A stretch of DNA of 64,000 nucleotides from Clostridia bacterium (lineage in GTDB: Bacteria > Bacillota > Clostridia > Oscillospirales > Acutalibacteraceae), in NCBI GenBank assembly GCA_017399405.1, contig JAFQCT010000006.1, positions 1 through 64,000 on the forward strand. The letters run 5' to 3'. Position numbers and translations under genes: made by a program. Of the stretch, positions 1 to 64,000 are shown piece by piece (positions within the stretch are counted from its first letter, which is position 1; each line of letters begins with the position of its first letter). Under the pieces are notes generated by a model. It searched no databases. It had not been told where the DNA came from and worked only from the letters and a program-made list of their open reading frames with translations.

Positions 1-25
1 GGTGGCAAAATCGAAGATTTTGACG

Positions 26-106
26 GAGGGAGAGATAAAGTACTTAACGGCTCGTATCTCTCCCTCAGTCTCGCTAACGCTCGACAGCTCCCTCGTCAGA
101 GGGAGC
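26..106. repeat. Structured dispersed repeat, family A copy 1
   Basis: Two nested inverted repeats are visible. GAGGGAGAGATA (26-37) pairs perfectly with TATCTCTCCCTC (55-66), and GCTCCCTC (87-94) pairs with GAGGGAGC (99-106) over a GTCA loop and is followed by an A-run. The 62-106 part aligns with the reverse complement of 9421-9463: the blocks CCCTCAGTC, GACAGCTCCC and GGGAGC are shared in order and only the loops differ. It is therefore a dispersed non-coding element, probably MITE-like. No ORF lies in it. The remaining sequence up to 232 shows nothing I can name. Confidence 0.7.
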
Positions 107-232
107 AAAAAAACAAACACATAAAACAGTTAGACAAACTCAAATTTATCAAACAATTCACTTGTTAAAGTTGCACTTGAAATACATACAATCTTTATAC
201 AATATTACCTGTCAAAAGTTTAACAAATTTTA

Positions 233-261
233 TTGACAATTTTTAGTACGCGTGCTAAAAT
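233..261 (+). promoter_or_regulatory. Promoter of the tetR-LRR operon
   Basis: TTGACA at 233-238 and TAAAAT at 256-261 are separated by 17 bp, a near-consensus vegetative promoter. The spacer is almost filled by the first palindromic operator (241-260), so a bound repressor would block polymerase directly. The tetR start lies 56 bp downstream of the -10 box. Confidence 0.8.
241..260. promoter_or_regulatory. Operator O1 (probable TetR site)
   Basis: The core TTAGTACGCGTGCTAA (243-258) is a near-perfect palindrome with one mismatched pair. It occupies the -35/-10 spacer of the promoter in front of the TetR gene. An identical core recurs 33 bp downstream. Binding by the adjacent TetR protein is inferred from position, since TetR regulators usually control their own promoter. 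Confidence 0.75.
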
Positions 262-273
262 AGGATATATCCT

Positions 274-293
274 AATTAGTACGCGTGCTAATT
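274..293. promoter_or_regulatory. Operator O2 (probable TetR site)
   Basis: This is the second exact copy of the 16-bp core TTAGTACGCGTGCTAA (276-291), centred 33 bp or about three helical turns after O1. Both sites would thus lie on the same DNA face. A separate perfect palindrome, TAGGATATATCCTA (261-274), fills the gap between them. O2 lies in the expected start region of the transcript, just before the ribosome-binding site. Confidence 0.75.
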
Positions 294-317
294 TGCTTGG
301 AGGAGGGGTAGTTCCAA

Positions 318-1019
318 ATGGCTCGAAGAAAATCCAATTTAACAAAACTTGAGATTATGCAGGTTGCAATGCGAATGTTTCTTGAAAAAGGATTTACAAA
401 CACTTCGGCAAAAGCAATCAGCAATGAGCTTAATATAAGTACAGGTAATCTTACATTTTATTTTCCCACAAAAGAGCATATGCTTTTAGAACTCACTAAA
501 GAGATTACAGCGTTTCATACAAAGTGCATTGATAAGGTTGAAAAAGAAAATGATGATTTATTCTCTTACTGTTGGGAAATTATTGCACAGATTATGTTGT
601 GCGAAGAAAACGAACAGGCAAAAGACATTTATCTTGCGATTTATTCATATCCATTAACACTTAATTATGTTAAGGAATGGACAGCTGAAAAAAATCAAAG
701 GATTTTAGGCGACAGACTTAAAGATTGGAATTATGAAAGATTTAGACGAGTTGAAAATGTAACATGTTGTATTGAACGAAGTGCTCTAACAGAGCCATGT
801 ACCGACATTTACACAATAGAAGATAAAATAAGACTTATATTAACTTGTCTGTTAAAAATATATGACATTAATTTAGAAGAACGAGAAAAGGTAATCAAAA
901 AAATTCTTGATACCGATTATCACAAAATGGGACACGACCTGTTAAAGCAATTAACAAAATATGTTGAAAATCAAAATAAACAAGCATTAGAAAATGCAAA
1001 AACTAAAACGAGGAAATAA
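318..1019 (+). CDS. TetR/AcrR-family transcriptional regulator
   Basis: This is probably a one-component repressor of its own operon. Residues about 10-57 form a TetR N-terminal helix-turn-helix, with the typical order LFLEKGF-like helix, then TSAKAISNELNISTGNLTFYF, then a KEHML segment. The remaining ~170 residues form a helical ligand/dimer domain with no recognisable ligand signature. GGAGGAGG at 299-306 supports the ATG at 318. The next gene begins 2 bp after the stop codon, so the regulator and the secreted LRR protein are almost certainly co-transcribed. Two identical palindromes overlap the promoter. The ligand is unknown. The family call is firm. Confidence 0.88.
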   Translation: MARRKSNLTKLEIMQVAMRMFLEKGFTNTSAKAISNELNISTGNLTFYFPTKEHMLLELTKEITAFHTKCIDKVEKENDDLFSYCWEIIAQIMLCEENEQAKDIYLAIYSYPLTLNYVKEWTAEKNQRILGDRLKDWNYERFRRVENVTCCIERSALTEPCTDIYTIEDKIRLILTCLLKIYDINLEEREKVIKKILDTDYHKMGHDLLKQLTKYVENQNKQALENAKTKTRK

Positions 1020-1021
1020 CA

Positions 1022-3235
1022 ATGAAAAGAACAAAACGAATACTCTGCATAGTACTTTCAGTTATTATGTTATTAACCATATTGCCTATAAACTCAATGG
1101 CGATTCCTGAAATGGACCTTGGTGGTACTTGTGGTGATAATCTTGAATGGTATTTCAAATATGATACAAAAACTTTAACAATTTATGGCACAGGTCCAAT
1201 GTATGATTATGATTTTTACCAAACTCCGTGGTATGTGCGCGATTTATATATTGAAAATGTTGTTGTAAAGTCAGGGGTAACATCAATCGGTAATTTTGCT
1301 TTTTATGGTTTAAGCAACGCCGCCAAAATAGATATTCCTGACTCGGTACAATCAATAGGCGAAAGAGCTTTTAGCTACACAAAAATTAGTGAAGTAAAAT
1401 TACCTGATGGTATAACCGAAATCAGTACAGGTGCATTTCGTAGTTGTTCTTCTTTAAGAAGTGTTACATCACTTCCAAATAGCATAACTTCGATTGGTGT
1501 TGATGCTTTTAGTTCCTGTAATAATATGAACACTTTTGTGGTGCCAGATGGAGTCACTACAATTAACAATTATGCTTTTTCCAGTTGTTCAAATCTTTCT
1601 ATGTTGGTGATTCCTGACAGTGTTACACACATAGGCGAAACTACTCTTCAGTATTTAGATGCACTCAAATATGTGCATTATTTAGGCACACCTGAACAAT
1701 GGGAAACAATAACTAAAAGTGACAAGATTCATCCAGATATTCATTATTGCGTAGAAAAACAAGGAACTTATACAAGCTGTGACCAAGAATATGTTAACGA
1801 TGGTTGGTATTGTAATGATTGCCAAGTCTATGTTAAGGGTGGAGAATCTGTTCCTGCAGGTCATATTTTAGAAAATGGCTATTGCACAAAATGTGATTAT
1901 TCAGAAACGCCAACATTAAATGAAAACAGTCAATATGAAATTAGTAATCGTGCAGAGCTTTTGTGGTTTGCAGAACAGTATAACGCAGGAAATCTTGGCT
2001 CATCGGCAAATGCAGTTTTAACTAATGACATTGACCTTGAAAACACTGAATTTACACCAATAGGTAATTCATCAAAAAGGTATGTAGGTATTTTTGATGG
2101 TCAGGGTTATTCAATAAACAATTTCAAAATGACTATCAGCAAAGGTGGTTATTATGGGCTATTCGGCTATGTCGATGGTAAAGATACTGCCGGTAAAACT
2201 GTAATTAAAAACTTTACAATAAACGGCAATGTAACAACTGCACTCACATCAAAAACTGACACTTGGTACGGTGTGGTTGGTCAGGCGGATGGTAAAACCG
2301 AAATTATAAATGTGCAATCTTCAGTTAACTACACAGCAGGGGATACATACTACAAAAAATTTGTAGGTGGTATTGTTGGTCAAACAGGCGATATTACAAT
2401 CAGTAAATGCTCATTTGATGGCACTCTTGATTTAGGCACTTCTTCTGTTGACTGTGTAGGTGGTATTGCAGCATATTCTTATAATGGAAAAATTGTTTCA
2501 ATTACAGATTGTGCATTTACAGGTGCAATTAATTCAGATTACACTTCTGCTTCTCAGATTGGTGGACTCGTTGGCTACTATAATGGCGAAAACGGAAGAA
2601 ATATGACAATTACAAATAGTATTTCAGTAGGTGATATCACTCTTGATGGAGCAACTACTAAAGCGGGTGCAATTTTCGGTGTGCTTAACAATCATACTGT
2701 AGCACAAGCAGAAGCTAAGTTTACAAATAACTACTATTGTTCAACCTTGAATCCTTGTGGCACAGGTAATGCAACTGCTATATTTGTAGAGAAAGAAAAG
2801 GTTGAATCAGGCGAATTTGCATACTTTTTACAAGAAAATAGTACGGAAGATATTTGGGGTCAAAATATCGACTATCATCCACCGTATGATAAGCACCCTG
2901 TAATGTATGGTATGGAAGTCCAGAAAAATCAAATTGGTGGTTGTTGTGAAGTAAACTACATTTATAGCTACTCAAACTATGTTGAAGACCCAATTTCATA
3001 CCACTATTTTGGTGTTTACAATGGCGTAAAATCTTGTGGTTGTGGAATCTTGTATGGCAATGTAAATTATGATGAAGTAGTTGACCATATCGACTACATG
3101 GCATTGGTTTCACACACAATCAAACAATTTTATCAGATTGCAGACGAAAAAAAGTTTTCAGCAGACCTTAACGGAGACGGTGCACTTGATGCCTTTGATG
3201 TAATAGCATTAGATTTACATTTAGCACAAGAATAA
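1022..3235 (+). CDS. Secreted BspA-like LRR protein with GLUG motifs and a dockerin-like C-terminus
   Basis: This is a predicted exported adhesion or binding protein. Residues 1-28 look like a signal peptide: KR-rich start, hydrophobic core, then an SMA-type cleavage site. Residues ~35-70 carry the module GTCGDNLEW...TLTIYGTG that also occurs in the two other LRR proteins here. LRR_5-type repeats (IPDSVQSIGERAF style) follow to ~240, then a Cys-rich segment with CNDC and CTKC (~245-295). GLUG-like GGIVGQ and GGLVGYY repeats lie around 330-600. The last ~60 residues hold GNVNYDEVVDHIDYMAL and ADLNGDGALDAFDVIAL, which match the paired Ca-binding helices of type I dockerins; the first loop is degenerate. 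It is likely in one operon with tetR. A cohesin partner is not visible. Confidence 0.82.
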   Translation: MKRTKRILCIVLSVIMLLTILPINSMAIPEMDLGGTCGDNLEWYFKYDTKTLTIYGTGPMYDYDFYQTPWYVRDLYIENVVVKSGVTSIGNFAFYGLSNAAKIDIPDSVQSIGERAFSYTKISEVKLPDGITEISTGAFRSCSSLRSVTSLPNSITSIGVDAFSSCNNMNTFVVPDGVTTINNYAFSSCSNLSMLVIPDSVTHIGETTLQYLDALKYVHYLGTPEQWETITKSDKIHPDIHYCVEKQGTYTSCDQEYVNDGWYCNDCQVYVKGGESVPAGHILENGYCTKCDYSETPTLNENSQYEISNRAELLWFAEQYNAGNLGSSANAVLTNDIDLENTEFTPIGNSSKRYVGIFDGQGYSINNFKMTISKGGYYGLFGYVDGKDTAGKTVIKNFTINGNVTTALTSKTDTWYGVVGQADGKTEIINVQSSVNYTAGDTYYKKFVGGIVGQTGDITISKCSFDGTLDLGTSSVDCVGGIAAYSYNGKIVSITDCAFTGAINSDYTSASQIGGLVGYYNGENGRNMTITNSISVGDITLDGATTKAGAIFGVLNNHTVAQAEAKFTNNYYCSTLNPCGTGNATAIFVEKEKVESGEFAYFLQENSTEDIWGQNIDYHPPYDKHPVMYGMEVQKNQIGGCCEVNYIYSYSNYVEDPISYHYFGVYNGVKSCGCGILYGNVNYDEVVDHIDYMALVSHTIKQFYQIADEKKFSADLNGDGALDAFDVIALDLHLAQE

Positions 3236-3260
3236 ATCAATTATAAAAAGGAGAGTTGTT

Positions 3261-5882
3261 ATGAAAAACACAAGAAAAGTTTTAGCAATAATTATGGTGG
3301 TGGCAATGTGTTTCAGTATGTTCTCACATACTGCATTTGCTAACGCTACAACAATTGCAGAGGGTACAGCAGGTGAGAGCGTAACTTGGGTACTCACCGA
3401 TGATGGTGTACTCACAATAAGCGGTACAGGTGCAATGAATACAGATTGGTACTCACCACCTTGGAAAGAATATAATGAGTCAATTACAGAAGTTGTAGTT
3501 GAAGAAGGTATTACAAAGATTCCTAATACAGCATTCTGTTATGCAGAAAATCTTGTTACAATAACAGTGCCTTCAACCGTTACAGAAATTGAATCGTTTT
3601 TTGTTTGGGGAAATTATAGCCTTGAATCAATAAATGTAGCTGAAGATAACACAGTTTATAAAGATATTGATGGTGTTCTTTTTACAGAAGATGAAAAAAC
3701 AATTGTAACATATCCTATGAATAAAGCGGGTGCTGAATACACAATTCCTGCTTCTGTTGAAACAATTGGAGCGTATGCGTTTTTGGATAATGTATCACTT
3801 AAATCAGTAGTTGTGCCTGACACGGTAACATCTCTTGGTGGCTGTGCTTTTGAGTATTCCACAATAGACTCAATAAATCTTGGCAATGGTATTACAGAAA
3901 TTCCATACTCTTGTTTTGCACATGCTTCTGTTAAATCAATTGTTATTCCTGATTCTGTAAAAACTATTGGACAGAGTGCGTTTTGGGATGTAGATGAACT
4001 TGAAACACTGATTATTGGTTCAGGTGTTGAAACAATTGATTCTTATATTTTTGAATATACCGATGCTCTTTCAGTTATCCATTATAAAGGTACACAAGAA
4101 GACTGGGATGCAATTTCAATTCACGAAGAAAACGAAGGCCTTAACAGTAAAGAGCTTCACTTTATTTCAGGTGAAATTAAAGAAGGCACTGAACCTACTT
4201 GTGTTGACGGTCACACAGCAGGTATTTACTGCGATACTTGTGAAGCATATTTAACAGGTGAAGTAATCGAAGCTGTTGATGAACACAATTATGATGACGG
4301 TGTTGTATATGGTCCTTATTGCACAGCAGACGGCTATACATTATACACTTGTACAGTATGTGGTGATGGTTACACAGATAACGAAACTGAAATGACTGGT
4401 CACGCAATCGGTGATGACGGTTTATGCGAAACTTGTGGCGAAGAATGTGAGCATGCAGATGAAGAAATCAACGGTAAATGTGATTACTGTGGTTTTGAAT
4501 TTGACTATGAAGAAATCTATTTTGAAGAAATCAATACAGTTCATATCCCTGAAGAACATGTGCCCGTTATCGTTAAATTCACATCAACAATAAACGGTTG
4601 GCTTGTGCTCGTTTCTGACAATGGTGGCGACGATGAAAATAATGACCCTTATGTTGAGGTTTATGACAGCAATGGTGACTATGTAGAAGATGATGATGAC
4701 CACGATTATAATGATTCTTTGAATTTCTATTGCGAATTTGAAGCAGAAGCAGGCGAAACATATTATATAGCATTGTATTCATACGATTCAGATGTTGAAT
4801 ATGATTATATCGTTACAAAACATGTTGGTATTGACCACCAGCCAACAGCAGCCGAGCCTTATGTAACACTTACTTGGGATGTTGAAGCAGAATACCAGTG
4901 GTATCTTTTAGATGGAGATGAAGAAGTTGCAATAGATGGTGAAACCGAAGCGACTCTTAAAAATCCCAAAATCGGTTCAGAATATGGTTGTTTGGTAACA
5001 TATAATGGTGTTGAAATTTATTCAGATATTTTGTTCTACGGATACGCAATCACACATCAGCCAACAGCAAAAGAACCTTATGTTGAACTTAATGACGATA
5101 CAGATGCAACATATCAATGGTATAGTGCAAAAGAAGCAAATGTTGAGCTTACAGATGAGAATACAATTCCATTCCCAAGCGAAGACGAGGGCCCAGTCTA
5201 TGACGCAGAAAAAGGTTGGTCAAATGGCGTTTACGTAGGCAGATTAGAAGGAACATATGAAGGTTATGTTTATTTTATAACTTCACTTAAAGCGGATGAT
5301 ATAATGTCGATTGAGCTTTCAGGTGATTATTATTCTTTTGTTGCAATTATAGATTCATTCTCATTCAATATAATTGATGAAATCGATGTTGATGAGAATG
5401 GCAAATGTGAATTTACTGCGAAAGAAGATGGTGACTATTCAGTTGTTGCATTTAGACCTGTTGATGGCGATGAAGTTTTTGTAAAAGCATATATGGATGG
5501 CTACGAATATACAAAAATTGAAGGCGCAACAAGTGCTGAATATACACCTACAGAAGATGGACTTTATGCTTGTGAAGTAACATTTGCAGATGATACAACA
5601 GAAATGTCAAGGGTGTTTGAAAAGAAAACTGCACCTGCCGGCGAAGATGATAATACAGGTGGAAACGCAGGCGAAAACACAGGTAATAACACAGGCGACA
5701 ATACAGGTAGCAACGCAGATAATGATGAAAGCACAAAACCTGCACCAAAACCTGAAATTCCAAACACAGACGCAACTGTGAATAATGCAAATAGCAATGG
5801 TTGGTTTGCTGTTATGCTTACATTGTCTATGGGTTTGGTGCTCGTAATGACAACAAGCAAAAAAAGAGTATCTTCAAAATAA
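3261..5882 (+). CDS. Secreted BspA-like LRR protein with C-terminal membrane anchor
   Basis: The protein has 873 residues with a signal peptide (1-28, ending AFA) and the shared GTAGESVTW...LTISGTGAM module. LRR_5 repeats run to about residue 300. Paired CxxC and His segments (CDTC, CTVC, CETC, CDYC) occupy ~310-405. A PPC-like beta segment and Ig-like segments marked by YQWY follow. The tail holds an NTGxN-rich linker, PEIPNTDA, a hydrophobic segment (WFAVMLTLSMGLVLVM) and the basic end KKRVSSK. IPNTD resembles a divergent LPXTG sorting signal, but this is unproven; a plain membrane anchor also fits. The gene lies 25 bp after the previous one behind a clear RBS (AAAAGGAG), so it is probably third in the tetR operon. 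Confidence 0.8.
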   Translation: MKNTRKVLAIIMVVAMCFSMFSHTAFANATTIAEGTAGESVTWVLTDDGVLTISGTGAMNTDWYSPPWKEYNESITEVVVEEGITKIPNTAFCYAENLVTITVPSTVTEIESFFVWGNYSLESINVAEDNTVYKDIDGVLFTEDEKTIVTYPMNKAGAEYTIPASVETIGAYAFLDNVSLKSVVVPDTVTSLGGCAFEYSTIDSINLGNGITEIPYSCFAHASVKSIVIPDSVKTIGQSAFWDVDELETLIIGSGVETIDSYIFEYTDALSVIHYKGTQEDWDAISIHEENEGLNSKELHFISGEIKEGTEPTCVDGHTAGIYCDTCEAYLTGEVIEAVDEHNYDDGVVYGPYCTADGYTLYTCTVCGDGYTDNETEMTGHAIGDDGLCETCGEECEHADEEINGKCDYCGFEFDYEEIYFEEINTVHIPEEHVPVIVKFTSTINGWLVLVSDNGGDDENNDPYVEVYDSNGDYVEDDDDHDYNDSLNFYCEFEAEAGETYYIALYSYDSDVEYDYIVTKHVGIDHQPTAAEPYVTLTWDVEAEYQWYLLDGDEEVAIDGETEATLKNPKIGSEYGCLVTYNGVEIYSDILFYGYAITHQPTAKEPYVELNDDTDATYQWYSAKEANVELTDENTIPFPSEDEGPVYDAEKGWSNGVYVGRLEGTYEGYVYFITSLKADDIMSIELSGDYYSFVAIIDSFSFNIIDEIDVDENGKCEFTAKEDGDYSVVAFRPVDGDEVFVKAYMDGYEYTKIEGATSAEYTPTEDGLYACEVTFADDTTEMSRVFEKKTAPAGEDDNTGGNAGENTGNNTGDNTGSNADNDESTKPAPKPEIPNTDATVNNANSNGWFAVMLTLSMGLVLVMTTSKKRVSSK

Positions 5883-5896
5883 AAACTAAATAAATA

Positions 5897-5930
5897 AAAA
5901 AGGAACAGTTCAGATGAACTGTTCCTTTTT
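5897..5930. terminator. Bidirectional terminator
   Basis: AAAAAGGAACAGTTCA pairs perfectly with TGAACTGTTCCTTTTT across a 2-nt centre. It sits between the convergent LRR gene and the SCP2-like gene and has A/T tails on both sides. Confidence 0.9.
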
Positions 5931-5942
5931 TGTAGTTAAGTC

Positions 5943-6266
5943 TTATTTTACAAGGTTAATTACTGTAAGCACTGCACCTGCATCGCCTTCAATCGCTACC
6001 TTGCCCTTATTGTATGCTTCAATAGGGTCAAGTTTACCGTCAACAAGTTTAATAAGATTTGTTGGGTTAACAGTTACAATAGCGTGTCTGTCATAGTATT
6101 CATAAGGCTCAACATTAACATTGTGGTCTTTAACTTCAATATAGAAAATACCATTTACATTTTTGCCTTCAAGGTTAATCTGCAAAGCAACAACGCCGTC
6201 AATATTTGATGCGTCTGTATCTGCAAACTTTGCCTTAACTTTTGCTACAACCTGTTCGTATGTCAT
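5943..6266 (-). CDS. SCP2 sterol-carrier-like small protein
   Basis: This 107-residue protein has the overall pattern of a bacterial SCP2 domain. An N-terminal helix is followed by VVALQINLEGKNVNGIFYIEV strands, a strand ending AIVTVNPTNLIKLVDGKLDPIEAYNKGKVAIEGDAGAVL, and a short C-terminal hydrophobic helix. SCP2 folds bind lipids or acyl-CoA, and stand-alone copies in clostridia have no assigned role. It is transcribed alone, from its own promoter at 6296-6324, with a GGAG RBS, and ends at a shared terminator. The family call is good; the function is open. Confidence 0.72.
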   Translation of the reverse strand: MTYEQVVAKVKAKFADTDASNIDGVVALQINLEGKNVNGIFYIEVKDHNVNVEPYEYYDRHAIVTVNPTNLIKLVDGKLDPIEAYNKGKVAIEGDAGAVLTVINLVK

Positions 6267-6295
6267 TATGTTTCACTCCTATTCATTTTTTTATA

Positions 6296-6324
6296 ATTTT
6301 ATCATAAACATATTTTCTTTGCAA
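6296..6324 (-). promoter_or_regulatory. Promoter of the SCP2-like gene
   Basis: Read on the minus strand, TTGCAA (6324-6319) and TAAAAT (6301-6296) are separated by 17 bp, 30 bp before the start codon. Confidence 0.55.
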
Positions 6325-6372
6325 ATTTCAAAACTACTGAAAACCCATTGGAAAAGGGCTAAAAAACACGCA

Positions 6373-6395
6373 AAATTGGTCGTTTTAACCAATTT
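6373..6395. repeat. Short inverted repeat in the intergenic region
   Basis: AAATTGGT (6373-6380) and ACCAATTT (6388-6395) flank a 7-nt loop. It lies between the divergent SCP2-like and hydrolase promoters. It could be an operator or a weak hairpin. The rest of the 305-bp gap (6267-6571) holds only the two promoters. Confidence 0.35.
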
Positions 6396-6489
6396 ATATA
6401 ACTAAAATATATAAAAAATCACGAAAAAGTTTTGCCGGTAATAGCGAAGTTTACAAAAATTATTTTTTTGAAAAAATTACAGATTTTTA

Positions 6490-6518
6490 ATGACAAAAAC
6501 AGTCTTTTGTAGTATAAT
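6490..6518 (+). promoter_or_regulatory. Promoter of the hydrolase-miaB run
   Basis: ATGACA (6490-6495) and a perfect TATAAT (6513-6518) are 17 bp apart, upstream of the alpha/beta hydrolase gene. Confidence 0.6.
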
Positions 6519-6571
6519 AAATTGATATTATGCATTATTATGCACAAATATACTTTTTGGAGGGAAAAGTT

Positions 6572-7516
6572 ATGGCATTGGTAAAAAAAGAGGCTTATTT
6601 CAACTCATCAAATGGTGTAAATAAAATCAGAACTCTCATCTGGGAAGATGACGAATTAACACCTATCGGTATTGTTCAACTTACTCACGGTATGGCTGAA
6701 CATATTGCCCGTTATGACGCTTTTGCAAGTTTTTTGGCATCTAACGGATTCGTAGTTTGCGGTAATGACCATTTAGGTCACGGTAAGAGTATTGACAGTC
6801 GTGCAGAAATCGGATTTATGGGTGAAGAAAATGGTGACAAGCGTCTTGTTGACGATATGCACATTCTCACAAAAATTATGAAAAAGAGAAACCCTGATAT
6901 TCCGTATTTCCTTTTTGGTCATTCAATGGGCTCATTCTGTGCAAGAATTTATGCTACTCATTTCGGAAGTGAACTTGACGGTGTAATCCTTTGCGGAACA
7001 GGTGATATGCCTGACCTTATCAATGCAGGTGTTGACCTTATTGATATGCTCGTTGCAAAGTATGGTGTTATGAGAAGAGTTGACAAAGTTGCTGAAATTA
7101 TGAATAAAGGATTTTCTGCTATGTCACCAAAGAAAGAAGAAAGTGCACTCGCTTGGCTTTCAGAAAATGCAGATAACCGTCTTGCATATTCAAATGACGA
7201 ACTTTGCGGATTTACATACACACTTGCAGGCTACAGAGATATTTACAACATTATGCGTGAGGCTTGTGATTCAGCATGGGCTTACAGAATGCCAAAAGAA
7301 TTACCTGTTATGATTATTTCAGGTGCTAACGACCCTGTTGGTATGAACGGTAAAGGTGTATTGGCGGTTGCAGATAGTCTTGCAGGTGCAGGAATTGACC
7401 CAACAACAATTTTGTATCCGGGTATGCGTCACGAAATCCTTAACGAAACAGATAACGATGTTGTATTCAACGATGTCCTTAAATTTTTATTATCTATCTA
7501 TACAAAGGAAGCATAA
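6572..7516 (+). CDS. Alpha/beta hydrolase, lysophospholipase/S33-like
   Basis: This is a cytoplasmic serine hydrolase of the Hydrolase_4 (monoglyceride lipase-like) type. QLTHGMAEHIARYDAF forms the oxyanion-hole region, GNDHLGHGKS is typical of the subgroup, and GHSMGS (nucleophile elbow, Ser about residue 110) carries the catalytic Ser. The Asp is probably in SGANDPVG and the His in PGMRHEILNE. The start is placed at ATG 6572 because TTTGGAGGG (6557-6564) precedes it; an upstream in-frame ATG at 6530 has no RBS. miaB starts 2 bp after the stop, which implies co-transcription. The substrate is not predictable. Confidence 0.85.
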   Translation: MALVKKEAYFNSSNGVNKIRTLIWEDDELTPIGIVQLTHGMAEHIARYDAFASFLASNGFVVCGNDHLGHGKSIDSRAEIGFMGEENGDKRLVDDMHILTKIMKKRNPDIPYFLFGHSMGSFCARIYATHFGSELDGVILCGTGDMPDLINAGVDLIDMLVAKYGVMRRVDKVAEIMNKGFSAMSPKKEESALAWLSENADNRLAYSNDELCGFTYTLAGYRDIYNIMREACDSAWAYRMPKELPVMIISGANDPVGMNGKGVLAVADSLAGAGIDPTTILYPGMRHEILNETDNDVVFNDVLKFLLSIYTKEA

Positions 7517-7518
7517 AA

Positions 7519-8928
7519 TTGACAAATTTTGTAAGCAAAGAACAAATCCAGTTACAAAAGAATATAGCAGAAGATGTGAAAGAACTTCTTTTACTTCGTT
7601 ACGGGACAAGTCCTAAAGCCTTTGTACATACATACGGTTGTCAAGGTAATGTTGCCGATAGTGAACGCATTAAAGGTCAACTCTCTATGATGGGTTACAC
7701 TATGACCGAAGAAAAAGAAGAGGCAGATTTAATTCTTTACAACACCTGTGCAATCCGTGAACACGCTGAAGACCGTGTTTTTGGTAATGTTGGTGCAATC
7801 AAGAAGTTAAAGCAATCAAATCCCAATCTCATAATCGCACTTTGCGGTTGTATGATGCAACAAACTCACATTCGCGAAAAGTTACAGAAAAGTTACCCGT
7901 TTGTTGATATAGTTTTCGGCACACATAATCAACATAAAGTGCCTGAAATCTTCAAATCATACTTAACACGCGGTAAACGATTTTTTGCCGATATGACTGA
8001 AACTAATCAGGTTGCCGAGGGTATTCCCGCACTTCGCGATAACTCTGCAAAAGCGTGGTTACCTATTATGTATGGTTGCGATAACTTCTGTACTTATTGT
8101 GTTGTGCCTTATGTAAGAGGAAGAGAGCGTAGCCGAAAATCAGCGGATATTATTGCAGAAGCAAAGCAGATTATCGCCGAGGGTTACAAGGATATTACGC
8201 TTTTAGGTCAGAATGTTAATTCATACGGTAAAGGTCTTGACGAAGATATAAACTTTTCAAAACTTATTCGTGAAATCAACGCGTTAGAGGGCGATTTCAC
8301 AATCCGTTTTATGACTTCTCATCCTAAAGATTGCACAAAAGAGCTTATTGACACAATCGCAGAATGTGAAAAAGCATCAAAACACATTCATCTTCCTGTG
8401 CAGTCGGGTAATAATAGGATTCTTAAAGAAATGAATCGTCGCTATACCCGTGAAAAATACCTTGAACTCGTAAATTATGCTAAAGAAAAGATTGAAGGAT
8501 TGTCCCTTACAAGTGATATAATCGTTGGTTTTCCCAGTGAAACTTATGAGGAATTTTGCGATACTTTGTCACTTGTGAAAGAGGTTGGCTACACATCACT
8601 TTTTACATTCATTTTTTCATCAAGAAAAGGTACAAAAGCAGCAGAAATGCCTGACCCAGTACCTTACGAAGAAAAAAATAAATGGTTTAAGGAACTTTGC
8701 GACTTGCAAGAAGAAATAGCAAGTACCCATAGTGCAAATATGAAAGGCAAAACCTACCGTGTACTTTGTGAGGGTAAAAGCAAAACATTAGATGGTTATA
8801 TGGCAGGTCGTACTGACGGTAATGTGATTATTGAATTTCCGTCACAAAATGAAGATTTAATCGGCAAATTCTGTAATGTGAAAGTTACAGAGCCGTTAAA
8901 TTGGTTAGTTCGTGGAGAATTAGCCTAA
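7519..8928 (+). CDS. miaB: tRNA-2-methylthio-N6-dimethylallyladenosine synthase
   Basis: MiaB adds the methylthio group at position 37 of tRNAs that already carry i6A, using two [4Fe-4S] clusters and SAM. The N-terminal UPF0004 domain shows TYGCQGN, NTCAIRE and CGCMMQQ cysteines. The radical-SAM motif is CDNFCTYC (about residue 190) followed by VPYVRGRERSR. The C-terminal part has the TRAM domain. The length of 469 is normal. The start is TTG at 7519, 7 nt after AAGGAAG; no ATG is nearby. miaA, which makes the i6A substrate, lies 6 kb downstream at 14720. Confidence 0.95.
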   Translation: MTNFVSKEQIQLQKNIAEDVKELLLLRYGTSPKAFVHTYGCQGNVADSERIKGQLSMMGYTMTEEKEEADLILYNTCAIREHAEDRVFGNVGAIKKLKQSNPNLIIALCGCMMQQTHIREKLQKSYPFVDIVFGTHNQHKVPEIFKSYLTRGKRFFADMTETNQVAEGIPALRDNSAKAWLPIMYGCDNFCTYCVVPYVRGRERSRKSADIIAEAKQIIAEGYKDITLLGQNVNSYGKGLDEDINFSKLIREINALEGDFTIRFMTSHPKDCTKELIDTIAECEKASKHIHLPVQSGNNRILKEMNRRYTREKYLELVNYAKEKIEGLSLTSDIIVGFPSETYEEFCDTLSLVKEVGYTSLFTFIFSSRKGTKAAEMPDPVPYEEKNKWFKELCDLQEEIASTHSANMKGKTYRVLCEGKSKTLDGYMAGRTDGNVIIEFPSQNEDLIGKFCNVKVTEPLNWLVRGELA

Positions 8929-8972
8929 TAAATAAGTCAAAAAATATGTAAAAATAAAGGAGTTAGAAACTT

Positions 8973-9401
8973 ATGTCACTTGAAAAACTTACAAGAGAGC
9001 TTGGTAAAGCAATTCAGCAGGATGAAAGATATCTTGCAATGCAGAAAGCAATCGAAGCAAACGAAAAAGATACTGCCCTTAATGAACTTATGAGCAAAAT
9101 CCAACTTATTCAGGTATCTTATCAGCACGAAGCTTCAAAAGAAGAGCCAAACGAAGAAAAAATGAAGGCATATGACGAAGAGTTCCGTGGCGTTTACACA
9201 GAAATTATGATGAACGAAAATATGCGTAACTACGAAATGGCAAGAAAAGATATTGATGACCTTATGAACTACCTTACAGGTATTCTTGCTATGTGCGTTA
9301 ACGGTGATGACCCTGACACTTGTGACCCAACTGCACATCAGTGCGGTGGCGACTGCTCAGGTTGTCACTGTGACTGTGGTGACGAAGGTTGTAGTCACTA
9401 A
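8973..9401 (+). CDS. YlbF/YmcA-family protein with Cys-rich tail
   Basis: Residues 1-110 are a helical YlbF/YmcA domain (ELGKAIQQDERYLAMQKAIEANEKD). In Bacillus such proteins form the RicAFT complex that acts with RNase Y and carries Fe-S clusters, and ricA (ymcA) also neighbours miaB there. Unusually, the last ~38 residues contain eight cysteines (TCDPTAHQCGGDCSGCHC and further) and a final His. This tail could bind iron-sulfur or zinc. The RBS AAAGGAG precedes ATG 8973. The gene sits between miaB and mutS. The role in RNA processing is by analogy only. Confidence 0.78.
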   Translation: MSLEKLTRELGKAIQQDERYLAMQKAIEANEKDTALNELMSKIQLIQVSYQHEASKEEPNEEKMKAYDEEFRGVYTEIMMNENMRNYEMARKDIDDLMNYLTGILAMCVNGDDPDTCDPTAHQCGGDCSGCHCDCGDEGCSH

Positions 9402-9420
9402 TCAAAATCTAATCGCTCTC

Positions 9421-9466
9421 GGCTCCCTTGAAAGGGGAGCTGTCAGCGAAGCTGACTGAGGGGTCA
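9421..9466. repeat. Structured dispersed repeat, family A copy 2
   Basis: Two hairpins stand in tandem: GCTCCC/GGGAGC (9422-9440) and GTCAGC-GAA-GCTGAC (9442-9456), then TGAGGGGTCAACC. Its reverse complement matches 62-106 block by block. It is inserted between the YlbF-family gene and mutS, 41 bp before the mutS start. Confidence 0.7.
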
Positions 9467-9506
9467 ACCACCTCAAAAATCTATTAACTGAGAAGGAATT
9501 AAAAAT

Positions 9507-12116
9507 ATGGCACTTTCCCCAATGATGCAACAATACTTTCAAATAAAAGAAAATTATCAAGACACCATATTGATGTTCCGACTTGGTGACTTTTACGAGA
9601 TGTTCTTTGACGATGCAAAAACCGCATCAAAAGAGCTTGAACTTGTACTTACAGGTCGCGATTGCGGTCAAGAAGAGCGTGCCCCAATGTGTGGTGTGCC
9701 ATTCCATAGTGCAGATGGCTATATTGCAAAACTCGTTTCCCGTGGCTATAAGGTTGCAATCTGTGAACAAATGGAAGACCCGGCCCTTGCTAAAGGCATT
9801 GTAAAGCGTGATGTTATTCGTGTTATTACACCGGGTACAGTTATTGAAAGTTCAATGCTTGACGAGTCAAAGAATAATTATCTCGCATCTGTTTGTGCAA
9901 CTAACGGTAATGTTGGTATGTGCTTTATCGATATTTCAACAGGCGAGGTCAATTTAACAGAGTTCAGCGAAAATGTTGAACAACGCGTAATCAACGAAAT
10001 GGGTCGTTATAACCCAACTGAAATTATTCTTAATAAAGAAGTAGTTTCATTTAACTCTCTTAAAGATTTCATTTCTAAAAAACTTGAAGCGTCTGTTGAG
10101 TTATTGATTGAAGAATTTGAGTTTTCTAATGCAGAAACACTCTGTAAAGAACATTTTAATACTAACGATTTAACTACTCTTTCACTTAATCAGCGAAATA
10201 CTGCTGTTTGTGCATTAGGTGCATCTTTGGCATATCTAAAAGCCACCCAAAAGCGTGATTTAGAGAATATTAAGAGCGTTAATTTCTATACTGACGCTAA
10301 ATTTATGAATCTCGGCATTTCTGCAATCCGCAACCTTGAACTTCTTGAAACAATGCGTGACCGTGACCGTAAAGGCTCACTTTTATGGGTGCTTGATAAA
10401 ACTAAAACTGCTATGGGTAAGCGTATGCTTCGTTCATTTATTGAACGCCCACTTTACGATTGTGCCGAGATTTCAAAACGACTGAACTCTGTGGACGAAC
10501 TTTATGGCAATACTGAACTTCGTGAGCGTGAAACAGAACTTATGATAGGTGTTTATGATATGGAGCGTCTTATGACCCGTATCGTCTATAACACCGCAAA
10601 TGCAAAAGAGTTACTTTCTCTTTGCACAACTCTCGAAAGTCTTCCCGAACTTAAAGAAAACCTTAAAAATGCAAATAGCAATATGCTTAAATACATTTAT
10701 AACGAAATTGATGTTTTGGCAGATATCTGCTCACTTATTAAGGTTTCAATTAAAGAAGATGCACCATTCTCTGTTCGCGAGGGCGGAATGATTAAAGACG
10801 GTTTCAATAAAGAACTTGACGAACTTCGCGACATTGTAAACGGTGGTAAGAGTATTCTTGCAAAACTTGAAGCCGACGAGCAAGAAAAAACAGGTATCAA
10901 GAAACTTAAAATCGGTTATAACAAAGTATTCGGTTATTACTTTGAAGTTCTCAATTCATACAAAGAACTTGTCCCTGATACATACATAAGAAAACAAACA
11001 CTTTCAAACTGTGAGCGTTATATTACACAAGAGCTTAAAGAACTTGAAACTAAAGTACTTGGTGCACAAGAGCGAATTGTAGGCCTTGAATATGAGATTT
11101 TCAACTCAATTCGTAAAAAGATTGCAGGGGAGTATTTAAGAACTCAAAGAACTGCCCACGCAGTAGCCCTTTTAGATGTTCTCTGCTCATTTGCAACAGT
11201 TTCACTTAAGAATAATTACACTCGCCCTGATATTAACGATAAAGGCGTAATCCGTATTTATGAGGGCAGACACCCTGTAATTGAGGTTTTACAAAAGCAC
11301 ACAATGTTCGTACCTAATGACACAATTCTTGATTGTAACGAAAATCGTATGGCAGTAATTACCGGTCCTAATATGGCGGGTAAATCCACATATATGCGTC
11401 AAATTGCAATTATAACAATTATGGCACAAATGGGTTGTTTTGTTCCTGCAAAGTCAGCGGATATCGGCATTGTTGATAGCATTTTCACCCGTGTTGGTGC
11501 ATCAGACGATTTGGCATCAGGTCAGTCAACATTTATGGTTGAAATGAATGAGGTTGCAGAGATTCTTAAATTCGCAACAAAAGATTCACTTATAATTCTT
11601 GACGAAATCGGTCGCGGTACTTCTACTTTTGATGGTATGAGTATTGCTCGTTCAGTAGTTGAGTATATTGCCGACAAAAAGAAAATCGGTGCAAAAACTC
11701 TATTTGCAACTCACTATCACGAATTGTCAGAGTTAGAGGGCACAGTTGACGGTGTAATGAATTATAATATCGCAGTTAAAAAGCGTGGCGATGATATTAC
11801 ATTCTTAAGAAGAATTGTCCGTGGCGGTGCAGATGGCTCTTACGGTATTGAAGTTGCTAAACTTGCAGGTGTGCCTGATAATGTAATCAAACGAGCAAAA
11901 GCAATTCTTAAAACTCTTGAAGATAACGACTTAATGAAACCTAAAATGGTTGCTGATATACCTGAAGAAAAAGAAGAGCCACAGTTCCAGATATCCTTTG
12001 AATCAAATTCAAGAGAATACATTATGGACCGACTCCGCACAGTCGATATAAACACCCTAACCCCAATCGAAGCAATGGGACTCCTCTATGAACTTATAGA
12101 TAAGGCAAAAAATTAA
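9507..12116 (+). CDS. mutS: DNA mismatch repair protein MutS
   Basis: MutS recognises mismatches and recruits MutL. The N-terminal mismatch-reading motif is intact: G-D-F29-Y30-E31-M, giving the conserved Phe-X-Glu. The connector, lever and clamp regions fill the middle. The C-terminal ATPase has Walker A GPNMAGKST (about 620-628), a Walker B-like LIILDEIGRGTSTFDG segment, and FATHYHEL. The length of 869 is standard for MutS1. AGAAGGAAT precedes ATG 9507. mutL follows after an interposed GNAT gene. Confidence 0.97.
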   Translation: MALSPMMQQYFQIKENYQDTILMFRLGDFYEMFFDDAKTASKELELVLTGRDCGQEERAPMCGVPFHSADGYIAKLVSRGYKVAICEQMEDPALAKGIVKRDVIRVITPGTVIESSMLDESKNNYLASVCATNGNVGMCFIDISTGEVNLTEFSENVEQRVINEMGRYNPTEIILNKEVVSFNSLKDFISKKLEASVELLIEEFEFSNAETLCKEHFNTNDLTTLSLNQRNTAVCALGASLAYLKATQKRDLENIKSVNFYTDAKFMNLGISAIRNLELLETMRDRDRKGSLLWVLDKTKTAMGKRMLRSFIERPLYDCAEISKRLNSVDELYGNTELRERETELMIGVYDMERLMTRIVYNTANAKELLSLCTTLESLPELKENLKNANSNMLKYIYNEIDVLADICSLIKVSIKEDAPFSVREGGMIKDGFNKELDELRDIVNGGKSILAKLEADEQEKTGIKKLKIGYNKVFGYYFEVLNSYKELVPDTYIRKQTLSNCERYITQELKELETKVLGAQERIVGLEYEIFNSIRKKIAGEYLRTQRTAHAVALLDVLCSFATVSLKNNYTRPDINDKGVIRIYEGRHPVIEVLQKHTMFVPNDTILDCNENRMAVITGPNMAGKSTYMRQIAIITIMAQMGCFVPAKSADIGIVDSIFTRVGASDDLASGQSTFMVEMNEVAEILKFATKDSLIILDEIGRGTSTFDGMSIARSVVEYIADKKKIGAKTLFATHYHELSELEGTVDGVMNYNIAVKKRGDDITFLRRIVRGGADGSYGIEVAKLAGVPDNVIKRAKAILKTLEDNDLMKPKMVADIPEEKEEPQFQISFESNSREYIMDRLRTVDINTLTPIEAMGLLYELIDKAKN

Positions 12117-12123
12117 ACTACGC

Positions 12124-12147
12124 GTAGTGGCAGGCTTCCACGCCTGC
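12124..12147 (+). repeat. REP-like GTAG hairpin 1
   Basis: GTAG (12124-12127) is followed by a stem of GCAGGC (12130-12135) and GCCTGC (12142-12147). It is the first of three different GTAG hairpins arranged head to tail immediately after mutS. Confidence 0.6.
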
Positions 12148-12150
12148 ATT

Positions 12151-12176
12151 GTAGGGGACGATGCCCACATCGTCCC
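12151..12176 (+). repeat. REP-like GTAG hairpin 2
   Basis: GTAG is followed by GGGACGATG (12155-12163), a 4-nt loop and CATCGTCCC (12168-12176). The stem is nearly the same as at 38944-38969, where a C-to-T change leaves a G-U pair. Confidence 0.75.
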
Positions 12177-12181
12177 GTTCC

Positions 12182-12205
12182 GTAGGGGCGATTCACGAAT
12201 CGCCC
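12182..12205 (+). repeat. REP-like GTAG hairpin 3 (24-bp exact family)
   Basis: GTAG is followed by GGGCGATTC, AC and GAATCGCCC. The 24-bp sequence is identical to 55486-55509 and, inverted, to 12826-12849. It lies 46 bp upstream of the GNAT start codon. Confidence 0.85.
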
Positions 12206-12251
12206 AAAAAAGTAATTGGATAAACTTGAACTCGCAAAGGAATTAAAACTT

Positions 12252-12803
12252 ATGAAACATTGTGGAACACAAAGATTAGAAACAGACAGACTAATTTTAA
12301 GAAGATATGTGAGTGAAGATGCTACCGCAATGTATAAGAATTGGGCATCCGATTCAGAAGTCACAAAATATTTAATGTGGCAAACTCATTCAAATCAAGA
12401 GGTAAGCCAAAATATAACTAATGATTGGGTAAATCAATATACTAACGACAATTATTATCACTGGGCTATAGTCTTGAAAGATAACGGAGATGAGCCGATT
12501 GGTGATATATCTGTAGTACAAATGAATGAAGAAACTTCAATGGTACATATTGGATATTGTATTGGAAAAACTTGGTGGCACCAAGGAATTACATCAGAAG
12601 CACTTAAAGCGGTTATGGATTTTTTGTTTGATGTGGTAGATGTAAACCGCATTGAATCAAGACACGACCCAAGAAATACTAATTCTGGTAAAGTAATGCA
12701 GAAATGTGGTATGAAATACGAAGGAACTTTGCGTAGTTCCGATTGGAATAATCAGGGTATTTGTGATGCTTGTTATTATGCATTGTTAAAAAGAGAGCGA
12801 TAA
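12252..12803 (+). CDS. GNAT acetyltransferase (RimJ/RimL-like)
   Basis: The sequence begins TQRLETDRLILRRYVSEDA, the usual opening of Acetyltransf_3 proteins that acetylate N-terminal or small-molecule amines with acetyl-CoA. YCIGKTWWHQGITSEAL is the acetyl-CoA loop and ESRHDPRNTNSGKVMQKCGMKYEG the typical C-terminal motif. The start is set at ATG 12252 because AAAGGAA (12236-12242) precedes it; an in-frame TTG at 12216 lacks an RBS. The gene separates mutS from mutL and is bracketed by identical inverted 24-bp hairpins, which suggests an acquired cassette. The substrate is unknown. Confidence 0.85.
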   Translation: MKHCGTQRLETDRLILRRYVSEDATAMYKNWASDSEVTKYLMWQTHSNQEVSQNITNDWVNQYTNDNYYHWAIVLKDNGDEPIGDISVVQMNEETSMVHIGYCIGKTWWHQGITSEALKAVMDFLFDVVDVNRIESRHDPRNTNSGKVMQKCGMKYEGTLRSSDWNNQGICDACYYALLKRER

Positions 12804-12825
12804 CTTCAGTTATACCATAAATTAA

Positions 12826-12849
12826 GGGCGATTCGTGAATCGCCCCTAC
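12826..12849 (-). repeat. REP-like GTAG hairpin 4 (inverted exact copy)
   Basis: GGGCGATTC, GT, GAATCGCCC then CTAC: the exact reverse complement of 12182-12205. Together the two copies form 24-bp inverted repeats around the GNAT gene. This copy may also act as a terminator hairpin before mutL. Confidence 0.85.
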
Positions 12850-12879
12850 AAACTAACTTTGAAAGGCAGGTGGTAGTAC

Positions 12880-14718
12880 ATGGCAAAAATAAATAAACTC
12901 CCAAAACATATGGCTGATTTAATCGCAGCGGGCGAGGTGGTTGAACGCCCTGCGTCTGTTGTAAAAGAACTTATGGAAAATGCCGTTGATGCTGGTGCTA
13001 CTTCCATAACAGTTGAGATTCAGCACGGTGGGATTTCATATATTCGCGTTACTGATAATGGTTGCGGTATTGACCGTGAAGATGTTAAAACTGCATTTGT
13101 AAGCCACGCAACAAGTAAAATCAAAACTGCTGAAGACCTTAATACTATCTTAACTCTCGGTTTCCGTGGTGAAGCGTTACCATCAATCGCTGCAGTTTCA
13201 AAAGTGAATATGATTACCAAAACTGCAACTGAAGAAATGGGTACTTCTCTCACAATCGAGGGTGGAATTATAACTGATTTCTCTGACGCAGGTTGTGCTG
13301 TGGGTACAACTATGATTGTCCGTGAGCTTTTCTATAACACTCCTGCACGAATGAAATTCTTGAAAAAGGATGTCAGCGAGGGTAACTATGTGGCATCTGC
13401 AGTTGAAAAACTTGCACTTTCACATCCTGAAATCAGTATTCGCTTTATTCGCGATGGCAAACAAGTTTTTACAACCAACGGTGACGGAAACTTACAAAAT
13501 GTATGTTTCTCTGCATTCGGCAAGGATTTCTCAAACGGTCTTTTGAATGTTGACGGAACTGTTGGTAATGTATCTGTCAATGGTCTTGTAACTCCACCAT
13601 TTAATTGTCGTGGCTCTCGTGGTATGCAATATTTCTTCGTAAACGGACGAAGTGTAAAAAATACAACAATTATGGCGGCATTTGAAAATGCTTATAAAAA
13701 CAGTGTTATGGTTGGTAAATTCCCGGGTGGTGTACTCTTTATCACACTTCCTCCAACACTTGTTGATGTTAATGTGCATCCATCAAAAATTGAAGTCCGT
13801 TTTTCTGACGAAAAAGCAATTTTTGACGCAGTTTACCACGCAGTTAAATCTGCGTTAAGTGAAAACACATCACTTAAACAAGCAAATCTTCCCGAAAAGA
13901 AACCGATATTTAATGAAGTTTTTGCAAAACCGCAACAAGAGTTTAAGCAAACAACAGTACAAGAAAATATTACATATACAGAAAAAGTATTAAAACCATT
14001 ATCAGTTTTTGATGTTGTAGAAGATGTGAAAACTGATTATGTTGCAGAAGACGATGACCCGTTAAAAATCGAATTTCCTGTTTCAATCCCTGAAACAAAG
14101 GTTGAATTTCAAGAAACAATCACACCAAAAACCGCAACACCGACCGAAGAAAACACAATCCGTCTTATTGGTGAGGCTTACAAAACATATATTTTTATTG
14201 AACTTAACGGAAAACTTTGTGTAATCGACAAACACGCTGCACACGAGCGTATTTTGTTCAATAAACTTAAATCACAATCGCAAAATAGCGGTAGTCAAAT
14301 GCTTTTAGCACCTGTAACTGTAACTCTCGGCAAAGAAGAATATATTGCAGTTACCGAAAATATTGAAACAATCGCGAAATCGGGCTTTGAAGTGCAAGAT
14401 TTCGGCAACGGTACGGTAATTGTCCGTAGTTGCCCAATGGATTTAGACAACTGCGAAATTGAGCCATTAATCAGCGAAATCGCAGAATATCTCACTAAAA
14501 ATCGTCGTGATATTACAAACGAACATCTCGATTGGATTTATCATAATGTGGCTTGTCGTAGTGCAATAAAAGCAGGGGACGATAACTCCGAAACAGAACT
14601 TTTAGCACTTGCAAAACAAGTTGTGAGTGATAACGATGTGCGTTTCTGTCCTCACGGCAGACCTGTTATGATTGAAATCTCAAAATATGAATTAGAAAAA
14701 CAGTTTGGTAGGGTATAA
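12880..14718 (+). CDS. mutL: DNA mismatch repair protein MutL
   Basis: MutL links MutS to strand incision. The GHKL ATPase is complete: ELMENAVDAGA, DNGCGI and GFRGEALPSI within residues 1-110. A low-complexity linker runs ~330-425. The C-terminal dimer domain carries IDKHAAHERILFNKL, ACRSAIKAGD and FCPHGRP. The metal motif DQHAX2EX4E of nicking MutL proteins is here DKHAAHERILFN, so Gln and the last Glu are replaced; nicking may be altered. AAAGGCAGGTGG precedes ATG 12880. miaA begins one base after the stop. Confidence 0.95.
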   Translation: MAKINKLPKHMADLIAAGEVVERPASVVKELMENAVDAGATSITVEIQHGGISYIRVTDNGCGIDREDVKTAFVSHATSKIKTAEDLNTILTLGFRGEALPSIAAVSKVNMITKTATEEMGTSLTIEGGIITDFSDAGCAVGTTMIVRELFYNTPARMKFLKKDVSEGNYVASAVEKLALSHPEISIRFIRDGKQVFTTNGDGNLQNVCFSAFGKDFSNGLLNVDGTVGNVSVNGLVTPPFNCRGSRGMQYFFVNGRSVKNTTIMAAFENAYKNSVMVGKFPGGVLFITLPPTLVDVNVHPSKIEVRFSDEKAIFDAVYHAVKSALSENTSLKQANLPEKKPIFNEVFAKPQQEFKQTTVQENITYTEKVLKPLSVFDVVEDVKTDYVAEDDDPLKIEFPVSIPETKVEFQETITPKTATPTEENTIRLIGEAYKTYIFIELNGKLCVIDKHAAHERILFNKLKSQSQNSGSQMLLAPVTVTLGKEEYIAVTENIETIAKSGFEVQDFGNGTVIVRSCPMDLDNCEIEPLISEIAEYLTKNRRDITNEHLDWIYHNVACRSAIKAGDDNSETELLALAKQVVSDNDVRFCPHGRPVMIEISKYELEKQFGRV

Positions 14719-14719
14719 A

Positions 14720-15676
14720 ATGAATAAAATTCCCGTAATTGCAGTAGTAGGGCCAACCGCGTCAGGTAAAACCTCTTTGTCAATAGAAATTGCAAAGCGT
14801 TTTTCCGGACAAGTTGTGTCAGCAGACTCAATGCAAATCTATGAAAAAATGAATATTGCAACTGCAAAGCCAACGGAAGAAGAAATGCAGGGAATCCCTC
14901 ACCATTTAATCGGTTTTCAACCAATCGATAAAAAGTTCAGCGTTGCAGAATATGTTGCACTTGCAAATGAATGTATTTACAAAATTCATAATGCAGGGGA
15001 TTTGCCTGTAATCGCAGGCGGTACAGGACTTTATGTTGACTCACTTCTTCAAAACATTCAGTTTTCAAAAGAAGAAAGCAATACTGAAATCCGTGAAGAA
15101 TTAACAGAAATGTTTCAAGAAAAAGGTGCAGAGTATATGCTTGAAAGTTTGCGAGAAATAGACCCTGAAACAGCGTCAAGACTTCATTTAAGTGACAAAA
15201 GCCGCATAATCCGTGCCCTTGAAATCTACAATGCTACAGGCAAAACAATGACAGAACAAAAAGTCCTTTCAAGATTAGAAGAAACACCTTATGATGTGCT
15301 TTATATCGGCATAAATTATCGTGACAGAAATGTACTTTATGACCGTATTAACTTGCGTGTTGACTTAATGCTCAAAAATGGACTTTTAGAAGAAGCCGAA
15401 GAGTTTTATAACATTCCTCAAGACAAAACTGCTTGTCAGGCAATCGGCTATAAAGAGTTAGCACCTTATTTTAGAGGTGATGCAACTCTCGACGAATGTG
15501 TTGAGAAACTCAAACTCGAAACAAGACATTATGCAAAACGCCAACTTACTTGGTTTAGAAAAAATGAAAATGTAAATTGGGTTTATCCCGATGATTATGA
15601 AAATAATGAAGAAATGTACAATTGCGTATTTTCATTGGTAAATGATTTTTTAAGGAGGTACAAAAATGAAGATTAA
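14720..15676 (+). CDS. miaA: tRNA dimethylallyltransferase
   Basis: MiaA transfers a dimethylallyl group to A37 of UNN-reading tRNAs, the substrate for MiaB. The P-loop GPTASGKTSL lies at ~11-20, and SADSMQIY, GGTGLYVDSLL and ARHYAKRQLTWFR-like (here TRHYAKRQLTWFR) motifs follow. ATG 14720 is chosen over the in-frame TTG 14705, since GGTAGGG lies just upstream of it. The end overlaps the next gene by 11 bp. The length of 318 residues is normal. Confidence 0.95.
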   Translation: MNKIPVIAVVGPTASGKTSLSIEIAKRFSGQVVSADSMQIYEKMNIATAKPTEEEMQGIPHHLIGFQPIDKKFSVAEYVALANECIYKIHNAGDLPVIAGGTGLYVDSLLQNIQFSKEESNTEIREELTEMFQEKGAEYMLESLREIDPETASRLHLSDKSRIIRALEIYNATGKTMTEQKVLSRLEETPYDVLYIGINYRDRNVLYDRINLRVDLMLKNGLLEEAEEFYNIPQDKTACQAIGYKELAPYFRGDATLDECVEKLKLETRHYAKRQLTWFRKNENVNWVYPDDYENNEEMYNCVFSLVNDFLRRYKNED

Positions 15677-16889
15677 CAAAAATCAAGCAAAAAACATCTT
15701 TTTAGCAATTGCAGGTGTTTGTATAATCCTTTATTTCGTTTATCAGGTTATCCAGATGAACTCAAATCCTTATAAAACTGAAATTGCCCTTGAACGCGAC
15801 ATTAAAAACACAGTTTCAACTAAAGCATTTGTAGTTCGTGATGAAGAATATCTTACAACTGATAACACTATAGGCACAGTTGTTTCAATTGCTGAAGATG
15901 GCAAACGCGTTGCCCGTGGTGATTCTGTTGCAGTAGTTTTTCAAAATACCGATAGTGCAGCAGCTTATGTGCGTATCAACGAACTTACAAAAGAAATTGA
16001 TTACTACAATCAACTTAAAAACCGTGTTGGTATAGGTACAAACGCACCATCATCATATAACAACCTTATAAATAACGCGTGCATAAACTTTATTTCTGCC
16101 TCACGCGGTGAAATCGATAGTAATTATCATACTGCACTTAATGATTTTCGTGATGCAATCACTACTCGTCAACTGGCGGTTGGAAAAGAACTTTCAGTTG
16201 ACGCTAAACTTGCTGAACTTGAGGCAGAACTTGTGTCACTTCAAGCAAAAGCCACAGGCTACACAACAGTTGCGTCACCAAATCCCGGTTATTATATCGG
16301 CTCAGTTGATGGATTTGAAAACGCAATCAATTATGATAAAGTAACAAGCATAAATTGTGCAACAATTAACTCATTACTTACTTCACAAAAACAGAATGTT
16401 TCGGGTAATGTTATGGGTAAACTTGTTGATGAGTTTGACTGGTATTTGCTTTGCACCGTGCCTTATAACGAGTCAGGTGATATTGAGGTAAATAAAACAG
16501 TTTCAGTAAATGTTCCCAATACTGCAGTTGGCGTAATTAAATGCACAGTAGTTTATAAAGGCGATAAAGAAGATGATAGCGTAGCAGTTGTGCTTAAATG
16601 CAATATTATGAATCGTGATGTTGCAAATCTTCGTATGGAAAATATTGAAATTATTACTAACGAATATACAGGAATACGCATTAACAATAAAGCAATCCGT
16701 GAAGTTGATGGTGAAAAGGGCGTATATGTTCAACGCGGTAATATTATCTCGTTCAAAAAGATTAATATATTACACTCAACTGAAGATTATTCAATAATTG
16801 AAAAGGTTGATGATTCTTCTTATGTAAGACAATACGACACAATTATTACAGAGGGAGTTGATTTGTATGATGGAAAAGTCATTTCTTGA
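15666..16889 (+). CDS. HlyD-like single-pass membrane protein
   Basis: The protein has a short cytoplasmic N-terminus, one membrane segment (about 10-30, IFLAIAGVCIILYFVYQVI), then an extracellular part. TKAFVVRDEEYLTTDNTIGTVVSIAEDGKRVARGDSVAVVF resembles the split biotinyl/lipoyl barrel of HlyD adaptors, followed by a helical hairpin (~100-180) and a beta-rich C-terminal part. No ABC or RND transporter is adjacent. It overlaps miaA by 11 bp and yggS by 23 bp inside a division-type cluster, suggesting an envelope or division role rather than export. That role is inference. AGGAGG precedes ATG 15666. Confidence 0.65.
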   Translation: MKINKNQAKNIFLAIAGVCIILYFVYQVIQMNSNPYKTEIALERDIKNTVSTKAFVVRDEEYLTTDNTIGTVVSIAEDGKRVARGDSVAVVFQNTDSAAAYVRINELTKEIDYYNQLKNRVGIGTNAPSSYNNLINNACINFISASRGEIDSNYHTALNDFRDAITTRQLAVGKELSVDAKLAELEAELVSLQAKATGYTTVASPNPGYYIGSVDGFENAINYDKVTSINCATINSLLTSQKQNVSGNVMGKLVDEFDWYLLCTVPYNESGDIEVNKTVSVNVPNTAVGVIKCTVVYKGDKEDDSVAVVLKCNIMNRDVANLRMENIEIITNEYTGIRINNKAIREVDGEKGVYVQRGNIISFKKINILHSTEDYSIIEKVDDSSYVRQYDTIITEGVDLYDGKVIS

Positions 16890-17592
16890 AAGTCGAAAGG
16901 CTGATATAGAGTATAACCTTGATGTTATAAATGAAAAAATCTCGGAAAGTGCCATAAAAAGTGGACGAAATCCCGAAGATGTGCGTCTTATGGCAGTTAC
17001 AAAAACGGTTGACCCTATTTTTATAAATTATGCACTTGATTATGGTGTGAAAATGATTGGTGAAAACAGAGTTCAAGAAATGCTTCGCAAAAAGCCTGAA
17101 TTACATCTTGACGGAGTTGAAAAACACCTTATAGGTCATTTGCAGACAAATAAGGCAGGGCAGATTACAGGCGAAGTCGATATGATTCAGTCAGTTGACT
17201 CGCTTAAAATCGCAAAAGAAATTGCTAAACAGTCAGCAAAAAAAGGTATTGTAACCCCTGTTTTGCTTGAAATCAATATTGGTGATGAAGAAAGCAAAAC
17301 CGGATTTTCAGAAACAGAGTTTTTTGAAAATTTATACCAGATTGCAGAACTTAAAGATATTTCCATAAAAGGAATTATGACAGTACCCCCAATTTGCGAA
17401 AATAATACAATACTTTGTAAATATTTTGAAAAAATACACAATATATATGTTGACATTAAAGAGAAAAAGTTAGATAATATATCTATGAATATTTTGTCGA
17501 TGGGTATGTCGGGAGATTACGAACAGGCAATTTTATGTGGGTCTAATCTTGTAAGAATCGGTTCTTCAATTTTTGGCCCAAGAATATATTAA
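16867..17592 (+). CDS. yggS: YggS/PLPBP-family PLP homeostasis protein
   Basis: This is a monomeric PLP-binding alanine-racemase-fold protein that buffers pyridoxal phosphate. LMAVTKTVDP contains the PLP lysine, GENRVQEM and HLIGHLQTNKA are signature motifs, and SMGMSGDYEQAILCGSNLVRIGSSIFG binds the phosphate at the end. The start is placed at ATG 16867, 9 nt after GAGGGAG; ATG 16870 and TTG 16858 are alternatives. As in other Firmicutes (ylmE-ylmF), it precedes sepF. Confidence 0.92.
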   Translation: MMEKSFLESRKADIEYNLDVINEKISESAIKSGRNPEDVRLMAVTKTVDPIFINYALDYGVKMIGENRVQEMLRKKPELHLDGVEKHLIGHLQTNKAGQITGEVDMIQSVDSLKIAKEIAKQSAKKGIVTPVLLEINIGDEESKTGFSETEFFENLYQIAELKDISIKGIMTVPPICENNTILCKYFEKIHNIYVDIKEKKLDNISMNILSMGMSGDYEQAILCGSNLVRIGSSIFGPRIY

Positions 17593-17612
17593 ACATTCAG
17601 GAGGAGCACACT

Positions 17613-18071
17613 ATGAGTTTTTTAGACAGAATTAAGAACATTGTTAATGTTGATGAGGATGGTTACTATCCAGATGATGATGTTGATACAGGTGCATTTT
17701 TAGGCGATTTTGAAGAGGAAGAAAGACCTGCAAGACAACCTCGCAGAGCACCTCGTAACAATGACCAAGAAAAAGTTGTTAATATTCATACAACCGCACA
17801 ACTTCAGGTTGTTCTCTCAAAACCTGAAAAGTTTGAAGAAGCACTCGGTATTGCTGATAATCTTAACGAAAAAAGAACAGTTGTATTAAACCTTGAATCA
17901 GTAAGCAAAGATGTTGCTCGTCGTTTAATCGACTTCCTTACAGGCGTTGCTTACGCAAACAATGGTCAGATTAAGCGTGTTGCTAACAGCACTTTTATCA
18001 TTACACCTTATAATGTTGATGTTATGGGTGACTTACTTGACGAGCTTGAAAATAACGGTATGTTCTTCTAA
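17613..18071 (+). CDS. sepF: Cell division protein SepF
   Basis: SepF anchors and organises FtsZ at the septum. Residues 1-15 (MSFLDRIKNIVNVDE) form the amphipathic membrane-targeting helix. An acidic/Arg-rich linker follows (to ~55), and the C-terminal domain (~57-150) has the pattern VVNIHTTAQLQVVLSKPEKFEEA, VVLNLESVSKDVARRLIDFLTGVAYA, STFIITPYNVDV. GGAGG precedes ATG 17613. Its position between yggS and a DivIVA gene is the classic Firmicutes arrangement. Confidence 0.95.
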   Translation: MSFLDRIKNIVNVDEDGYYPDDDVDTGAFLGDFEEEERPARQPRRAPRNNDQEKVVNIHTTAQLQVVLSKPEKFEEALGIADNLNEKRTVVLNLESVSKDVARRLIDFLTGVAYANNGQIKRVANSTFIITPYNVDVMGDLLDELENNGMFF

Positions 18072-18081
18072 TCAAGAACAT
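18060..18081. repeat. Hairpin spanning the sepF stop codon
   Basis: ATGTTCTT (18060-18067) and AAGAACAT (18074-18081) pair perfectly around the stop codon. The following sequence is A/T-rich without a strong T-run. It may be a weak terminator or an mRNA end-stabiliser between sepF and the DivIVA gene. Confidence 0.45.
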
Positions 18082-18137
18082 ATATTTAATTATTATAATT
18101 AGCTCAAAATTGGGCAGAATGGGAAGGAAAATATTAA

Positions 18138-19154
18138 ATGCTTACACCTGATAAAATTAGAGAAAAATCATTTCAAACTACAGGTCGCGGTTCATATCGT
18201 GCAGAAGATGTTGATAACTTTTTAAGCGAAGTTACAGCATCTTATGAGCAGATGTTCAAAGAAAACGGTGACCTTATCAAAAAAATCACACTTCTTGCTA
18301 AAAAGATTGAAGAATATCGTGCAGATGAAGAAAGTCTTAAAATGGCACTTCTTAACGCACAAAAACTTGCTGATAAAATTGTAGCCGAAGCAAAAGAAAC
18401 TGCTGAAAAAGAAAATGCAGAAATCAATGCTGAAACTGCAAGACTTCACGAAATTGCTGAAAAAGCAGCTGCTGACGCTGAAGAAAATGCTAAAGCAGAG
18501 GCTGAAAAAATTGTTGCAGATGCAAAAGCAGAGGCTGAAAAACTTCTTGCTGACGCAAACGCACAGGCTAAAGATATTCTTGGCAACATTAACCGTAAGG
18601 TTACACACGAAAGCCTTGTTTATGAAATGCTTCAGAAAGAGGCTTCAGAATTCAAAGGCAAGTTAGTTAATATGTATAAGGAACATATTAACCTTATCAA
18701 CCAACTTCCTGAAATCGTAGAAGAAAAACTTGACGAAGAAGAACAGGTTGAAGAACCTGCACAAGAAGTTGTTGAAGAAACTATTGACGAAGAACCTGTT
18801 GTTATTGAAGAAGAAACACCTGTTGTAGTAATCGAAGAGATTGAAGAAATCGAAGAAGTAGAAGAAACAGCAGAAGAGGTTGTAGAAGAAACAGTTAATG
18901 TTATTGAAGAAGCAGCGGAAGTTGAAGAAACTAAAGAGGTAGAGGAAACTGAACCTGAAGTAGTTCCTGAGCCTGAAGTTAAAAAGCCATTCAAACTTGA
19001 TTTAAGTAAAATTGACTTTGCAGATGATGATGACTTCGTTACAGAGCCTGAAACTCCTGCAGTTGTAGAAACAGTTGATGAAATTGTTGAAGAAACTGAA
19101 GAAGATGACGCTCCAAAGTCAATCTCATTCAAAAACTTCTTTAAGAAAAAATAA
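18138..19154 (+). CDS. divIVA: DivIVA-domain cell division/polarity protein
   Basis: The N-terminus LTPDKIREKSFQTTGRGSYRAEDVDNFLSEV is the membrane-curvature-sensing DivIVA domain. A long coiled coil follows (~30-195), including Ala/Glu-rich AEAEKIVADAKAEAEKLLADA heptads. The last ~145 residues are a very acidic Glu/Val-rich tail ending in FKNFFKKK. That tail is much longer than in Bacillus DivIVA and has the base composition of a disordered spacer. GGGAAGGAAA precedes ATG 18138. Confidence 0.9.
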   Translation: MLTPDKIREKSFQTTGRGSYRAEDVDNFLSEVTASYEQMFKENGDLIKKITLLAKKIEEYRADEESLKMALLNAQKLADKIVAEAKETAEKENAEINAETARLHEIAEKAAADAEENAKAEAEKIVADAKAEAEKLLADANAQAKDILGNINRKVTHESLVYEMLQKEASEFKGKLVNMYKEHINLINQLPEIVEEKLDEEEQVEEPAQEVVEETIDEEPVVIEEETPVVVIEEIEEIEEVEETAEEVVEETVNVIEEAAEVEETKEVEETEPEVVPEPEVKKPFKLDLSKIDFADDDDFVTEPETPAVVETVDEIVEETEEDDAPKSISFKNFFKKK

Positions 19155-19172
19155 AACAAACGAGGTAATTAA

Positions 19173-19661
19173 ATGCTTCAAGTAATTACAGTATTATCCA
19201 TAGCAGTTCTTGTTGCATTGGACCAGTTAATAAAATTACTTGTAATTGAATATCTCGAGCCTATTGGCAGCCTTCCTTTAATAGACGGATTTCTTCGCTT
19301 GAAATACGCCGAAAACACAGGGGCTGCTTTTGGTTCGTTTAGTGAGTACACAAATATACTGTCAATTTTTACATTTATAGTAATTATATTCGGCATTGTT
19401 GCATTACTTTCAAAAAAGTTAAAGTTCGGTGTTGAATATGTGTGTATAGCACTAATTATTGCAGGTGGAATTGGTAATCTTATTGACCGTGTTTTCCGCG
19501 GATTTGTAGTTGATTATATTGAGCCACTTTTCATTGATTTTGCTATATTCAATTTTGCTGACATACTTGTTACTTGTAGTGCAGTTATGCTTGTTATATG
19601 GACTTTCTACGATATTTACAGAGAGCATAAAAAAGAAAAGGAACTAAAAGAAAATGAATGA
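19173..19661 (+). CDS. lspA: Lipoprotein signal peptidase (signal peptidase II)
   Basis: This membrane aspartyl protease cleaves prolipoproteins before the lipidated Cys. Four membrane helices are visible. The signature motifs are DQLIKLLV near the start, NTGAAFGSF, GGIGNLIDRVFRGFVVDYI and FNFADI, with the catalytic Asp residues in the last two. The length is 162 residues. It overlaps rluD by 8 bp, giving translational coupling. Confidence 0.96.
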   Translation: MLQVITVLSIAVLVALDQLIKLLVIEYLEPIGSLPLIDGFLRLKYAENTGAAFGSFSEYTNILSIFTFIVIIFGIVALLSKKLKFGVEYVCIALIIAGGIGNLIDRVFRGFVVDYIEPLFIDFAIFNFADILVTCSAVMLVIWTFYDIYREHKKEKELKENE

Positions 19662-20571
19662 AATTCTTATAGAAGTTCCTGAGAATTTTGAAGGGGAGCG
19701 AATTGATAAATTTCTATCCGTTCTTTTAGAAGATTCTTCGCGAAACGCAATACAAAAACTTATTGAAAACGGTAAAGTTTTAGTAAATGGTGCTGTTGTA
19801 AATAAGAAATATAAAGTCAGTACTGATGACGAAATTAAAATGCTTCCAAGTGAATTAAAACCGCTTGACGCTGAACCTGAAAACATTCCACTCCAAATAG
19901 TTTATGAAGACGAGCATTTGCTTGTTGTGAATAAACCTCGCGGAATGGTTGTTCACCCCGCACCGGGAAATTATAGTGGTACGCTTGTGAATGCACTTTT
20001 GTATCATTGTAAAGACTCACTTTCAGGAATTAACGGGATTTTGCGTCCCGGTATAGTTCACAGAATTGATAAAGATACAAGTGGTCTTTTAATTGTTGCT
20101 AAAACTGATAAGGCCCATATAGGACTTGCAGAACAGATTAAAGAACACAGTTTTACTCGTGAATATAACGCAGTAATTGTAGGTCACTTGAAAGAACAAC
20201 AGGGAACAGTTAATGCCCCAATCGGCAGAAATCCCAAAGACCGCAAAAAAATGTGTGTAACAATGACTAATTCCAAAAACGCAGTTACACACTATAATGT
20301 TATTGAAGATTATGAGGGTTATTCTCATATTTCACTAAAACTTGAAACAGGCAGAACTCACCAGATTCGTGTACATATGGCTCATTTAGGACACGCAGTT
20401 GCAGGTGATTATGTTTACGGAAATGATAAAAAAAGTGCTTACCTTAACGGTCAGTGCTTACACGCAATAAAAATCGGATTTGTTCACCCAATTACAAATG
20501 AATATCTTGAATTTACAAGTGAACTACCCGATTATTTCACAGAGTTTCTAAATAAACTCAAACACACCTGA
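19654..20571 (+). CDS. rluD: RluD-family 23S rRNA pseudouridine synthase
   Basis: The S4 RNA-binding domain (~14-75) precedes the catalytic domain. HRIDKDTSGLLIVAKTD carries the catalytic Asp, and GRTHQIRVHMAHLGHAVAGDYVYG is the standard C-terminal motif. The target uridines cannot be read from sequence; RluD-type (1911/1915/1917) is most likely. The lspA-rluD pair is typical for Firmicutes. Confidence 0.92.
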   Translation: MNEILIEVPENFEGERIDKFLSVLLEDSSRNAIQKLIENGKVLVNGAVVNKKYKVSTDDEIKMLPSELKPLDAEPENIPLQIVYEDEHLLVVNKPRGMVVHPAPGNYSGTLVNALLYHCKDSLSGINGILRPGIVHRIDKDTSGLLIVAKTDKAHIGLAEQIKEHSFTREYNAVIVGHLKEQQGTVNAPIGRNPKDRKKMCVTMTNSKNAVTHYNVIEDYEGYSHISLKLETGRTHQIRVHMAHLGHAVAGDYVYGNDKKSAYLNGQCLHAIKIGFVHPITNEYLEFTSELPDYFTEFLNKLKHT

Positions 20572-20584
20572 GGAGGTGTCACCC

Positions 20585-21415
20585 TTGGCGAATAAAAATC
20601 TTTCACATTGGCTTGTTGTGTCCGATATTGATGGCACGCTTAATAATAAGTTAAGACAGTTGCCAAAACGAAATCGTGATGCAATCAATCGTTTCGTGCT
20701 TGAATGTAATGGTAATTTTACATTAGCATCAGGCAGAAATGTTCAGTCAATGCGTAAGCATTATGAAAGACTACCAATAGCAGGTACACCTGCGGTAATT
20801 CTTAATGGTGCCGGTGTTTATGATTATAACCACGAAAAAATGCTTCATTTTGATGCTATAAATGAGCACGCTATGGATTTGGTTTTCGAGATTTATAAGC
20901 GTTTTCCACTTGTTGAAATTGAAATTTTAACAGATAAAATGATTTATACTTTGAATTCAAGAGTTTTTGCTCGCGTAATGGTTATGGCTGACAAACTTCA
21001 CTATGTGAATTGCAAACACCCTGACGAAATTCCAAGAGAGAATTGGGGTAAAGTAATTTTTCTTGGTATGCCTGATTTAATAAAAAGAATTAGAAAATAT
21101 GTTGATACATTGACTGACACAAGAGCAAACTTTATGTCAAGTTCAATTTCATCTTTTGAAATGCTTAACGAGGGTGTGCATAAAGGTACTGCAGTTATGA
21201 AAATAGCAGAACTTTATGATATTGAGCATAAGTATACAGCAGCAATCGGCGATTATTTCAATGATTACGATATGCTTAAAACTGTGGGACTTCCAGCATG
21301 TTGCGGACAAGCACCAAAGGCAATGCACGAAATTGCAAAATTTCACGCGTGCCATTGTAACAAAGGTGCTGTTGCAGACTTGCTTGAATACATAATGAAT
21401 GATTACAAAGAATAA
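20585..21415 (+). CDS. HAD-superfamily phosphatase, Cof type
   Basis: VSDIDGTLNNK (motif I) and AIGDYFNDYDMLKTVGLPACCGQAP (motif IV) define a Cof-like type IIB HAD sugar-phosphate or nucleotide phosphatase. A cap domain lies between them. The start is the TTG at 20585, 8 nt after AGGAGG (20571-20576); the GTG at 20576 overlaps that RBS and is rejected. It follows rluD by 13 bp. Confidence 0.88.
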   Translation: MANKNLSHWLVVSDIDGTLNNKLRQLPKRNRDAINRFVLECNGNFTLASGRNVQSMRKHYERLPIAGTPAVILNGAGVYDYNHEKMLHFDAINEHAMDLVFEIYKRFPLVEIEILTDKMIYTLNSRVFARVMVMADKLHYVNCKHPDEIPRENWGKVIFLGMPDLIKRIRKYVDTLTDTRANFMSSSISSFEMLNEGVHKGTAVMKIAELYDIEHKYTAAIGDYFNDYDMLKTVGLPACCGQAPKAMHEIAKFHACHCNKGAVADLLEYIMNDYKE

Positions 21416-21437
21416 TTAAAAAATAGGGGGAGTAAAA

Positions 21438-22286
21438 ATGAACGCTTCTTTGAAAAAAGAACTTGAAATTTTTGCAACAAAAGAAAGACTTCTCTTGTTA
21501 GAGGGTATTTTCAATGCAAAGGCAGGCCATCCGGGTGGCTCACTTTCAATTGCTGAACTTATGGCATATCTTTACAATGTAGAGATGAAAGTTGATGCTT
21601 CAAATCCAAAATGGGAAGACAGAGACCGTTTTGTTCTTTCAAAAGGTCACGCAGCTCCTGCACTTTATGCAACACTTGCACTTAAAGGATTTTTCCCAAC
21701 TGAAGATATGAAAAAACTCCGTAAATCAGATTCATATCTTCAAGGTCACCCAAGTATGAAATGCGTACCGGGTGTAGATATGAGTACAGGTTCACTCGGT
21801 CAAGGTATTTCAACTGCGGTTGGTATGGCTCTTGCAGCAAAACTTGATAAGAAAGATACAAGAGTTTACACAATTCTTGGTGATGGTGAAATCGAAGAAG
21901 GTCAGGTTTGGGAAGCAGCAATGTTTGCAAATGCAAAGAAACTTGACAACCTTGTAGTAATCGTTGATAATAACAATCTTCAGATTGACGGTACTGTTGA
22001 AGAAGTTAACTCACCATATCCAATCCCTGAAAAGTTTGTTGCATTCGGCTTTAATACTATTGAAATCGATGGTAATAACCTTGATGAAATCGAAACTGCA
22101 TTTGAAAATGCAAAGAATTGTAAGGGCAAGCCAACAGCAATTATTGCAAAAACAGTTAAGGGCAAAGGCGTTTCTTATATGGAAAATGCAGTTAACTGGC
22201 ACGGTGCAGCACCAAATGAAGAACTTTATAATACAGCAGTAGCAGAACTTACTGCAAAACTTAATGAATTGGAGGCAGCAAAATGA
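21438..22286 (+). CDS. Transketolase, N-terminal (TPP-binding) subunit
   Basis: This is the first half of a split transketolase that interconverts pentose-, triose- and hexose-phosphates. KAGHPGGSLS, LSKGHAAPALYA, and GDGEIEEGQVWEAAMFANAKKL with DNNNLQIDG form the TPP/Mg site. It ends with WHGAAPNEE, and the 282-residue length matches N-terminal halves. GGGGGAG precedes ATG 21438. It overlaps the C-terminal subunit by 4 bp (ATGA). Confidence 0.93.
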   Translation: MNASLKKELEIFATKERLLLLEGIFNAKAGHPGGSLSIAELMAYLYNVEMKVDASNPKWEDRDRFVLSKGHAAPALYATLALKGFFPTEDMKKLRKSDSYLQGHPSMKCVPGVDMSTGSLGQGISTAVGMALAAKLDKKDTRVYTILGDGEIEEGQVWEAAMFANAKKLDNLVVIVDNNNLQIDGTVEEVNSPYPIPEKFVAFGFNTIEIDGNNLDEIETAFENAKNCKGKPTAIIAKTVKGKGVSYMENAVNWHGAAPNEELYNTAVAELTAKLNELEAAK

Positions 22287-23230
22287 GTGAAGTAATCAAA
22301 ACAGCTACAAGAGACGCTTACGGTAAAGCCCTTGTTGAATTAGGTAATACAGATGCTAAAGTCCTTGTTCTTGATGCAGACCTTGCTGCTGCTACAAAAA
22401 CAGGAATGTTCAAAAAGGAACACCCTGAAAAATTCATTGACTGTGGTATCGCAGAAGGTAATATGATGGGTATTGCTGCGGGTCTTGCAGCATCAGGTTA
22501 CACAGTATTCGCATCATCATTCGCAATGTTTGCTGCAGGTCGTGCATTTGAACAGGTTAGAAACTCAATCGGTTATCCTCACCTTAATGTTAAAATCGGT
22601 GCAACTCACGCAGGTATTTCTGTTGGTGAAGATGGTGCAAGCCACCAGTGTTGCGAAGATATCGGTCTTATGAGAACAATTCCGGGTATGGTTATTCTTA
22701 ACCCTGCTGATGATGTTGAAGCAAGACTTTGCGTACTTGCAGCAGCAGAACATGATGGCCCTGTTTATATGCGATTTGGTCGTCTTGCAGTGCCAAGAGT
22801 ATTTGACGAAGATTATAAGTTTGAAATCGGTAAAGGTAATGTTCTTAAAGAAGGCGACGATGTAACAATTATCGCAACAGGCCTTATGGTTAACGAAGCT
22901 CTTATGGCTTATGAAGAACTTAAAGCAGAGGGCATTTCTGCAAGAGTTGTTAATATGGCTACAATTAAGCCTATTGACCGTGAACTTGTAATCGATAGTG
23001 CAAAGAAAACAGGCGTAATCGTTACTGCAGAAGAACACAATGTAATCGGTGGTCTTGGTTCAGCAGTTGCAGAAGTTGTTTGTGAAACAGTTCCTGTTCC
23101 CGTACTTCGCGTAGGTGTTGAAGACACATTCGGTAAATCAGGTCCAGCAGTTCAACTTCTTCACGAATTCGGACTTGACGCTGCAAACATCGTTGCAAAA
23201 TGCAAACAAGCAGTAGCACTTAAAAAGTAA
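22283..23230 (+). CDS. Transketolase, C-terminal subunit
   Basis: The pyrimidine-binding and C-terminal domains of transketolase make up this second half. Motifs are DADLAAATKT, FIDCGIAEGNMMGIAAGLAASG (with the catalytic Glu that activates TPP), and FGKSGPAVQLLHEFGL near the end. Its 315 residues and coupling to the preceding gene indicate an alpha2-beta2-like split enzyme, common in clostridia. A strong hairpin follows the gene. Confidence 0.93.
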   Translation: MSEVIKTATRDAYGKALVELGNTDAKVLVLDADLAAATKTGMFKKEHPEKFIDCGIAEGNMMGIAAGLAASGYTVFASSFAMFAAGRAFEQVRNSIGYPHLNVKIGATHAGISVGEDGASHQCCEDIGLMRTIPGMVILNPADDVEARLCVLAAAEHDGPVYMRFGRLAVPRVFDEDYKFEIGKGNVLKEGDDVTIIATGLMVNEALMAYEELKAEGISARVVNMATIKPIDRELVIDSAKKTGVIVTAEEHNVIGGLGSAVAEVVCETVPVPVLRVGVEDTFGKSGPAVQLLHEFGLDAANIVAKCKQAVALKK

Positions 23231-23239
23231 TCAATTCTG

Positions 23240-23273
23240 GTAGGGCGGGGTCTTGACCCCGCCGTTGCTTTTT
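23240..23273 (+). terminator. REP-like GTAG hairpin 5 acting as terminator
   Basis: GTAG (23240-23243) is followed by GGCGGGGTC, TT and GACCCCGCC (23244-23263), then GTTGCTTTTT. The very GC-rich 9-bp stem stands out from the AT-rich surroundings and ends the transketolase transcript. Confidence 0.75.
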
Positions 23274-23309
23274 AATATAATATTTATATAAATTAAATGA
23301 GGTGCAATT

Positions 23310-24017
23310 ATGTTGGACTATTTTTCAAATGGCAAAGGCAAACCGTTTGTAGTTTTTGCATTTACAATTATTGCATATATCTTATTTGCGTTATCAACTA
23401 TATTTGCTTTATCCATCTGCACCGAATGGTACGGATTAGTAATCGGTGCCATTTTAATGATTTTAGCAGTACCTGTTCATATATTTGCTAAAAAGCATAA
23501 ATTACTTTATATTTTAAGTTATGCTCTTAATACCGTTGGTAGTGGATTTGCAGTATCTGCATATTATCTTGAAAAACAGTTGACAGTAATACCTGAAAAT
23601 ATGTTTTTACCAATGTTAATACCTGCAATAATTTCATTGATTACATATTTGCTTGTAAGATTTTTCCCGAAAATAAAAAAGTTTGTTCTTGCAATATCCA
23701 CTATTGGTACAATTGCAATGCTTATAGCGTTTGCTGTTTTGTGGATTAAAAACGGTTACGAGTTTTACAGCTTTGCTTTTTTCAATTCTGTTTTCACTCT
23801 GTTTTATGTAGTAGTTGATGCAGTAACAGTAGGGGAATATGATAGGTTAGTTATAAGGGATATTTCATTTGGCAGTTTTGGCATTTTCCTTGTAATTGCA
23901 TTAGTTGTACTTTTCATAATAAGCGAGGGCGAAATTTTAGACGGTGTATTTGACGGGATTTTCGACTTTGGCTCAGCAGGAGAAACAAAACCAAAAAACA
24001 ATAAAAGATATAAATAA
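23310..24017 (+). CDS. Polytopic membrane protein of unknown function
   Basis: The protein has 235 residues with about seven hydrophobic segments, for example FVVFAFTIIAYILFALSTIFAL and GLVIGAILMILAVPVHIFA, and a polar C-terminus. I recognise no domain or catalytic motif. GAGGTG precedes ATG 23310. It has its own terminator, so it is separate from the two-component genes downstream. An A/T-rich stretch with TATAAT-like sequence lies just upstream. Confidence 0.75.
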   Translation: MLDYFSNGKGKPFVVFAFTIIAYILFALSTIFALSICTEWYGLVIGAILMILAVPVHIFAKKHKLLYILSYALNTVGSGFAVSAYYLEKQLTVIPENMFLPMLIPAIISLITYLLVRFFPKIKKFVLAISTIGTIAMLIAFAVLWIKNGYEFYSFAFFNSVFTLFYVVVDAVTVGEYDRLVIRDISFGSFGIFLVIALVVLFIISEGEILDGVFDGIFDFGSAGETKPKNNKRYK

Positions 24018-24023
24018 TAAAAG

Positions 24024-24055
24024 ATATGCACCATATTATGTGGTGCATATTTTTT
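24024..24055 (+). terminator. Intrinsic terminator
   Basis: ATATGCACCA (24024-24033) pairs perfectly with TGGTGCATAT (24041-24050), followed by a T-run. It ends the membrane protein gene and isolates the two-component operon. Confidence 0.88.
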
Positions 24056-24073
24056 GTCACATTTTGTATTCTT

Positions 24074-24111
24074 GCAAAAATGCGGAAAAATCTTGCAATT
24101 TTGCAATTCAC
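24074..24111 (+). promoter_or_regulatory. Candidate LytTR-type direct-repeat site A
   Basis: GCAAAAATG (24074-24082) and GCAATTTTG (24095-24103) are spaced by exactly 12 bp, the layout bound by LytTR regulators such as AgrA and ComE. A third element GCAATTCAC (24103-24111) abuts the -35 box. The same three elements with the same spacing lie at 26172-26209 upstream of the giant LRR gene. Binding by the adjacent regulator is inferred. Confidence 0.6.
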
Positions 24112-24140
24112 TTGCTATTGAATACTGATTTTGATAGAAT
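24112..24140 (+). promoter_or_regulatory. Promoter of the two-component operon
   Basis: TTGCTA (24112-24117) and TAGAAT (24135-24140) are separated by 17 bp, directly after the repeat site. The -35 is imperfect, as expected for an activator-dependent promoter. Confidence 0.55.
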
Positions 24141-24188
24141 TATATTGAGTTATAAGAGGCTTTTTCTATATGAAAACGGAGTGGTTAT

Positions 24189-24887
24189 ATGCGAATACTA
24201 ATTTGCGATGATGAAATCAAAAACATAAACGGTTTGAAAAGTTATGTTGAAGAATATATGAATAATCGTGGTATTACTTTTGAAATAGAAACTACTACAA
24301 ATCCTACTGCTGTTGCCCTAAGTGATACTGCCTATGATTTAGTGTTCCTTGATATTCAAATGCCTGAGCTTGATGGGTTTAGTTTGGCTCGTGAATTGAA
24401 AAGAAAAAATAGTAAAGTGGTCGTTTTCTTTATAACTGCATTTAATGAGTATCAAGACGATGCTATGGATTTACAGGTGTTTAGATTCTTTGAAAAACCA
24501 TTTGATGTGAAGCGTTTGTATTCAAGTCTTGATAAGGCTATGGAATATATTGATGGTGCTTATGTTGATGTTTTTGTCTATAACAATAAAGAACATAAAC
24601 GAATTTTAGTTGACGATATTATATATATCAAAAGAGAAAATAGAAAAAACTATCTTTACACCAAAGATGGTGAAATTATTGTTCGTGAATCAATAGAAGA
24701 ATGGAATGAAAAACTTCCTACAACATTTTTCTATTTATTACATAAATCTTATTTAGTAAATCTTCACTATGTTACAAGATACAACTATACAGAAGTATAT
24801 CTTAATGAAACAATAAGAATTCCTGTTGCACCAAGAAAGCAAGCAGATTTCCATAAGGCTTGGTTCAATTACCTTAAAAGGAGATAA
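24189..24887 (+). CDS. LytTR-family response regulator
   Basis: The REC domain (1-~120) has the acidic pocket CDDE near the start, the phospho-Asp in LVFLDIQMPELDG, Thr in ITAFNEY and Lys in FEKPF. The LytTR DNA-binding domain (~135-230) shows DIIYIKRENRKNYLYTKDGEI and HKSYLVNLHYV. Such regulators bind paired 9-bp direct repeats spaced by 12-13 bp. A matching site lies upstream. GTTATATG holds the start; the RBS is weak. The sensor kinase starts 2 bp after the stop. Confidence 0.92.
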   Translation: MRILICDDEIKNINGLKSYVEEYMNNRGITFEIETTTNPTAVALSDTAYDLVFLDIQMPELDGFSLARELKRKNSKVVVFFITAFNEYQDDAMDLQVFRFFEKPFDVKRLYSSLDKAMEYIDGAYVDVFVYNNKEHKRILVDDIIYIKRENRKNYLYTKDGEIIVRESIEEWNEKLPTTFFYLLHKSYLVNLHYVTRYNYTEVYLNETIRIPVAPRKQADFHKAWFNYLKRR

Positions 24888-24889
24888 CT

Positions 24890-26164
24890 ATGACTTATTA
24901 TATTATTTTGACAGTTGCCTACATTATAGAACTGTTTGCAACATATATAGTTTTTTCTCAATTAGGAGAGAAAAGAATGAAACCTTTGTTTTGCTTACTT
25001 ACAGGTTCAGGGCTATTCATTCTTGCTTATTTTGTAAATATTCTGTCCATTAGTAATGCGTGGATAAATATTCTTTTTTATCCTTTTGTGTGCACTCTAT
25101 TTGCTGTTTTATGCTTTAAGATTGAAATCCCCAAAGCGGCCTTGTGGTCTGTTTTATTGGAATTTATTTGTATATCATTAGAATATGTATTTGAATCTAT
25201 TTTAGTGGTCGTATCAAATACAGATATTTTTGGATATCGTGATAATGATTTTATAGCATTTTATGTTGTTGCAACAAGTAAAGGTGCATTCTTTTTGGTA
25301 TGTGCATTGTTGTCACGACTATTGAACAAAGAAAATCATTCAAAAGTACCGGCATCTTTTTATCTTTATCCAGTTTCGGCAATTTTGGTAATTACAATAT
25401 TCTGGTACACTACAAATGACAACAAATTTTATCAGATTTTAATGTTTGCAGTTGGAACATTGTTGTTATTATCATCAATATTTTTGTTTATTGCATACCA
25501 ACGAAACATTGAAAGAGAAAACGAACTTTTTCAGTTGAAAAATGAAATGAATAGAATTGAAACTGAAAATACTTATTACGATATTCTCGAGAAGCAAAAT
25601 CAGGATTTAATGATATATGCACACGATGCTAAAAACCATTTGACTGCAATTAAGAGTCTTAATACAGACCCACAAATCGAAGAGTATATAAATAAAATGT
25701 CTGAAAGCTTAGCGTTTTATAGTAAGGTTAGTCATAGTGGAAATAAAACATTAGATGTAATTATTAATAAGTATTTGACTGAATGTGAAATAAAAGGAGT
25801 AACCTTCACTTTTGATATTCGCCTTAAAAATCTTGAATATGTTGAAGATTATGATTTAGTAACAATTTTAGGAAATCTTCTTGATAACGCATTGGAGTCC
25901 GCTGAAAAATCAGAAAAGCGAGAAATTTCAATATCAACGGATTATCGTAATACATACGATGTTTTAATTATTACTAATAGTTGCGATACTCAACCAAAAT
26001 CGGTTAATGAGAAACTATTTACTACTAAAAGTGATAAGAAATTTCATGGTGTGGGACTTAAGAGTGTTGCAAAAACACTAAAAAAATATAACGGTGACTA
26101 TGACTGGGAATATGATAGTGAAAATAAGGTGTTCACAGCAACTGTTATGCTGACAAATAAGTGA
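24890..26164 (+). CDS. GHKL-family sensor histidine kinase (AgrC-like)
   Basis: About six membrane helices fill residues 1-205, and a short coiled coil follows. The H-box YAHDAKNHLTAIK (about residue 245) is the HPK10-type motif found in AgrC/ComD kinases. The ATPase part has NLLDNALESAEKS (N-box), and GVGLKSVAKTLKKYNGDY closes it. AAAGGAG precedes ATG 24890. No agrB or agrD homologue lies nearby, so the signal is unknown. The kinase and regulator probably control the LRR gene downstream. Confidence 0.92.
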   Translation: MTYYIILTVAYIIELFATYIVFSQLGEKRMKPLFCLLTGSGLFILAYFVNILSISNAWINILFYPFVCTLFAVLCFKIEIPKAALWSVLLEFICISLEYVFESILVVVSNTDIFGYRDNDFIAFYVVATSKGAFFLVCALLSRLLNKENHSKVPASFYLYPVSAILVITIFWYTTNDNKFYQILMFAVGTLLLLSSIFLFIAYQRNIERENELFQLKNEMNRIETENTYYDILEKQNQDLMIYAHDAKNHLTAIKSLNTDPQIEEYINKMSESLAFYSKVSHSGNKTLDVIINKYLTECEIKGVTFTFDIRLKNLEYVEDYDLVTILGNLLDNALESAEKSEKREISISTDYRNTYDVLIITNSCDTQPKSVNEKLFTTKSDKKFHGVGLKSVAKTLKKYNGDYDWEYDSENKVFTATVMLTNK

Positions 26165-26171
26165 TTTTCTT

Positions 26172-26209
26172 GCAATTTGACCGCTTTTTTCTGCAGTTTT
26201 GCAATTCAC
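26172..26209 (+). promoter_or_regulatory. Candidate LytTR-type direct-repeat site B
   Basis: GCAATTTGA (26172-26180), 12 bp, GCAGTTTTG (26193-26201), then GCAATTCAC (26201-26209). The arrangement reproduces site A base for base in spacing, with 15 identical bases in the last block (26197-26211 versus 24099-24113). It lies immediately upstream of the -35 of the giant LRR gene. Confidence 0.62.
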
Positions 26210-26210
26210 T

Positions 26211-26239
26211 TTACTTTGATTATTGCATCAATATATAAT
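26211..26239 (+). promoter_or_regulatory. Promoter of the giant LRR gene
   Basis: TTACTT (26211-26216) and a perfect TATAAT (26234-26239) are 17 bp apart. The poor -35 next to a direct-repeat site suggests activation by a bound regulator. It predicts a leader of about 100 nt. Confidence 0.6.
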
Positions 26240-26248
26240 TGACTTAAA

Positions 26249-26318
26249 GGTAAAAAAAGAAAGGTGTTTACTTTCCTTTTATTACCATACAAAATATTGT
26301 CGCACATCTAAAATGTGC
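26249..26318 (+). other. Structured 5' leader of the giant LRR gene
   Basis: Two hairpins can be drawn: GGTAA...AGAAAG with CTTTCC...TTACC (26249-26286, with bulges) and GCACAT with ATGTGC (26302-26318). The RBS ACAGGAGATGAGG lies 10-20 nt before ATG 26350. It matches no riboswitch that I know. It may only set mRNA stability. Confidence 0.4.
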
Positions 26319-26349
26319 ATTATTTAATCGGGAAACAGGAGATGAGGTT

Positions 26350-29300
26350 ATGCAAAGAACGCGTAAGTTTTTATCCGTTATCTTAGCAGTTATGATGGTG
26401 ATATCCGTCTTTCCTATCACAGCAAGTGCTATAACAAGTGGTGATTGGACTTACTCTGTAATTTCAGAAGCAGATAAAACTGCTCAGATTACAGACTATA
26501 GTGGTACAGCAACAGATTTAAAAGTACCATCAGTAATTGATGATTATAAAATTATATCAATTGGGAATTATGCATTTGATAATAATAAAACCCTTAAAAA
26601 TGTGATTATTCCTGAGGGTATAACATCAATTGGCAAAGGTGCATTCTATTTTTGTGAAGCGTTAGAGCGTGTAGTTATTCCTGAGGGTGTAACTAAAATC
26701 AGTGATAGTACCTTTGAATTTTGCATGGAACTTACAAATGTAGCAATTCCTGCAAGTGTAACAAAAATTGAAGATAATGCATTTGACCTTACAGGTCTTG
26801 AGGTGGTATTTTTCTCTGGCACAAAGGAACAGTGGAAGGCAATTACAATTGGTGAATATAATTCTGACGTCAAATCTGCAACTGTTTATTATGAATGTCA
26901 AAATAATCAACTTCTAAGCGGTACATGTGGTGATAATGCATTATGGGCATTAGATGTTGAAAAAGGCATTTTAACAATTTCAGGCACAGGTGATATGACA
27001 AGTGCCCCTTGGTATAAATGCAGAGCCCTTATTAAAACAGTAGTTGTAAATAATGGCATAACATCAATCAGTAGTGATGCGTTTTTTGAATGTTATAATC
27101 TCACCGGTGCATCTATTCCTGCAAGTGTAACAAAAATAGGCACTGATGCATTTCGTAATTGTGCGAATATTGCAAGTATAAGCGTTGATAGTAATAATGA
27201 ATATTATTCAAATGACCAATATGGCGTATTGTTTGATAAAGATAAAACAAGGCTTATTAAATATGCCGGTGGTAACGGAGAAACAAGCTACACAATTCCT
27301 GACACCGTTTTATATGTTAACGCTTATGCCTTTGAAAAATCTCCAAAACTCAAAAATGTAACAATTCCTGATAATGTAACAAATGTTTATAGCTATGCGT
27401 TTTCAGAATGTAGAAAATTAGAAAGTGTAACAATAGGTAACGGTTTAACTGAAGTTGCTGATTATACATTCCGAAACTGCACATCTTTGAAAAATATTGA
27501 AATTGGTAATAGTGTTACAACATTAGGTTATCAGGCATTTTATGGATGTTCAAGTCTTGAAAAAGTAGTAATACCTGAAAATGTAACCACTCTTGCAAAA
27601 AGAGTGTTTGAAGACTGCACAAATCTTGAAGCTGTGTTAATTCCTAAAAGCATAACAACAATCAGCTGGGGCGTATTTTATGATTGTACCGGGCTTACTG
27701 ATGTTTATTATGGTGGCACAGAAGAGCAATGGGCATCCGTTTCAATAGATGATAATTATAATGATGCTATTAAAAATGCAACAATCCATTATAATATGGA
27801 CCATATACATAGTTATGATAAAGTTGTCATTGCACCAACATGTACAGAAAAGGGCTACACTAAATATACATGCCACTGCGGCGAAACTTATACTATAAAT
27901 TATGTTGCTGCAAAAGGTCATATTGATGAAGATGCTGTTGTAACTGAGCCAACTTGTACAAAAGAGGGTGCAATAAATGGTGCTTGTGAAGTTTGTGGAG
28001 AAACCTTTACAACGCCAATTGATGTTATTCCTCATGCTGAAGAAATAATTCCTGCTGTTGTTCCAACAGAAACTACTACAGGACTTACAGAGGGTAAAAA
28101 GTGTTCAGTTTGTGGCGAAATCCTTGTGGCACAAGAGATTGTTCCTGTTGTATTTATAGGTGGTACTTGTGGTGAAAATCTTACATGGAGTTATAGTGGA
28201 ACTACATGTACTTTAACCATTTCTGGTGAAGGTGATATGCCTGATTACACATCAAGCAATCGCCCTTGGGAAAAGTATGAGAGAAAAATAAAATCACTTA
28301 TTATTGAAGATGGTGTAACCTCAATTGGTAACAATGCTTTCTATGAATGTCATTATATTGAAAATATTGAACTTCCTGATTCAATAACAAGAATTGGTAA
28401 ATATGCGTTTTATCGTTGTTTTACTGTTTCAAGTTTGGTTCTTCCGGCAAACTTAGAAATAATTGACTATGCAGCGTTTTATGGATGTGCTATCGAAAGC
28501 GTAACACTCAATAACTCTTTGAAAACTATTGGTGAAAAGGCATTTTATGGTTGCGATTTCACAAGCTTTACTCTTCCTGATAGTTTAGAAGAAATTGGTG
28601 CAGAAGCATTCAAGAATTGTAGCGAATTAACAAAAGTTATAATTCCTGATAGTGTTACTACTGTGGGTAAATACGCATTCGATTCTTGTTATAATCTTAC
28701 AAGCGTAACATTCTCAAAGAATATGACAGAAATAAGTGAAGGAATGCTTTCTAAATGTTTTAAAATTTCTAGCATCGTAATTCCTGATAAAATTACCTCA
28801 ATAGGAGCAAGTGCATTTGCAGGTTGTACCTTATTGGCAAATGTATCACTTTCAGATACATTAACAAAGATAGGTGCATCAGCATTTAGTGGCTGTGCTT
28901 CATTAAAAGAAATTGATATTCCTGTTGGTGTAACTGAAATCAGCAATGGAACATTTAGTGGAACAGGTCTTACAAGCATTACTCTTCATGACGGCATTAC
29001 ATCTATTGGTGCATCAGCATTTAGTGGCTGTGCTTCATTAAAAGAAATTGATATTCCTGAGGGTGTAACTGTAATCAGCGATGGAACATTCAGTAAATCA
29101 GGTCTTACAAGTATTACTCTTCACAATGGCATTACATCTATTGGCGAAAGTGCATTTGCAAGTTGCGTAAGTCTTGCAAGCGTTAGCTTGCCAGATTCCT
29201 TGATAACTATTAATGCATCAGCATTTAATGGTTGTACTGCGTTAGTAAGCGTTACTATTCCAGCAACTGTTACAACTATAGGTTCAAGCGCATTTAAGAA

Positions 29301-32300
29301 TTGTACTGCTTTAGCAACTATAAATTTACCAAGTTCTCTTGAAATAATCGGTTCAGAGGCATTTTATGGTTGCTCCGTATTGGAGAATGTATATTTTGAT
29401 GGTACAGTTGAAAATTGGCTTGGTATTACTTTTGCTGATATTGAAGCTCAACCTATGTATCAAGCTAAAAACTTGTATTTTAAAAATGAGCTTATTACAG
29501 AGGTTGCTGTCCCTGAAAGCATAACACAAATAAATCCTTATGCATTCTATAATTGTGTGCAGTTTACAAGCATTAATATTCCAAACTCAGTTCAAACAAT
29601 TGGTACTTATGCATTGTATAATTGCTCAGGATTAACAAATCTCACAATCCAAGAAGGCGTTGTAACTATTGAAGCATATGCTTTCTCTAATTGTGATGCC
29701 TTAACAAGCGTAATAATCCCAGCAACTCTTAAAACTGTTGGAAGATATATATTCGCAAATTGCGATTCATTAGAGAAGGTTACTTTTGCTGAAGGCGCTG
29801 TAAAAACAGGGGAATATACATTTTCTAAGTGTCCTGCTTTGAAAGAGGTTGTTCTTCCAAGTACATTTAAAACAATTGGAACTTATTGTTTTGAAGAGTG
29901 TACAGCTCTTGAAAAAATAAATCTCCCAGAAAGTCTTTCAACAATTGCAAAATATGCATTTTGTAAATGTACAAGTCTTAAAGAAATTACTATTCCTGGT
30001 AATGTGAAAACAGTTTCACAATATGCCTTCTATTATTGCGCAGGTCTTGAAAAGGTTGTGCTTGGTAATGGCGTACAAAAACTTGAAGAAGGCGTATTTA
30101 AATATTGCACAAGTCTTGCCAATGTAACATTCTCTGCAAGTGTAACAATAATTGGTACTGATGTATTCCTTTATTGTTATGGTCTTGCAAGCTTCACAGT
30201 TGATAACGATAACCCTAAATATTCAAGTAATGAAGAGGGCGTGTTGTTCAATAAAGATAAGACATCACTTATTCTTTACCCAATCGGCAAACCAGAAACT
30301 TGCTACGAAATCCCTGAAGGCGTAAAAACATTACCGGAAGATGCATTTGCTAATGCCAGTCTTACAGGTGTAATAATTCCAGTAAGTATGGAGCAAATTT
30401 ATGGCTATGCATTTTATAATTGTAGAAATTTAACTGATGTTTATTATCCAGGAACAAGAGCACAATGGCTTGCTATTAAAAAAGATGATAATGCTAAGAA
30501 CATATTGGGTAAAAAGAGACTTCATTGTGAATATCCTGCACCTGATTATGAATATACTGTAATTTCTGAAACTGACAAAACAATAAGAATTACAAAGTAT
30601 AATTTATATAACCCTGTAACTGAACTTGTAATTCCGTCAGTTATTGATGACTATACTGTAGTAGAAATCGGTCCATCAATATTTGCAAGTAGAACTTGGT
30701 ACACAAGTGTAGTAATTCCTGAAACTGTTACAAAAATCGGCGAACGCGCATTCTATCAATGCACAGGACTTAAAAAATTAATAATTCCTGATAGTGTAAC
30801 TGAAATTAGTGCTAACGCATTTAACGGATGTACTAAACTTGAAAAAGTGTTGTTCAATGATGGCATAACAACAATTGGTATTGGGGCATTTAATAAATGC
30901 ACAAAGCTTAAAGATGTTTACTATATCGGCATAGAAACACAGTGGAATGCTATTACAATAGGTGCTGATAATGAACCGCTTGTGAATGCAACAAAGCATT
31001 TTGAATATACTGACAGTTATGTATCATATTCAGGCACTTGTGGTGATAATCTTACATGGACAATTAATGGCTTTACAAATACATTGACAATTTCAGGCAT
31101 TGGTGCAATGTATGATTATTCAAAAAATAATACCCCATGGAAAGACCACAAAAGTATAATAGAAAATGTTGTTATATGTGATGGCGCAACAACAATTGGT
31201 GATTACGCATTTTATAACTATACAAACATTAAAAATGTATCAATTCCTAATACCGTAACCGTAATTGGTGCTGATGCATTTTATAAGTGTACGGGTCTTA
31301 CAAGCGTTAAAATTCCTGATAGTGTAACAACTATTGAAGGATATGCATTTTATCAATGTACTGGCCTTACTGATGTAGTCATTGGTAATGGTGTAAAGAA
31401 AATTGGTAGCGAGGCATTTTACGGTTGCACATATCTTAAAATTATGACAATTGGTAAGGGTATGCAAACAATTGGTTACAATGCAATTGCTAACTGTTCA
31501 AGATTAAAAGATGTATATTATTTAGGCACTGAAGAAGAATGGAATCTTATTTCCAAGAATTATAACAGTAGTCTTGATTATGCAACAATTCATTTCCTTG
31601 GTGAAGCAACCCATGAATGTAATGAAAAATATCGACTTGATTCAGTAGTTACTGCACCTACTTGTACAGAGCAAGGCTACACAACATATACCTGCAGATG
31701 TGGTAAAACTTATGTTGCTGATTATGTTGATGCAACAGGTCACGACTACCATTCAGTTGTAACCCCACCAACTTGTGTAGACCAGGGCTTTACAACACAT
31801 ACCTGTTCAGTTTGTGGCGACAGTTATGTTGATAGCTATGTTGACAGTTCCTTTGATTCAACAATGCACGATTATGATTCAGTTATAATAGAGCCAACCT
31901 GTACAGAGCAGGGTTACACAATGCACATTTGCTCAATTTGTGGTCATAGTTATAATGACGAATATGTTGATTTATTACCACACGAATACAATTCGGTTGT
32001 AACTGAGCCTACTTGCACAAAACAAGGCTACACAACACATACTTGTTTAACTTGTGGAGACAATTATGTTGATAATTATGTGAATGCCCATGGCCATAAA
32101 TACAATGCAGTTGTAACTGAGCCGACTTGTACAGAACAAGGCTATACGACATATACTTGCGAATGCGGTGACAACTATATTGATGATTATGTTGGTGCTA
32201 TTGGTCACAGTTGTGATGAGTGGGAAGTTGTTTTAGAACCAACTTGTCAGACTAAAGGTAGTGAAAAGGGAGTATGTACAACTTGTGGTGCTGAACTTAC

Positions 32301-33084
32301 TCAAAAAATTAACGCACTTGGTCATGATTATGGCGAATTAGTTCTTGAGTATGATGCTACTTGTACAAATCCTGGACGCTATTCACGAGCATGTTCAAGA
32401 TGTATAAGTAAAACTGATGTAGAAATAATCCCTGCAAAAGGACACACCTTTGGCGAGTGGATAGTTGTAACAGAGCCGACTTGCGAAATGAGTGGTTTGA
32501 AAAAGCAGGTTTGCTCAACCTGTGGTGCTGAAGGAATGGCGACAATTCCTAATCTTGGCCACAACTATGAGGCTGAAGAAGTTGTTGAGGCTACATGTAC
32601 AACCGCAGGTAGTATAACACAGCATTGTTCAAGTTGTAATGAAGTGCATGAGATAATCATTCCTGCAATGGGACACACATACACATCACAAGTTATAAAA
32701 CCTGCAACGAATACAACAGAAGGTGTTGAATTATTAACTTGTTTCTGTGGTGAGCATAAATATAAAGCAATCGAAAAACTTTCTGATAATCAAATGGTTA
32801 TACTCATTACAGGTAAAGAAGATGTTAATAAAGAAACTGTCAACAAAGAGAATGTTGGTAATGAGGATACTAACAAAGAGATTATCAGTAATGAAAGTAT
32901 TGGTAACGAGGATATTAATAAGGAAAATGCAAATAAAGACTATGTTGATAACCAATATGTTCCAAATACAAGTTCTAAAACAGTTGTATGCGTATTGTTA
33001 ATGCTTTTGTTCGTGGTTGCTGTTAATATAATCACTAATGTGATTCGTGTTTACAAAAGACGCAAAAATAATTTGAGCGTATAA
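26350..33084 (+). CDS. Giant BspA-like LRR surface protein (2244 residues)
   Basis: The signal peptide is ~1-27 (ending SASA or nearby). Dozens of ~23-residue LRR_5 repeats (IPDSVTxIGxxAFxxCxxLxxV) follow, broken into blocks by the module GTCGDNxxW...LTISGxGxM at about residues 195, 605 and 1560 and by a VISExDK...VPSVIDDY module at ~35 and ~1400. Cys/His repeats (PTCTEQGYTTYTCxCG...GH) occur at ~490-590 and, about nine in a row, at ~1755-2130. Residues 2158-2207 are ten pentapeptides of NKE/GNE type ending in YVPNT. A membrane helix and a basic end (VYKRRKNNLSV) complete it. It is likely a surface adhesin or binding scaffold under LytTR control. The ligand is unknown. Confidence 0.88.
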   Translation: MQRTRKFLSVILAVMMVISVFPITASAITSGDWTYSVISEADKTAQITDYSGTATDLKVPSVIDDYKIISIGNYAFDNNKTLKNVIIPEGITSIGKGAFYFCEALERVVIPEGVTKISDSTFEFCMELTNVAIPASVTKIEDNAFDLTGLEVVFFSGTKEQWKAITIGEYNSDVKSATVYYECQNNQLLSGTCGDNALWALDVEKGILTISGTGDMTSAPWYKCRALIKTVVVNNGITSISSDAFFECYNLTGASIPASVTKIGTDAFRNCANIASISVDSNNEYYSNDQYGVLFDKDKTRLIKYAGGNGETSYTIPDTVLYVNAYAFEKSPKLKNVTIPDNVTNVYSYAFSECRKLESVTIGNGLTEVADYTFRNCTSLKNIEIGNSVTTLGYQAFYGCSSLEKVVIPENVTTLAKRVFEDCTNLEAVLIPKSITTISWGVFYDCTGLTDVYYGGTEEQWASVSIDDNYNDAIKNATIHYNMDHIHSYDKVVIAPTCTEKGYTKYTCHCGETYTINYVAAKGHIDEDAVVTEPTCTKEGAINGACEVCGETFTTPIDVIPHAEEIIPAVVPTETTTGLTEGKKCSVCGEILVAQEIVPVVFIGGTCGENLTWSYSGTTCTLTISGEGDMPDYTSSNRPWEKYERKIKSLIIEDGVTSIGNNAFYECHYIENIELPDSITRIGKYAFYRCFTVSSLVLPANLEIIDYAAFYGCAIESVTLNNSLKTIGEKAFYGCDFTSFTLPDSLEEIGAEAFKNCSELTKVIIPDSVTTVGKYAFDSCYNLTSVTFSKNMTEISEGMLSKCFKISSIVIPDKITSIGASAFAGCTLLANVSLSDTLTKIGASAFSGCASLKEIDIPVGVTEISNGTFSGTGLTSITLHDGITSIGASAFSGCASLKEIDIPEGVTVISDGTFSKSGLTSITLHNGITSIGESAFASCVSLASVSLPDSLITINASAFNGCTALVSVTIPATVTTIGSSAFKNCTALATINLPSSLEIIGSEAFYGCSVLENVYFDGTVENWLGITFADIEAQPMYQAKNLYFKNELITEVAVPESITQINPYAFYNCVQFTSINIPNSVQTIGTYALYNCSGLTNLTIQEGVVTIEAYAFSNCDALTSVIIPATLKTVGRYIFANCDSLEKVTFAEGAVKTGEYTFSKCPALKEVVLPSTFKTIGTYCFEECTALEKINLPESLSTIAKYAFCKCTSLKEITIPGNVKTVSQYAFYYCAGLEKVVLGNGVQKLEEGVFKYCTSLANVTFSASVTIIGTDVFLYCYGLASFTVDNDNPKYSSNEEGVLFNKDKTSLILYPIGKPETCYEIPEGVKTLPEDAFANASLTGVIIPVSMEQIYGYAFYNCRNLTDVYYPGTRAQWLAIKKDDNAKNILGKKRLHCEYPAPDYEYTVISETDKTIRITKYNLYNPVTELVIPSVIDDYTVVEIGPSIFASRTWYTSVVIPETVTKIGERAFYQCTGLKKLIIPDSVTEISANAFNGCTKLEKVLFNDGITTIGIGAFNKCTKLKDVYYIGIETQWNAITIGADNEPLVNATKHFEYTDSYVSYSGTCGDNLTWTINGFTNTLTISGIGAMYDYSKNNTPWKDHKSIIENVVICDGATTIGDYAFYNYTNIKNVSIPNTVTVIGADAFYKCTGLTSVKIPDSVTTIEGYAFYQCTGLTDVVIGNGVKKIGSEAFYGCTYLKIMTIGKGMQTIGYNAIANCSRLKDVYYLGTEEEWNLISKNYNSSLDYATIHFLGEATHECNEKYRLDSVVTAPTCTEQGYTTYTCRCGKTYVADYVDATGHDYHSVVTPPTCVDQGFTTHTCSVCGDSYVDSYVDSSFDSTMHDYDSVIIEPTCTEQGYTMHICSICGHSYNDEYVDLLPHEYNSVVTEPTCTKQGYTTHTCLTCGDNYVDNYVNAHGHKYNAVVTEPTCTEQGYTTYTCECGDNYIDDYVGAIGHSCDEWEVVLEPTCQTKGSEKGVCTTCGAELTQKINALGHDYGELVLEYDATCTNPGRYSRACSRCISKTDVEIIPAKGHTFGEWIVVTEPTCEMSGLKKQVCSTCGAEGMATIPNLGHNYEAEEVVEATCTTAGSITQHCSSCNEVHEIIIPAMGHTYTSQVIKPATNTTEGVELLTCFCGEHKYKAIEKLSDNQMVILITGKEDVNKETVNKENVGNEDTNKEIISNESIGNEDINKENANKDYVDNQYVPNTSSKTVVCVLLMLLFVVAVNIITNVIRVYKRRKNNLSV
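28873..29142 (+). repeat. 135-bp tandem duplication inside the giant LRR gene
   Basis: The 135-bp unit starting at 28873 recurs at 29008 with few differences. It encodes 45 residues, about two LRR units (GASAFSGCASLKEIDIP and the following segment). The near-identity at DNA level suggests recent slippage or unequal recombination. Confidence 0.8.
32821..32970 (+). repeat. Ten pentapeptide repeats before the anchor
   Basis: The translated units are DVNKE, TVNKE, NVGNE, DTNKE, IISNE, SIGNE, DINKE, NANKD, YVDNQ and YVPNT: a 15-bp periodicity with the pattern xx(N/G/S)(K/N)E. This resembles a wall-spanning stalk before the membrane anchor. Confidence 0.75.
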
Positions 33085-33101
33085 AATTAAATTACTAAAT
33101 G

Positions 33102-33141
33102 AAAAAGACTACACAAAGATTTAATCTTGTGTAGTCTTTTT
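33102..33141. terminator. Intrinsic terminator
   Basis: AAAAAGACTACACAA (33102-33116) pairs with TTGTGTAGTCTTTTT (33127-33141). It ends the giant LRR transcript and could serve the convergent PHP gene as well. Confidence 0.88.
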
Positions 33142-33226
33142 GCTTATAAATTACTAAAGTTTATTCTATATGTTAAATTTAATGAATACGAATTTTATAT
33201 AACCAAAATCAATATAGACCTTTTTA

Positions 33227-33907
33227 TTATGGCTTCTTCAATTCATATTCTTTCTTTAACAGTTCTTCAACCAATGTTTTATTATCTTTAATATCTTTAT
33301 TAAAATATATTCCACCTGTGCCTAAATCTTCAATTTCGTGATAATCTGAACCCGATGTGACCATAAGGTCATATTTTTTTGCCCACATTTCAGCAATATC
33401 GTTACTTGAATTATGTCTTGGGTTACCGTTGAAAATCTCAATACCATCAAGGAATTTTGGATTTGTAACCTTCATACCAACTCTGAATGGATGTGCCTGA
33501 AAAACTAAGAATCCATTTTTTTGTGTTAATTCATAAAACTTTTTACTGTTAAGATTAAGCAGTTCAGGCGTGTTATATAAAAAATCTTCCGTAATTCCGT
33601 AAACAAGGTAGTCATTGTCGCCCTCACTTGTGCGGTATCTTAATTCCATACCTAAAAGCACTGGTATTCTTCCGTTTGCAGCTTTTTTTGCGGCTTTATA
33701 TCCACGCAAGAAAAAATCTACTTTCTTTTTCCAAGGCAAAAGCTCTCTTCCATATTTCATATATGTTGACGGACTTAAATGGTCAGTAACTACAATACCG
33801 TCATAGCCCGCTTTAATATATTCTTCAACTGCAACTGATGCTTTTACATTTGCACAGTTGCTTGTATCTTTTGTGTGCAAGTGCATCTCATATAAGTATT
33901 TTTTCAA
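33227..33907 (-). CDS. PHP-domain metal-dependent phosphoesterase
   Basis: The metal ligands of a PHP domain are visible in order: EMHLHTKDTS near the N-terminus, VVTDHLS, a central Glu in LGMELRYRT, FQAHPFR, and SGSDYHE near the C-terminus. Stand-alone PHP proteins hydrolyse phosphoesters, including some nucleotides; the substrate here is unknown. The start is placed at TTG 33907, after a GAGGCG RBS; a longer ORF to 33982 runs over an apparent TATAAT promoter. It is transcribed alone, divergently from the redox operon. Confidence 0.82.
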   Translation of the reverse strand: MKKYLYEMHLHTKDTSNCANVKASVAVEEYIKAGYDGIVVTDHLSPSTYMKYGRELLPWKKKVDFFLRGYKAAKKAANGRIPVLLGMELRYRTSEGDNDYLVYGITEDFLYNTPELLNLNSKKFYELTQKNGFLVFQAHPFRVGMKVTNPKFLDGIEIFNGNPRHNSSNDIAEMWAKKYDLMVTSGSDYHEIEDLGTGGIYFNKDIKDNKTLVEELLKKEYELKKP

Positions 33908-34000
33908 TATATTCGCCTCATTTTCTTTTCTATTGTTTATATTATATACTCTTTTACTTGTAAAGTCGATATTTTTTTGCATTTTTACAGTATTTTATAT

Positions 34001-34029
34001 TTGAAAAAACTCGCATTTTGTATTATGAT
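34001..34029 (+). promoter_or_regulatory. Promoter of the bifurcating-complex operon
   Basis: TTGAAA (34001-34006) and TATGAT (34024-34029) are 17 bp apart, 38 bp before the first gene of the operon. Confidence 0.55.
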
Positions 34030-34067
34030 ATATGTTAGATATTTTCGCATGAATTCGGAGGTCAATT

Positions 34068-34562
34068 ATGAACTGTAATTGTCAGAAAACTAATGATTTC
34101 TCACTTCTTGAGCCTTGCTTACAAAAGTATGCAACTGTGCCGGGAAGTCTAATTACCATATTACAGAATGCACAAGAGATTTACGGTTATTTGCCCGTAG
34201 ATGTTATTTTGCATATTTCACAGCGTACAGGAATAAAAGTCACCAAAATTATGGGTGTTGCAACATTCTATTCACAGTTCAGATTAGAGCCGGTAGGTAA
34301 ATATCTTATTATGCTTTGCCAAGGTACAGCTTGTCATGTAAACGGTTCTTTGCAGATTGAAAAAACAATTAACGAATATTTAGGTATTAAAGATGGTGAA
34401 ACAACTGCTGACGGACTTTTTACACTTAAAAATGTTGCTTGCCTGGGTTGTTGTAGTTTGTCACCTGTAATGATGATAAATGACGAAACTTATGGGTCAC
34501 TTACTCCTGAAAAAGCAATAAGCATATTCAAAGAGTTACAGAAAGGGGAGATTGCAGAATGA
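34068..34562 (+). CDS. NuoE/HydC-like [2Fe-2S] subunit
   Basis: This small thioredoxin-fold subunit carries electrons next to the NuoF-like flavoprotein. Cys84 and Cys89 (CQGTAC) with Cys125 and Cys129 (CLGCC) form the usual [2Fe-2S] site. MGVATFYSQFRLEPVGKY is the conserved NuoE stretch. Its 164 residues are normal. It overlaps the next gene by 4 bp (ATGA). The three-gene set NuoE-NuoF-GltD-like without a hydrogenase H-cluster or other Complex I genes points to a Stn-like electron-bifurcating transhydrogenase. Confidence 0.9.
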   Translation: MNCNCQKTNDFSLLEPCLQKYATVPGSLITILQNAQEIYGYLPVDVILHISQRTGIKVTKIMGVATFYSQFRLEPVGKYLIMLCQGTACHVNGSLQIEKTINEYLGIKDGETTADGLFTLKNVACLGCCSLSPVMMINDETYGSLTPEKAISIFKELQKGEIAE

Positions 34563-36304
34563 AAATAGCAGTAGGACAAGGCAGTTGCGGTATTGCTGCA
34601 GGGGCACAGAAAGCATATGAAGTTCTCGAATCAACCCTTAATTTGAATAACAATCAACTTACCGTAACAGGCTGTATAGGTATGTGCTACCTTGAGCCAA
34701 TTGTTGATGTTTATGCAGAAGACGGACTTCACAGATTTGTAAAAGTTAATGGTGAAATTGCAGAAAAAATCGCAAATGCAATCAATAATAACGATTTGTT
34801 ATCAGTTAAAGAATATGAAATCAATGATGACGATAAACAGTTTTTAGACAAACAAACACGAATTGCACTTCGTCATTGTGGTGTTATTAACCCTGAAATT
34901 ATTGAAGATTATACAAACGATGACGGTTATAAAGCACTTGAAAAAGTGATTACAACAATGTCACCTGAAGATGTAATTGAAGAAATTAAAGTTTCAGGTC
35001 TTGCAGGTCGTGGTGGTGCAGGTTTCCCCACATGGTTTAAGTGGAATGCAGCGCGTCAGGCAACAGGGGATAAGAAATACCTTATCTGTAATGCTGACGA
35101 GGGTGACCCGGGAGCATTTATGGACCGTGCAGTTATTGAGGGCGACCCACATAACCTTATTGAAGGTATGCTTATCGGTGCATACGCTATAGGTGCTACT
35201 GAAGCAATCGTTTATGTCCGTGCAGAGTATCCATTGGCAATCAGAAGATTACAGAATGCAATCGACCAAGCAAAGGCAAAAGGTTTTATCGGTCAGAATA
35301 TAATGGGCACAGATTTCTCTTGCGATTTCAGAATCAAAGCGGGTGCAGGTGCATTTGTATGCGGCGAAGAAACTGCACTTATTGAATCTCTTGAGGGCTC
35401 TCGCGGTATGCCTCGTCTTAAACCTCCATTCCCTGCACAGTCAGGTTATTGGCACAAACCATCAAATATCAATAATGTTGAAACCTTTGCAAATGTCAGT
35501 TGGATTATCTTAAATGGTGGTAACGCATTCTCATCAATGGGTACAGAAAACAGCAAGGGTACAAAAGTTTTTGCTCTTACAGGTAAAATCAAGCGTGGCG
35601 GACTTGTTGAAATTCCAATGGGTAAAACACTTCGCGATGTTATTTTTGATATCGGTGGCGGTATTAAAAACGATAAAAATTTCAAAGCAGTACAGATGGG
35701 TGGACCGTCAGGTGGTTGTATTCCTGGAGAATTACTTGACACCGTAATTGACTATAAAGCATTGTCGCAGACCGGTGCAATTATGGGCTCAGGCGGTATG
35801 GTTGTTATGGACGACAGTACTTGTATGGTTGAAATGGCTCGTTTCTTCCTTGATTTTACTGCAAAAGAATCTTGCGGTAAATGTGTTCATTGTCGTCTTG
35901 GCACAAAGAGAATGCTTGAAATCCTTACTCGTATTACAGAGGGTAACGGCAAGGAAGAAGATATCGAATTACTCGAAGAACTTTGTCTTGCTATTAAAGA
36001 CGGTGCGTTGTGTGGACTTGGCCAGACAGCACCAAACCCGGTGCTTACAACACTTAAATACTTTAAGAATGAATATGTTGAACATATTGTAGATAAAAAA
36101 TGTGCTGCTCACGAATGTACAAATCTTCTTAAATATGAAATTAACCCTGATTTGTGTCGTGGTTGTACTCTTTGTTCAAAGAAATGTCCTGTTGGTGCAA
36201 TTAGTGGCACAGTTAAAAACCCACATATTATTGATGTGTCAAAATGTATCAAGTGTGGTAACTGTAAAACAGTATGCAAATTTAACGCTGTGGAGGTGAA
36301 ATAA
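34559..36304 (+). CDS. NuoF/HydB-like FMN and Fe-S subunit
   Basis: The 581-residue subunit is built like the bifurcating HydB/HndC type. A thioredoxin-like N-terminus has Cys10, Cys39 and Cys43 (GSCGIAAGA, TGCIGMC). The FMN/NADH part contains GLAGRGGAGFPTWFKW (~145) and the conserved CNADEGDPGAFMDR. SCGKCVHCRLGT (~438) with a later Cys (~486) binds a [4Fe-4S] cluster. The C-terminus has two [4Fe-4S] ferredoxin motifs, CRGCTLCSKKCP and CIKCGNCKTVCK. The two extra clusters are typical of enzymes that exchange electrons with ferredoxin. It lies between the NuoE-like and GltD-like genes with no gap. Confidence 0.9.
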   Translation: MKIAVGQGSCGIAAGAQKAYEVLESTLNLNNNQLTVTGCIGMCYLEPIVDVYAEDGLHRFVKVNGEIAEKIANAINNNDLLSVKEYEINDDDKQFLDKQTRIALRHCGVINPEIIEDYTNDDGYKALEKVITTMSPEDVIEEIKVSGLAGRGGAGFPTWFKWNAARQATGDKKYLICNADEGDPGAFMDRAVIEGDPHNLIEGMLIGAYAIGATEAIVYVRAEYPLAIRRLQNAIDQAKAKGFIGQNIMGTDFSCDFRIKAGAGAFVCGEETALIESLEGSRGMPRLKPPFPAQSGYWHKPSNINNVETFANVSWIILNGGNAFSSMGTENSKGTKVFALTGKIKRGGLVEIPMGKTLRDVIFDIGGGIKNDKNFKAVQMGGPSGGCIPGELLDTVIDYKALSQTGAIMGSGGMVVMDDSTCMVEMARFFLDFTAKESCGKCVHCRLGTKRMLEILTRITEGNGKEEDIELLEELCLAIKDGALCGLGQTAPNPVLTTLKYFKNEYVEHIVDKKCAAHECTNLLKYEINPDLCRGCTLCSKKCPVGAISGTVKNPHIIDVSKCIKCGNCKTVCKFNAVEVK

Positions 36305-38935
36305 TTGAGTATTACATTAACTATTGACGGAAAAAAGATAGAAGCACAAGAAGGCTCAACAATACTCAATGTTGCCACACAGAACGGAATAAAAATTCCT
36401 AATCTCTGTTATGATGGCAGAGTTGAACTCTACGGTGCTTGTGGACTTTGTACAGTTGAGGTGGAGGGTATTCCTAAACTTCTCCGTGCTTGTTCAACAA
36501 AGGTAAGTGACGGTATGGTTGTTCATACACAAACAGAAAGAGTAAGGGCGTCACGAAAAGTTGCTCTTGAACTTTTGCTTTCTGACCATACAGGTGACTG
36601 CGTTGCACCTTGTAGCAAGGCTTGTCCCGCGGGTACAGATTGCCAAGGCTATGTTGGTCTTATCGCAAACGGTGAATACACAGAAGCAGTTAAACTTATT
36701 AAAGAAAAATTGCCACTTCCTGCATCAATCGGTAGAATTTGCCCACATCCTTGTGAAAAACAATGCAGAAGACAGTATGTTGACGAACCAATTTCAATAG
36801 CATTTCTTAAAAGTTTTGTAGCTGATATGGACTTGTTAGGTGATACATATACACCAACTATCGAACCTGATACAAATAAAAAAGTTGCAGTTATTGGTGG
36901 TGGTCCTGCAGGTCTTACAGCAGCATACTTTCTTCGTAAGCAGGGACACAGCGTAACTGTATTTGAACAGATGCCGAAAATGGGCGGTATGCTCCGTTAC
37001 GGTATCCCTGAATACCGTCTTCCAAAAGCGGTACTTGATAAAGAAATTAAGCTTATCGAAGATATGGGTGTTATACTCAAAAATAATGTAAATATCGGTA
37101 AAGACATCACATTCGAAGAAATCGAGAAAGATTTTGATGCAACTCTTGTTGCAATCGGTGCTTGGAATAGTAGTAAAATGCGAGTTCAGGGTGAAGACCT
37201 CCGTGGTGTATGGGGTGGTATCGACTTCCTTCGTGAAGTTGCCCTTGGAAATAAACCTGAAATCGGTAAAAATGTTGCAGTCTGTGGTGGCGGTAATACA
37301 GCTATGGATGCTTGCCGTACCGCAGTTCGTCTCGGTGCTGAAAATGTCTATGTAATTTACCGAAGAACTAAAGACGAAATGCCTGCTGACCCTCAAGAAA
37401 TTCTTGAATCAGAAGAAGAGGGCGTAATTTACAAATATCTCACAAACCCTATTGAGTTTACAGGCGAAAACGGTAAACTCAACGGTGTAATCCTTCAAAA
37501 AATGATGTTGGGCGAGCCTGATGAAAGTGGCCGTCGCAGACCTGTTGCAATTGAGGGCGAAACAGAAGAAATCGCACTTGACTCTGTTATTATGGCAATC
37601 GGTCAATATCCGAATCTTACTGGCTTTGAAACACTTGAAGCGACTCGCAAAAACACAATTTCAGCAGACGAAAGTAGATTTACAACATCAATTGATGGAG
37701 TTTTTGCAGTAGGTGACGCTACAAACAAAGGTGCTGATATTGCCATCGCAGCAATCGGCGAGGCACAAAAAGCATCGGTTGTTATTGACAGATACTTAAA
37801 CGGTGAAACAGTAGGCTATAAAAAGCCATATTTCGTTGAGCGTGACAGTAAATCAATCGACTACTCAAATTTTGAAAAATCACCAAGAGCAAAAATGCCA
37901 CATATAGCACCTGCTGACAGAAAAACAAACTTCAAAGAAGTAAACTTTGGATTTTCTGAAGAAATGGCTAAAAAAGAGGCGAGTCGTTGCCTTGAATGCG
38001 GTTGCCATGATTACTTTGAATGTAAACTTATTTCTTATGCAAACGATTATGATGTAAAACCATCAAGATTTGCAGGGGAAAAACACAACAGAAATCAGGA
38101 AAATGCAAATGACCTTATCAGCAGAAATACAGACAAATGTATCCTTTGTGGACTTTGTGTAAGAGTCTGTGAAGAAGTTATGGGCAAATCTGCAATTGGT
38201 CTTATTAACCGTGGATTCAATACTCTTGTTGAGCCTGAACTTTCAAAACCACTTAAAGAAACTGCTTGTATTGCTTGCGGTCAGTGTGTTGCACTTTGTC
38301 CGACAGGTGCTTTACGCGAAAAAACAGCATTTACAAAGAGCGTACCTGTTAAAGAAAATTCAAAAATCAGTATTTGCACAAATTGTTCAAATCTCTGTTC
38401 AGTTGATTATCGTTTCATCGGTTCAACAGTTACAAGAGCGTTACCTATAAACAACGGTATTCTCTGTAAAGGCGGTCGTTTCAGCGTACTTGAAAATCAA
38501 AAGCAAACAACTGATTTCAATGCATTACTTAATGCTGATACAATCGTAATTAGCGGTAAAGTTTCAACAGAAACTGCATTTGTTCTTAAAAAATATGCAG
38601 AAGAAAATAAAAAGCAAATCTTCACAATTGCAAAAGAAACCGATGCAAACTACTATGCGATTTCAAAACTTAACATTCCACAGTATAACGGGGAATGTGA
38701 AAATGCAATAGAAACTTCCGCATATTGCGAAAACGGAACTTTCTTCGATAAATATGGTAATAAGAGAGAACAAAATGCAATCTTCAATGGTGAAAACCTT
38801 GCAGAGTATGTAAATAACAAACTTGAAACACCATATAGTGATATAACAGCCGAAGCAGAAAAAGCAGTAAATGCAATTTCAACCGGCAAAGTCACAAATG
38901 AAGAAATCATAAATGCAAGCAAACTTTTCAACTAA
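36305..38935 (+). CDS. StnC-like fusion: [2Fe-2S], GltD/NfnB-type FAD-NADP module, ferredoxin domains
   Basis: Four modules lie in 876 residues. A plant-type [2Fe-2S] domain has Cys35, 46, 49 and 63. A GltD/NfnB-like part follows, with an N-terminal Cys cluster (CVAPCSKACPAGTDC), FAD motif VIGGGPAGLTAAYFLRKQG (~195) and NAD(P) motif VCGGGNTAMDACRTAV (~325). Two [4Fe-4S] motifs come next, CILCGLCVRVCEE (~612) and CIACGQCVALCPTGAL (~655). The end (CTNCSNLC...GILCKGG, ~690-730) resembles the Fe-S start of NuoG/FdhA but has no molybdopterin domain after it. The start is TTG 36305 after GGAGGTG. This fits StnC of the Sporomusa-type NADH/NADP/ferredoxin transhydrogenase; the assignment rests on architecture alone. 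Confidence 0.82.
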   Translation: MSITLTIDGKKIEAQEGSTILNVATQNGIKIPNLCYDGRVELYGACGLCTVEVEGIPKLLRACSTKVSDGMVVHTQTERVRASRKVALELLLSDHTGDCVAPCSKACPAGTDCQGYVGLIANGEYTEAVKLIKEKLPLPASIGRICPHPCEKQCRRQYVDEPISIAFLKSFVADMDLLGDTYTPTIEPDTNKKVAVIGGGPAGLTAAYFLRKQGHSVTVFEQMPKMGGMLRYGIPEYRLPKAVLDKEIKLIEDMGVILKNNVNIGKDITFEEIEKDFDATLVAIGAWNSSKMRVQGEDLRGVWGGIDFLREVALGNKPEIGKNVAVCGGGNTAMDACRTAVRLGAENVYVIYRRTKDEMPADPQEILESEEEGVIYKYLTNPIEFTGENGKLNGVILQKMMLGEPDESGRRRPVAIEGETEEIALDSVIMAIGQYPNLTGFETLEATRKNTISADESRFTTSIDGVFAVGDATNKGADIAIAAIGEAQKASVVIDRYLNGETVGYKKPYFVERDSKSIDYSNFEKSPRAKMPHIAPADRKTNFKEVNFGFSEEMAKKEASRCLECGCHDYFECKLISYANDYDVKPSRFAGEKHNRNQENANDLISRNTDKCILCGLCVRVCEEVMGKSAIGLINRGFNTLVEPELSKPLKETACIACGQCVALCPTGALREKTAFTKSVPVKENSKISICTNCSNLCSVDYRFIGSTVTRALPINNGILCKGGRFSVLENQKQTTDFNALLNADTIVISGKVSTETAFVLKKYAEENKKQIFTIAKETDANYYAISKLNIPQYNGECENAIETSAYCENGTFFDKYGNKREQNAIFNGENLAEYVNNKLETPYSDITAEAEKAVNAISTGKVTNEEIINASKLFN

Positions 38936-38943
38936 TAAATAAT

Positions 38944-38976
38944 GTAGGGGACGATGTCTACATTGTCCCTTTTGTT
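38944..38976 (+). terminator. REP-like GTAG hairpin 6 acting as terminator
   Basis: GTAG is followed by GGGACGATG, TCTA and CATTGTCCC (38948-38969), then a T-rich tail. The stem equals that of 12151-12176 apart from one base that keeps a G-U pair. It ends the redox operon. Confidence 0.75.
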
Positions 38977-38981
38977 TTTTG

Positions 38982-39010
38982 TTGACAAATTTACCCTAAA
39001 ATGATATATT
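38982..39010 (+). promoter_or_regulatory. Promoter of the 39048 gene
   Basis: A consensus TTGACA (38982-38987) and TATATT (39005-39010) are separated by 17 bp. Confidence 0.7.
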
Positions 39011-39047
39011 CAAAGTAGTATATTTAATTTTTATGGGAGGGTGTTTT

Positions 39048-39974
39048 ATGAATGTAAAGAATAAAGCTAAATTTGTTTTATCTGTATTTTTAATTGTAAG
39101 TTCTATCTTGATTGTATCCGCTATTCTTTTTGTAGCCATTCTTTTCTTTGCACCTAGCCAAACAAAAGCTGATAAAAAACTTGATACAATTCAGTCTGAA
39201 GTTCAAGAATTACCATTGGCGATGAGATACTCCACATTGGTTGGAGAAGACCTTGAGTTAAATCTTGATAAAGTTCTTGAAAATAATGGATATAATTCAT
39301 ACACAGATGAATGCCTTTGTTTCTATGAAGATAAAGTGTATTTTGTTTTTTCTTATATGGATGATATTGATGAAAAAAGAGTGTGGAATATTGCATCTGT
39401 AAATTTTGACGGCACCAATTTTGAAATCGAATATAGCAATGCTTTTGATGGCTTTTATTACAATGAAGCCACAAATAAAAATAACTTAGAAAAAAGTGGT
39501 TATTTCAAAAATGGAGTAATTGTGTTAAATGATACTCAAAAAGTAGTTGAATATGATATTCTTTCTGCAAAAAGCACAGAATTTGTATTCGATGAGTATA
39601 ATTTCATTGAAAATGAAATAGATTATGAAATTGTTGATTATAATAAAATTACATTTACTAAAAACAATGTAGAAAAAACACTTACCCTTGAAGAATTGAA
39701 AAAGTCCAATGGTGCAATATCTGAAATTTGTGGTATTTATGATAAAAAAACTGTGTCTACAGAAACTGGACTTGAATATTTCTTCGATTCAGTTCAATTT
39801 GTTGATGGTAAAGTTTATTTATTGTGCAGAGTTTTAAATTTTGGAGGGCATACAACAGTAGTCGTTTTGGAATATGATTTCGAAACAAATAGTTGTAAGT
39901 ATGTGTGTTCAAAATTTATCAGTGATGTAATTAATGGTCATTATTATTTAGTTTCTTCAATGATTGATAATTAA
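39048..39974 (+). CDS. Membrane-anchored extracellular protein, unknown function
   Basis: One hydrophobic segment (about 8-38, FVLSVFLIVSSILIVSAILFVAIL) precedes ~270 residues that would be outside the cell. The extracellular part is beta-rich, with repeated short motifs (CFYEDKVYFVFSYMD, VDGKVYLLCRVLN) hinting at a propeller-like fold, but I recognise no family. ATG 39048 is preferred over ATG 39033, since GGGAGGGTG lies between them. It has its own promoter and terminator. Confidence 0.7.
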   Translation: MNVKNKAKFVLSVFLIVSSILIVSAILFVAILFFAPSQTKADKKLDTIQSEVQELPLAMRYSTLVGEDLELNLDKVLENNGYNSYTDECLCFYEDKVYFVFSYMDDIDEKRVWNIASVNFDGTNFEIEYSNAFDGFYYNEATNKNNLEKSGYFKNGVIVLNDTQKVVEYDILSAKSTEFVFDEYNFIENEIDYEIVDYNKITFTKNNVEKTLTLEELKKSNGAISEICGIYDKKTVSTETGLEYFFDSVQFVDGKVYLLCRVLNFGGHTTVVVLEYDFETNSCKYVCSKFISDVINGHYYLVSSMIDN

Positions 39975-39996
39975 AACTGTATATCTGACACCCCAA

Positions 39997-40024
39997 GCCG
40001 ATGAAATTCGATTTTCATCGGCTA
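39997..40024 (+). terminator. Intrinsic terminator
   Basis: AGCCGATGAAA (39997-40007) pairs with TTTCATCGGCT (40014-40024), followed by AATTTTG. Confidence 0.8.
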
Positions 40025-40061
40025 ATTTTGTAAATAATATGTAAATAAATAATCATTATCT

Positions 40062-40089
40062 TGCTAAAATTTTTCAAATATGCTATTAT
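40062..40089 (+). promoter_or_regulatory. Promoter of metF
   Basis: TTGCTA (40062-40067) and TATTAT (40084-40089) are 16 bp apart, just upstream of metF. No S-box or other riboswitch fits in the short leader. Confidence 0.5.
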
Positions 40090-40107
40090 AAATCAAGGTG
40101 AATGAAT

Positions 40108-40965
40108 ATGAGAATTACTGAAAAACTTATGGTAAAAGACCAATTGATTTCTTTTGAGGTTTTTCCTCCAAAAACTGACTCCGCATTTGATAGTATTGAA
40201 TGGTCTGTTCGTGAACTTGCTGCCTTTAACCCTGATTTTATGAGTGTTACATACGGTGCAGGTGGTGGCACAAGTCAATACACCACTAAAATTGCATCTT
40301 TAATCAAAAATCGTTTAGATACAACTGCACTTGCACACTTGACTTGTGCATCAACTCCAAAAGATAAAATTGACAGTATTCTTGATTCTCTAAAAGAAAA
40401 TCATATTGATAATATTCTCGCTATGCGTGGCGATATTCCAAAAGATTTTGTAAAGCCCGAAGGGGAATATTACACTTACGCAAGTGACTTGGTAACACAT
40501 ATCAAAGAATATGGATATTTTGATATTGGTGGTGCTTGTTACCCTGAGTGTCACCCTGAATGTGACAGTTTAGAAAAAGATATTGACCACCTTAAAATTA
40601 AAGTTGATTGTGGTGTAGATTTCCTCATAACACAACTTTTCTATGATAACGATATTTTCTATTCATTCCTTAATAAAGTCCGTAGTAAAGGCATTTATGC
40701 CCCTGTATTTGCAGGAATTATGCCAATTACCAATATTAAACAAGTTGATAGAATTATTGGCCTTTCAGGAACAAAACTTCCAAAAGAAGTGTCAGATTTT
40801 CTTGAAAAATACAAAGATAGTCCAGAAGATTTAGAAAAAGCAGGACTCGACTTTGCAATAAACCAAATTAACGATTTGTTATATAACGGTGTGAACGGTA
40901 TTCATATTTATACAATGAATAAACCGTATGTTGCAAGAACAGTACTAAAGGGGATTAACAGATAA
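40108..40965 (+). CDS. metF: Methylenetetrahydrofolate reductase
   Basis: MetF reduces methylene-THF to methyl-THF with FAD. ISFEVFPPKTD at the start, SVTYGAGGGTS, HLTCAS, NILAMRGDIPKD and DFLITQLFYDN are the family motifs of the TIM barrel. The end GIHIYTMNKPYVA is typical. The start is set at ATG 40108 because AAGGTGA (40095-40101) abuts the alternative ATG 40102. No MetV or acetogenesis genes are adjacent, so methionine or one-carbon synthesis is the likely role. Confidence 0.93.
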   Translation: MRITEKLMVKDQLISFEVFPPKTDSAFDSIEWSVRELAAFNPDFMSVTYGAGGGTSQYTTKIASLIKNRLDTTALAHLTCASTPKDKIDSILDSLKENHIDNILAMRGDIPKDFVKPEGEYYTYASDLVTHIKEYGYFDIGGACYPECHPECDSLEKDIDHLKIKVDCGVDFLITQLFYDNDIFYSFLNKVRSKGIYAPVFAGIMPITNIKQVDRIIGLSGTKLPKEVSDFLEKYKDSPEDLEKAGLDFAINQINDLLYNGVNGIHIYTMNKPYVARTVLKGINR

Positions 40966-40968
40966 TTT

Positions 40969-41814
40969 ATGTTCGGATATGTAACTGTTTATAAACCTGA
41001 ACTTAAAGTTAAAGAATACGAGGCATATAAAGGCGTTTATTGTACTCTTTGCAAAGAAATGGGCAAGGAATACGGTGTTCTTTCACGATTTCTTTTAAGT
41101 TATGACGGTGCATTTTATGTGCTCTATAAAATGGGTATGGCAAATGAAAATGTAACTGCTGAAAAATCTCGTTGTACATTTAACCCCTGCAAAAAATGTG
41201 CTAAAGTTACTTGCGAAAGTGATATTTATAAATTAGCGTCAACAATTACAGTAGTCCTTGCATATTTCAAACTTGTTGATAACCTTAAAGATGGCAAAGG
41301 CATTAAAAAACTGTTTTTATATCTACTGTTACCATATTTTTCGTTGCTTAAAAGAAAAGCATTAAAAAAATACCCTGATATTTTCGCTGAAATTGAAAAG
41401 GGTATGCAAGAGCAGTTTGAAATTGAGAAAGATAGTAATGCTTCTCTTGATAAATCGGCACACCCAACTGCAAAAATGTTAGGTTGGCTTTTTGCATACA
41501 ACGAGTGTGAAACTACAAAACAATCTGCATACGATTTTGGTTACCACTTAGGCAGAGTAGTTTATTTTCTTGATGCCTTTGATGACTATGAAAGCGATAT
41601 GAAAGAAAAATCTTTCAATCCATTCAAAAATAGTGAAAAATTTATTGATGTTGCAACAATGTCAATAAATATGTCAATGGGTGTGTTATCACAGATTTAT
41701 GAAGAACAAAATCTGAACCAATTCAGCCCTATAATCGAAAATGTTATATATGATGGTTTAAGTTATAGACAAGAACAAATAATAAAGAAGTACAGAGGTG
41801 ACAAAAGTGAATAA
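40969..41814 (+). CDS. DUF5685-like protein
   Basis: This 281-residue helical protein begins MFGYVTVYKPELKVKEYEAYKGVYCTLCKEMGKEYG, which I recall from clostridial DUF5685 proteins. Conserved cysteines (CTLC near 25-28 and CTFNPCKKCAKVTC around 68-81) could bind metal. DDYESDMKEKSFNPF is the other striking motif. The function is unknown. It lies 3 bp after metF and overlaps the J-like gene by 8 bp, so it is co-translated with a Cys-rich partner. Confidence 0.75.
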   Translation: MFGYVTVYKPELKVKEYEAYKGVYCTLCKEMGKEYGVLSRFLLSYDGAFYVLYKMGMANENVTAEKSRCTFNPCKKCAKVTCESDIYKLASTITVVLAYFKLVDNLKDGKGIKKLFLYLLLPYFSLLKRKALKKYPDIFAEIEKGMQEQFEIEKDSNASLDKSAHPTAKMLGWLFAYNECETTKQSAYDFGYHLGRVVYFLDAFDDYESDMKEKSFNPFKNSEKFIDVATMSINMSMGVLSQIYEEQNLNQFSPIIENVIYDGLSYRQEQIIKKYRGDKSE

Positions 41815-42412
41815 TCCTTATGAATATTTAGGTGTTGGCAGAAATGCAACTGAAAAAGATATTATGGACGCATACAGAAGAATAGCAGGTGAGATTAACA
41901 GCACACCAATGTCTGATGATGAAAGAACACACCGTATGGATGAACTTAATAACGCTTATGACACTATTCTTAACACCTTGCGTGGCACAACGAGTTATTC
42001 AAACAATAACTCATATAGTCAACAGACTAATTACAATAATAACTCACAGTTTTCAGATGTCCGTCAACAGATTAACTGTGGTCGAATTGACGATGCTGAA
42101 ATGATACTTGACGGAATACCAACAAATATGCGAAATGCGGAATGGCATTATCTTAAAGGTGTTATTCATCAGCGTCGCGGTTGGCTTAATGAGGCATATC
42201 GCTGTTATCAGACTGCTTGTTCAATGGACCCTCAGAATCGGGAATACGCAGCTGCATTCAATACTATGAATAATAACGCTAACGGTGGTTACAGAACAAC
42301 TCGCAGACAAAGTAGTTCAAATGGTTGTGACGGTTGTGATATTTGTTCAGGACTTCTTTGTGCTGATTGTTGTTGTGAGTGTTGCGGTGGGGATTTGATT
42401 CCGTGTTGTTAA
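41807..42412 (+). CDS. Degenerate J-domain/TPR protein with Cys-rich C-terminus
   Basis: Residues 1-~60 align with a DnaJ J-domain (NPYEYLGVGRNATEKDIMDAYRRIA...LNNAYDTIL), but the HPD tripeptide needed to stimulate Hsp70 is missing; INSTPMS stands there. An Asn/Ser/Gln-rich linker is followed by a TPR-like pair (~95-155) and a tail with 11 cysteines in about 29 residues. The start is GTG 41807 with GAGGTG upstream; GTG 41798 overlaps that RBS. It is probably a partner of the DUF5685-like protein, perhaps in metal handling or membrane recruitment. That is inference. Confidence 0.72.
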   Translation: MNNPYEYLGVGRNATEKDIMDAYRRIAGEINSTPMSDDERTHRMDELNNAYDTILNTLRGTTSYSNNNSYSQQTNYNNNSQFSDVRQQINCGRIDDAEMILDGIPTNMRNAEWHYLKGVIHQRRGWLNEAYRCYQTACSMDPQNREYAAAFNTMNNNANGGYRTTRRQSSSNGCDGCDICSGLLCADCCCECCGGDLIPCC

Positions 42413-42413
42413 T

Positions 42414-42959
42414 ATGAATAAGAAAAAGTTTAATTCATTTAAGGTAGCCTTTGGTGGTGTAATATCTGCATTGTCAATTGTGCTTATGTTTATGACAGGT
42501 GTTATTGCAACACTTACTTATGCAGTACCTGCAATTTGCGGTGCTTTGCTTATACTTATTGTTATTGAAATAAGCCCTAAATTTGCAAGTGCAGTATATG
42601 TTGCAGTTGCAATATTATCATTGTTAGTGGTTGCCGATAAAGAAGCGGCGGTTATGTACGCTATGTTTTTCGGGTATTATCCTATACTAAAAGGCTTTAT
42701 CGAGAAAAAACTCAACGGTGTTTATGCTTGGATTGTAAAATATGCAGTATTCAATGTTGCAGTTGTATCTGCATATTTTGTTGTGTCAAAAGTATTTATG
42801 ATTACATTTGAAGATATCGACTTTTTAGGCAAATTTGCATTACCGTTATTGTTGCTTATATGTAACATTGTATTTGCGGTTTACGATATCGCATTAACAA
42901 GACTTTTATCAGCCTATATTTATAATTGGAGAAAATACATTAAAAGGGTGTTTAAGTAG
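42414..42959 (+). CDS. Membrane protein resembling ECF transporter S components
   Basis: Five or so membrane segments fill 181 residues. The opening VAFGGVISALSIVLMFMTGVIATLTYAVPAICGALLIL and the internal DKEAAVMYAMFFGYYPILK are reminiscent of substrate-binding S subunits of energy-coupling factor transporters, but the ATPase and T subunits are not nearby. It starts one base after the J-like gene and sits before radC. I cannot name a substrate. Confidence 0.55.
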   Translation: MNKKKFNSFKVAFGGVISALSIVLMFMTGVIATLTYAVPAICGALLILIVIEISPKFASAVYVAVAILSLLVVADKEAAVMYAMFFGYYPILKGFIEKKLNGVYAWIVKYAVFNVAVVSAYFVVSKVFMITFEDIDFLGKFALPLLLLICNIVFAVYDIALTRLLSAYIYNWRKYIKRVFK

Positions 42960-42960
42960 G

Positions 42961-43758
42961 ATGCCAAGAAGAATTCCTGATATGTATGAAAAGAAAAATA
43001 GGGTTAAATATGATTTTGAAAGTGTTGCATTAAAAGACGCACCAAAACCGAGTAAAAAGAAAAAAGAAAATCCTCACATAGGTCACAGAAGTCGTGTCAG
43101 AGAGCGATTTCTTAAAGAAGGTCTTGAAAACTTTGCAGACCATAATGTACTTGAAATGCTTTTATTCTATGCAATCCCAAGAGGAGACACAAACAATGTC
43201 GCTCACGCGTTGATTGACAGATTCGGCTCATTATCCGCAGTTTTTGATGCAAGAATTGAAGATTTATGTCAGGTAGATGGTATTGGCGAAAGTAGTGCTA
43301 TTTTAATTAAAATGATGCCACAACTATTCAGAAAATATGAAACAGATAAACTCAAAGAACGAGATATGGTATTAAATAGTGCTGAACTTGTTGCAAAATA
43401 TGCGTCAAAGCATTTCAAAGGATATACAGAAGAACGATTGTACTTAATGTGCCTTGATTCAATGTGTAATTTGTTGTGTTTCAAAGAAATAAGTAATGGC
43501 AATATGAATCGCACACCTGTTGATTTAGGGCTTATTGCAAAAATTGCATTTGAAAATAAAGCAACAAGTCTTATACTTGTGCATAACCATCCGTCAGGAA
43601 TTATGGCACCGTCAAAAGCCGATGTGGATGTTACAACAAAAGTTGAACAAATGATACACGACCTTGGTATGCGACTCAGCGACCATATAATAATCGGTAA
43701 TGGTGACGACTACTTCTCATTCCGAAAAAGCGAAAAATATAAATATATTTTTGGATAA
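42961..43758 (+). CDS. radC: RadC/JAB-domain DNA-repair-associated protein
   Basis: The N-terminal helix-hairpin-helix region (RFGSLSAVFDARIEDLCQVDGIGESSAILI) precedes the JAB/MPN-like domain with the metal motif HNHPSGIMAPSKAD and the downstream DHIIIGNGDDYFSFR. RadC proteins are common, but their biochemical role is unsettled. Residues 1-40 are Lys-rich and extra. It ends at a strong terminator before the tRNA gene. Confidence 0.93.
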   Translation: MPRRIPDMYEKKNRVKYDFESVALKDAPKPSKKKKENPHIGHRSRVRERFLKEGLENFADHNVLEMLLFYAIPRGDTNNVAHALIDRFGSLSAVFDARIEDLCQVDGIGESSAILIKMMPQLFRKYETDKLKERDMVLNSAELVAKYASKHFKGYTEERLYLMCLDSMCNLLCFKEISNGNMNRTPVDLGLIAKIAFENKATSLILVHNHPSGIMAPSKADVDVTTKVEQMIHDLGMRLSDHIIIGNGDDYFSFRKSEKYKYIFG

Positions 43759-43761
43759 AAC

Positions 43762-43792
43762 AAAAGACCTTGAGAAATTCTCAAGGTCTTTT
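43762..43792. terminator. Bidirectional terminator between radC and tRNA-Leu
   Basis: AAAAGACCTTGA (43762-43773) pairs with TCAAGGTCTTTT (43781-43792). T-runs on both strands let it end both radC and the minus-strand tRNA, whose CCA end lies at 43793. Confidence 0.88.
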
Positions 43793-43879
43793 TGGTGCCG
43801 GTGACCGGGGTCGAACCGGTACGGTATCGCTACCACTGGATTTTGAGTCCAGCACGTCTGCCAATTCCATCACACCGGC
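43793..43879 (-). tRNA. tRNA-Leu, anticodon CAA
   Basis: Read on the minus strand, the acceptor stem is GCCGGTG/CACCGGC. The anticodon arm is CTGGA-CTCAAAA-TCCAG, giving CAA. A long class II variable arm follows, then the T arm ACCGG-TTCGACC-CCGGT and an encoded CCA end. UUG codons, which it reads, also serve as start codons for several genes here. Confidence 0.97.
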
Positions 43880-43896
43880 AAATATTCAACTGTGAT

Positions 43897-43925
43897 ATTA
43901 TATGAAATTATTTGCAAAATGTCAA
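43897..43925 (-). promoter_or_regulatory. Promoter of tRNA-Leu
   Basis: On the minus strand a perfect TTGACA (43925-43920) and a perfect TATAAT (43902-43897) are spaced by 17 bp, 17 bp before the tRNA 5' end. Confidence 0.88.
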
Positions 43926-43965
43926 TAGATATGAAGATTATTAACTAAAAAATATATGGTTAATA

Positions 43966-43994
43966 TTGCATTTTACAGTTTAATGTGTTAAAAT
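43966..43994 (+). promoter_or_regulatory. Promoter of the M28 peptidase gene
   Basis: TTGCAT (43966-43971) and TAAAAT (43989-43994) are separated by 17 bp. Confidence 0.55.
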
Positions 43995-44027
43995 TTTATT
44001 CATAAATATTGAAAAGGGGAGTCTTTT

Positions 44028-45242
44028 ATGGATTTAAGAAAGATTATTGACAAAAAGAACGAAGCTGCCCAGTTTATGATTGATGAAATCACTCATATCT
44101 GCACAAAGTTCGAAAAAAGAGCACCGGGTACTTACGGTGAACAACAGGCTTGTGAATATATGGCAGACCAGTTGAAAGAGTTAGGTTGTGATGAGGTTTA
44201 TGTTGACGAGTTCAAAGAAAATCCTGATTCATTCTATGGTTGGATTTACTTTACAATTACTTGCTGTTTCTTAGCATTCGCATCATATTTCTTTATGCCT
44301 GCACTTTCAATCGCATTTATTGTAATCGGTCTTACTCTTTGTGTATTACAGTTTGGCCTTTATAAAAAAACACTTGATAAATGCTTCAAAGAGTTAACAG
44401 GCCACAACGCAGCAGGTTTCAAAAAACCAACAGGTGAAGTAAAGAGAAGAATTATCTTCAACGGTCACCCTGATGCTACTTGGGAATGGCCTTTCAAATA
44501 CAAGTTTACATACCTTGGTTTTGATATTCATATGTGCCTTTGCATTGTTGGTGCACTCTATATGGTTGGCATTTCAATTGCAAAACTTGCAGGTGTTGAC
44601 GCTGCAATTGCTACAAAACTTGGTCTTGTTGGTCTTGTTTTCGTTCCTTTCTGGTTTGGTCTTTACTTTATGTGGAACAAAAAGAGAGTTGTTGACGGTG
44701 CCAACGACAACCTTTCAGGTTGCTATATAGGTATCGCAATTCTTAAAGCTCTTAAAGAAGAAGGCATCGAATTTGAAAATACAGAAATCGGTGTTGTTCT
44801 TACAGGTTCTGAAGAAGCAGGTCTTCGTGGTGCTAAAGCATGGTGTGAAGCACACGCTCACGAATTTAACGATGTTCCTACATTCGTTTATTCTTATGAC
44901 ACAATTACACAGCCTGAATATATGCAGGCAAACTATCGTGACCTTAATGCAACAGTTAAAGCTGATAAAGATGTTTCAGACCTTTATGTTGAGGCTTGCG
45001 AAGAACTTGGCATTAAGTGTGGTAAAGGTATGGTTCCACCACTTGGCGGTGCAACTGACTCAGCAGCTTTTGCACAGGCGGGTATGCGTTCAACAGGTAT
45101 TACAGCACTTAACCACGCTCTTCCTGATTTCTATCATACAAGACTTGACACTCCTGAAAAACTTAATAAAGGTTGTCTTGCAGATTGTTTCGCAGCAAGT
45201 GTTAAAGTTCTTGAAATGTTTGATAACGGCGCAAAACAGTAA
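44028..45242 (+). CDS. Membrane-embedded M28-family aminopeptidase
   Basis: The metal ligands of an M28 zinc peptidase are spread around an inserted membrane part. GHPDATWEW gives His/Asp, GANDNLSG the bridging Asp, TGSEEAGLRGA the catalytic Glu pair, SYDT a further Asp, and DFYHTRLDT the last His. Hydrophobic segments near 65-110 and 165-225 make about four helices inserted within the domain. AAAAGGGGAG precedes ATG 44028. The substrate is unknown; the gene is monocistronic. Confidence 0.83.
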   Translation: MDLRKIIDKKNEAAQFMIDEITHICTKFEKRAPGTYGEQQACEYMADQLKELGCDEVYVDEFKENPDSFYGWIYFTITCCFLAFASYFFMPALSIAFIVIGLTLCVLQFGLYKKTLDKCFKELTGHNAAGFKKPTGEVKRRIIFNGHPDATWEWPFKYKFTYLGFDIHMCLCIVGALYMVGISIAKLAGVDAAIATKLGLVGLVFVPFWFGLYFMWNKKRVVDGANDNLSGCYIGIAILKALKEEGIEFENTEIGVVLTGSEEAGLRGAKAWCEAHAHEFNDVPTFVYSYDTITQPEYMQANYRDLNATVKADKDVSDLYVEACEELGIKCGKGMVPPLGGATDSAAFAQAGMRSTGITALNHALPDFYHTRLDTPEKLNKGCLADCFAASVKVLEMFDNGAKQ

Positions 45243-45254
45243 TTTAATGATAAT

Positions 45255-45285
45255 AAAACTCTCCTATGAAAATAGGGGAGTTTTT
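45255..45285 (+). terminator. Intrinsic terminator
   Basis: AAAACTCTCCTAT (45255-45267), GAAA loop, ATAGGGGAGTTTTT (45272-45285), with one G-U pair. Confidence 0.9.
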
Positions 45286-45331
45286 ATATGCGTTTCTTGT
45301 GAATTTATGTTCATTTTTTGTTAAAATATCA

Positions 45332-45360
45332 TTGAAATCAACAAAGTGTTGTGTTATAAT
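45332..45360 (+). promoter_or_regulatory. Promoter of the GPH symporter gene
   Basis: TTGAAA (45332-45337) and TATAAT (45355-45360) are separated by 17 bp. Confidence 0.7.
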
Positions 45361-45391
45361 TATAATATTAAATTTATGAAAGAGGGATTTT

Positions 45392-46981
45392 ATGAAAATC
45401 AATGACCTTTTGCATAAAGTTTATGGCACAAATCCTAATGACCAAAGCAGTCTTCAACCAAAAGAAGCTATTGCTTACGGTATTGCAGGTTTTGGTCAAA
45501 ACTTTATTTGCACAATCATCGGTTCATACCTTACAATCTTCTTGACAGACGCACTTCTTTTCGGTGCAGAAGGTGTTACAATCGGTACTCTTACAGGCTC
45601 AATGGCAGTTGCGTATTTGATGCTCGGTACTCGTATCTTTGACGCTTTCAACGACCCAATTATGGGCTCAATCGTTGATAAGACAAGAACAAAGTGGGGT
45701 AAATGTCGTCCTTACCTTAAATGGATGGCTATTCCAATTGCAATTATGACAATTGCATGTTTCTTACCTGTATTCCAGGCTAAAGCAACATCTACATTCA
45801 TTATTATTGCAATTATTTATATTATTTGGTCTGTTACATATACTGTTGCTGATGTTCCTTATTGGGGACTTTCAACTTGTATGACTAATGATACAGTTGT
45901 TCGTGGTAACCTTCTTACAGTTACTCGTCTTCTTTGCACACTTGGTGCAGGTATTGTTACAGTTTTCATTCCAATTATCACAAACGGAATCACAGCAAAA
46001 TTCAAGTATACAGAAGAAATGCTTGCTCAGATTAAAATTGATAAAGCGGCAGAAATTGCAAACCTTGTTGAAAACCAAGGCCTTACTGTTGAAGAAGCAG
46101 CAAATACTTTCATTAACACAGTTATTAAAGGTCAAGAAGTTGCAAATGCTGATACTCTTAAATGGGTATATTTCATTGCAGCAGTTGTTCTTGTTGTTGC
46201 AGCAGTTCCAATGTTCTTCTATGGCTTTAAGAATACAAAAGAACGCTTTACAGCTGATGATAACCCACCAAGCTTTGGTCACAATATGAAACTCCTTTTC
46301 AAGAATAAGGAACTTCTTCTTATCGTTCTTTCAGGTATCCTTGGCGGTGCAAGAATGGTTTATACATACACAGGCGGTCTTTATTTCGCAAAATATGTTC
46401 TTCAGAACGAAGGTATGTATAGTTTGATTACTCTTCTTGTTGTTCCTGGTGGTCTTGTAGCATCACTTCTTGTTCCTTGGATGTCAAAGAAGTTCACAAA
46501 GAAATGGGCATATATTATTGTTCATCTCTTTGGTGGTGTTGTAATGGGTGTTATGTACTTCGTAGGTTACGACGAACCATGGAAACTCGTTATTGCAGCA
46601 ATCGGCCTTGTTCTTCTTGGTATTCCACAGGGTGTTAACAACATTATCACTTACGCTATGATTGGTGACACTGTTGACTATCTTGAATGGAAAACAGGTG
46701 AGCGTGGTGAAGGCATCTGTTTCGCTATGCAGACACTTATCAATAAGATTGGTATGGCTGTTGGTGCTTTCATCGGTGTTATTTCTTTCGCAGCAGCAGG
46801 TATCAATGCTGAAACAGGTTATATTTCAGCAGAAGGTGCACAAACACTTTGGAATATGCTTGTTCTTTCAGGTGTTATCAGTATGTTTGCTTGTGCAGTG
46901 CCTATGTTCTTCTACACAATTACAGAAAAGAGACAGGCAGAAATGGTTGCTGAAATCGAAGCAAGAAAAGCAACAAAATAA
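45392..46981 (+). CDS. GPH-family (MelB-like) sugar:cation symporter
   Basis: This twelve-helix MFS protein of the glycoside-pentoside-hexuronide:cation group has the family signature ARIFDAFNDPIMGSIVDKTRTKWGKCRPYLKW-like region (here beginning TRIFDAFNDPIMGS) and DVPYWGLS, GIPQGVNNIITYAMIGDTVDYLEWKTGERGEG near the end. A ~50-residue helical insert (IKIDKAAEIANLVENQGLTVEEAANTF) lies in the middle, longer than in MelB. No glycosidase or sugar kinase is adjacent, so the sugar is not predictable. GAAAGAGGG precedes ATG 45392. Confidence 0.88.
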   Translation: MKINDLLHKVYGTNPNDQSSLQPKEAIAYGIAGFGQNFICTIIGSYLTIFLTDALLFGAEGVTIGTLTGSMAVAYLMLGTRIFDAFNDPIMGSIVDKTRTKWGKCRPYLKWMAIPIAIMTIACFLPVFQAKATSTFIIIAIIYIIWSVTYTVADVPYWGLSTCMTNDTVVRGNLLTVTRLLCTLGAGIVTVFIPIITNGITAKFKYTEEMLAQIKIDKAAEIANLVENQGLTVEEAANTFINTVIKGQEVANADTLKWVYFIAAVVLVVAAVPMFFYGFKNTKERFTADDNPPSFGHNMKLLFKNKELLLIVLSGILGGARMVYTYTGGLYFAKYVLQNEGMYSLITLLVVPGGLVASLLVPWMSKKFTKKWAYIIVHLFGGVVMGVMYFVGYDEPWKLVIAAIGLVLLGIPQGVNNIITYAMIGDTVDYLEWKTGERGEGICFAMQTLINKIGMAVGAFIGVISFAAAGINAETGYISAEGAQTLWNMLVLSGVISMFACAVPMFFYTITEKRQAEMVAEIEARKATK

Positions 46982-46999
46982 ATCTTTAATAGAATACAG

Positions 47000-47033
47000 G
47001 ACGGTGGTAGGTGACTATCACCGTCTTTTTTTT
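47000..47033 (+). terminator. Intrinsic terminator
   Basis: GACGGTGGTAG (47000-47010) pairs with CTATCACCGTC (47015-47025), followed by eight T. It lies between the symporter and sfsA. Confidence 0.9.
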
Positions 47034-47041
47034 GGTGTATT

Positions 47042-47719
47042 ATGAAATATAGTAATATTTATAAGGGAACATTTATTGAGCGACCAAACCGATTTATTGC
47101 CGTTTGTGAAATTGACGGTAAAAAAGAAACTTGCCATGTTAAAAATACAGGTAGATGCCGAGAATTGCTTGTAAAAGGTGCTACAGTTTATCTTGAGAAA
47201 AGTTCTAACCCAAACAGAAAAACGCAATTTGACCTTGTTGCTGTAGAAAAGAACGATATACTAATCAATATGGATAGCCAAATCCCGAATTTCGTTGTTG
47301 CTGAGTCACTTAACAAGATTTTTAGTGATATAATTTTTGTTAAACAAGAGTATAAGTATGGTAATTCTCGATTTGATATTTATATTGAAACAGAAATTGA
47401 GAAAATCTTTGTTGAGGTAAAAGGCGTAACTCTTGAGGATAATGGTGTAGTGCGTTTTCCTGACGCACCAACCGAAAGGGGAATAAAACACCTTAAAGAA
47501 TTACAAAAAGCAGTTTTAGACGGTTACAGGGCTTGTGTAATATTCCTTGTACAGATGCAAGATGTAAAGTACTTTGAACCTAATTATAAAACACATCCCG
47601 AATTTGCAGAAGAACTAAAAAGAGCAAACAAAAACGGTGTTGAAATTTTTGTTTATGATAGTATTGTAACTCCTGATGAAATAAAACTAAATAATCCAAT
47701 AAAAATTAAAATGCCGTAG
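47042..47719 (+). CDS. sfsA: SfsA-family nuclease
   Basis: SfsA was named for sugar fermentation stimulation and has a PD-(D/E)XK nuclease-like fold. The OB-like N-terminus FIERPNRFIAVCEIDGKKETCHVKNTGRCREL is followed by SRFDIYIE, EKIFVEVKGVTLED (nuclease core) and RFPDAPTERGIKHLKEL. The length of 225 is normal. It starts just behind the previous terminator without a clear promoter of its own. Confidence 0.93.
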   Translation: MKYSNIYKGTFIERPNRFIAVCEIDGKKETCHVKNTGRCRELLVKGATVYLEKSSNPNRKTQFDLVAVEKNDILINMDSQIPNFVVAESLNKIFSDIIFVKQEYKYGNSRFDIYIETEIEKIFVEVKGVTLEDNGVVRFPDAPTERGIKHLKELQKAVLDGYRACVIFLVQMQDVKYFEPNYKTHPEFAEELKRANKNGVEIFVYDSIVTPDEIKLNNPIKIKMP

Positions 47720-47738
47720 TCAATTGACCACGGCATTT
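47709..47738. terminator. Bidirectional terminator (sfsA / decarboxylase operon)
   Basis: AAATGCCGTAGTCAA and TTGACCACGGCATTT form one 15-bp arm pair with a single mismatch and no separate loop. It overlaps the sfsA stop and lies between convergent genes. T-runs are short. Confidence 0.7.
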
Positions 47739-47763
47739 GATATATGTGTTTGTGTTTTGGATA

Positions 47764-48948
47764 TTAACCAAATTGTGAAAGTAAGAAACCTGCTGCAACT
47801 GCTGAACCAATAACACCTGCAACATTTGGACCCATAGCGTGCATCAAAAGGAAGTTTGAAGGGTTGTATTTTCTTCCTTCAGTTTGAGCAACACGAGCTG
47901 CCATAGGAACCGCAGAAACACCTGCTGAACCGATAAGTGGATTAACTCTACCTTTAGTTGCAATATTCATAAGTTTTGCAAAAATTACACCACCTGCAGT
48001 TGAGAATGCAAACGCAAGTAAGCCTATGCAGATAACAAGAAGTGTTTTCTTGTTAAGAAATGCAGAGCCTTCAGCAGTAGCACCAACTGTTGTACCAAGA
48101 AGAATTGTAACAATATTGCAAAGTGAGTTTTGTGCTGTATCTGAAAGTCTGTCAGTAAGTCCGCTTTCTTTGAAAAGGTTGCCGAGCATAAGGAAACCGA
48201 GAAGAGGAGCAACTGATGGAAGAATAAGGACACAGATAACAGTAACAACAATAGGGAAGATAATCTTTTCAGCTTTACTAACAGTACGAAGCTGATTCAT
48301 TTTTATTTCTCTTTCTTTTTTAGTTGTAAGCAATTTCATAATAGGTGGCTGAATAAGAGGAATCAAAGCCATATATGAATAAGCTGCAACTGCAATTGAA
48401 CCTAACATATGTGGAGCAAGTTTACCTGTAAGGAAAATTGCTGTAGGACCATCTGCACCACCAATAATTGCGATAGAAGCAGCTTCTTCTGGTGTGAATT
48501 CACCTGAAATCATTGCAACAATGAAAGCTATATAAATACCAAGTTGTGCTGCTGCACCAAGCAAAAGGCTTGATGGGTTTGCAAGAAGCGGACCAAAGTC
48601 GGTCATAGCACCAACACCCATAAAGATAAGACAAGGGAAAATACTTGACTTAACACCTGCGTATATAAGTCTTAATACGCCAGAATCGTACCAATGAGCA
48701 TTAGGGTCAGCAAACGGATTGTTATCGCCGATAAATGACATATTAGTAGGGTCTGCCATAATTTCGGGATATATGTTAACAAGAAGCATACCAAAAGCAA
48801 TTGGAATTAAGAGCAATGGTTCAAACTTCTTAACTATAGCAAAATAGAAAAGAACAAATGAAACAAGAATCATAACCCAGTTTTGCCAAGGTAGGTTAAC
48901 AAAGTTTGATTGATTAAAAAGCTCTATAAGAGCGTTTACTATTTGCAT
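47764..48948 (-). CDS. oadB: Sodium-translocating decarboxylase beta subunit
   Basis: This is the membrane ion channel of biotin-dependent decarboxylases: it splits carboxybiotin and exports Na+. About ten membrane segments, GADGPTAIFLTGKLAP (Na+ and carboxybiotin site with the essential Asp), GFLMLGNLFKESG, LLGTTVGATAEGSAFL and LMHAMGPNVAGVIGSAVAAG are hallmark motifs. Last gene of a four-gene minus-strand operon. A GAGGTG RBS precedes the ATG at 48948. Confidence 0.95.
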   Translation of the reverse strand: MQIVNALIELFNQSNFVNLPWQNWVMILVSFVLFYFAIVKKFEPLLLIPIAFGMLLVNIYPEIMADPTNMSFIGDNNPFADPNAHWYDSGVLRLIYAGVKSSIFPCLIFMGVGAMTDFGPLLANPSSLLLGAAAQLGIYIAFIVAMISGEFTPEEAASIAIIGGADGPTAIFLTGKLAPHMLGSIAVAAYSYMALIPLIQPPIMKLLTTKKEREIKMNQLRTVSKAEKIIFPIVVTVICVLILPSVAPLLGFLMLGNLFKESGLTDRLSDTAQNSLCNIVTILLGTTVGATAEGSAFLNKKTLLVICIGLLAFAFSTAGGVIFAKLMNIATKGRVNPLIGSAGVSAVPMAARVAQTEGRKYNPSNFLLMHAMGPNVAGVIGSAVAAGFLLSQFG

Positions 48949-48962
48949 ACTTACACCTCAGA

Positions 48963-49388
48963 TTAGCCGAGAACTGCAAGAACTTCGTCAGTAGCAACTG
49001 ATGCACCTTTTGTTGCAATAACTTGCTTAACAGTACCTGCACAAGGAGCAACGATTTCGTTTTCCATTTTCATAGCTTCAAGAATGAAAAGAACATCACC
49101 TTCGTTTACTGACTGACCAACTGAAGCGTTTACTGAAAGAACTGTACCAGGCATTGGAGCAGTAACTTTTGTACCATCACCAACTGCAACAGGTGCAGGT
49201 GCTGCTGCGGGAGCAGGAGCAGCCTCAACAACAGGAGCAGGAGCTGCTACGGGTGCAGCCACAGGTGCTACAGGAGCTGCAACTACAACAGGTGCTGCTG
49301 ATGGAACAACTGCAGTAACAACTGCTTCGTTAAGTTCATTTACTTCAACTTCGTAATCATTTCCGTTTAATGTAACTACATATTTCAT
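48963..49388 (-). CDS. Biotin carrier protein of the decarboxylase
   Basis: The C-terminal ~75 residues form a biotinyl domain with the modification motif EAMKMEN and the preceding [22 protein letters not shown]. An Ala/Pro-rich flexible hinge (~35-65) allows swinging between subunits. It is a separate polypeptide rather than a fusion to the alpha subunit, as in glutaconyl- and methylmalonyl-CoA decarboxylases. The gene lies 14 bp from the beta and gamma subunit genes on either side. Confidence 0.93.
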
Positions 49389-49402
49389 TTTAATAATCTC
49401 CT

Positions 49403-49996
49403 TTATTTTTCAATAAGTTTAATTGATTTGAATACAAGTCTGTCAAGTGGAATTCCTGATTCTTTGCTTGTGAGTGCCATAACTTTTACTGCTGTTTCTT
49501 CATCAGTTTTATAAAGTTCAGGTGTGTCGCAAAGTTTAATTGACTTAAACACGAGTCTTTCAAGTGGAATACCTGTTTGATGGCTTATAATAGCCATAAT
49601 TGATGCTGCTGTTTTATAGTCAGTTTTATAAAGTTCAAGAGAATCATCAAGTTTAATTGAACTAAAATTGAGTCTTTCAAGTGGAACACCACTTTCGTGA
49701 CTAACAATAGCCATAATTGATGCTGCAGTTTTGTAATCAGTCTTATAAAGTGTAAGACCATCTGTATATTGTACTGGTGCAGGTGTTGGAGCAACAACAG
49801 GGGCAGGGGAAACAACCACTTTTGCGGGGGTATCTGCTTTAACTTCTTCTGTAGATGTTGTCACTTTTTTTGCACCGCCCTCAACAGCACGAATAACTTT
49901 TGAAAGCATTACAATAATTACTGCAAGAAGAATAAGAACAATTAAAACGACAATAAAACCGGTAGCAGAAATACTTAAAATTTCTGACAATGTCAT
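49403..49996 (-). CDS. OadG-family subunit with triplicated C-terminal repeat
   Basis: The N-terminal single membrane helix ([28 protein letters not shown]) marks an OadG/MmdD-like assembly subunit, and a Pro/Ala hinge follows. Residues 81-197 are three successive 39-residue repeats, each of the form LYKTDxxTAxxxMAxxSxxSGxPLxRLxFxSIKL; repeats 1 and 2 are almost identical. I recall one such unit in related proteins, so the triplication looks new, but this needs comparison. GGAGGACAC precedes the ATG at 49996. Confidence 0.85.
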
Positions 49997-50008
49997 TTTG
50001 TGTCCTCC

Positions 50009-51391
50009 TTAGTCAACTCTCTTAATTGAATATTTGAATGTGTTCTTTTCTTTTTCTGCTCTTGCCTCAAAGAACTTTTCAGCTTGTTGAGGGAATGCAA
50101 TATATGAAAGAACATCTTCGTCACATTTAGCTACATCGCCAAGTTCTGCTTTTGTCTGTTCAAATGCAGGTTCAAGGGTGTCAGCAAAACGACATGTGAT
50201 AGGAGCGTCATCCCCAAGAACTTTCTTCTGAAGGTCAGCGTCAATAGGACCTGGTGCCTTACCGTATTCACCCTTGATATATGCTTTAATTTCTTTTGAG
50301 ATATTCTTGTATCTTTCACCAACAAGCACATTTGTAACTGCCTGATTACCAACCATCTGGCTAAGAGGAGTAACAAGTGGAGGATAACCCATATCTTTAC
50401 GAACTTGAGGAATTTCAAGAAGAGCTTCTTCCATTCTGTCAAGAGCGTTCATATCTTCAAGGTTAGCCATCATATTTGAAAGCATACCGCCGGGAACTTT
50501 GTAAGTCAAAGCATCTGTATCAGTTACAAGTGCTTTTGGCTTTAAGAGTCCTGATGCAAGATATTGGTCGCGAAGTGGCTTAAAGTGGTCATTAACAGCT
50601 TTTAATGTATCTCTGTCAAGACCTGTTTCGTAGCCAAGACCTGTAAGAGCGTCATATAATGTTTCTGTTGCAGGTTGTGCAGTACCACCTGAGAAACAAG
50701 ATGTTGCTGTATCAATAATGTCGCAGCCTGCTTCAACTGCTTTAAGGATTGTCATATAAGCCATACCTGTTGTGCAGTGAGTATGAAGAATAACAGGCAT
50801 TTCAGGCATTGCATCTTTAATTGCACCAACAAGGTCTTTTGCCTCAACAGGAGTCATAACGCCTGCCATATCTTTGATGCAGATTGTAGAACAACCCATT
50901 TCTTTCATTTCTTTACAAAGAGCCACATAGTTTTCAAGTGTGTGAACAGGGCTTGTTGTGTAAGAAATAGCACCTGATGCAATTGCACCATTTTTAATTG
51001 TTTCATCAACTGCTACTTGAATGTTGCGAACATCGTTAAGTGCATCGAAAATTCTGATAACATCAATACCATTTTCAATACTCTTTTTAATGAACATTCT
51101 AACAACATCATCAGGATAGTGCTTGTACCCTAAAAGGTTCTGACCACGAAGAAGCATCTGAAGTTTAGTGTCAGGACACTTTGCTTTGATGTTTCTGAGT
51201 CTTTCCCATGGGTCTTCGTTAAGGTAGCGAAGACATGAGTCAAATGTAGCACCGCCCCAGCATTCAAGAGAATAATAACCTGCCTTATTGAGCTTTTCAA
51301 GGACCGGTTCAAAGTCCGCAAAAGGCATTCTTGTTGCAATAAGGGATTGGTTGGCATCTCTTAATACGGTTTCAGTAAACTGTACTTTCAT
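50009..51391 (-). CDS. oadA: Oxaloacetate decarboxylase alpha/carboxyltransferase subunit
   Basis: The carboxyltransferase TIM barrel has FTETVLRDANQSLIATRM, ECWGGATFDSCLRYL, RGQNLLGY, RIFDALNDVRN, CIKDMAGVMTP (catalytic Lys) and LHTHCTTGMAYMT (metal His pair). The conserved C-terminal helical region follows, and no biotin domain is fused. Substrate is most likely oxaloacetate; PycB of archaeal pyruvate carboxylase is the close alternative, but the OadB partner argues for decarboxylation. The start is ATG 51391, after GGAGG; an in-frame start at 51415 overlaps that RBS. Confidence 0.9.
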   Translation of the reverse strand: MKVQFTETVLRDANQSLIATRMPFADFEPVLEKLNKAGYYSLECWGGATFDSCLRYLNEDPWERLRNIKAKCPDTKLQMLLRGQNLLGYKHYPDDVVRMFIKKSIENGIDVIRIFDALNDVRNIQVAVDETIKNGAIASGAISYTTSPVHTLENYVALCKEMKEMGCSTICIKDMAGVMTPVEAKDLVGAIKDAMPEMPVILHTHCTTGMAYMTILKAVEAGCDIIDTATSCFSGGTAQPATETLYDALTGLGYETGLDRDTLKAVNDHFKPLRDQYLASGLLKPKALVTDTDALTYKVPGGMLSNMMANLEDMNALDRMEEALLEIPQVRKDMGYPPLVTPLSQMVGNQAVTNVLVGERYKNISKEIKAYIKGEYGKAPGPIDADLQKKVLGDDAPITCRFADTLEPAFEQTKAELGDVAKCDEDVLSYIAFPQQAEKFFEARAEKEKNTFKYSIKRVD

Positions 51392-51455
51392 AGTTTGTTT
51401 GCCTCCAAAACACATTTAATTTTATTCCAAAATTACCCATTGTAATTTTAATGTA

Positions 51456-51484
51456 ATTATACCTTATATTTTTATTATTATCAA
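51456..51484 (-). promoter_or_regulatory. Promoter of the decarboxylase operon
   Basis: On the minus strand TTGATA (51484-51479) and a perfect TATAAT (51461-51456) are 17 bp apart. Three AATTAC-like half-sites follow in the leader and could be an operator. Confidence 0.7.
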
Positions 51485-51523
51485 TAGTATTCAAATAATA
51501 AAAAATATTTTTGTCGAAAATAT

Positions 51524-51553
51524 AAAAAAAGGTGCTTAAATAGCACCTTTTTT
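51524..51553 (-). terminator. Terminator of the glycosidase gene
   Basis: On the minus strand AAAAAAGGTGC pairs with GCACCTTTTTTT over a 7-nt loop, 11 bp after the stop. Confidence 0.88.
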
Positions 51554-51563
51554 GTATTATTTT

Positions 51564-54047
51564 TTAGAATGGATTTACCTGAATATCGCCAATGTTTGGT
51601 GCATAGGTAACTCTGTTGTTAAAACTGTATGAACCGTCATTTGCAAGCTTGATTTCATTGTCGCCTTCGTCAAGGTAAAGTACAATAGTTTTTGTCTTAT
51701 AAGTTTCCCAACTGTATGTGCTACGGAAGAAGTAATTACCACGATTTTCACCGTTTACTGATACTGTAATATAACGCTCAATAAGGTCAACATTGTAAGC
51801 GTGGAATCCACCTTCTTCATTGTTAGCATATTCAATAGTGAAGTTGTAATAACCAGCCTCTTTAACATTTACATTGAATGTAGCATAACTACCTTTATCA
51901 GATGCAATCCAACCAATTCTCTTGCCACTTGAAGTATTTTCATCATCTTCAAGTGTAGCACCATTAAATATTTTCATATCAGTAGGGTGGACCGTCATTG
52001 ATGAAGATGGGTATTCATCAAGAATTTCAATAATTTCTATTGTAGATTCTTCATCTAAAACTATCTTATTATAACCACGATGTAAGAATATTGTGCTATT
52101 TGGTGATTTTTTTTCGATACCATTGATTATTATTTTTGAAGTTGGATTTGATAACTTAATTGAATACCAAGAGTCTAACGGAATAATAACAGACCAAGCA
52201 TTTTCATTAGCATTAGCGTTTCTTGATTTGATTGGTGAAAAATAAGTGTTTAGAACGCCATAGTATTCGGGAATTTTAGAAACATCAACAAAATCAAGTG
52301 TAAGAATAGCATCGTTAAGCACATTTATATAGATTGTATTTTTGCCTTTTTTCAAGTTAGCGTGAATTGTAACACATTCCATATACTCGTCTTTAATTGT
52401 AGATGGAAATTTTACATTCTTTTCATCACCATTTATTGAAATCTGTGCATCTGCAGTAATTCTTCCTGCCTCAACTACACCATTAGCATAAACAAAATCA
52501 AGTGAATAAGTACCAGCTTTATCTACATCAATAGTAAATTTGATTGTACTTTCCTTATCGAGACCTTTAACAACCAATCCTTTTGAACTTGCATAAGAAA
52601 TCCATTCAGGTACAAAAGCATTGCCATCAAATTTTGCGTCTTCAGCTTCAAAACGAAGTGTACGATTTTCATTCTTACTCTCTTCTTCATTGTCATAAGG
52701 TGTGATTTCAATAAAATATGATTGACTTTCACGCTCGCAAGGAAGTGTGAACTTAATAGTGTTACCCGAAACCTTAACAACTTCAGTAAAACATTCCTCA
52801 GGGGAGTAAACTGCACCGCCAAGCCCCTTGAAATCAACATAAGTAACCTTAACTGTTACCTTGTCGCCATTCTTGAAATATTTCTCGTCAATATTTTCAA
52901 TTTTAATTTTACTGTCTTCAGCACTACCACCAGTAAGTACATAGAATTTATTCTCTGTTTCATCAAAAGATGCCATACCAATAAATCCTTTATTAAATAG
53001 TGGATATTTACCTTTAAGCCAGTTGCCAATATTACTATGGAATAAATCCCATTCAGTAACCTCAAGTTCTTTGCCTTTCATATCAGCATAAAACTTGTAA
53101 ACCCAATAGTTTGAGTTAGGTGTAACATCATCTGCAACAACTTCCGCAAGGTTGTTTGCAAGTCGCCAATAAGCAACGCAACCGTATACATCACTCGCTT
53201 CAAGGCGAGAAATCCATTTTACAGATTCGCCGGGAATACCATTAGTCTGCATAAGTCCGTATTCAGAAATGCAAATAGGTATTCTGTCAACGCCTAATTC
53301 GTCACACATTTCATTAAACTCATTAAAACGATATTCCATCCAATAAATTGAATAGTTTGGTTCGCCTGCAAGCTCGTGCCAAACAAACATATCAGGCATA
53401 CAGTTGTTTGCTTGGCAGTATGTCAAAAATTCTTTATTCCAATCATAGTTGTAACCACAATGACCGGGACCCGCAATTTTTGCATCAGGATTTATTTCTT
53501 TAACCACGTTGTATGTAGATGCCCAAGCATCATAGAATTTGTAACGATTTTCTTCTACCCAATGGTCGCCAAACCATTGACCATTGTCCATTTCATTGTA
53601 AATGCAATATACAAGCTTGTCTTTGTATTCTGAATTTTCCATTTCAGTAACAGTTTTACGAACACGCTCGTTATACGCATCAAGGCTGTCAAATTGATAA
53701 TACCAAGTGTCGTACATATCCTGTGTATAGATAAATAAGTATTCGCCACCAGCTTCAGTAAATGTATCTGCAACCTGATTTACATCGCCGATAGGGTGCT
53801 GAAGTCCACCTGCAGGCTTTGTAGCAAGTGTGTTAATGCCTATACTTTCAACAATTTCGGCAGTTGGTACATCATCTTCTGCAATACCATAAAGAAATCC
53901 TGACGCTCTGCCTGTAAGTTCAGATTGTTGTGAAAAATCAATGGTAAGAGTAGGCACTTTGATAATCGCAAATCCAATTCCTGCAATAATTACCAAAGAT
54001 AAAACAGAAATACCAATACCCAATAATATCTTTTTAAGTGTTTTCAT
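51564..54047 (-). CDS. Membrane-anchored clan GH-A glycosidase with two CBM-like domains
   Basis: An N-terminal helix (about 6-30) anchors the protein outside the cell. Residues ~35-340 form a TIM barrel like GH39: the acid/base Glu is in CIYNEMDNG (~152) and the nucleophile Glu in ICISEYGLM (~262), with VWHELAGEPNYS between. A beta sandwich follows. Two carbohydrate-binding modules are suggested by FEAEDAKFDG (~485-610, CBM35/CBM6-like) and IFNGATLEDDENT...AGYYNFTIEYAN (~700-827). The start is ATG 54047 after GGGTGG; an upstream GTG at 54059 overlaps the RBS. The exact family and sugar are uncertain. Confidence 0.75.
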   Translation of the reverse strand: MKTLKKILLGIGISVLSLVIIAGIGFAIIKVPTLTIDFSQQSELTGRASGFLYGIAEDDVPTAEIVESIGINTLATKPAGGLQHPIGDVNQVADTFTEAGGEYLFIYTQDMYDTWYYQFDSLDAYNERVRKTVTEMENSEYKDKLVYCIYNEMDNGQWFGDHWVEENRYKFYDAWASTYNVVKEINPDAKIAGPGHCGYNYDWNKEFLTYCQANNCMPDMFVWHELAGEPNYSIYWMEYRFNEFNEMCDELGVDRIPICISEYGLMQTNGIPGESVKWISRLEASDVYGCVAYWRLANNLAEVVADDVTPNSNYWVYKFYADMKGKELEVTEWDLFHSNIGNWLKGKYPLFNKGFIGMASFDETENKFYVLTGGSAEDSKIKIENIDEKYFKNGDKVTVKVTYVDFKGLGGAVYSPEECFTEVVKVSGNTIKFTLPCERESQSYFIEITPYDNEEESKNENRTLRFEAEDAKFDGNAFVPEWISYASSKGLVVKGLDKESTIKFTIDVDKAGTYSLDFVYANGVVEAGRITADAQISINGDEKNVKFPSTIKDEYMECVTIHANLKKGKNTIYINVLNDAILTLDFVDVSKIPEYYGVLNTYFSPIKSRNANANENAWSVIIPLDSWYSIKLSNPTSKIIINGIEKKSPNSTIFLHRGYNKIVLDEESTIEIIEILDEYPSSSMTVHPTDMKIFNGATLEDDENTSSGKRIGWIASDKGSYATFNVNVKEAGYYNFTIEYANNEEGGFHAYNVDLIERYITVSVNGENRGNYFFRSTYSWETYKTKTIVLYLDEGDNEIKLANDGSYSFNNRVTYAPNIGDIQVNPF

Positions 54048-54078
54048 AAGTTTTACCACCCATATTCAATATAGGTTG

Positions 54079-54107
54079 ATTTTACCATATTATTTAGTTT
54101 TCTTCAA
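54079..54107 (-). promoter_or_regulatory. Promoter of the glycosidase gene
   Basis: On the minus strand TTGAAG (54107-54102) and TAAAAT (54084-54079) are 17 bp apart. It lies over the end of the upstream TauE/SafE gene. Confidence 0.5.
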
Positions 54108-54455
54108 TCTTAAAATTGAAGAAACACCCATTACAATCAAAAATATTGCAAAAGCCTTTGAAAGATAATCAGTATTTATGTTTTTAAGCAGAAAGCTTGA
54201 TATGATTGCACCAATAATGCCACCAATAATTACAGGTAATATCTTTTTGTATTCAATTTGCTTTTTTATTGTGTAGATTATTGTTGCAAGTATAGCACAG
54301 GGGACAAAGAATATTAAATTTATACCTTGTGCTTGAAGTTGTGGTATGTTTGCAAAGATTACAAGATAAATAATCAGTACTCCGCCACCGCCAAACCCCA
54401 TTGAACCTATAAGCCCTGAAAGAAATCCTGCAATTATTGGAATAATTGTACTCAT
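54090..54455 (-). CDS. Half-size TauE/SafE-family transporter subunit 2
   Basis: Four membrane helices with the opening IAGFLSGLIGSMGFGGGGVLI, the Gly-rich repeat motif of TSUP (TauE/SafE) anion exporters, make up 121 residues, about half of a normal transporter. The start is ATG 54455, overlapping the stop of the upstream half by 4 bp (ATGA). The two halves probably form a heterodimer equal to one full transporter. The substrate (sulfite, sulfonate or another anion) is unknown. Confidence 0.82.
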   Translation of the reverse strand: MSTIIPIIAGFLSGLIGSMGFGGGGVLIIYLVIFANIPQLQAQGINLIFFVPCAILATIIYTIKKQIEYKKILPVIIGGIIGAIISSFLLKNINTDYLSKAFAIFLIVMGVSSILRLKKTK

Positions 54456-54802
54456 TTTATAAACATTCTCACTCCTGCCCAAATCATAAATAAAGCGAAT
54501 ACAACAGTCAGTATTTTGTTAGAGGTTTTTTTGATTACAAAAGTGCCTACAATACTGCCAATAAGCCCCGGTATAAGATAAATATAAGTGTCTGAAAAGT
54601 TGACATTCCCGTTTATAAGATATATAATTGAACTGATAATTGTAATGGGCAGTATTGTGCCAACAGCGTTGATTTGTGCTTCCTTTTGTTCCATTCCCAT
54701 CTTTTTATATAAAGGAACAGTTAACATTCCGCCACCGGCACCTAAAATTATATTTACTGTACCTATTAACATTCCGGCAAGCATTTTTTTAATAAAACTC
54801 AT
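54452..54802 (-). CDS. Half-size TauE/SafE-family transporter subunit 1
   Basis: This 116-residue protein has four helices and the motif MLAGMLIGTVNIILGAGGGMLTVPLYKKMGMEQKEA, matching the N-terminal repeat of TSUP proteins. GGAGG precedes the ATG at 54802. Its start codon is only 23 bp from that of the divergent PH-like gene. It is coupled to the second half. Confidence 0.82.
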   Translation of the reverse strand: MSFIKKMLAGMLIGTVNIILGAGGGMLTVPLYKKMGMEQKEAQINAVGTILPITIISSIIYLINGNVNFSDTYIYLIPGLIGSIVGTFVIKKTSNKILTVVFALFMIWAGVRMFIK

Positions 54803-54825
54803 TTTAACCTCCGGGGGATTATTTT

Positions 54826-55476
54826 ATGAAACCAGTTAAATTCAAAAGTGGTGTTAGTCCTTTAATTTATTTAATGTTGATTATTTATCACATTTCTATT
54901 GTTGTGTTATTCTTTTTACCTATATTCCTTTATGCAGATGTTACAACACGATTAGGCGTAATTTTACTTGTAATAAATGTGTTGTATCTTTATCCGTTAA
55001 TTTTCAACACTTATTATACCCTTGAAGAAGACTATTTATTTATATATCAATGGCCACTTATAAGAAAGAAAATCAAATATGCAAATATTTTTGAGATTAC
55101 TGATACATTACCAGAGGGCATAAAAAAAGTTAAACGAGTTGCATTTTCAACTCCAAAGTTCTTTATAGGTTATTATTCTTATGAATTTGATAAAGATACA
55201 AAAAAAGAAGTTAAAACAAAAAACTATATTGAAATTTCACCTAAAGATGTTGACTTGTTTATGATTAAAATGGGTGGTAAATTCAAAATGGCTCGTGATT
55301 TGGCTGCAAAACTTGAAGAAGAGCATAATCTAAAAAATGCCGAGCATTTAAGAAAAAAGAGTATTGCAGATAAGGCAAGAAAAGAAAAAGAAGAACAAAA
55401 CAAGCCTGTTGATGTTGTTGTATCTCCTGTTAAAAAGAATAAAGCAAAAGTTAAAGTCGAAGAAACAGAGGAATAA
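54826..55476 (+). CDS. Bacterial PH-domain-like membrane protein
   Basis: Two membrane helices (about 10-60) precede a PH-like segment: YTLEEDYLFIYQWPLIRKKIKYANIFEITDT...YIEISPKDVDLFM, as in SunI/YdbT-type bPH domains. A charged coiled and Lys/Glu-rich tail (~150-216) follows. The function is unknown; related proteins act at the membrane in immunity or stress. GGGGGA precedes ATG 54826. A GTAG hairpin with T-run ends the gene. Confidence 0.65.
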   Translation: MKPVKFKSGVSPLIYLMLIIYHISIVVLFFLPIFLYADVTTRLGVILLVINVLYLYPLIFNTYYTLEEDYLFIYQWPLIRKKIKYANIFEITDTLPEGIKKVKRVAFSTPKFFIGYYSYEFDKDTKKEVKTKNYIEISPKDVDLFMIKMGGKFKMARDLAAKLEEEHNLKNAEHLRKKSIADKARKEKEEQNKPVDVVVSPVKKNKAKVKVEETEE

Positions 55477-55485
55477 TTTATAAAT

Positions 55486-55519
55486 GTAGGGGCGATTCAC
55501 GAATCGCCCGTATTTTTTT
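55486..55519 (+). terminator. REP-like GTAG hairpin 7 acting as terminator
   Basis: The 24 bp at 55486-55509 are identical to 12182-12205, 43 kb away. The hairpin is followed by GTATTTTTTTT, so here the element has become a functional-looking terminator. Confidence 0.85.
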
Positions 55520-55549
55520 TGAAAACATATTAACAATAGAATAATTCCC

Positions 55550-55578
55550 TTTACACGCGAAATTTATTCACTTATAAT
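55550..55578 (+). promoter_or_regulatory. Promoter of the XRE regulator gene
   Basis: TTTACA (55550-55555) and TATAAT (55573-55578) are 17 bp apart. Confidence 0.65.
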
Positions 55579-55648
55579 GTTATTGTAAAACCCCAATTTT
55601 CAAGTTATTATTATGTTGTAGCTACAAGAAATGTTTTGAGGTGATTTT

Positions 55649-56746
55649 ATGACAATCTATTTTGGTGAGAATATCAAAAGACTTCGCAAAGAAAAAGAAT
55701 TAACCCAAGAAACTCTTGCAGATTTTTTAGGTGTATCATTCCAGACAATAAGTAAATGGGAAAGGGGAGAAACCTATCCTGACATAACAATGTTGCCTAT
55801 TATTTCAAGATTTTTCAACACTACGGTTGATAATTTGTTAGGTGTTAATAAATCAAGGGAAGAAAAACAAATAAAAGAATATCTCAGACTATATGATGAA
55901 ATGAAGTTAAAAGATTTAACATTAACTTTTAATAAGTTTCAAGAAGCAGTTAAGGAATTTCCTAATGATTTTCGCATTTTAATTCGATATATGGAACTTT
56001 TGTACGAAGTTAAAGGTTTTGGACAAGGTAAATATAAAGATATTTCAAAAGAGATTGCGTCTATTTATGAAAAGATACAGAATCGTTGTACAGATGATAA
56101 TATAAGAATACGCTCAAAAGTAATTATGATTTCTCATTTAGTGACATTATACCAATGTGTTCCAAACGAAGAAGGTAAATACCGTGTATATAAAGAGTAT
56201 CTTAATCACGCAGAAGAAATAGTAAGTACTTTGCCTTCAATTAACGATACAAAAGAATTAATGCTGATGAGTTTGGCTTTTGATACAGAAAATTATAATA
56301 CAACGCATAGAAACGCTCTTGAAGAGTTGTTGTTTATAATTCAAGATACATTATTTGGATATAGTTATGATTATAAACCTGAAAAGAGACTTGAGATTCT
56401 CAAACATATACAAGGACTCATTAACTTAATATTTGATGACGGAAATTTTGGTAAGAATTGTGTTAACAGACTTTATAATTACGGACATATTGGTCATTTG
56501 TATCATCAAATCGGTGACGATGAAAACGCGTTGAAATACCTTAAAATTACTGCTGAATATGCAAAAGAACTTGATGAAAATCCCGATATTTCACAAAAGG
56601 TAATGAGACATTATAATTTCGGACCGATTTTCCGTGAAACTAATTTATCTCAATTTATGAAAATTGTAATGACCGAACATTACCCACTATCCGACGATTT
56701 CAAATCAAAACCCGAATTTCAAGAAATAATTAAAATTTTAGAATAG
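55649..56746 (+). CDS. XRE-family regulator with TPR-like helical domain
   Basis: Residues ~5-62 are a Cro/CI helix-turn-helix: NIKRLRKEKELTQETLADFLGVSFQTISKWERGETYPDITML, then ISRFFNTTVDNLLG. The rest (300 residues) is a helical repeat, with segments such as LRLYDEMKLKDLTLTFNKFQEAVKEFP and IGDDENALKYLKITAEYAKEL of TPR type. This layout resembles Rgg/RNPP peptide-sensing regulators, though no peptide gene is visible next to it. AATGTTTTGAGGTG precedes ATG 55649. Confidence 0.85.
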   Translation: MTIYFGENIKRLRKEKELTQETLADFLGVSFQTISKWERGETYPDITMLPIISRFFNTTVDNLLGVNKSREEKQIKEYLRLYDEMKLKDLTLTFNKFQEAVKEFPNDFRILIRYMELLYEVKGFGQGKYKDISKEIASIYEKIQNRCTDDNIRIRSKVIMISHLVTLYQCVPNEEGKYRVYKEYLNHAEEIVSTLPSINDTKELMLMSLAFDTENYNTTHRNALEELLFIIQDTLFGYSYDYKPEKRLEILKHIQGLINLIFDDGNFGKNCVNRLYNYGHIGHLYHQIGDDENALKYLKITAEYAKELDENPDISQKVMRHYNFGPIFRETNLSQFMKIVMTEHYPLSDDFKSKPEFQEIIKILE

Positions 56747-56747
56747 T

Positions 56748-56769
56748 GTAGGTGAAGTTTTTACTTCGC
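56748..56769 (+). repeat. REP-like GTAG hairpin 8
   Basis: GTAG is followed by GTGAAGT, TTTT and ACTTCGC, with one G-U pair. It begins directly after the XRE stop codon. The stem is the most diverged of the set. Confidence 0.6.
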
Positions 56770-56777
56770 TGTAATAA

Positions 56778-56805
56778 GAAAAAGAGGCTATCAAGCCTCT
56801 TTTTC
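56778..56805. terminator. Bidirectional terminator
   Basis: GAAAAAGAGGC (56778-56788) pairs with GCCTCTTTTTC (56795-56805). It lies between convergent genes and overlaps the last codons of the phosphatase gene. Confidence 0.9.
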
Positions 56806-57252
56806 TTTTATATATTCAAACAACCTTGTGCAACCAAGTAAAACATCATTATATGTTGTCTTAAAATCTCTTGTGTACCAAGGGTCAGCAACATCACGGT
56901 CAATGTGTGCAAAACTTAATAATTTGTGAATTTTATTATCTTTGTCGTAACCGATTATCCGGTTAATGTTACGCATATTAGCGCTGTCCATTCCGATTAT
57001 GTAGTCATATTTTTCATAGTCGGATTTTGTAAGCTGTACTGCTTGTCTTTTAGTATAAGTAACACCCATTTCATCAAGGATTTTCTTTGTTCCCCAATGA
57101 GTATCATTACCGATTTCTTCTGTACTTGTAGCACTTGAACAAATTATGAAATCATCAGCACAACCGTTCTTTATAACAATATCTTTCATCACAAACTCTG
57201 CCATAGTTGAACGACAGATATTCCCATGACAAACAAACATAATTTTAATCAT
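56791..57252 (-). CDS. Low-molecular-weight protein tyrosine phosphatase
   Basis: The P-loop MFVCHGNICRSTMAE gives C-X5-R-S/T at the N-terminus, and VADPWYTRDF provides the catalytic Asp. The length of 153 is standard. Such enzymes dephosphorylate tyrosine kinases or, in some species, Arg residues; the substrate is open. No BY-kinase is adjacent. A GGTGAT RBS precedes the ATG at 57252. Confidence 0.93.
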   Translation of the reverse strand: MIKIMFVCHGNICRSTMAEFVMKDIVIKNGCADDFIICSSATSTEEIGNDTHWGTKKILDEMGVTYTKRQAVQLTKSDYEKYDYIIGMDSANMRNINRIIGYDKDNKIHKLLSFAHIDRDVADPWYTRDFKTTYNDVLLGCTRLFEYIKEKEA

Positions 57253-57267
57253 ATTATCACCATAATA

Positions 57268-57295
57268 AATATACCATATTTGGTGAATAATTCAA
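57268..57295 (-). promoter_or_regulatory. Promoter of the tyrosine phosphatase gene
   Basis: On the minus strand TTGAAT (57295-57290) and TATATT (57273-57268) are 16 bp apart. It overlaps the proposed sporulation promoter of spoIIID on the other strand. Confidence 0.45.
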
Positions 57296-57313
57296 CCCTT
57301 CGCTTCATATTTA
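57287..57313 (+). promoter_or_regulatory. Candidate sigma-E promoter of spoIIID
   Basis: ATA (57287-57289) and CATATTTA (57306-57313) are separated by 16 bp, similar to the mother-cell sigma-E pattern ATA-16/18-CATACANT. spoIIID is sigma-E-dependent in Bacillus. The match is partial. Confidence 0.35.
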
Positions 57314-57339
57314 TTTATGAATAAAGGAGGGCTTTAGTT

Positions 57340-57591
57340 TTGAGTATTTTAGTTGAAGAAAGAGCAGCAATGTTAGGGGAATATATAGTTAAGAATAAAA
57401 CAACTGTCCGTGCCACTGCAAAAGTATTCGGAATAAGTAAAAGCACAGTACATATGGATGTTGCACAACGCCTTGCCCGTTATGACCCGCAACTCTATTC
57501 ACAGGTTAAAAAAGTCCTTGAAATCAATAAGGCAGAAAGACATATAAGAGGTGGACTTGCAACAAAAGAAAAATACCTTAATCAAAAATGA
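57340..57591 (+). CDS. spoIIID: Sporulation transcriptional regulator SpoIIID
   Basis: This 83-residue mother-cell DNA-binding protein has the helix-turn-helix TVRATAKVFGISKSTVHMDVAQRLARYDPQLYSQV and the basic C-terminal region KAERHIRGGLATKEKY, both diagnostic. SpoIIID switches gene sets between sigma-E and sigma-K during sporulation. The start is TTG 57340, 8 nt after AAAGGAGGG. Its presence strongly suggests an endospore former. Confidence 0.95.
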   Translation: MSILVEERAAMLGEYIVKNKTTVRATAKVFGISKSTVHMDVAQRLARYDPQLYSQVKKVLEINKAERHIRGGLATKEKYLNQK

Positions 57592-57620
57592 AATAATATA
57601 GAGATTTTTCCATAAATCAC

Positions 57621-57648
57621 TTGAAATTTGACTATATTCGTGTATAAT
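57621..57648 (+). promoter_or_regulatory. Promoter of ileS
   Basis: TTGAAA (57621-57626) and TATAAT (57643-57648) are 16 bp apart. The leader is only about 45 nt, too short for a T-box. The block ATCACTTGAAA occurs twice (57616 and 57674). Confidence 0.55.
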
Positions 57649-57697
57649 ATTATTCGTTAAAATATGTACATATATCACTTGAAAGGTGGACAATATA

Positions 57698-60600
57698 GTG
57701 GCAGACGAGAAAAATCTCTTTGTTAACCTTGAGCATGAGGTTATGAAGCTCTGGGAAGAAGAGAAGTATTATGAAAAACTTGTTGAGAAAAACAAGGGCA
57801 AGAAAATGTTCCGTTTCCTTGACGGTCCTATTACTGCTAATAACCCTATGGGTATTCATCACGCTTGGGGCAGAAGTACAAAAGATACTTTTATCCGTTA
57901 CAAATCAATGCGTGGTTATGATTGCCGTCGTCAAAACGGTTTTGACTCACAGGGTCTTTGGGTTGAAGTTGAAGTTGAAAAACAACTCGGTTTCAAAACA
58001 AAAAAAGACATTGAAAATTATGGTATGGACAAGTTTACACGCCAATGCGTTGACCGTGTAAATCACTTCTCAGGCATTATTACTGAACAGTCAAAAAGAC
58101 TTGGTATGTGGATGGATTGGGAAAACTCATACTACACAAATACAGACCTTAACATTCAGGGTATCTGGCATTTCTTAAAAGAATGTGACAACCACGGTTG
58201 GATTCAGCGTGAATATAAGCCAATGCCTTGGTGTCCTCGTTGTGGTACATCACTTTCAGAGCACGAAATGACAGGCTCTTATAAAATGATGACTCACAAC
58301 TCTGTTTTCTTCAAACTCCCTATTGAAGAACTTAACTCAAAAATGCTTGTTTGGACAACTACTCCTTGGACTCTTTCTTCAAATGTGGCTTTAGCAGTTA
58401 ACCCTGATATTGACTATGTTGAAGTTAAAATCAAGAGTGATGACCAGACACTCATTCTCGCAAAGAATGCTATCAAATATCTTGGCGATGATAAACTTGA
58501 AGTAATTCGTGCTCTTAAAGGTGAAGAACTTGTTGGACTTCACTACGAAACTTGTTTTGCAGATATTCCTGCACAGCAAGGATTTGAGCATAAAATCGTA
58601 GCTTGGGAAGATGTTGCAGCTGACGAAGGTACAGGTGTTGTTCATATTGCTCCTGGTTGCGGTATCGAAGACTTTGAACTTGGTGAAAGACTTGGTCTTC
58701 CAAAGGTTATGCCTATTGACGATATGGGTATTTATCTTGATGGCTTTGGATTTATGACAGGTAAAGATAGTCACACAATCGCTGATGAAGTTTTCGCAAA
58801 ACTTGATGAACAGAACAAACTCTATAAAGTTGAGCCACACGAACATAGCTACCCAGTTTGCTGGAGATGTAAGAGTGAAATCGTTTTCCGTCTTGTTCCT
58901 GCTTGGTATATTAAGACAAGTGAAATCAAACCTAAACTTATTGAATGTGCAAACTCAGTTAAATGGGAGCCTGCTTCAAACGGCAAGCGTATGAATGACT
59001 GGCTTACAAATATGGGTGACTGGAATATTTCCCGTAAGCGTTATTACGGTATGCCACTTCCATTCTATCCTTGTGATTGCGGTCATATCACTGTTATTGG
59101 CTCAAAGGATGAACTTCGCGAGAAGGCAGTTGACCCGGCACAGGTTGATGCTCTTCCTGAACTTCACAGACCTTGGGTTGACGAAGTTAAAATTAAATGT
59201 CCACATTGTGGAAAAGAAGTATCTCGTATTTCAGATATTGGCGATGTTTGGCTTGATGCTGGTATTGTTCCATTCTCAACACTCGGTTACTTTACTGACC
59301 GTGAAGCATGGGAAAAGAACTTCCCTGCAGAATGGGTTACAGAAATGCATGAGCAAGTTCGTCTTTGGTTCTATTCAATGCTCTTTATGAGTACTGTTCT
59401 TGTAGGTAAAGCACCATACGAAAAAGTTGTTACTAACGGTATGGTTGTTGCTGAAGACGGTTCTAAGTTCTCAAAAACAGGCTTTATGATTAAGTTTGAC
59501 GAGGCAGCTGAGAAGATTGGTGCAGATACTGTTCGTTATCTCTATGCAAGTGCACCAAACACAAATGATGTTCGTTTCGGTTATAACCTTGGTGACGAAG
59601 CAAGAAGAAAGATGCTTGGTTTCTGGAATATCTTTACATTCTTTGATACCTATGCACAGCTTGATAAACCAAATTTTGCAGACTATAAAGTTGATTTCTC
59701 AAAACTTACTCCAATGGATAAATGGCTTGTTGTAAGAACAAACGACTTTATCAAGAAAGCAACTGCTTATATGGATGATTATAAGTCATTTGCTATGGTT
59801 AAAGATTTTGAAGTATTCGTTGACGATATTTCTAACTGGTATATCCGTGCTAATCGTCGTCGTTTCTGGAAAACAGAAGACCAAGACGATAAAATGGTTG
59901 CTTACTGGACACTCTTTAACGCTCTTAAAGTTTGTGTTCAGACAATGGCACCTATCACACCATTTATGACAGAACATATTTGGCAGAAACTTATTAAAGT
60001 ATGTGATTCAACTGTTGCTGAATCAGTTCATTTAAGTGATTGGCCATCAGAAATCCCAGGTATTGAAGACGATGGTATTATTGAACAAACTGCTCTTGCT
60101 CGTGATGTAATTGCTACAGCAATGAGACTTCGTAATGAACAGCAGATTAAAGTTCGTCAGCCACTTTCAAAACTTTTCGTTTGCTGTGATAAAGATACAG
60201 CTGATAAAATTAAGACTTTTGAGAAAAATATTCTTGATGAACTTAACATTAAAGCAGTTGAATATATTGATGATATCAATGTTCTTGAAGACCAGTATCT
60301 TACAGTCAACTTCAAAGTTGCAGGTGCAGTTCTCAAACAGAATGTTAATAAGATGAAACAGACACTTGAAGGCCTTTCATCTGACGAAATGAAGGCACTC
60401 ACATCGGCAGTTATCGCAGGTGGTGAGGTTGCAGTTCCTGGTTGGGATGAAAAATTTGACGCTTCTATCTTCGCAGTTCAGTCAAAAACTAAAGAAGGTG
60501 TTGTTTCTGCTGAATTTGCACAAGGTAGCGTTGTAGCACTCGATATTGTTCTCACAGACGAACTTCTTAAAGAAGGCGTTGTTCGTGACATTATCCGTCA

Positions 60601-60832
60601 GTGTCAGGTTGCTCGTAAAGATGCAGGTTATCAGGTTGAACAAAGAATCAATGCATCAATTATTGTTGATGATGAGTTCGTTGTAAATGCTCTTACTGAA
60701 AAACTTGAATTTATTTCAGGTGAACTTCTTGCAGATTCAATCGTAATCAATGAAAGCATTAAAGCAGACTACACAAGTGAGTTCACAATAAATGACAAGA
60801 AAATTTCAGTTTCAGTTGTTAAAGGAGAATAA
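57698..60832 (+). CDS. ileS: Isoleucyl-tRNA synthetase, variant-signature type
   Basis: This 1044-residue class I synthetase has a variant HIGH region, FLDGPITANNPMGIHHAWGR (HHAWGR), and a variant KMSKS region, AEDGSKFSKTGFM (KFSKT). The editing domain lies between ~190 and 390. WYIKTSEIKPKLIE, NWNISRKRYYGMPLPFY-like (GDWNISRKRYYG) and the Zn-type CPHCGKE and CPRCG clusters support IleRS. An anticodon-binding domain and a long C-terminal region follow. The start is GTG 57698 after AAAGGTGG; GTG 57686 lies within that RBS. It resembles the eukaryote-like/clade of IleRS more than the classical bacterial one. Confidence 0.93.
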   Translation: MADEKNLFVNLEHEVMKLWEEEKYYEKLVEKNKGKKMFRFLDGPITANNPMGIHHAWGRSTKDTFIRYKSMRGYDCRRQNGFDSQGLWVEVEVEKQLGFKTKKDIENYGMDKFTRQCVDRVNHFSGIITEQSKRLGMWMDWENSYYTNTDLNIQGIWHFLKECDNHGWIQREYKPMPWCPRCGTSLSEHEMTGSYKMMTHNSVFFKLPIEELNSKMLVWTTTPWTLSSNVALAVNPDIDYVEVKIKSDDQTLILAKNAIKYLGDDKLEVIRALKGEELVGLHYETCFADIPAQQGFEHKIVAWEDVAADEGTGVVHIAPGCGIEDFELGERLGLPKVMPIDDMGIYLDGFGFMTGKDSHTIADEVFAKLDEQNKLYKVEPHEHSYPVCWRCKSEIVFRLVPAWYIKTSEIKPKLIECANSVKWEPASNGKRMNDWLTNMGDWNISRKRYYGMPLPFYPCDCGHITVIGSKDELREKAVDPAQVDALPELHRPWVDEVKIKCPHCGKEVSRISDIGDVWLDAGIVPFSTLGYFTDREAWEKNFPAEWVTEMHEQVRLWFYSMLFMSTVLVGKAPYEKVVTNGMVVAEDGSKFSKTGFMIKFDEAAEKIGADTVRYLYASAPNTNDVRFGYNLGDEARRKMLGFWNIFTFFDTYAQLDKPNFADYKVDFSKLTPMDKWLVVRTNDFIKKATAYMDDYKSFAMVKDFEVFVDDISNWYIRANRRRFWKTEDQDDKMVAYWTLFNALKVCVQTMAPITPFMTEHIWQKLIKVCDSTVAESVHLSDWPSEIPGIEDDGIIEQTALARDVIATAMRLRNEQQIKVRQPLSKLFVCCDKDTADKIKTFEKNILDELNIKAVEYIDDINVLEDQYLTVNFKVAGAVLKQNVNKMKQTLEGLSSDEMKALTSAVIAGGEVAVPGWDEKFDASIFAVQSKTKEGVVSAEFAQGSVVALDIVLTDELLKEGVVRDIIRQCQVARKDAGYQVEQRINASIIVDDEFVVNALTEKLEFISGELLADSIVINESIKADYTSEFTINDKKISVSVVKGE

Positions 60833-60835
60833 AAG

Positions 60836-61048
60836 ATGTTTCAGGTAACAAAAGATATGAATATCGGTGAAATCCTTGATAATGCAAGAGAAACAGTACC
60901 ATTTTTCTTAAATCTTGGTATGCATTGTCTCGGTTGTCCTTCAGCTCGTGGCGAAACTGTTGAACAGGCTTGTATGGTTCACGGTGTTGACCCAGACGAA
61001 TTTGTTGAAGGCATCAATGCTTTTCTTAAAGAAAATGCAAACAAATAA
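60836..61048 (+). CDS. DUF1858-domain protein
   Basis: The whole 70-residue protein is a DUF1858 domain: VTKDMNIGEILDNARETVPFFLNLGMHCLGCPSARGETVEQACMVHGVDPDEFVEGINAFL. The CLGCP pair could be redox-active or bind metal. DUF1858 is the N-terminal domain of ScdA/Ric-type di-iron proteins and also stands alone in clostridia. It lies 3 bp after ileS and ends at a terminator. Confidence 0.9.
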   Translation: MFQVTKDMNIGEILDNARETVPFFLNLGMHCLGCPSARGETVEQACMVHGVDPDEFVEGINAFLKENANK

Positions 61049-61056
61049 TTAACTGA

Positions 61057-61086
61057 AAAATCCCCCTATAAAGTTAGGGGGATTTT
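61057..61086 (+). terminator. Intrinsic terminator
   Basis: AAAATCCCCCTA (61057-61068) pairs with TAGGGGGATTTT (61075-61086) over a 6-nt loop. Confidence 0.92.
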
Positions 61087-61106
61087 GTTCAAAAGAGGTG
61101 AGTTGT

Positions 61107-61775
61107 ATGAAACTTGACAATCGTTTAATGGCTATTGCTGATTTAGTGCGAAAAGATAAAGTTTTTGCAGATATCGGAACAGACCACGCGTATCTTCCTG
61201 TGTATCTTGTTGAAAAAGGCATAGTAAACCACGCTATTGCTGCTGATTTGCGTGTTGGTCCACTTGACAATGCAAAAGAAACTATTGTTTCACACAACTT
61301 AACCGATAAAATTGAACTCCGACTTTCTGACGGTCTTGATAATTTCAAAGAAAATGAAGTGGAAGAAATCGCAGTTGCAGGTATGGGTGGTTTGCTTATA
61401 TCTTCATTTATTGAGCGTACAATTTGGCTTAAAAATAGTGAGATTCACTTAATTTTACAACCTATGACTCATATTGAAGAGTTGCGAAAAACACTCTTTG
61501 ATAATGGCTTTATTATTGATAATGAAGTTGTTGCAGAAGACGGTGATAAACTTTACATAATTATAAGTGCATATTATTATGGTGACGCAACAGCTTATAC
61601 TGACCTCGATTTGATTGTGGGCAGACTGATTTTGAATGAAGATGAATTATCAAAAAATTACCTTGCCAAAATTTATACAAAGTACAACAAAAAACTTGTT
61701 GCACTTCAAAAAGCTCAAAAAGAATGTGCAGATTTAGAAAAAATAGTAGGGGAGTTGAGTAAATGGCAACAGTAA
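61107..61775 (+). CDS. trmK: tRNA (adenine22-N1)-methyltransferase
   Basis: TrmK methylates A22 of tRNAs with SAM. VFADIGTDHAYLPVYLVEKG is the SAM site, AADLRVGPLDNAKETI and LSDGLDNF follow, and AVAGMGGLLI is motif IV. A C-terminal coiled coil (~180-220) is typical. The start is ATG 61107, after AGAGGTGAG; GTG 61098 overlaps that RBS. It overlaps the Nif3-like gene by 13 bp, the common Firmicutes pair. Confidence 0.93.
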   Translation: MKLDNRLMAIADLVRKDKVFADIGTDHAYLPVYLVEKGIVNHAIAADLRVGPLDNAKETIVSHNLTDKIELRLSDGLDNFKENEVEEIAVAGMGGLLISSFIERTIWLKNSEIHLILQPMTHIEELRKTLFDNGFIIDNEVVAEDGDKLYIIISAYYYGDATAYTDLDLIVGRLILNEDELSKNYLAKIYTKYNKKLVALQKAQKECADLEKIVGELSKWQQ

Positions 61776-62506
61776 AAGAAATTTATAATTTTATTGATTC
61801 AATTGCACCTTTTAATACCCAAGAAGAATGGGATAACTCAGGACTTCTTGTAGGTGATGAGAATGCCGAAGTTAATAAAATCCTTTTTGCACTTGATGTT
61901 ACATCTGACATTATCGAACAAGCAAAAACATACGGTGCAAACTTAATAATTACTCATCATCCCGTTGTTTTCAAACCCGTTTCAACTGTTTTAAGTGACA
62001 GTTTAATTTACAAACTTGTTAATAACAATATCAGCATTATTTGTGCACATACAAACTATGACAAAGCAGTTAATGGGGTTAATGATATCCTTTGTAAAAC
62101 GGTTGGTTTTAATAGTTTTAATAAAGTGGAAAATACTTGTCTTAATATTGGCAGCTTTGAAAAAACTATATCAACTGAAAACTTTGTAAATCATATTAAA
62201 AATGTGCTTGACTGTGTTGTTAGATATAACTCACTTAAAAAAGAAATCAAAAGAATTGCAGTTTGTAGTGGCTCAGGTAGTGATTATTTAACACTTGCAA
62301 AAGAACTTGGTTGTGATGCACTTCTCACAGGTGATGCGTCACATCACGCATTCCTTGATGCAGATGAAATGGGTGTAGTGTTGGTTGCTGCAGGACATTT
62401 TGAAACAGAAAATCTTGCAATCGAGCCACTTATGAATAAAATAAAAGAAGAATTTAATGTTTCTTGTGAATTAGCAATGCAAGAATCACCAATTATTACG
62501 ATTTAA
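61763..62506 (+). CDS. Nif3-like dinuclear metal centre protein
   Basis: This is a member of the Nif3/YqfO family. The metal ligands are seen as THHPVVF (His pair), CAHTNYD, TGDASHHA and a late GHFETE. WDNSGLLVGD near the start is the other signature. The 247-residue length lacks the PII-like insert of longer members. Proposed roles include GTP cyclohydrolase-like activity, but the function is unsettled. It is coupled to trmK. Confidence 0.9.
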   Translation: MATVKEIYNFIDSIAPFNTQEEWDNSGLLVGDENAEVNKILFALDVTSDIIEQAKTYGANLIITHHPVVFKPVSTVLSDSLIYKLVNNNISIICAHTNYDKAVNGVNDILCKTVGFNSFNKVENTCLNIGSFEKTISTENFVNHIKNVLDCVVRYNSLKKEIKRIAVCSGSGSDYLTLAKELGCDALLTGDASHHAFLDADEMGVVLVAAGHFETENLAIEPLMNKIKEEFNVSCELAMQESPIITI

Positions 62507-62514
62507 GAGGATTT

Positions 62515-64000
62515 ATGGCGTTAGACGGAATTACATTAGGGTTAGTAAAAAAAGAGCTTGAAAGTTATTTAATAGGCTCTAAAATTGATAAAGTGCATCA
62601 ACCATCTAAAAATGAGTTGGTGTTCATTATGCGTACCCGAAATGGTGCTTATAGGCTATATCTCTCTTGCGATGGTCAAAGTCCAAGAGTTCATATGACT
62701 CGTTATAACCTTGAAAATCCAAAAGTACCACCAATGCTTTGTATGTTGCTTCGTAAAAGACTTTCAGGTGCAACTTTAATAAAAATTGAACAAGTGCAGA
62801 ATGATAGAATACTTATTTTTGAATTTGATGGTACAACTGATATTGGTGATAAAACTAAATACTATGTAATTTGTGAAATTATGGGGCAACGAAGCAACAT
62901 AATTTTTTGCGATATTGATTATAAAATAATTGATGCAGTAAAAAGAATTGACGAAGAAAAATCCTCAGTTCGTGAAATATTGCCAGGGCTTAAATACGAA
63001 TTACCACCAATCCCTGAAAAATGCGATGTTTTAACAGATAACACAGAAAAAATAGTTGATGTAATACTTGATAAACCTGAAAAAATGCTTTCAAAATCGA
63101 TTTTAGATACACTTGAAGGTATATCACCAATAGTAAGTCGTGAAATTGCTTATCGTACAGTTTTTGGCGATAAACAAACAGGTGTGTTATCGAATATTGA
63201 AAAAGAGCGTTTGAACGCAGAAATATCAACAATCAAAAGCGAGATAGTCAACAATAACAGTTTCTATATGCTTTCGTCAATTGATAATGTTCCTTTTGAT
63301 TTTTCGTTTGCAAATATAAGGCAATATGGAAACGCTTTAATCAAAAAAGAATATGATTCAATATCTGAGTTGCTTGATGATTTTTATTTTGAAAAAGATA
63401 AAATCAATCGTATTAAAAGAAAAGCGTCAGATTTGTTTAAGATTCTTAATAATGCAGTCGAGCGTACATCAAGAAAAATAAACAATAGACGACTTGAATT
63501 AGAAAAAAGTGAAAATCGTGAACAGTTGCGTATTTTTGCGGAGTTAATTACTGCAAATCAGTACAGACTGACAGAAAAATCTTCAGTTTATACTGTTGAA
63601 AATTATTACGACAATTGTAATACCGTAGAAATTCCTGTAAACCCTGCATTAACTGCACAACAGAATGCACAAAAGTATTTTAAGGAATATAAAAAAGCCA
63701 CAAATGCTGAAAAACTTTTGCATAACCTTATTGAAGAAGGTGAGCAGGAGTTAGTTTATCTTGATACCGTACTTGATACCTTGTCTCGTGCTGACTCTGA
63801 CCGTGAAATTACCGAAATTCGTGACGAACTCGAAAAAGGCGGTTATGTTAAATCACGAAAAGGTAATAAACAGAAAAAAGATAAACCATTACCACCAATT
63901 GAATTCAAGTCAAGTGATGGCTTTACAATTCTTGTTGGTCGTAATAATGTGCAGAATGATATTCTTACACTTAAAACTGCAAAAAATTATGATATGTGGT
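62515..64000 (+). CDS. rqcH: RqcH/NFACT-family ribosome quality control protein (5' part)
   Basis: The reading frame opens at ATG 62515 after AAGAGG and continues to the window edge (495 codons). MALDGITLGLVKKELESYLIGSKIDKVHQ and the later MCMLLRKRLSG, EIMGQRSNII are NFACT-N motifs of the family once called fibronectin-binding protein A. Helical NFACT middle domains follow. RqcH binds stalled 50S subunits and adds Ala tails. The gene starts 8 bp after the Nif3-like stop. The C-terminal NFACT-R part is beyond the window. Confidence 0.92.
   Translation, partial: MALDGITLGLVKKELESYLIGSKIDKVHQPSKNELVFIMRTRNGAYRLYLSCDGQSPRVHMTRYNLENPKVPPMLCMLLRKRLSGATLIKIEQVQNDRILIFEFDGTTDIGDKTKYYVICEIMGQRSNIIFCDIDYKIIDAVKRIDEEKSSVREILPGLKYELPPIPEKCDVLTDNTEKIVDVILDKPEKMLSKSILDTLEGISPIVSREIAYRTVFGDKQTGVLSNIEKERLNAEISTIKSEIVNNNSFYMLSSIDNVPFDFSFANIRQYGNALIKKEYDSISELLDDFYFEKDKINRIKRKASDLFKILNNAVERTSRKINNRRLELEKSENREQLRIFAELITANQYRLTEKSSVYTVENYYDNCNTVEIPVNPALTAQQNAQKYFKEYKKATNAEKLLHNLIEEGEQELVYLDTVLDTLSRADSDREITEIRDELEKGGYVKSRKGNKQKKDKPLPPIEFKSSDGFTILVGRNNVQNDILTLKTAKNYDMW

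Follow-up and report, generated by a model that had tools for sequence, protein, structure and literature searches.

What ties a two-component system of the agr type to the giant LRR gene that adjoins it, in a genome that offers no match to AgrB? The question is posed by a 64,000-nucleotide stretch of a Clostridia bacterium genome (the window), in which similar direct repeats stand ahead of a response regulator (RR) gene and ahead of the gene for a 2244-residue LRR protein. The reading that we favor, and that sequence and analogy with known regulators make very probable, is that a VirR/AgrA-like LytTR two-component system activates both itself and the giant LRR surface protein, and is uncoupled from agrB.

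The features on which this reading is built are collected in Table 1. Transcription of the regulator gene probably starts at its own promoter, because a terminator-like hairpin stands behind the upstream gene; regulator and kinase apparently form one operon. The pair fits the LytTR two-component systems: receiver and LytTR domains score above cut-off, and the adjacent gene specifies a GHKL membrane kinase with seven hydrophobic segments (by hydropathy) and with His245 inside an HDxxNH motif. PDB sequence matches to RR (the best 60 of 127) all fall within the receiver domain. The LRR protein fits the BspA-type LRR family by its LRR_5 repeats; it starts with a hydrophobic signal and ends with a hydrophobic stretch and a basic tail. 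Inspected by eye, the C-terminus reads as a sortase-like PNTS, the hydrophobic stretch and a KRRK tail, a possible counterpart of the LPXTG-like motif, hydrophobic stretch and basic tail of sortase-anchored proteins. An Rfam scan of positions 21000-35000 gave no match at gathering score.

Table 1. Positions of genes, promoters and putative operator half-sites in the window
Feature	Position	Strand	Basis or remark
Intrinsic-terminator-like hairpin behind upstream gene	24017..24057	+	Terminator scan
Regulator half-site 1, TGCAAAAATGCG	24073..24084	+	Quasi-palindromic; model fit better in reverse
Regulator half-site 2, TGCAATTTTGCA	24094..24105	+	21 bp past half-site 1; period 21 recurs at orthologues
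Regulator operon promoter, TTGCTA - 17 bp - TAGAAT	24112..24140	+	-35 at 24112-24117, -10 at 24135-24140; -35 start 18 bp past half-site 2 start
Response regulator (RR), 232 aa, receiver (Asp55) + LytTR	24189..24887	+	Pfam PF00072 1.6e-17, PF04397 1.7e-17
AgrC/VirS-like sensor kinase (HK), 424 aa	24890..26164	+	GHKL ATPase, PF14501 1.3e-23
LRR-promoter half-site 1, TGCAATTTGACC	26171..26182	+	Relatives-only model, operator match 26165-26203; 30.6 bits
LRR-promoter half-site 2, TGCAGTTTTGCA	26192..26203	+	Relatives-only model
LRR gene promoter, TTTACT - 18 bp - TATAAT	26210..26239	+	-35 at 26210-26215, -10 at 26234-26239; -35 at the half-site-2 offset commonest among relatives' sites
Giant BspA-type LRR protein, 2244 aa	26350..33084	+	PF13306 (LRR_5), 1034 bits, 13 stretches

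Two half-sites at two promoters

The original prediction described a three-part direct repeat shared by the two promoters. That the signal is shared is real: all of the quoted words are found, with identical spacing. At the RR promoter they are GCAAAAATG (24074-24082), 12 bp, GCAATTTTG (24095-24103) and GCAATTCAC (24103-24111); at the LRR promoter they are GCAATTTGA (26172-26180), 12 bp, GCAGTTTTG (26193-26201) and once more GCAATTCAC (26201-26209); and the 15-base match TTTTGCAATTCACTT (24099-24113 and 26197-26211) is exact. It is the count of three that has to be revised. The third word overlaps block 2 by one base, extends up to the -35 and largely coincides with the right arm of half-site 2 (TGCAATTTTGCA and TGCAGTTTTGCA); it is rejected as an independent repeat because the letters past half-site 2 vary among relatives, which keep both half-sites and the 21-bp period and, for the most part, the distance to the -35. 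What stands is a two-part signal: half-sites of about 12 bp, approximately TGCR-NTTN-KNCR, two per promoter, 21 bp apart and 6 bp ahead of a weak -35.

How rare is this arrangement? The joint pattern TTGCA-N17-TGCARTTTTGCAATTCAC, allowing up to three mismatches, picks out only the two promoters in the 64-kb window and finds nothing in 100 shuffles. The core TGCARTTTTGCAATTCAC occurs exactly twice in the 1.96-Mb genome (with up to three mismatches there are seven matches, vs three for the reversed control), so that a check for random genome-wide occurrence leaves the reading standing; that there are only these two exact sites is also the basis for regarding the giant surface protein as the system's main target. 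The 15-mer TTTTGCAATTCACTT by itself, at three mismatches, is not above chance (10 matches vs 10.97 expected): it is the two-half-site layout, rather than the 15-mer alone, that stands out.

The two copies differ in quality. At the RR promoter, half-site 1 (TGCAAAAATGCG) matches poorly on the + strand; its reverse reading fits better. The RR promoter site as a whole is quasi-palindromic, and by a model made from relatives' sites (described below) it scores 13.8 bits (E 0.0037 for 64 kb), little more than the 13.2 bits of a partial match at 33972-33996, and 12.6 bits on the other strand; the LRR promoter site scores 30.6 bits and is followed by the better -10. The RR site is notable through its position and layout, and is weak on its own. 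Might the LRR gene merely be read through from the regulator operon, its operator being a promoter duplication without present function? We regard this as very unlikely. No terminator intervenes between the kinase gene and the operator, because a mere six bases separate the kinase stop codon from half-site 1, and a weak terminator-like hairpin at 26302-26318 in the LRR leader also lends itself to this interpretation; against it are the greater strength and better -10 of the LRR copy, and the fact that at three related loci (L119, L120 and L042) the site has been kept despite a terminator-like hairpin, recognized by eye, between kinase gene and site.

The operator among relatives

Of the 39 other genus genomes scanned, 10 contain an RR orthologue of at least 44% identity, and nine named contigs carry RR relatives with 52-62% identity over the aligned part; the assignment to Oscillospiraceae comes from these named relatives. 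The upstream regions of 20 orthologues, the window's included, were compared (L118 and L045, lacking the full upstream region, were omitted). Compared over 12 nt, the combined z is 6.0 for period 21 and at most 2.6 for any other period from 12 to 33; over 9 nt it is 3.8 (runner-up 2.8), and over 15 nt 5.5 (runner-up 3.4). Eight of the 20 regions, two of which (L121 and L122) belong to close relatives, have a pair of at least 15/18 at spacing 21; the remaining spacings between 15 and 29, 14 in number, yield four in 280 tests. The remaining 12 regions have no 21-bp-spaced pair of this quality, and in six of the seven positives besides the window the pair is oriented away from the regulator. Conservation upstream of orthologous regulators is accordingly partial, which does not refute the reading, and plain autoregulation is not universal. 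On the divergent side of such pairs lie, for example, an ABC exporter gene (L043) and an OmpR-type regulator gene (L041). The closest relative of the window's RR, in genome G011 (79% identity over 188 residues), groups with it on the RR tree (100/99); its 6-kb contig shows no LRR gene behind the RR-HK pair.

Sites elsewhere in the genus were sought with a model of the operator. Regions were chosen by loose scans with YTGCRNTT-N13-YTGCRNTT over 40 genus genomes (18 of them scanned twice); in some genomes, the window's own included, these scans are dominated by a TTTGCAC-type minisatellite and are unusable as counts. The regions fetched contained 40 matches to the pattern, of which 24 were kept for training and 16 dropped by eye, as lying inside long genes, having no downstream gene or representing another register of the same site. 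Adding five RR-locus sites made a sequence-only model of 29 sites, 28 of them distinct and none from the window's own genome.

Among the matches listed for its own genome, the LRR promoter site is the top match of this relatives-only model (E 8.2e-7; the next has 0.0026); the RR promoter site is absent among the genome-wide matches listed. Of the 40 genomes, 13 have sites with E<1e-4 among the matches listed, 27 sites altogether. Eleven of these sites lie directly ahead of genes with LRR_5 above cut-off, and a strong site is present in 9 of the 11 genus genomes that have an RR orthologue (at least 44%) vs 4 of the 29 others (Fisher 1e-4, among the matches listed), but this LRR share and this genome comparison are partly circular, because 25 of the 27 strong sites either belong to the training set or duplicate one of its members and the 16 of 40 matches were dropped with the downstream genes in view. 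The eleven comprise the window's LRR gene, three genes in G010, two each in G015 and G008, and one each in G023, G033 and G036. Other strong sites precede a sub-threshold LRR protein (G011), an LRR gene as second ORF (G010:C22), an SLH protein (G010:C1) and an RHS protein (G027); the remainder precede small secreted or membrane proteins or ambiguous genes, and two are at contig ends. The two strong sites outside the training set are the window's LRR promoter and G027:C3:91258 (E 3.3e-5), the latter ahead of the gene for a 2104-aa secreted RHS/CBM protein that adjoins an RR-HK pair; G032:C57 (E 2e-4), likewise outside training, precedes a second RHS gene, whose product has at least 1709 aa. The window's own genome has about 12 LRR_5 ORFs. 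At its LRR loci L260-L268, no pair of at least 15/18 stands immediately ahead of the LRR gene; two pairs reach 15/18, both inside other genes.

The placement of the -35 recurs as well: the best -35 starts 18-19 bp past the start of half-site 2 at 21 of 28 scorable relatives' sites (one of the 29 could not be scored) and at both window sites, with a binomial probability of 8e-17 on the assumption of even offsets and independent sites. The two loci whose layout comes closest to the window's, L119 and L120, do not have the -35 at 18-19 bp.

Outside the genus, 5 of 118 genomes matched at E<=5e-4 under stricter filters, with eight matches in all. The match in G060, which involves a subtilase gene and two sigma-factor operons, looks real; those in G110 and G073:C30, both ahead of XRE-type repressor genes, are set aside as look-alikes. 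The remaining matches had no identifiable downstream gene. That two of eight matches should behave in this way, and that TTTGCAC-type heptamer repeats in the genome match loose patterns, raises the thought that the similarity as a whole derives from palindromes of the XRE/CI type (TTTTGCAAAA), or has arisen by chance in DNA that is AT-rich and contains a TTTGCAC minisatellite. This is extremely improbable: against it speak the exact spacing of 21, the recurrent -35 offset and the position ahead of secreted-protein genes, and a scan of six genes between 22283 and 33982 detected no XRE domain in any of them.

The same genome holds a second module of this kind. On contig C10, the genes for a LytTR RR (36% identity) and a kinase stand ahead of one for a 1055-aa LRR protein, an order kept in genome G012, and the RR and LRR promoters of the module share another operator, RAYAATTTTG twice with a 21-bp period. 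The pattern was derived from four sites in the two genomes, which match it by construction; allowing up to two mismatches, the pair is found in exactly two places in each of them, ahead of the RR and the LRR gene. Elsewhere there is one two-mismatch match, in G011, and none in G009, G013 or G015; the reversed control finds nothing in any of the six genomes. A block resembling the third word (GCAATTCA/GCAATTTA) also recurs at the second module's LRR promoters in both genomes. The C10 module repeats the logic of the window in other letters, and gives the strongest indication that each regulator would read its own sites.

Could the window's operators be LytTR operators that are used by another LytTR regulator - the C10 paralogue, or a 151-aa LytTR protein on contig C14 - or shared by several? 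The genome does have three LytTR proteins, its two operator types have AATTTTG in common, and one promoter on contig C8 resembles a hybrid of the two. In G010, which likewise has three LytTR proteins, every strong site listed is of the TGC type; moreover, strong sites occur in four genomes in which no orthologue of the window's RR was detected (G008, G023, G027 and G032), two of which (G008 and G032) have no LytTR match at all. We nevertheless think such use by another regulator, or sharing, quite unlikely: in the window's own genome the AAY-type operator is confined to the C10 RR and LRR promoters, and the exact TGC-type core to the window module.

Known LytTR systems and the missing AgrB

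Direct repeats of this geometry have precedents. VirR boxes read CCAnTT-N15-CCAGTTnnnCA, with a period of 21 (PMC4747519); the VirS/VirR system of Clostridium perfringens, which has secreted proteins among its targets, uses imperfect repeats just upstream of the -35 (PMC2838878, PMC4747519). AgrA binds LytTR direct repeats ahead of promoters with suboptimal -35/-10 spacers (PMC4227749), HdrR (of the LRS, HdrRM type) autoregulates through 9-bp repeats 12 bp apart upstream of the -35 (PMC6193735), and in Clostridioides difficile RgaS/RgaR joins a VirR-like regulator and its direct repeats to a VirS-like kinase, both described as orphans, with agrB1D1 as a target (PMC10602386). The layout of the window's putative operators, two direct repeats with a period of about 21 bp directly upstream of the -35, fits the LytTR type, and the core of the original prediction, an AgrC/AgrA-like system, is supported computationally by a LytTR-bearing RR, a GHKL kinase, a VirR/AgrA-type operator of 21-bp period at both promoters, similar pairs ahead of some orthologous regulators and of BspA-type LRR genes in relatives, and a genome without an AgrB match.

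The resemblances are each partial. With VirS/VirR, as these sources describe it, the window shares a LytTR regulator, a membrane kinase and two repeats of 21-bp period at the -35 (compare GCAGTTTTGCA with CCAGTTnnnCA); it differs in that its half-site starts with TGC, the VirR box with CCA, and in that its putative target is an adjacent giant LRR surface protein. The quoted VirR-box consensus is not matched - GCA replaces CCA and half-site 1 of the RR promoter lacks the TT - while the spacing is identical, and by analogy the half-site may be called VirR-like. Likeness to agr lies in the AgrC-like GHKL kinase, the LytTR regulator, the direct repeats at promoters and the AgrB genes that adjoin orthologous RRs in relatives; the differences are a genome without an AgrB match, an LRR gene behind the kinase, and an RR that falls short of the AgrA equivalog model (NF046049, cut-off 400 bits), a model absent from the best 25 of 76 NCBIfam matches, the top one at 60.3 bits. 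RgaS/RgaR offers a VirR-like regulator with VirR-like repeats and a VirS-like kinase; its kinase and regulator are described as orphans with agrB1D1 as target, whereas the window pair is one apparent operon and no AgrB was found. The LRS of HdrRM type shares repeats 12 bp apart upstream of the -35 and autoregulation, which in the window is presumptive, but its regulator has no receiver and its membrane protein is inhibitory, whereas the window's RR has a receiver and a histidine kinase as membrane partner. By titles and abstract openings among the matches listed, no description of LytTR/agr systems paired with BspA/LRR proteins was found in the literature; PMC7586716 mentions BspA and a LytTR regulator separately.

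The lack of agrB noted at the outset is upheld: AgrB (PF04647) has no match in the 97.5%-complete genome, and is present in 16 of the 40 genus genomes. A six-frame reading of two intergenic regions turned up no obvious agrD candidate, agrD being too short and variable for a firm call. Of 42 RR regions examined, two at contig ends (L046 and L118) were left out; AgrB is nearby in 17 of the other 40 and absent from 23, several of which end within a few kb (for example L122, L123, L314 and L322). An LRR gene lies behind the kinase at nine of the 23 AgrB-less loci, some of them on short contigs, vs one of the 17 AgrB loci (Fisher 0.026); judged on independent tree pairs, the association falls short of significance (median p 0.125). 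The RR tree (41 rows) requires at least 7 changes of the LRR label and at least 12 of the AgrB label, with LRR-linked and AgrB-linked regulators interleaved, so that the couplings look recurrent.

These observations invite a further thought: that the kinase is an agr receiver which has lost its own agrBD and "eavesdrops" on the cyclic peptides of neighbors, the LRR protein then being an answer to foreign quorum signals. The kinase retains AgrC-like architecture, H-box and ATPase, its genome is without AgrB while AgrB adjoins orthologous RRs in relatives, and AgrB linkage switches as often as just stated. An intact kinase is, however, equally to be expected with any other ligand, and an eavesdropped one is conjecture; we consider the proposal possible, if somewhat unlikely.

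Mechanism and meaning

Returning to the reading of a self-activating VirR/AgrA-like system, its steps might be the following: 1) The kinase would phosphorylate the regulator. 2) The phosphorylated regulator would most likely bind the two half-sites along the same face of the DNA, 21 bp being two helical turns. 3) The bound regulator would recruit RNA polymerase at the weak -35. 4) The outcome would be positive feedback on the RR-HK operon and co-activation of the adjacent LRR gene. That it is this regulator which binds, that it activates rather than represses, and what stimulates it, we infer by analogy. Autoregulation, we propose, would make for a switch-like rise, with the LRR gene following. 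The window's system is a member of a family to which, in relatives, agr loci also belong, itself standing without agrB, and the candidate stimuli are either foreign agr peptides or the state of the surface and LRR fragments; the scheme accommodates both. A more ambitious version has BspA-type LRR genes, which often also specify subtilase or dockerin domains, repeatedly replacing agrBD, with the LRR protein or a shed fragment of it serving as signal or co-sensor for the kinase in an autoinduction loop; this we hold to be a doubtful speculation.

How giant proteins that are secreted or displayed on the surface (BspA-LRR, subtilase-LRR, SLH, RHS) are regulated in the little-studied Oscillospiraceae is difficult to study without cultures, and the window provides a concrete candidate operator for a set of them. 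Two paralogous modules, each with its own putative operator in one genome, would amount to a specificity swap of LytTR domains made by nature. That agr-type kinases recurrently stand beside LRR genes in place of AgrB, finally, poses a question of its own: what is sensed by an AgrC-like kinase that has no peptide of its own?

A second regulator-kinase-LRR module

The genome that contains the window carries, on contig C10, a second module of response regulator, histidine kinase and BspA-type LRR gene with an operator of its own: RAYAATTTTG, repeated with a 21-bp period, lies upstream of both the regulator and the LRR gene. The same arrangement, with the same operator before the same two genes, is found in G012, a genome of the same genus.

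Further candidate operators and dispersed repeats

In the window's genome, the promoter at C8:181132 (L270:1633) carries an apparent hybrid of the RAYAATTTTG operator and the TGC-type operator of the window; the ORF behind it (382 codons) is secreted and ends in a sortase-like IPNTDGG-type tail. A candidate third TGC-type operator, at C15:51937 (L269:1938), has TATAAT spaced as in the window's LRR promoter and is followed by a gene for a 395-aa membrane-type protein with no Pfam match. In the window, the operator model is matched partially (13.2 bits) at 33972-33996, between divergent genes 33227-33982 and 34068-34562. A TTTGCAC-type heptamer repeat (TTGCACTTTGCGTTTTGCATTTTGCACTT) is dispersed through this genome and several related ones, at many positions in G009.

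Genes in this and other genomes

At two orthologous regulator loci (L043, L046), both on contigs labelled other families, an operator-like pair faces a divergent ABC transporter; no AgrB was seen within the sequence examined. In G060, of another genus, operator-like pairs precede two sigma-factor (sigma-70 r2/r4) operons (L328, L334) with TTGACA as -35. Among the genus's BspA-type LRR proteins, those at window 1022-3235, L176 and L178 have dockerin type I domains that score above cut-off; others (L119, L120, L042, L174) are subtilase fusions. An operator of the window's kind precedes genes for giant secreted RHS-repeat proteins in G027, immediately downstream of an AgrB-linked regulator-kinase pair, and in G032.

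Coordinates of modules, genes and repeats, by contig (C) or fetched locus (L)
Feature	Genome	Position
Second RR-HK-BspA-LRR module	Window's genome	C10:223332-228618 (= L260:4330-9618)
Heptamer repeat, examples	Window's genome	C2:60494, C9:8772, C10:119559, C15:77641
Divergent ABC transporter		L043:4015-5712
Divergent ABC transporter		L046:520-2367
Giant RHS-repeat protein	G027	L305:4374-10685
Giant RHS-repeat protein	G032	L306:2-5128
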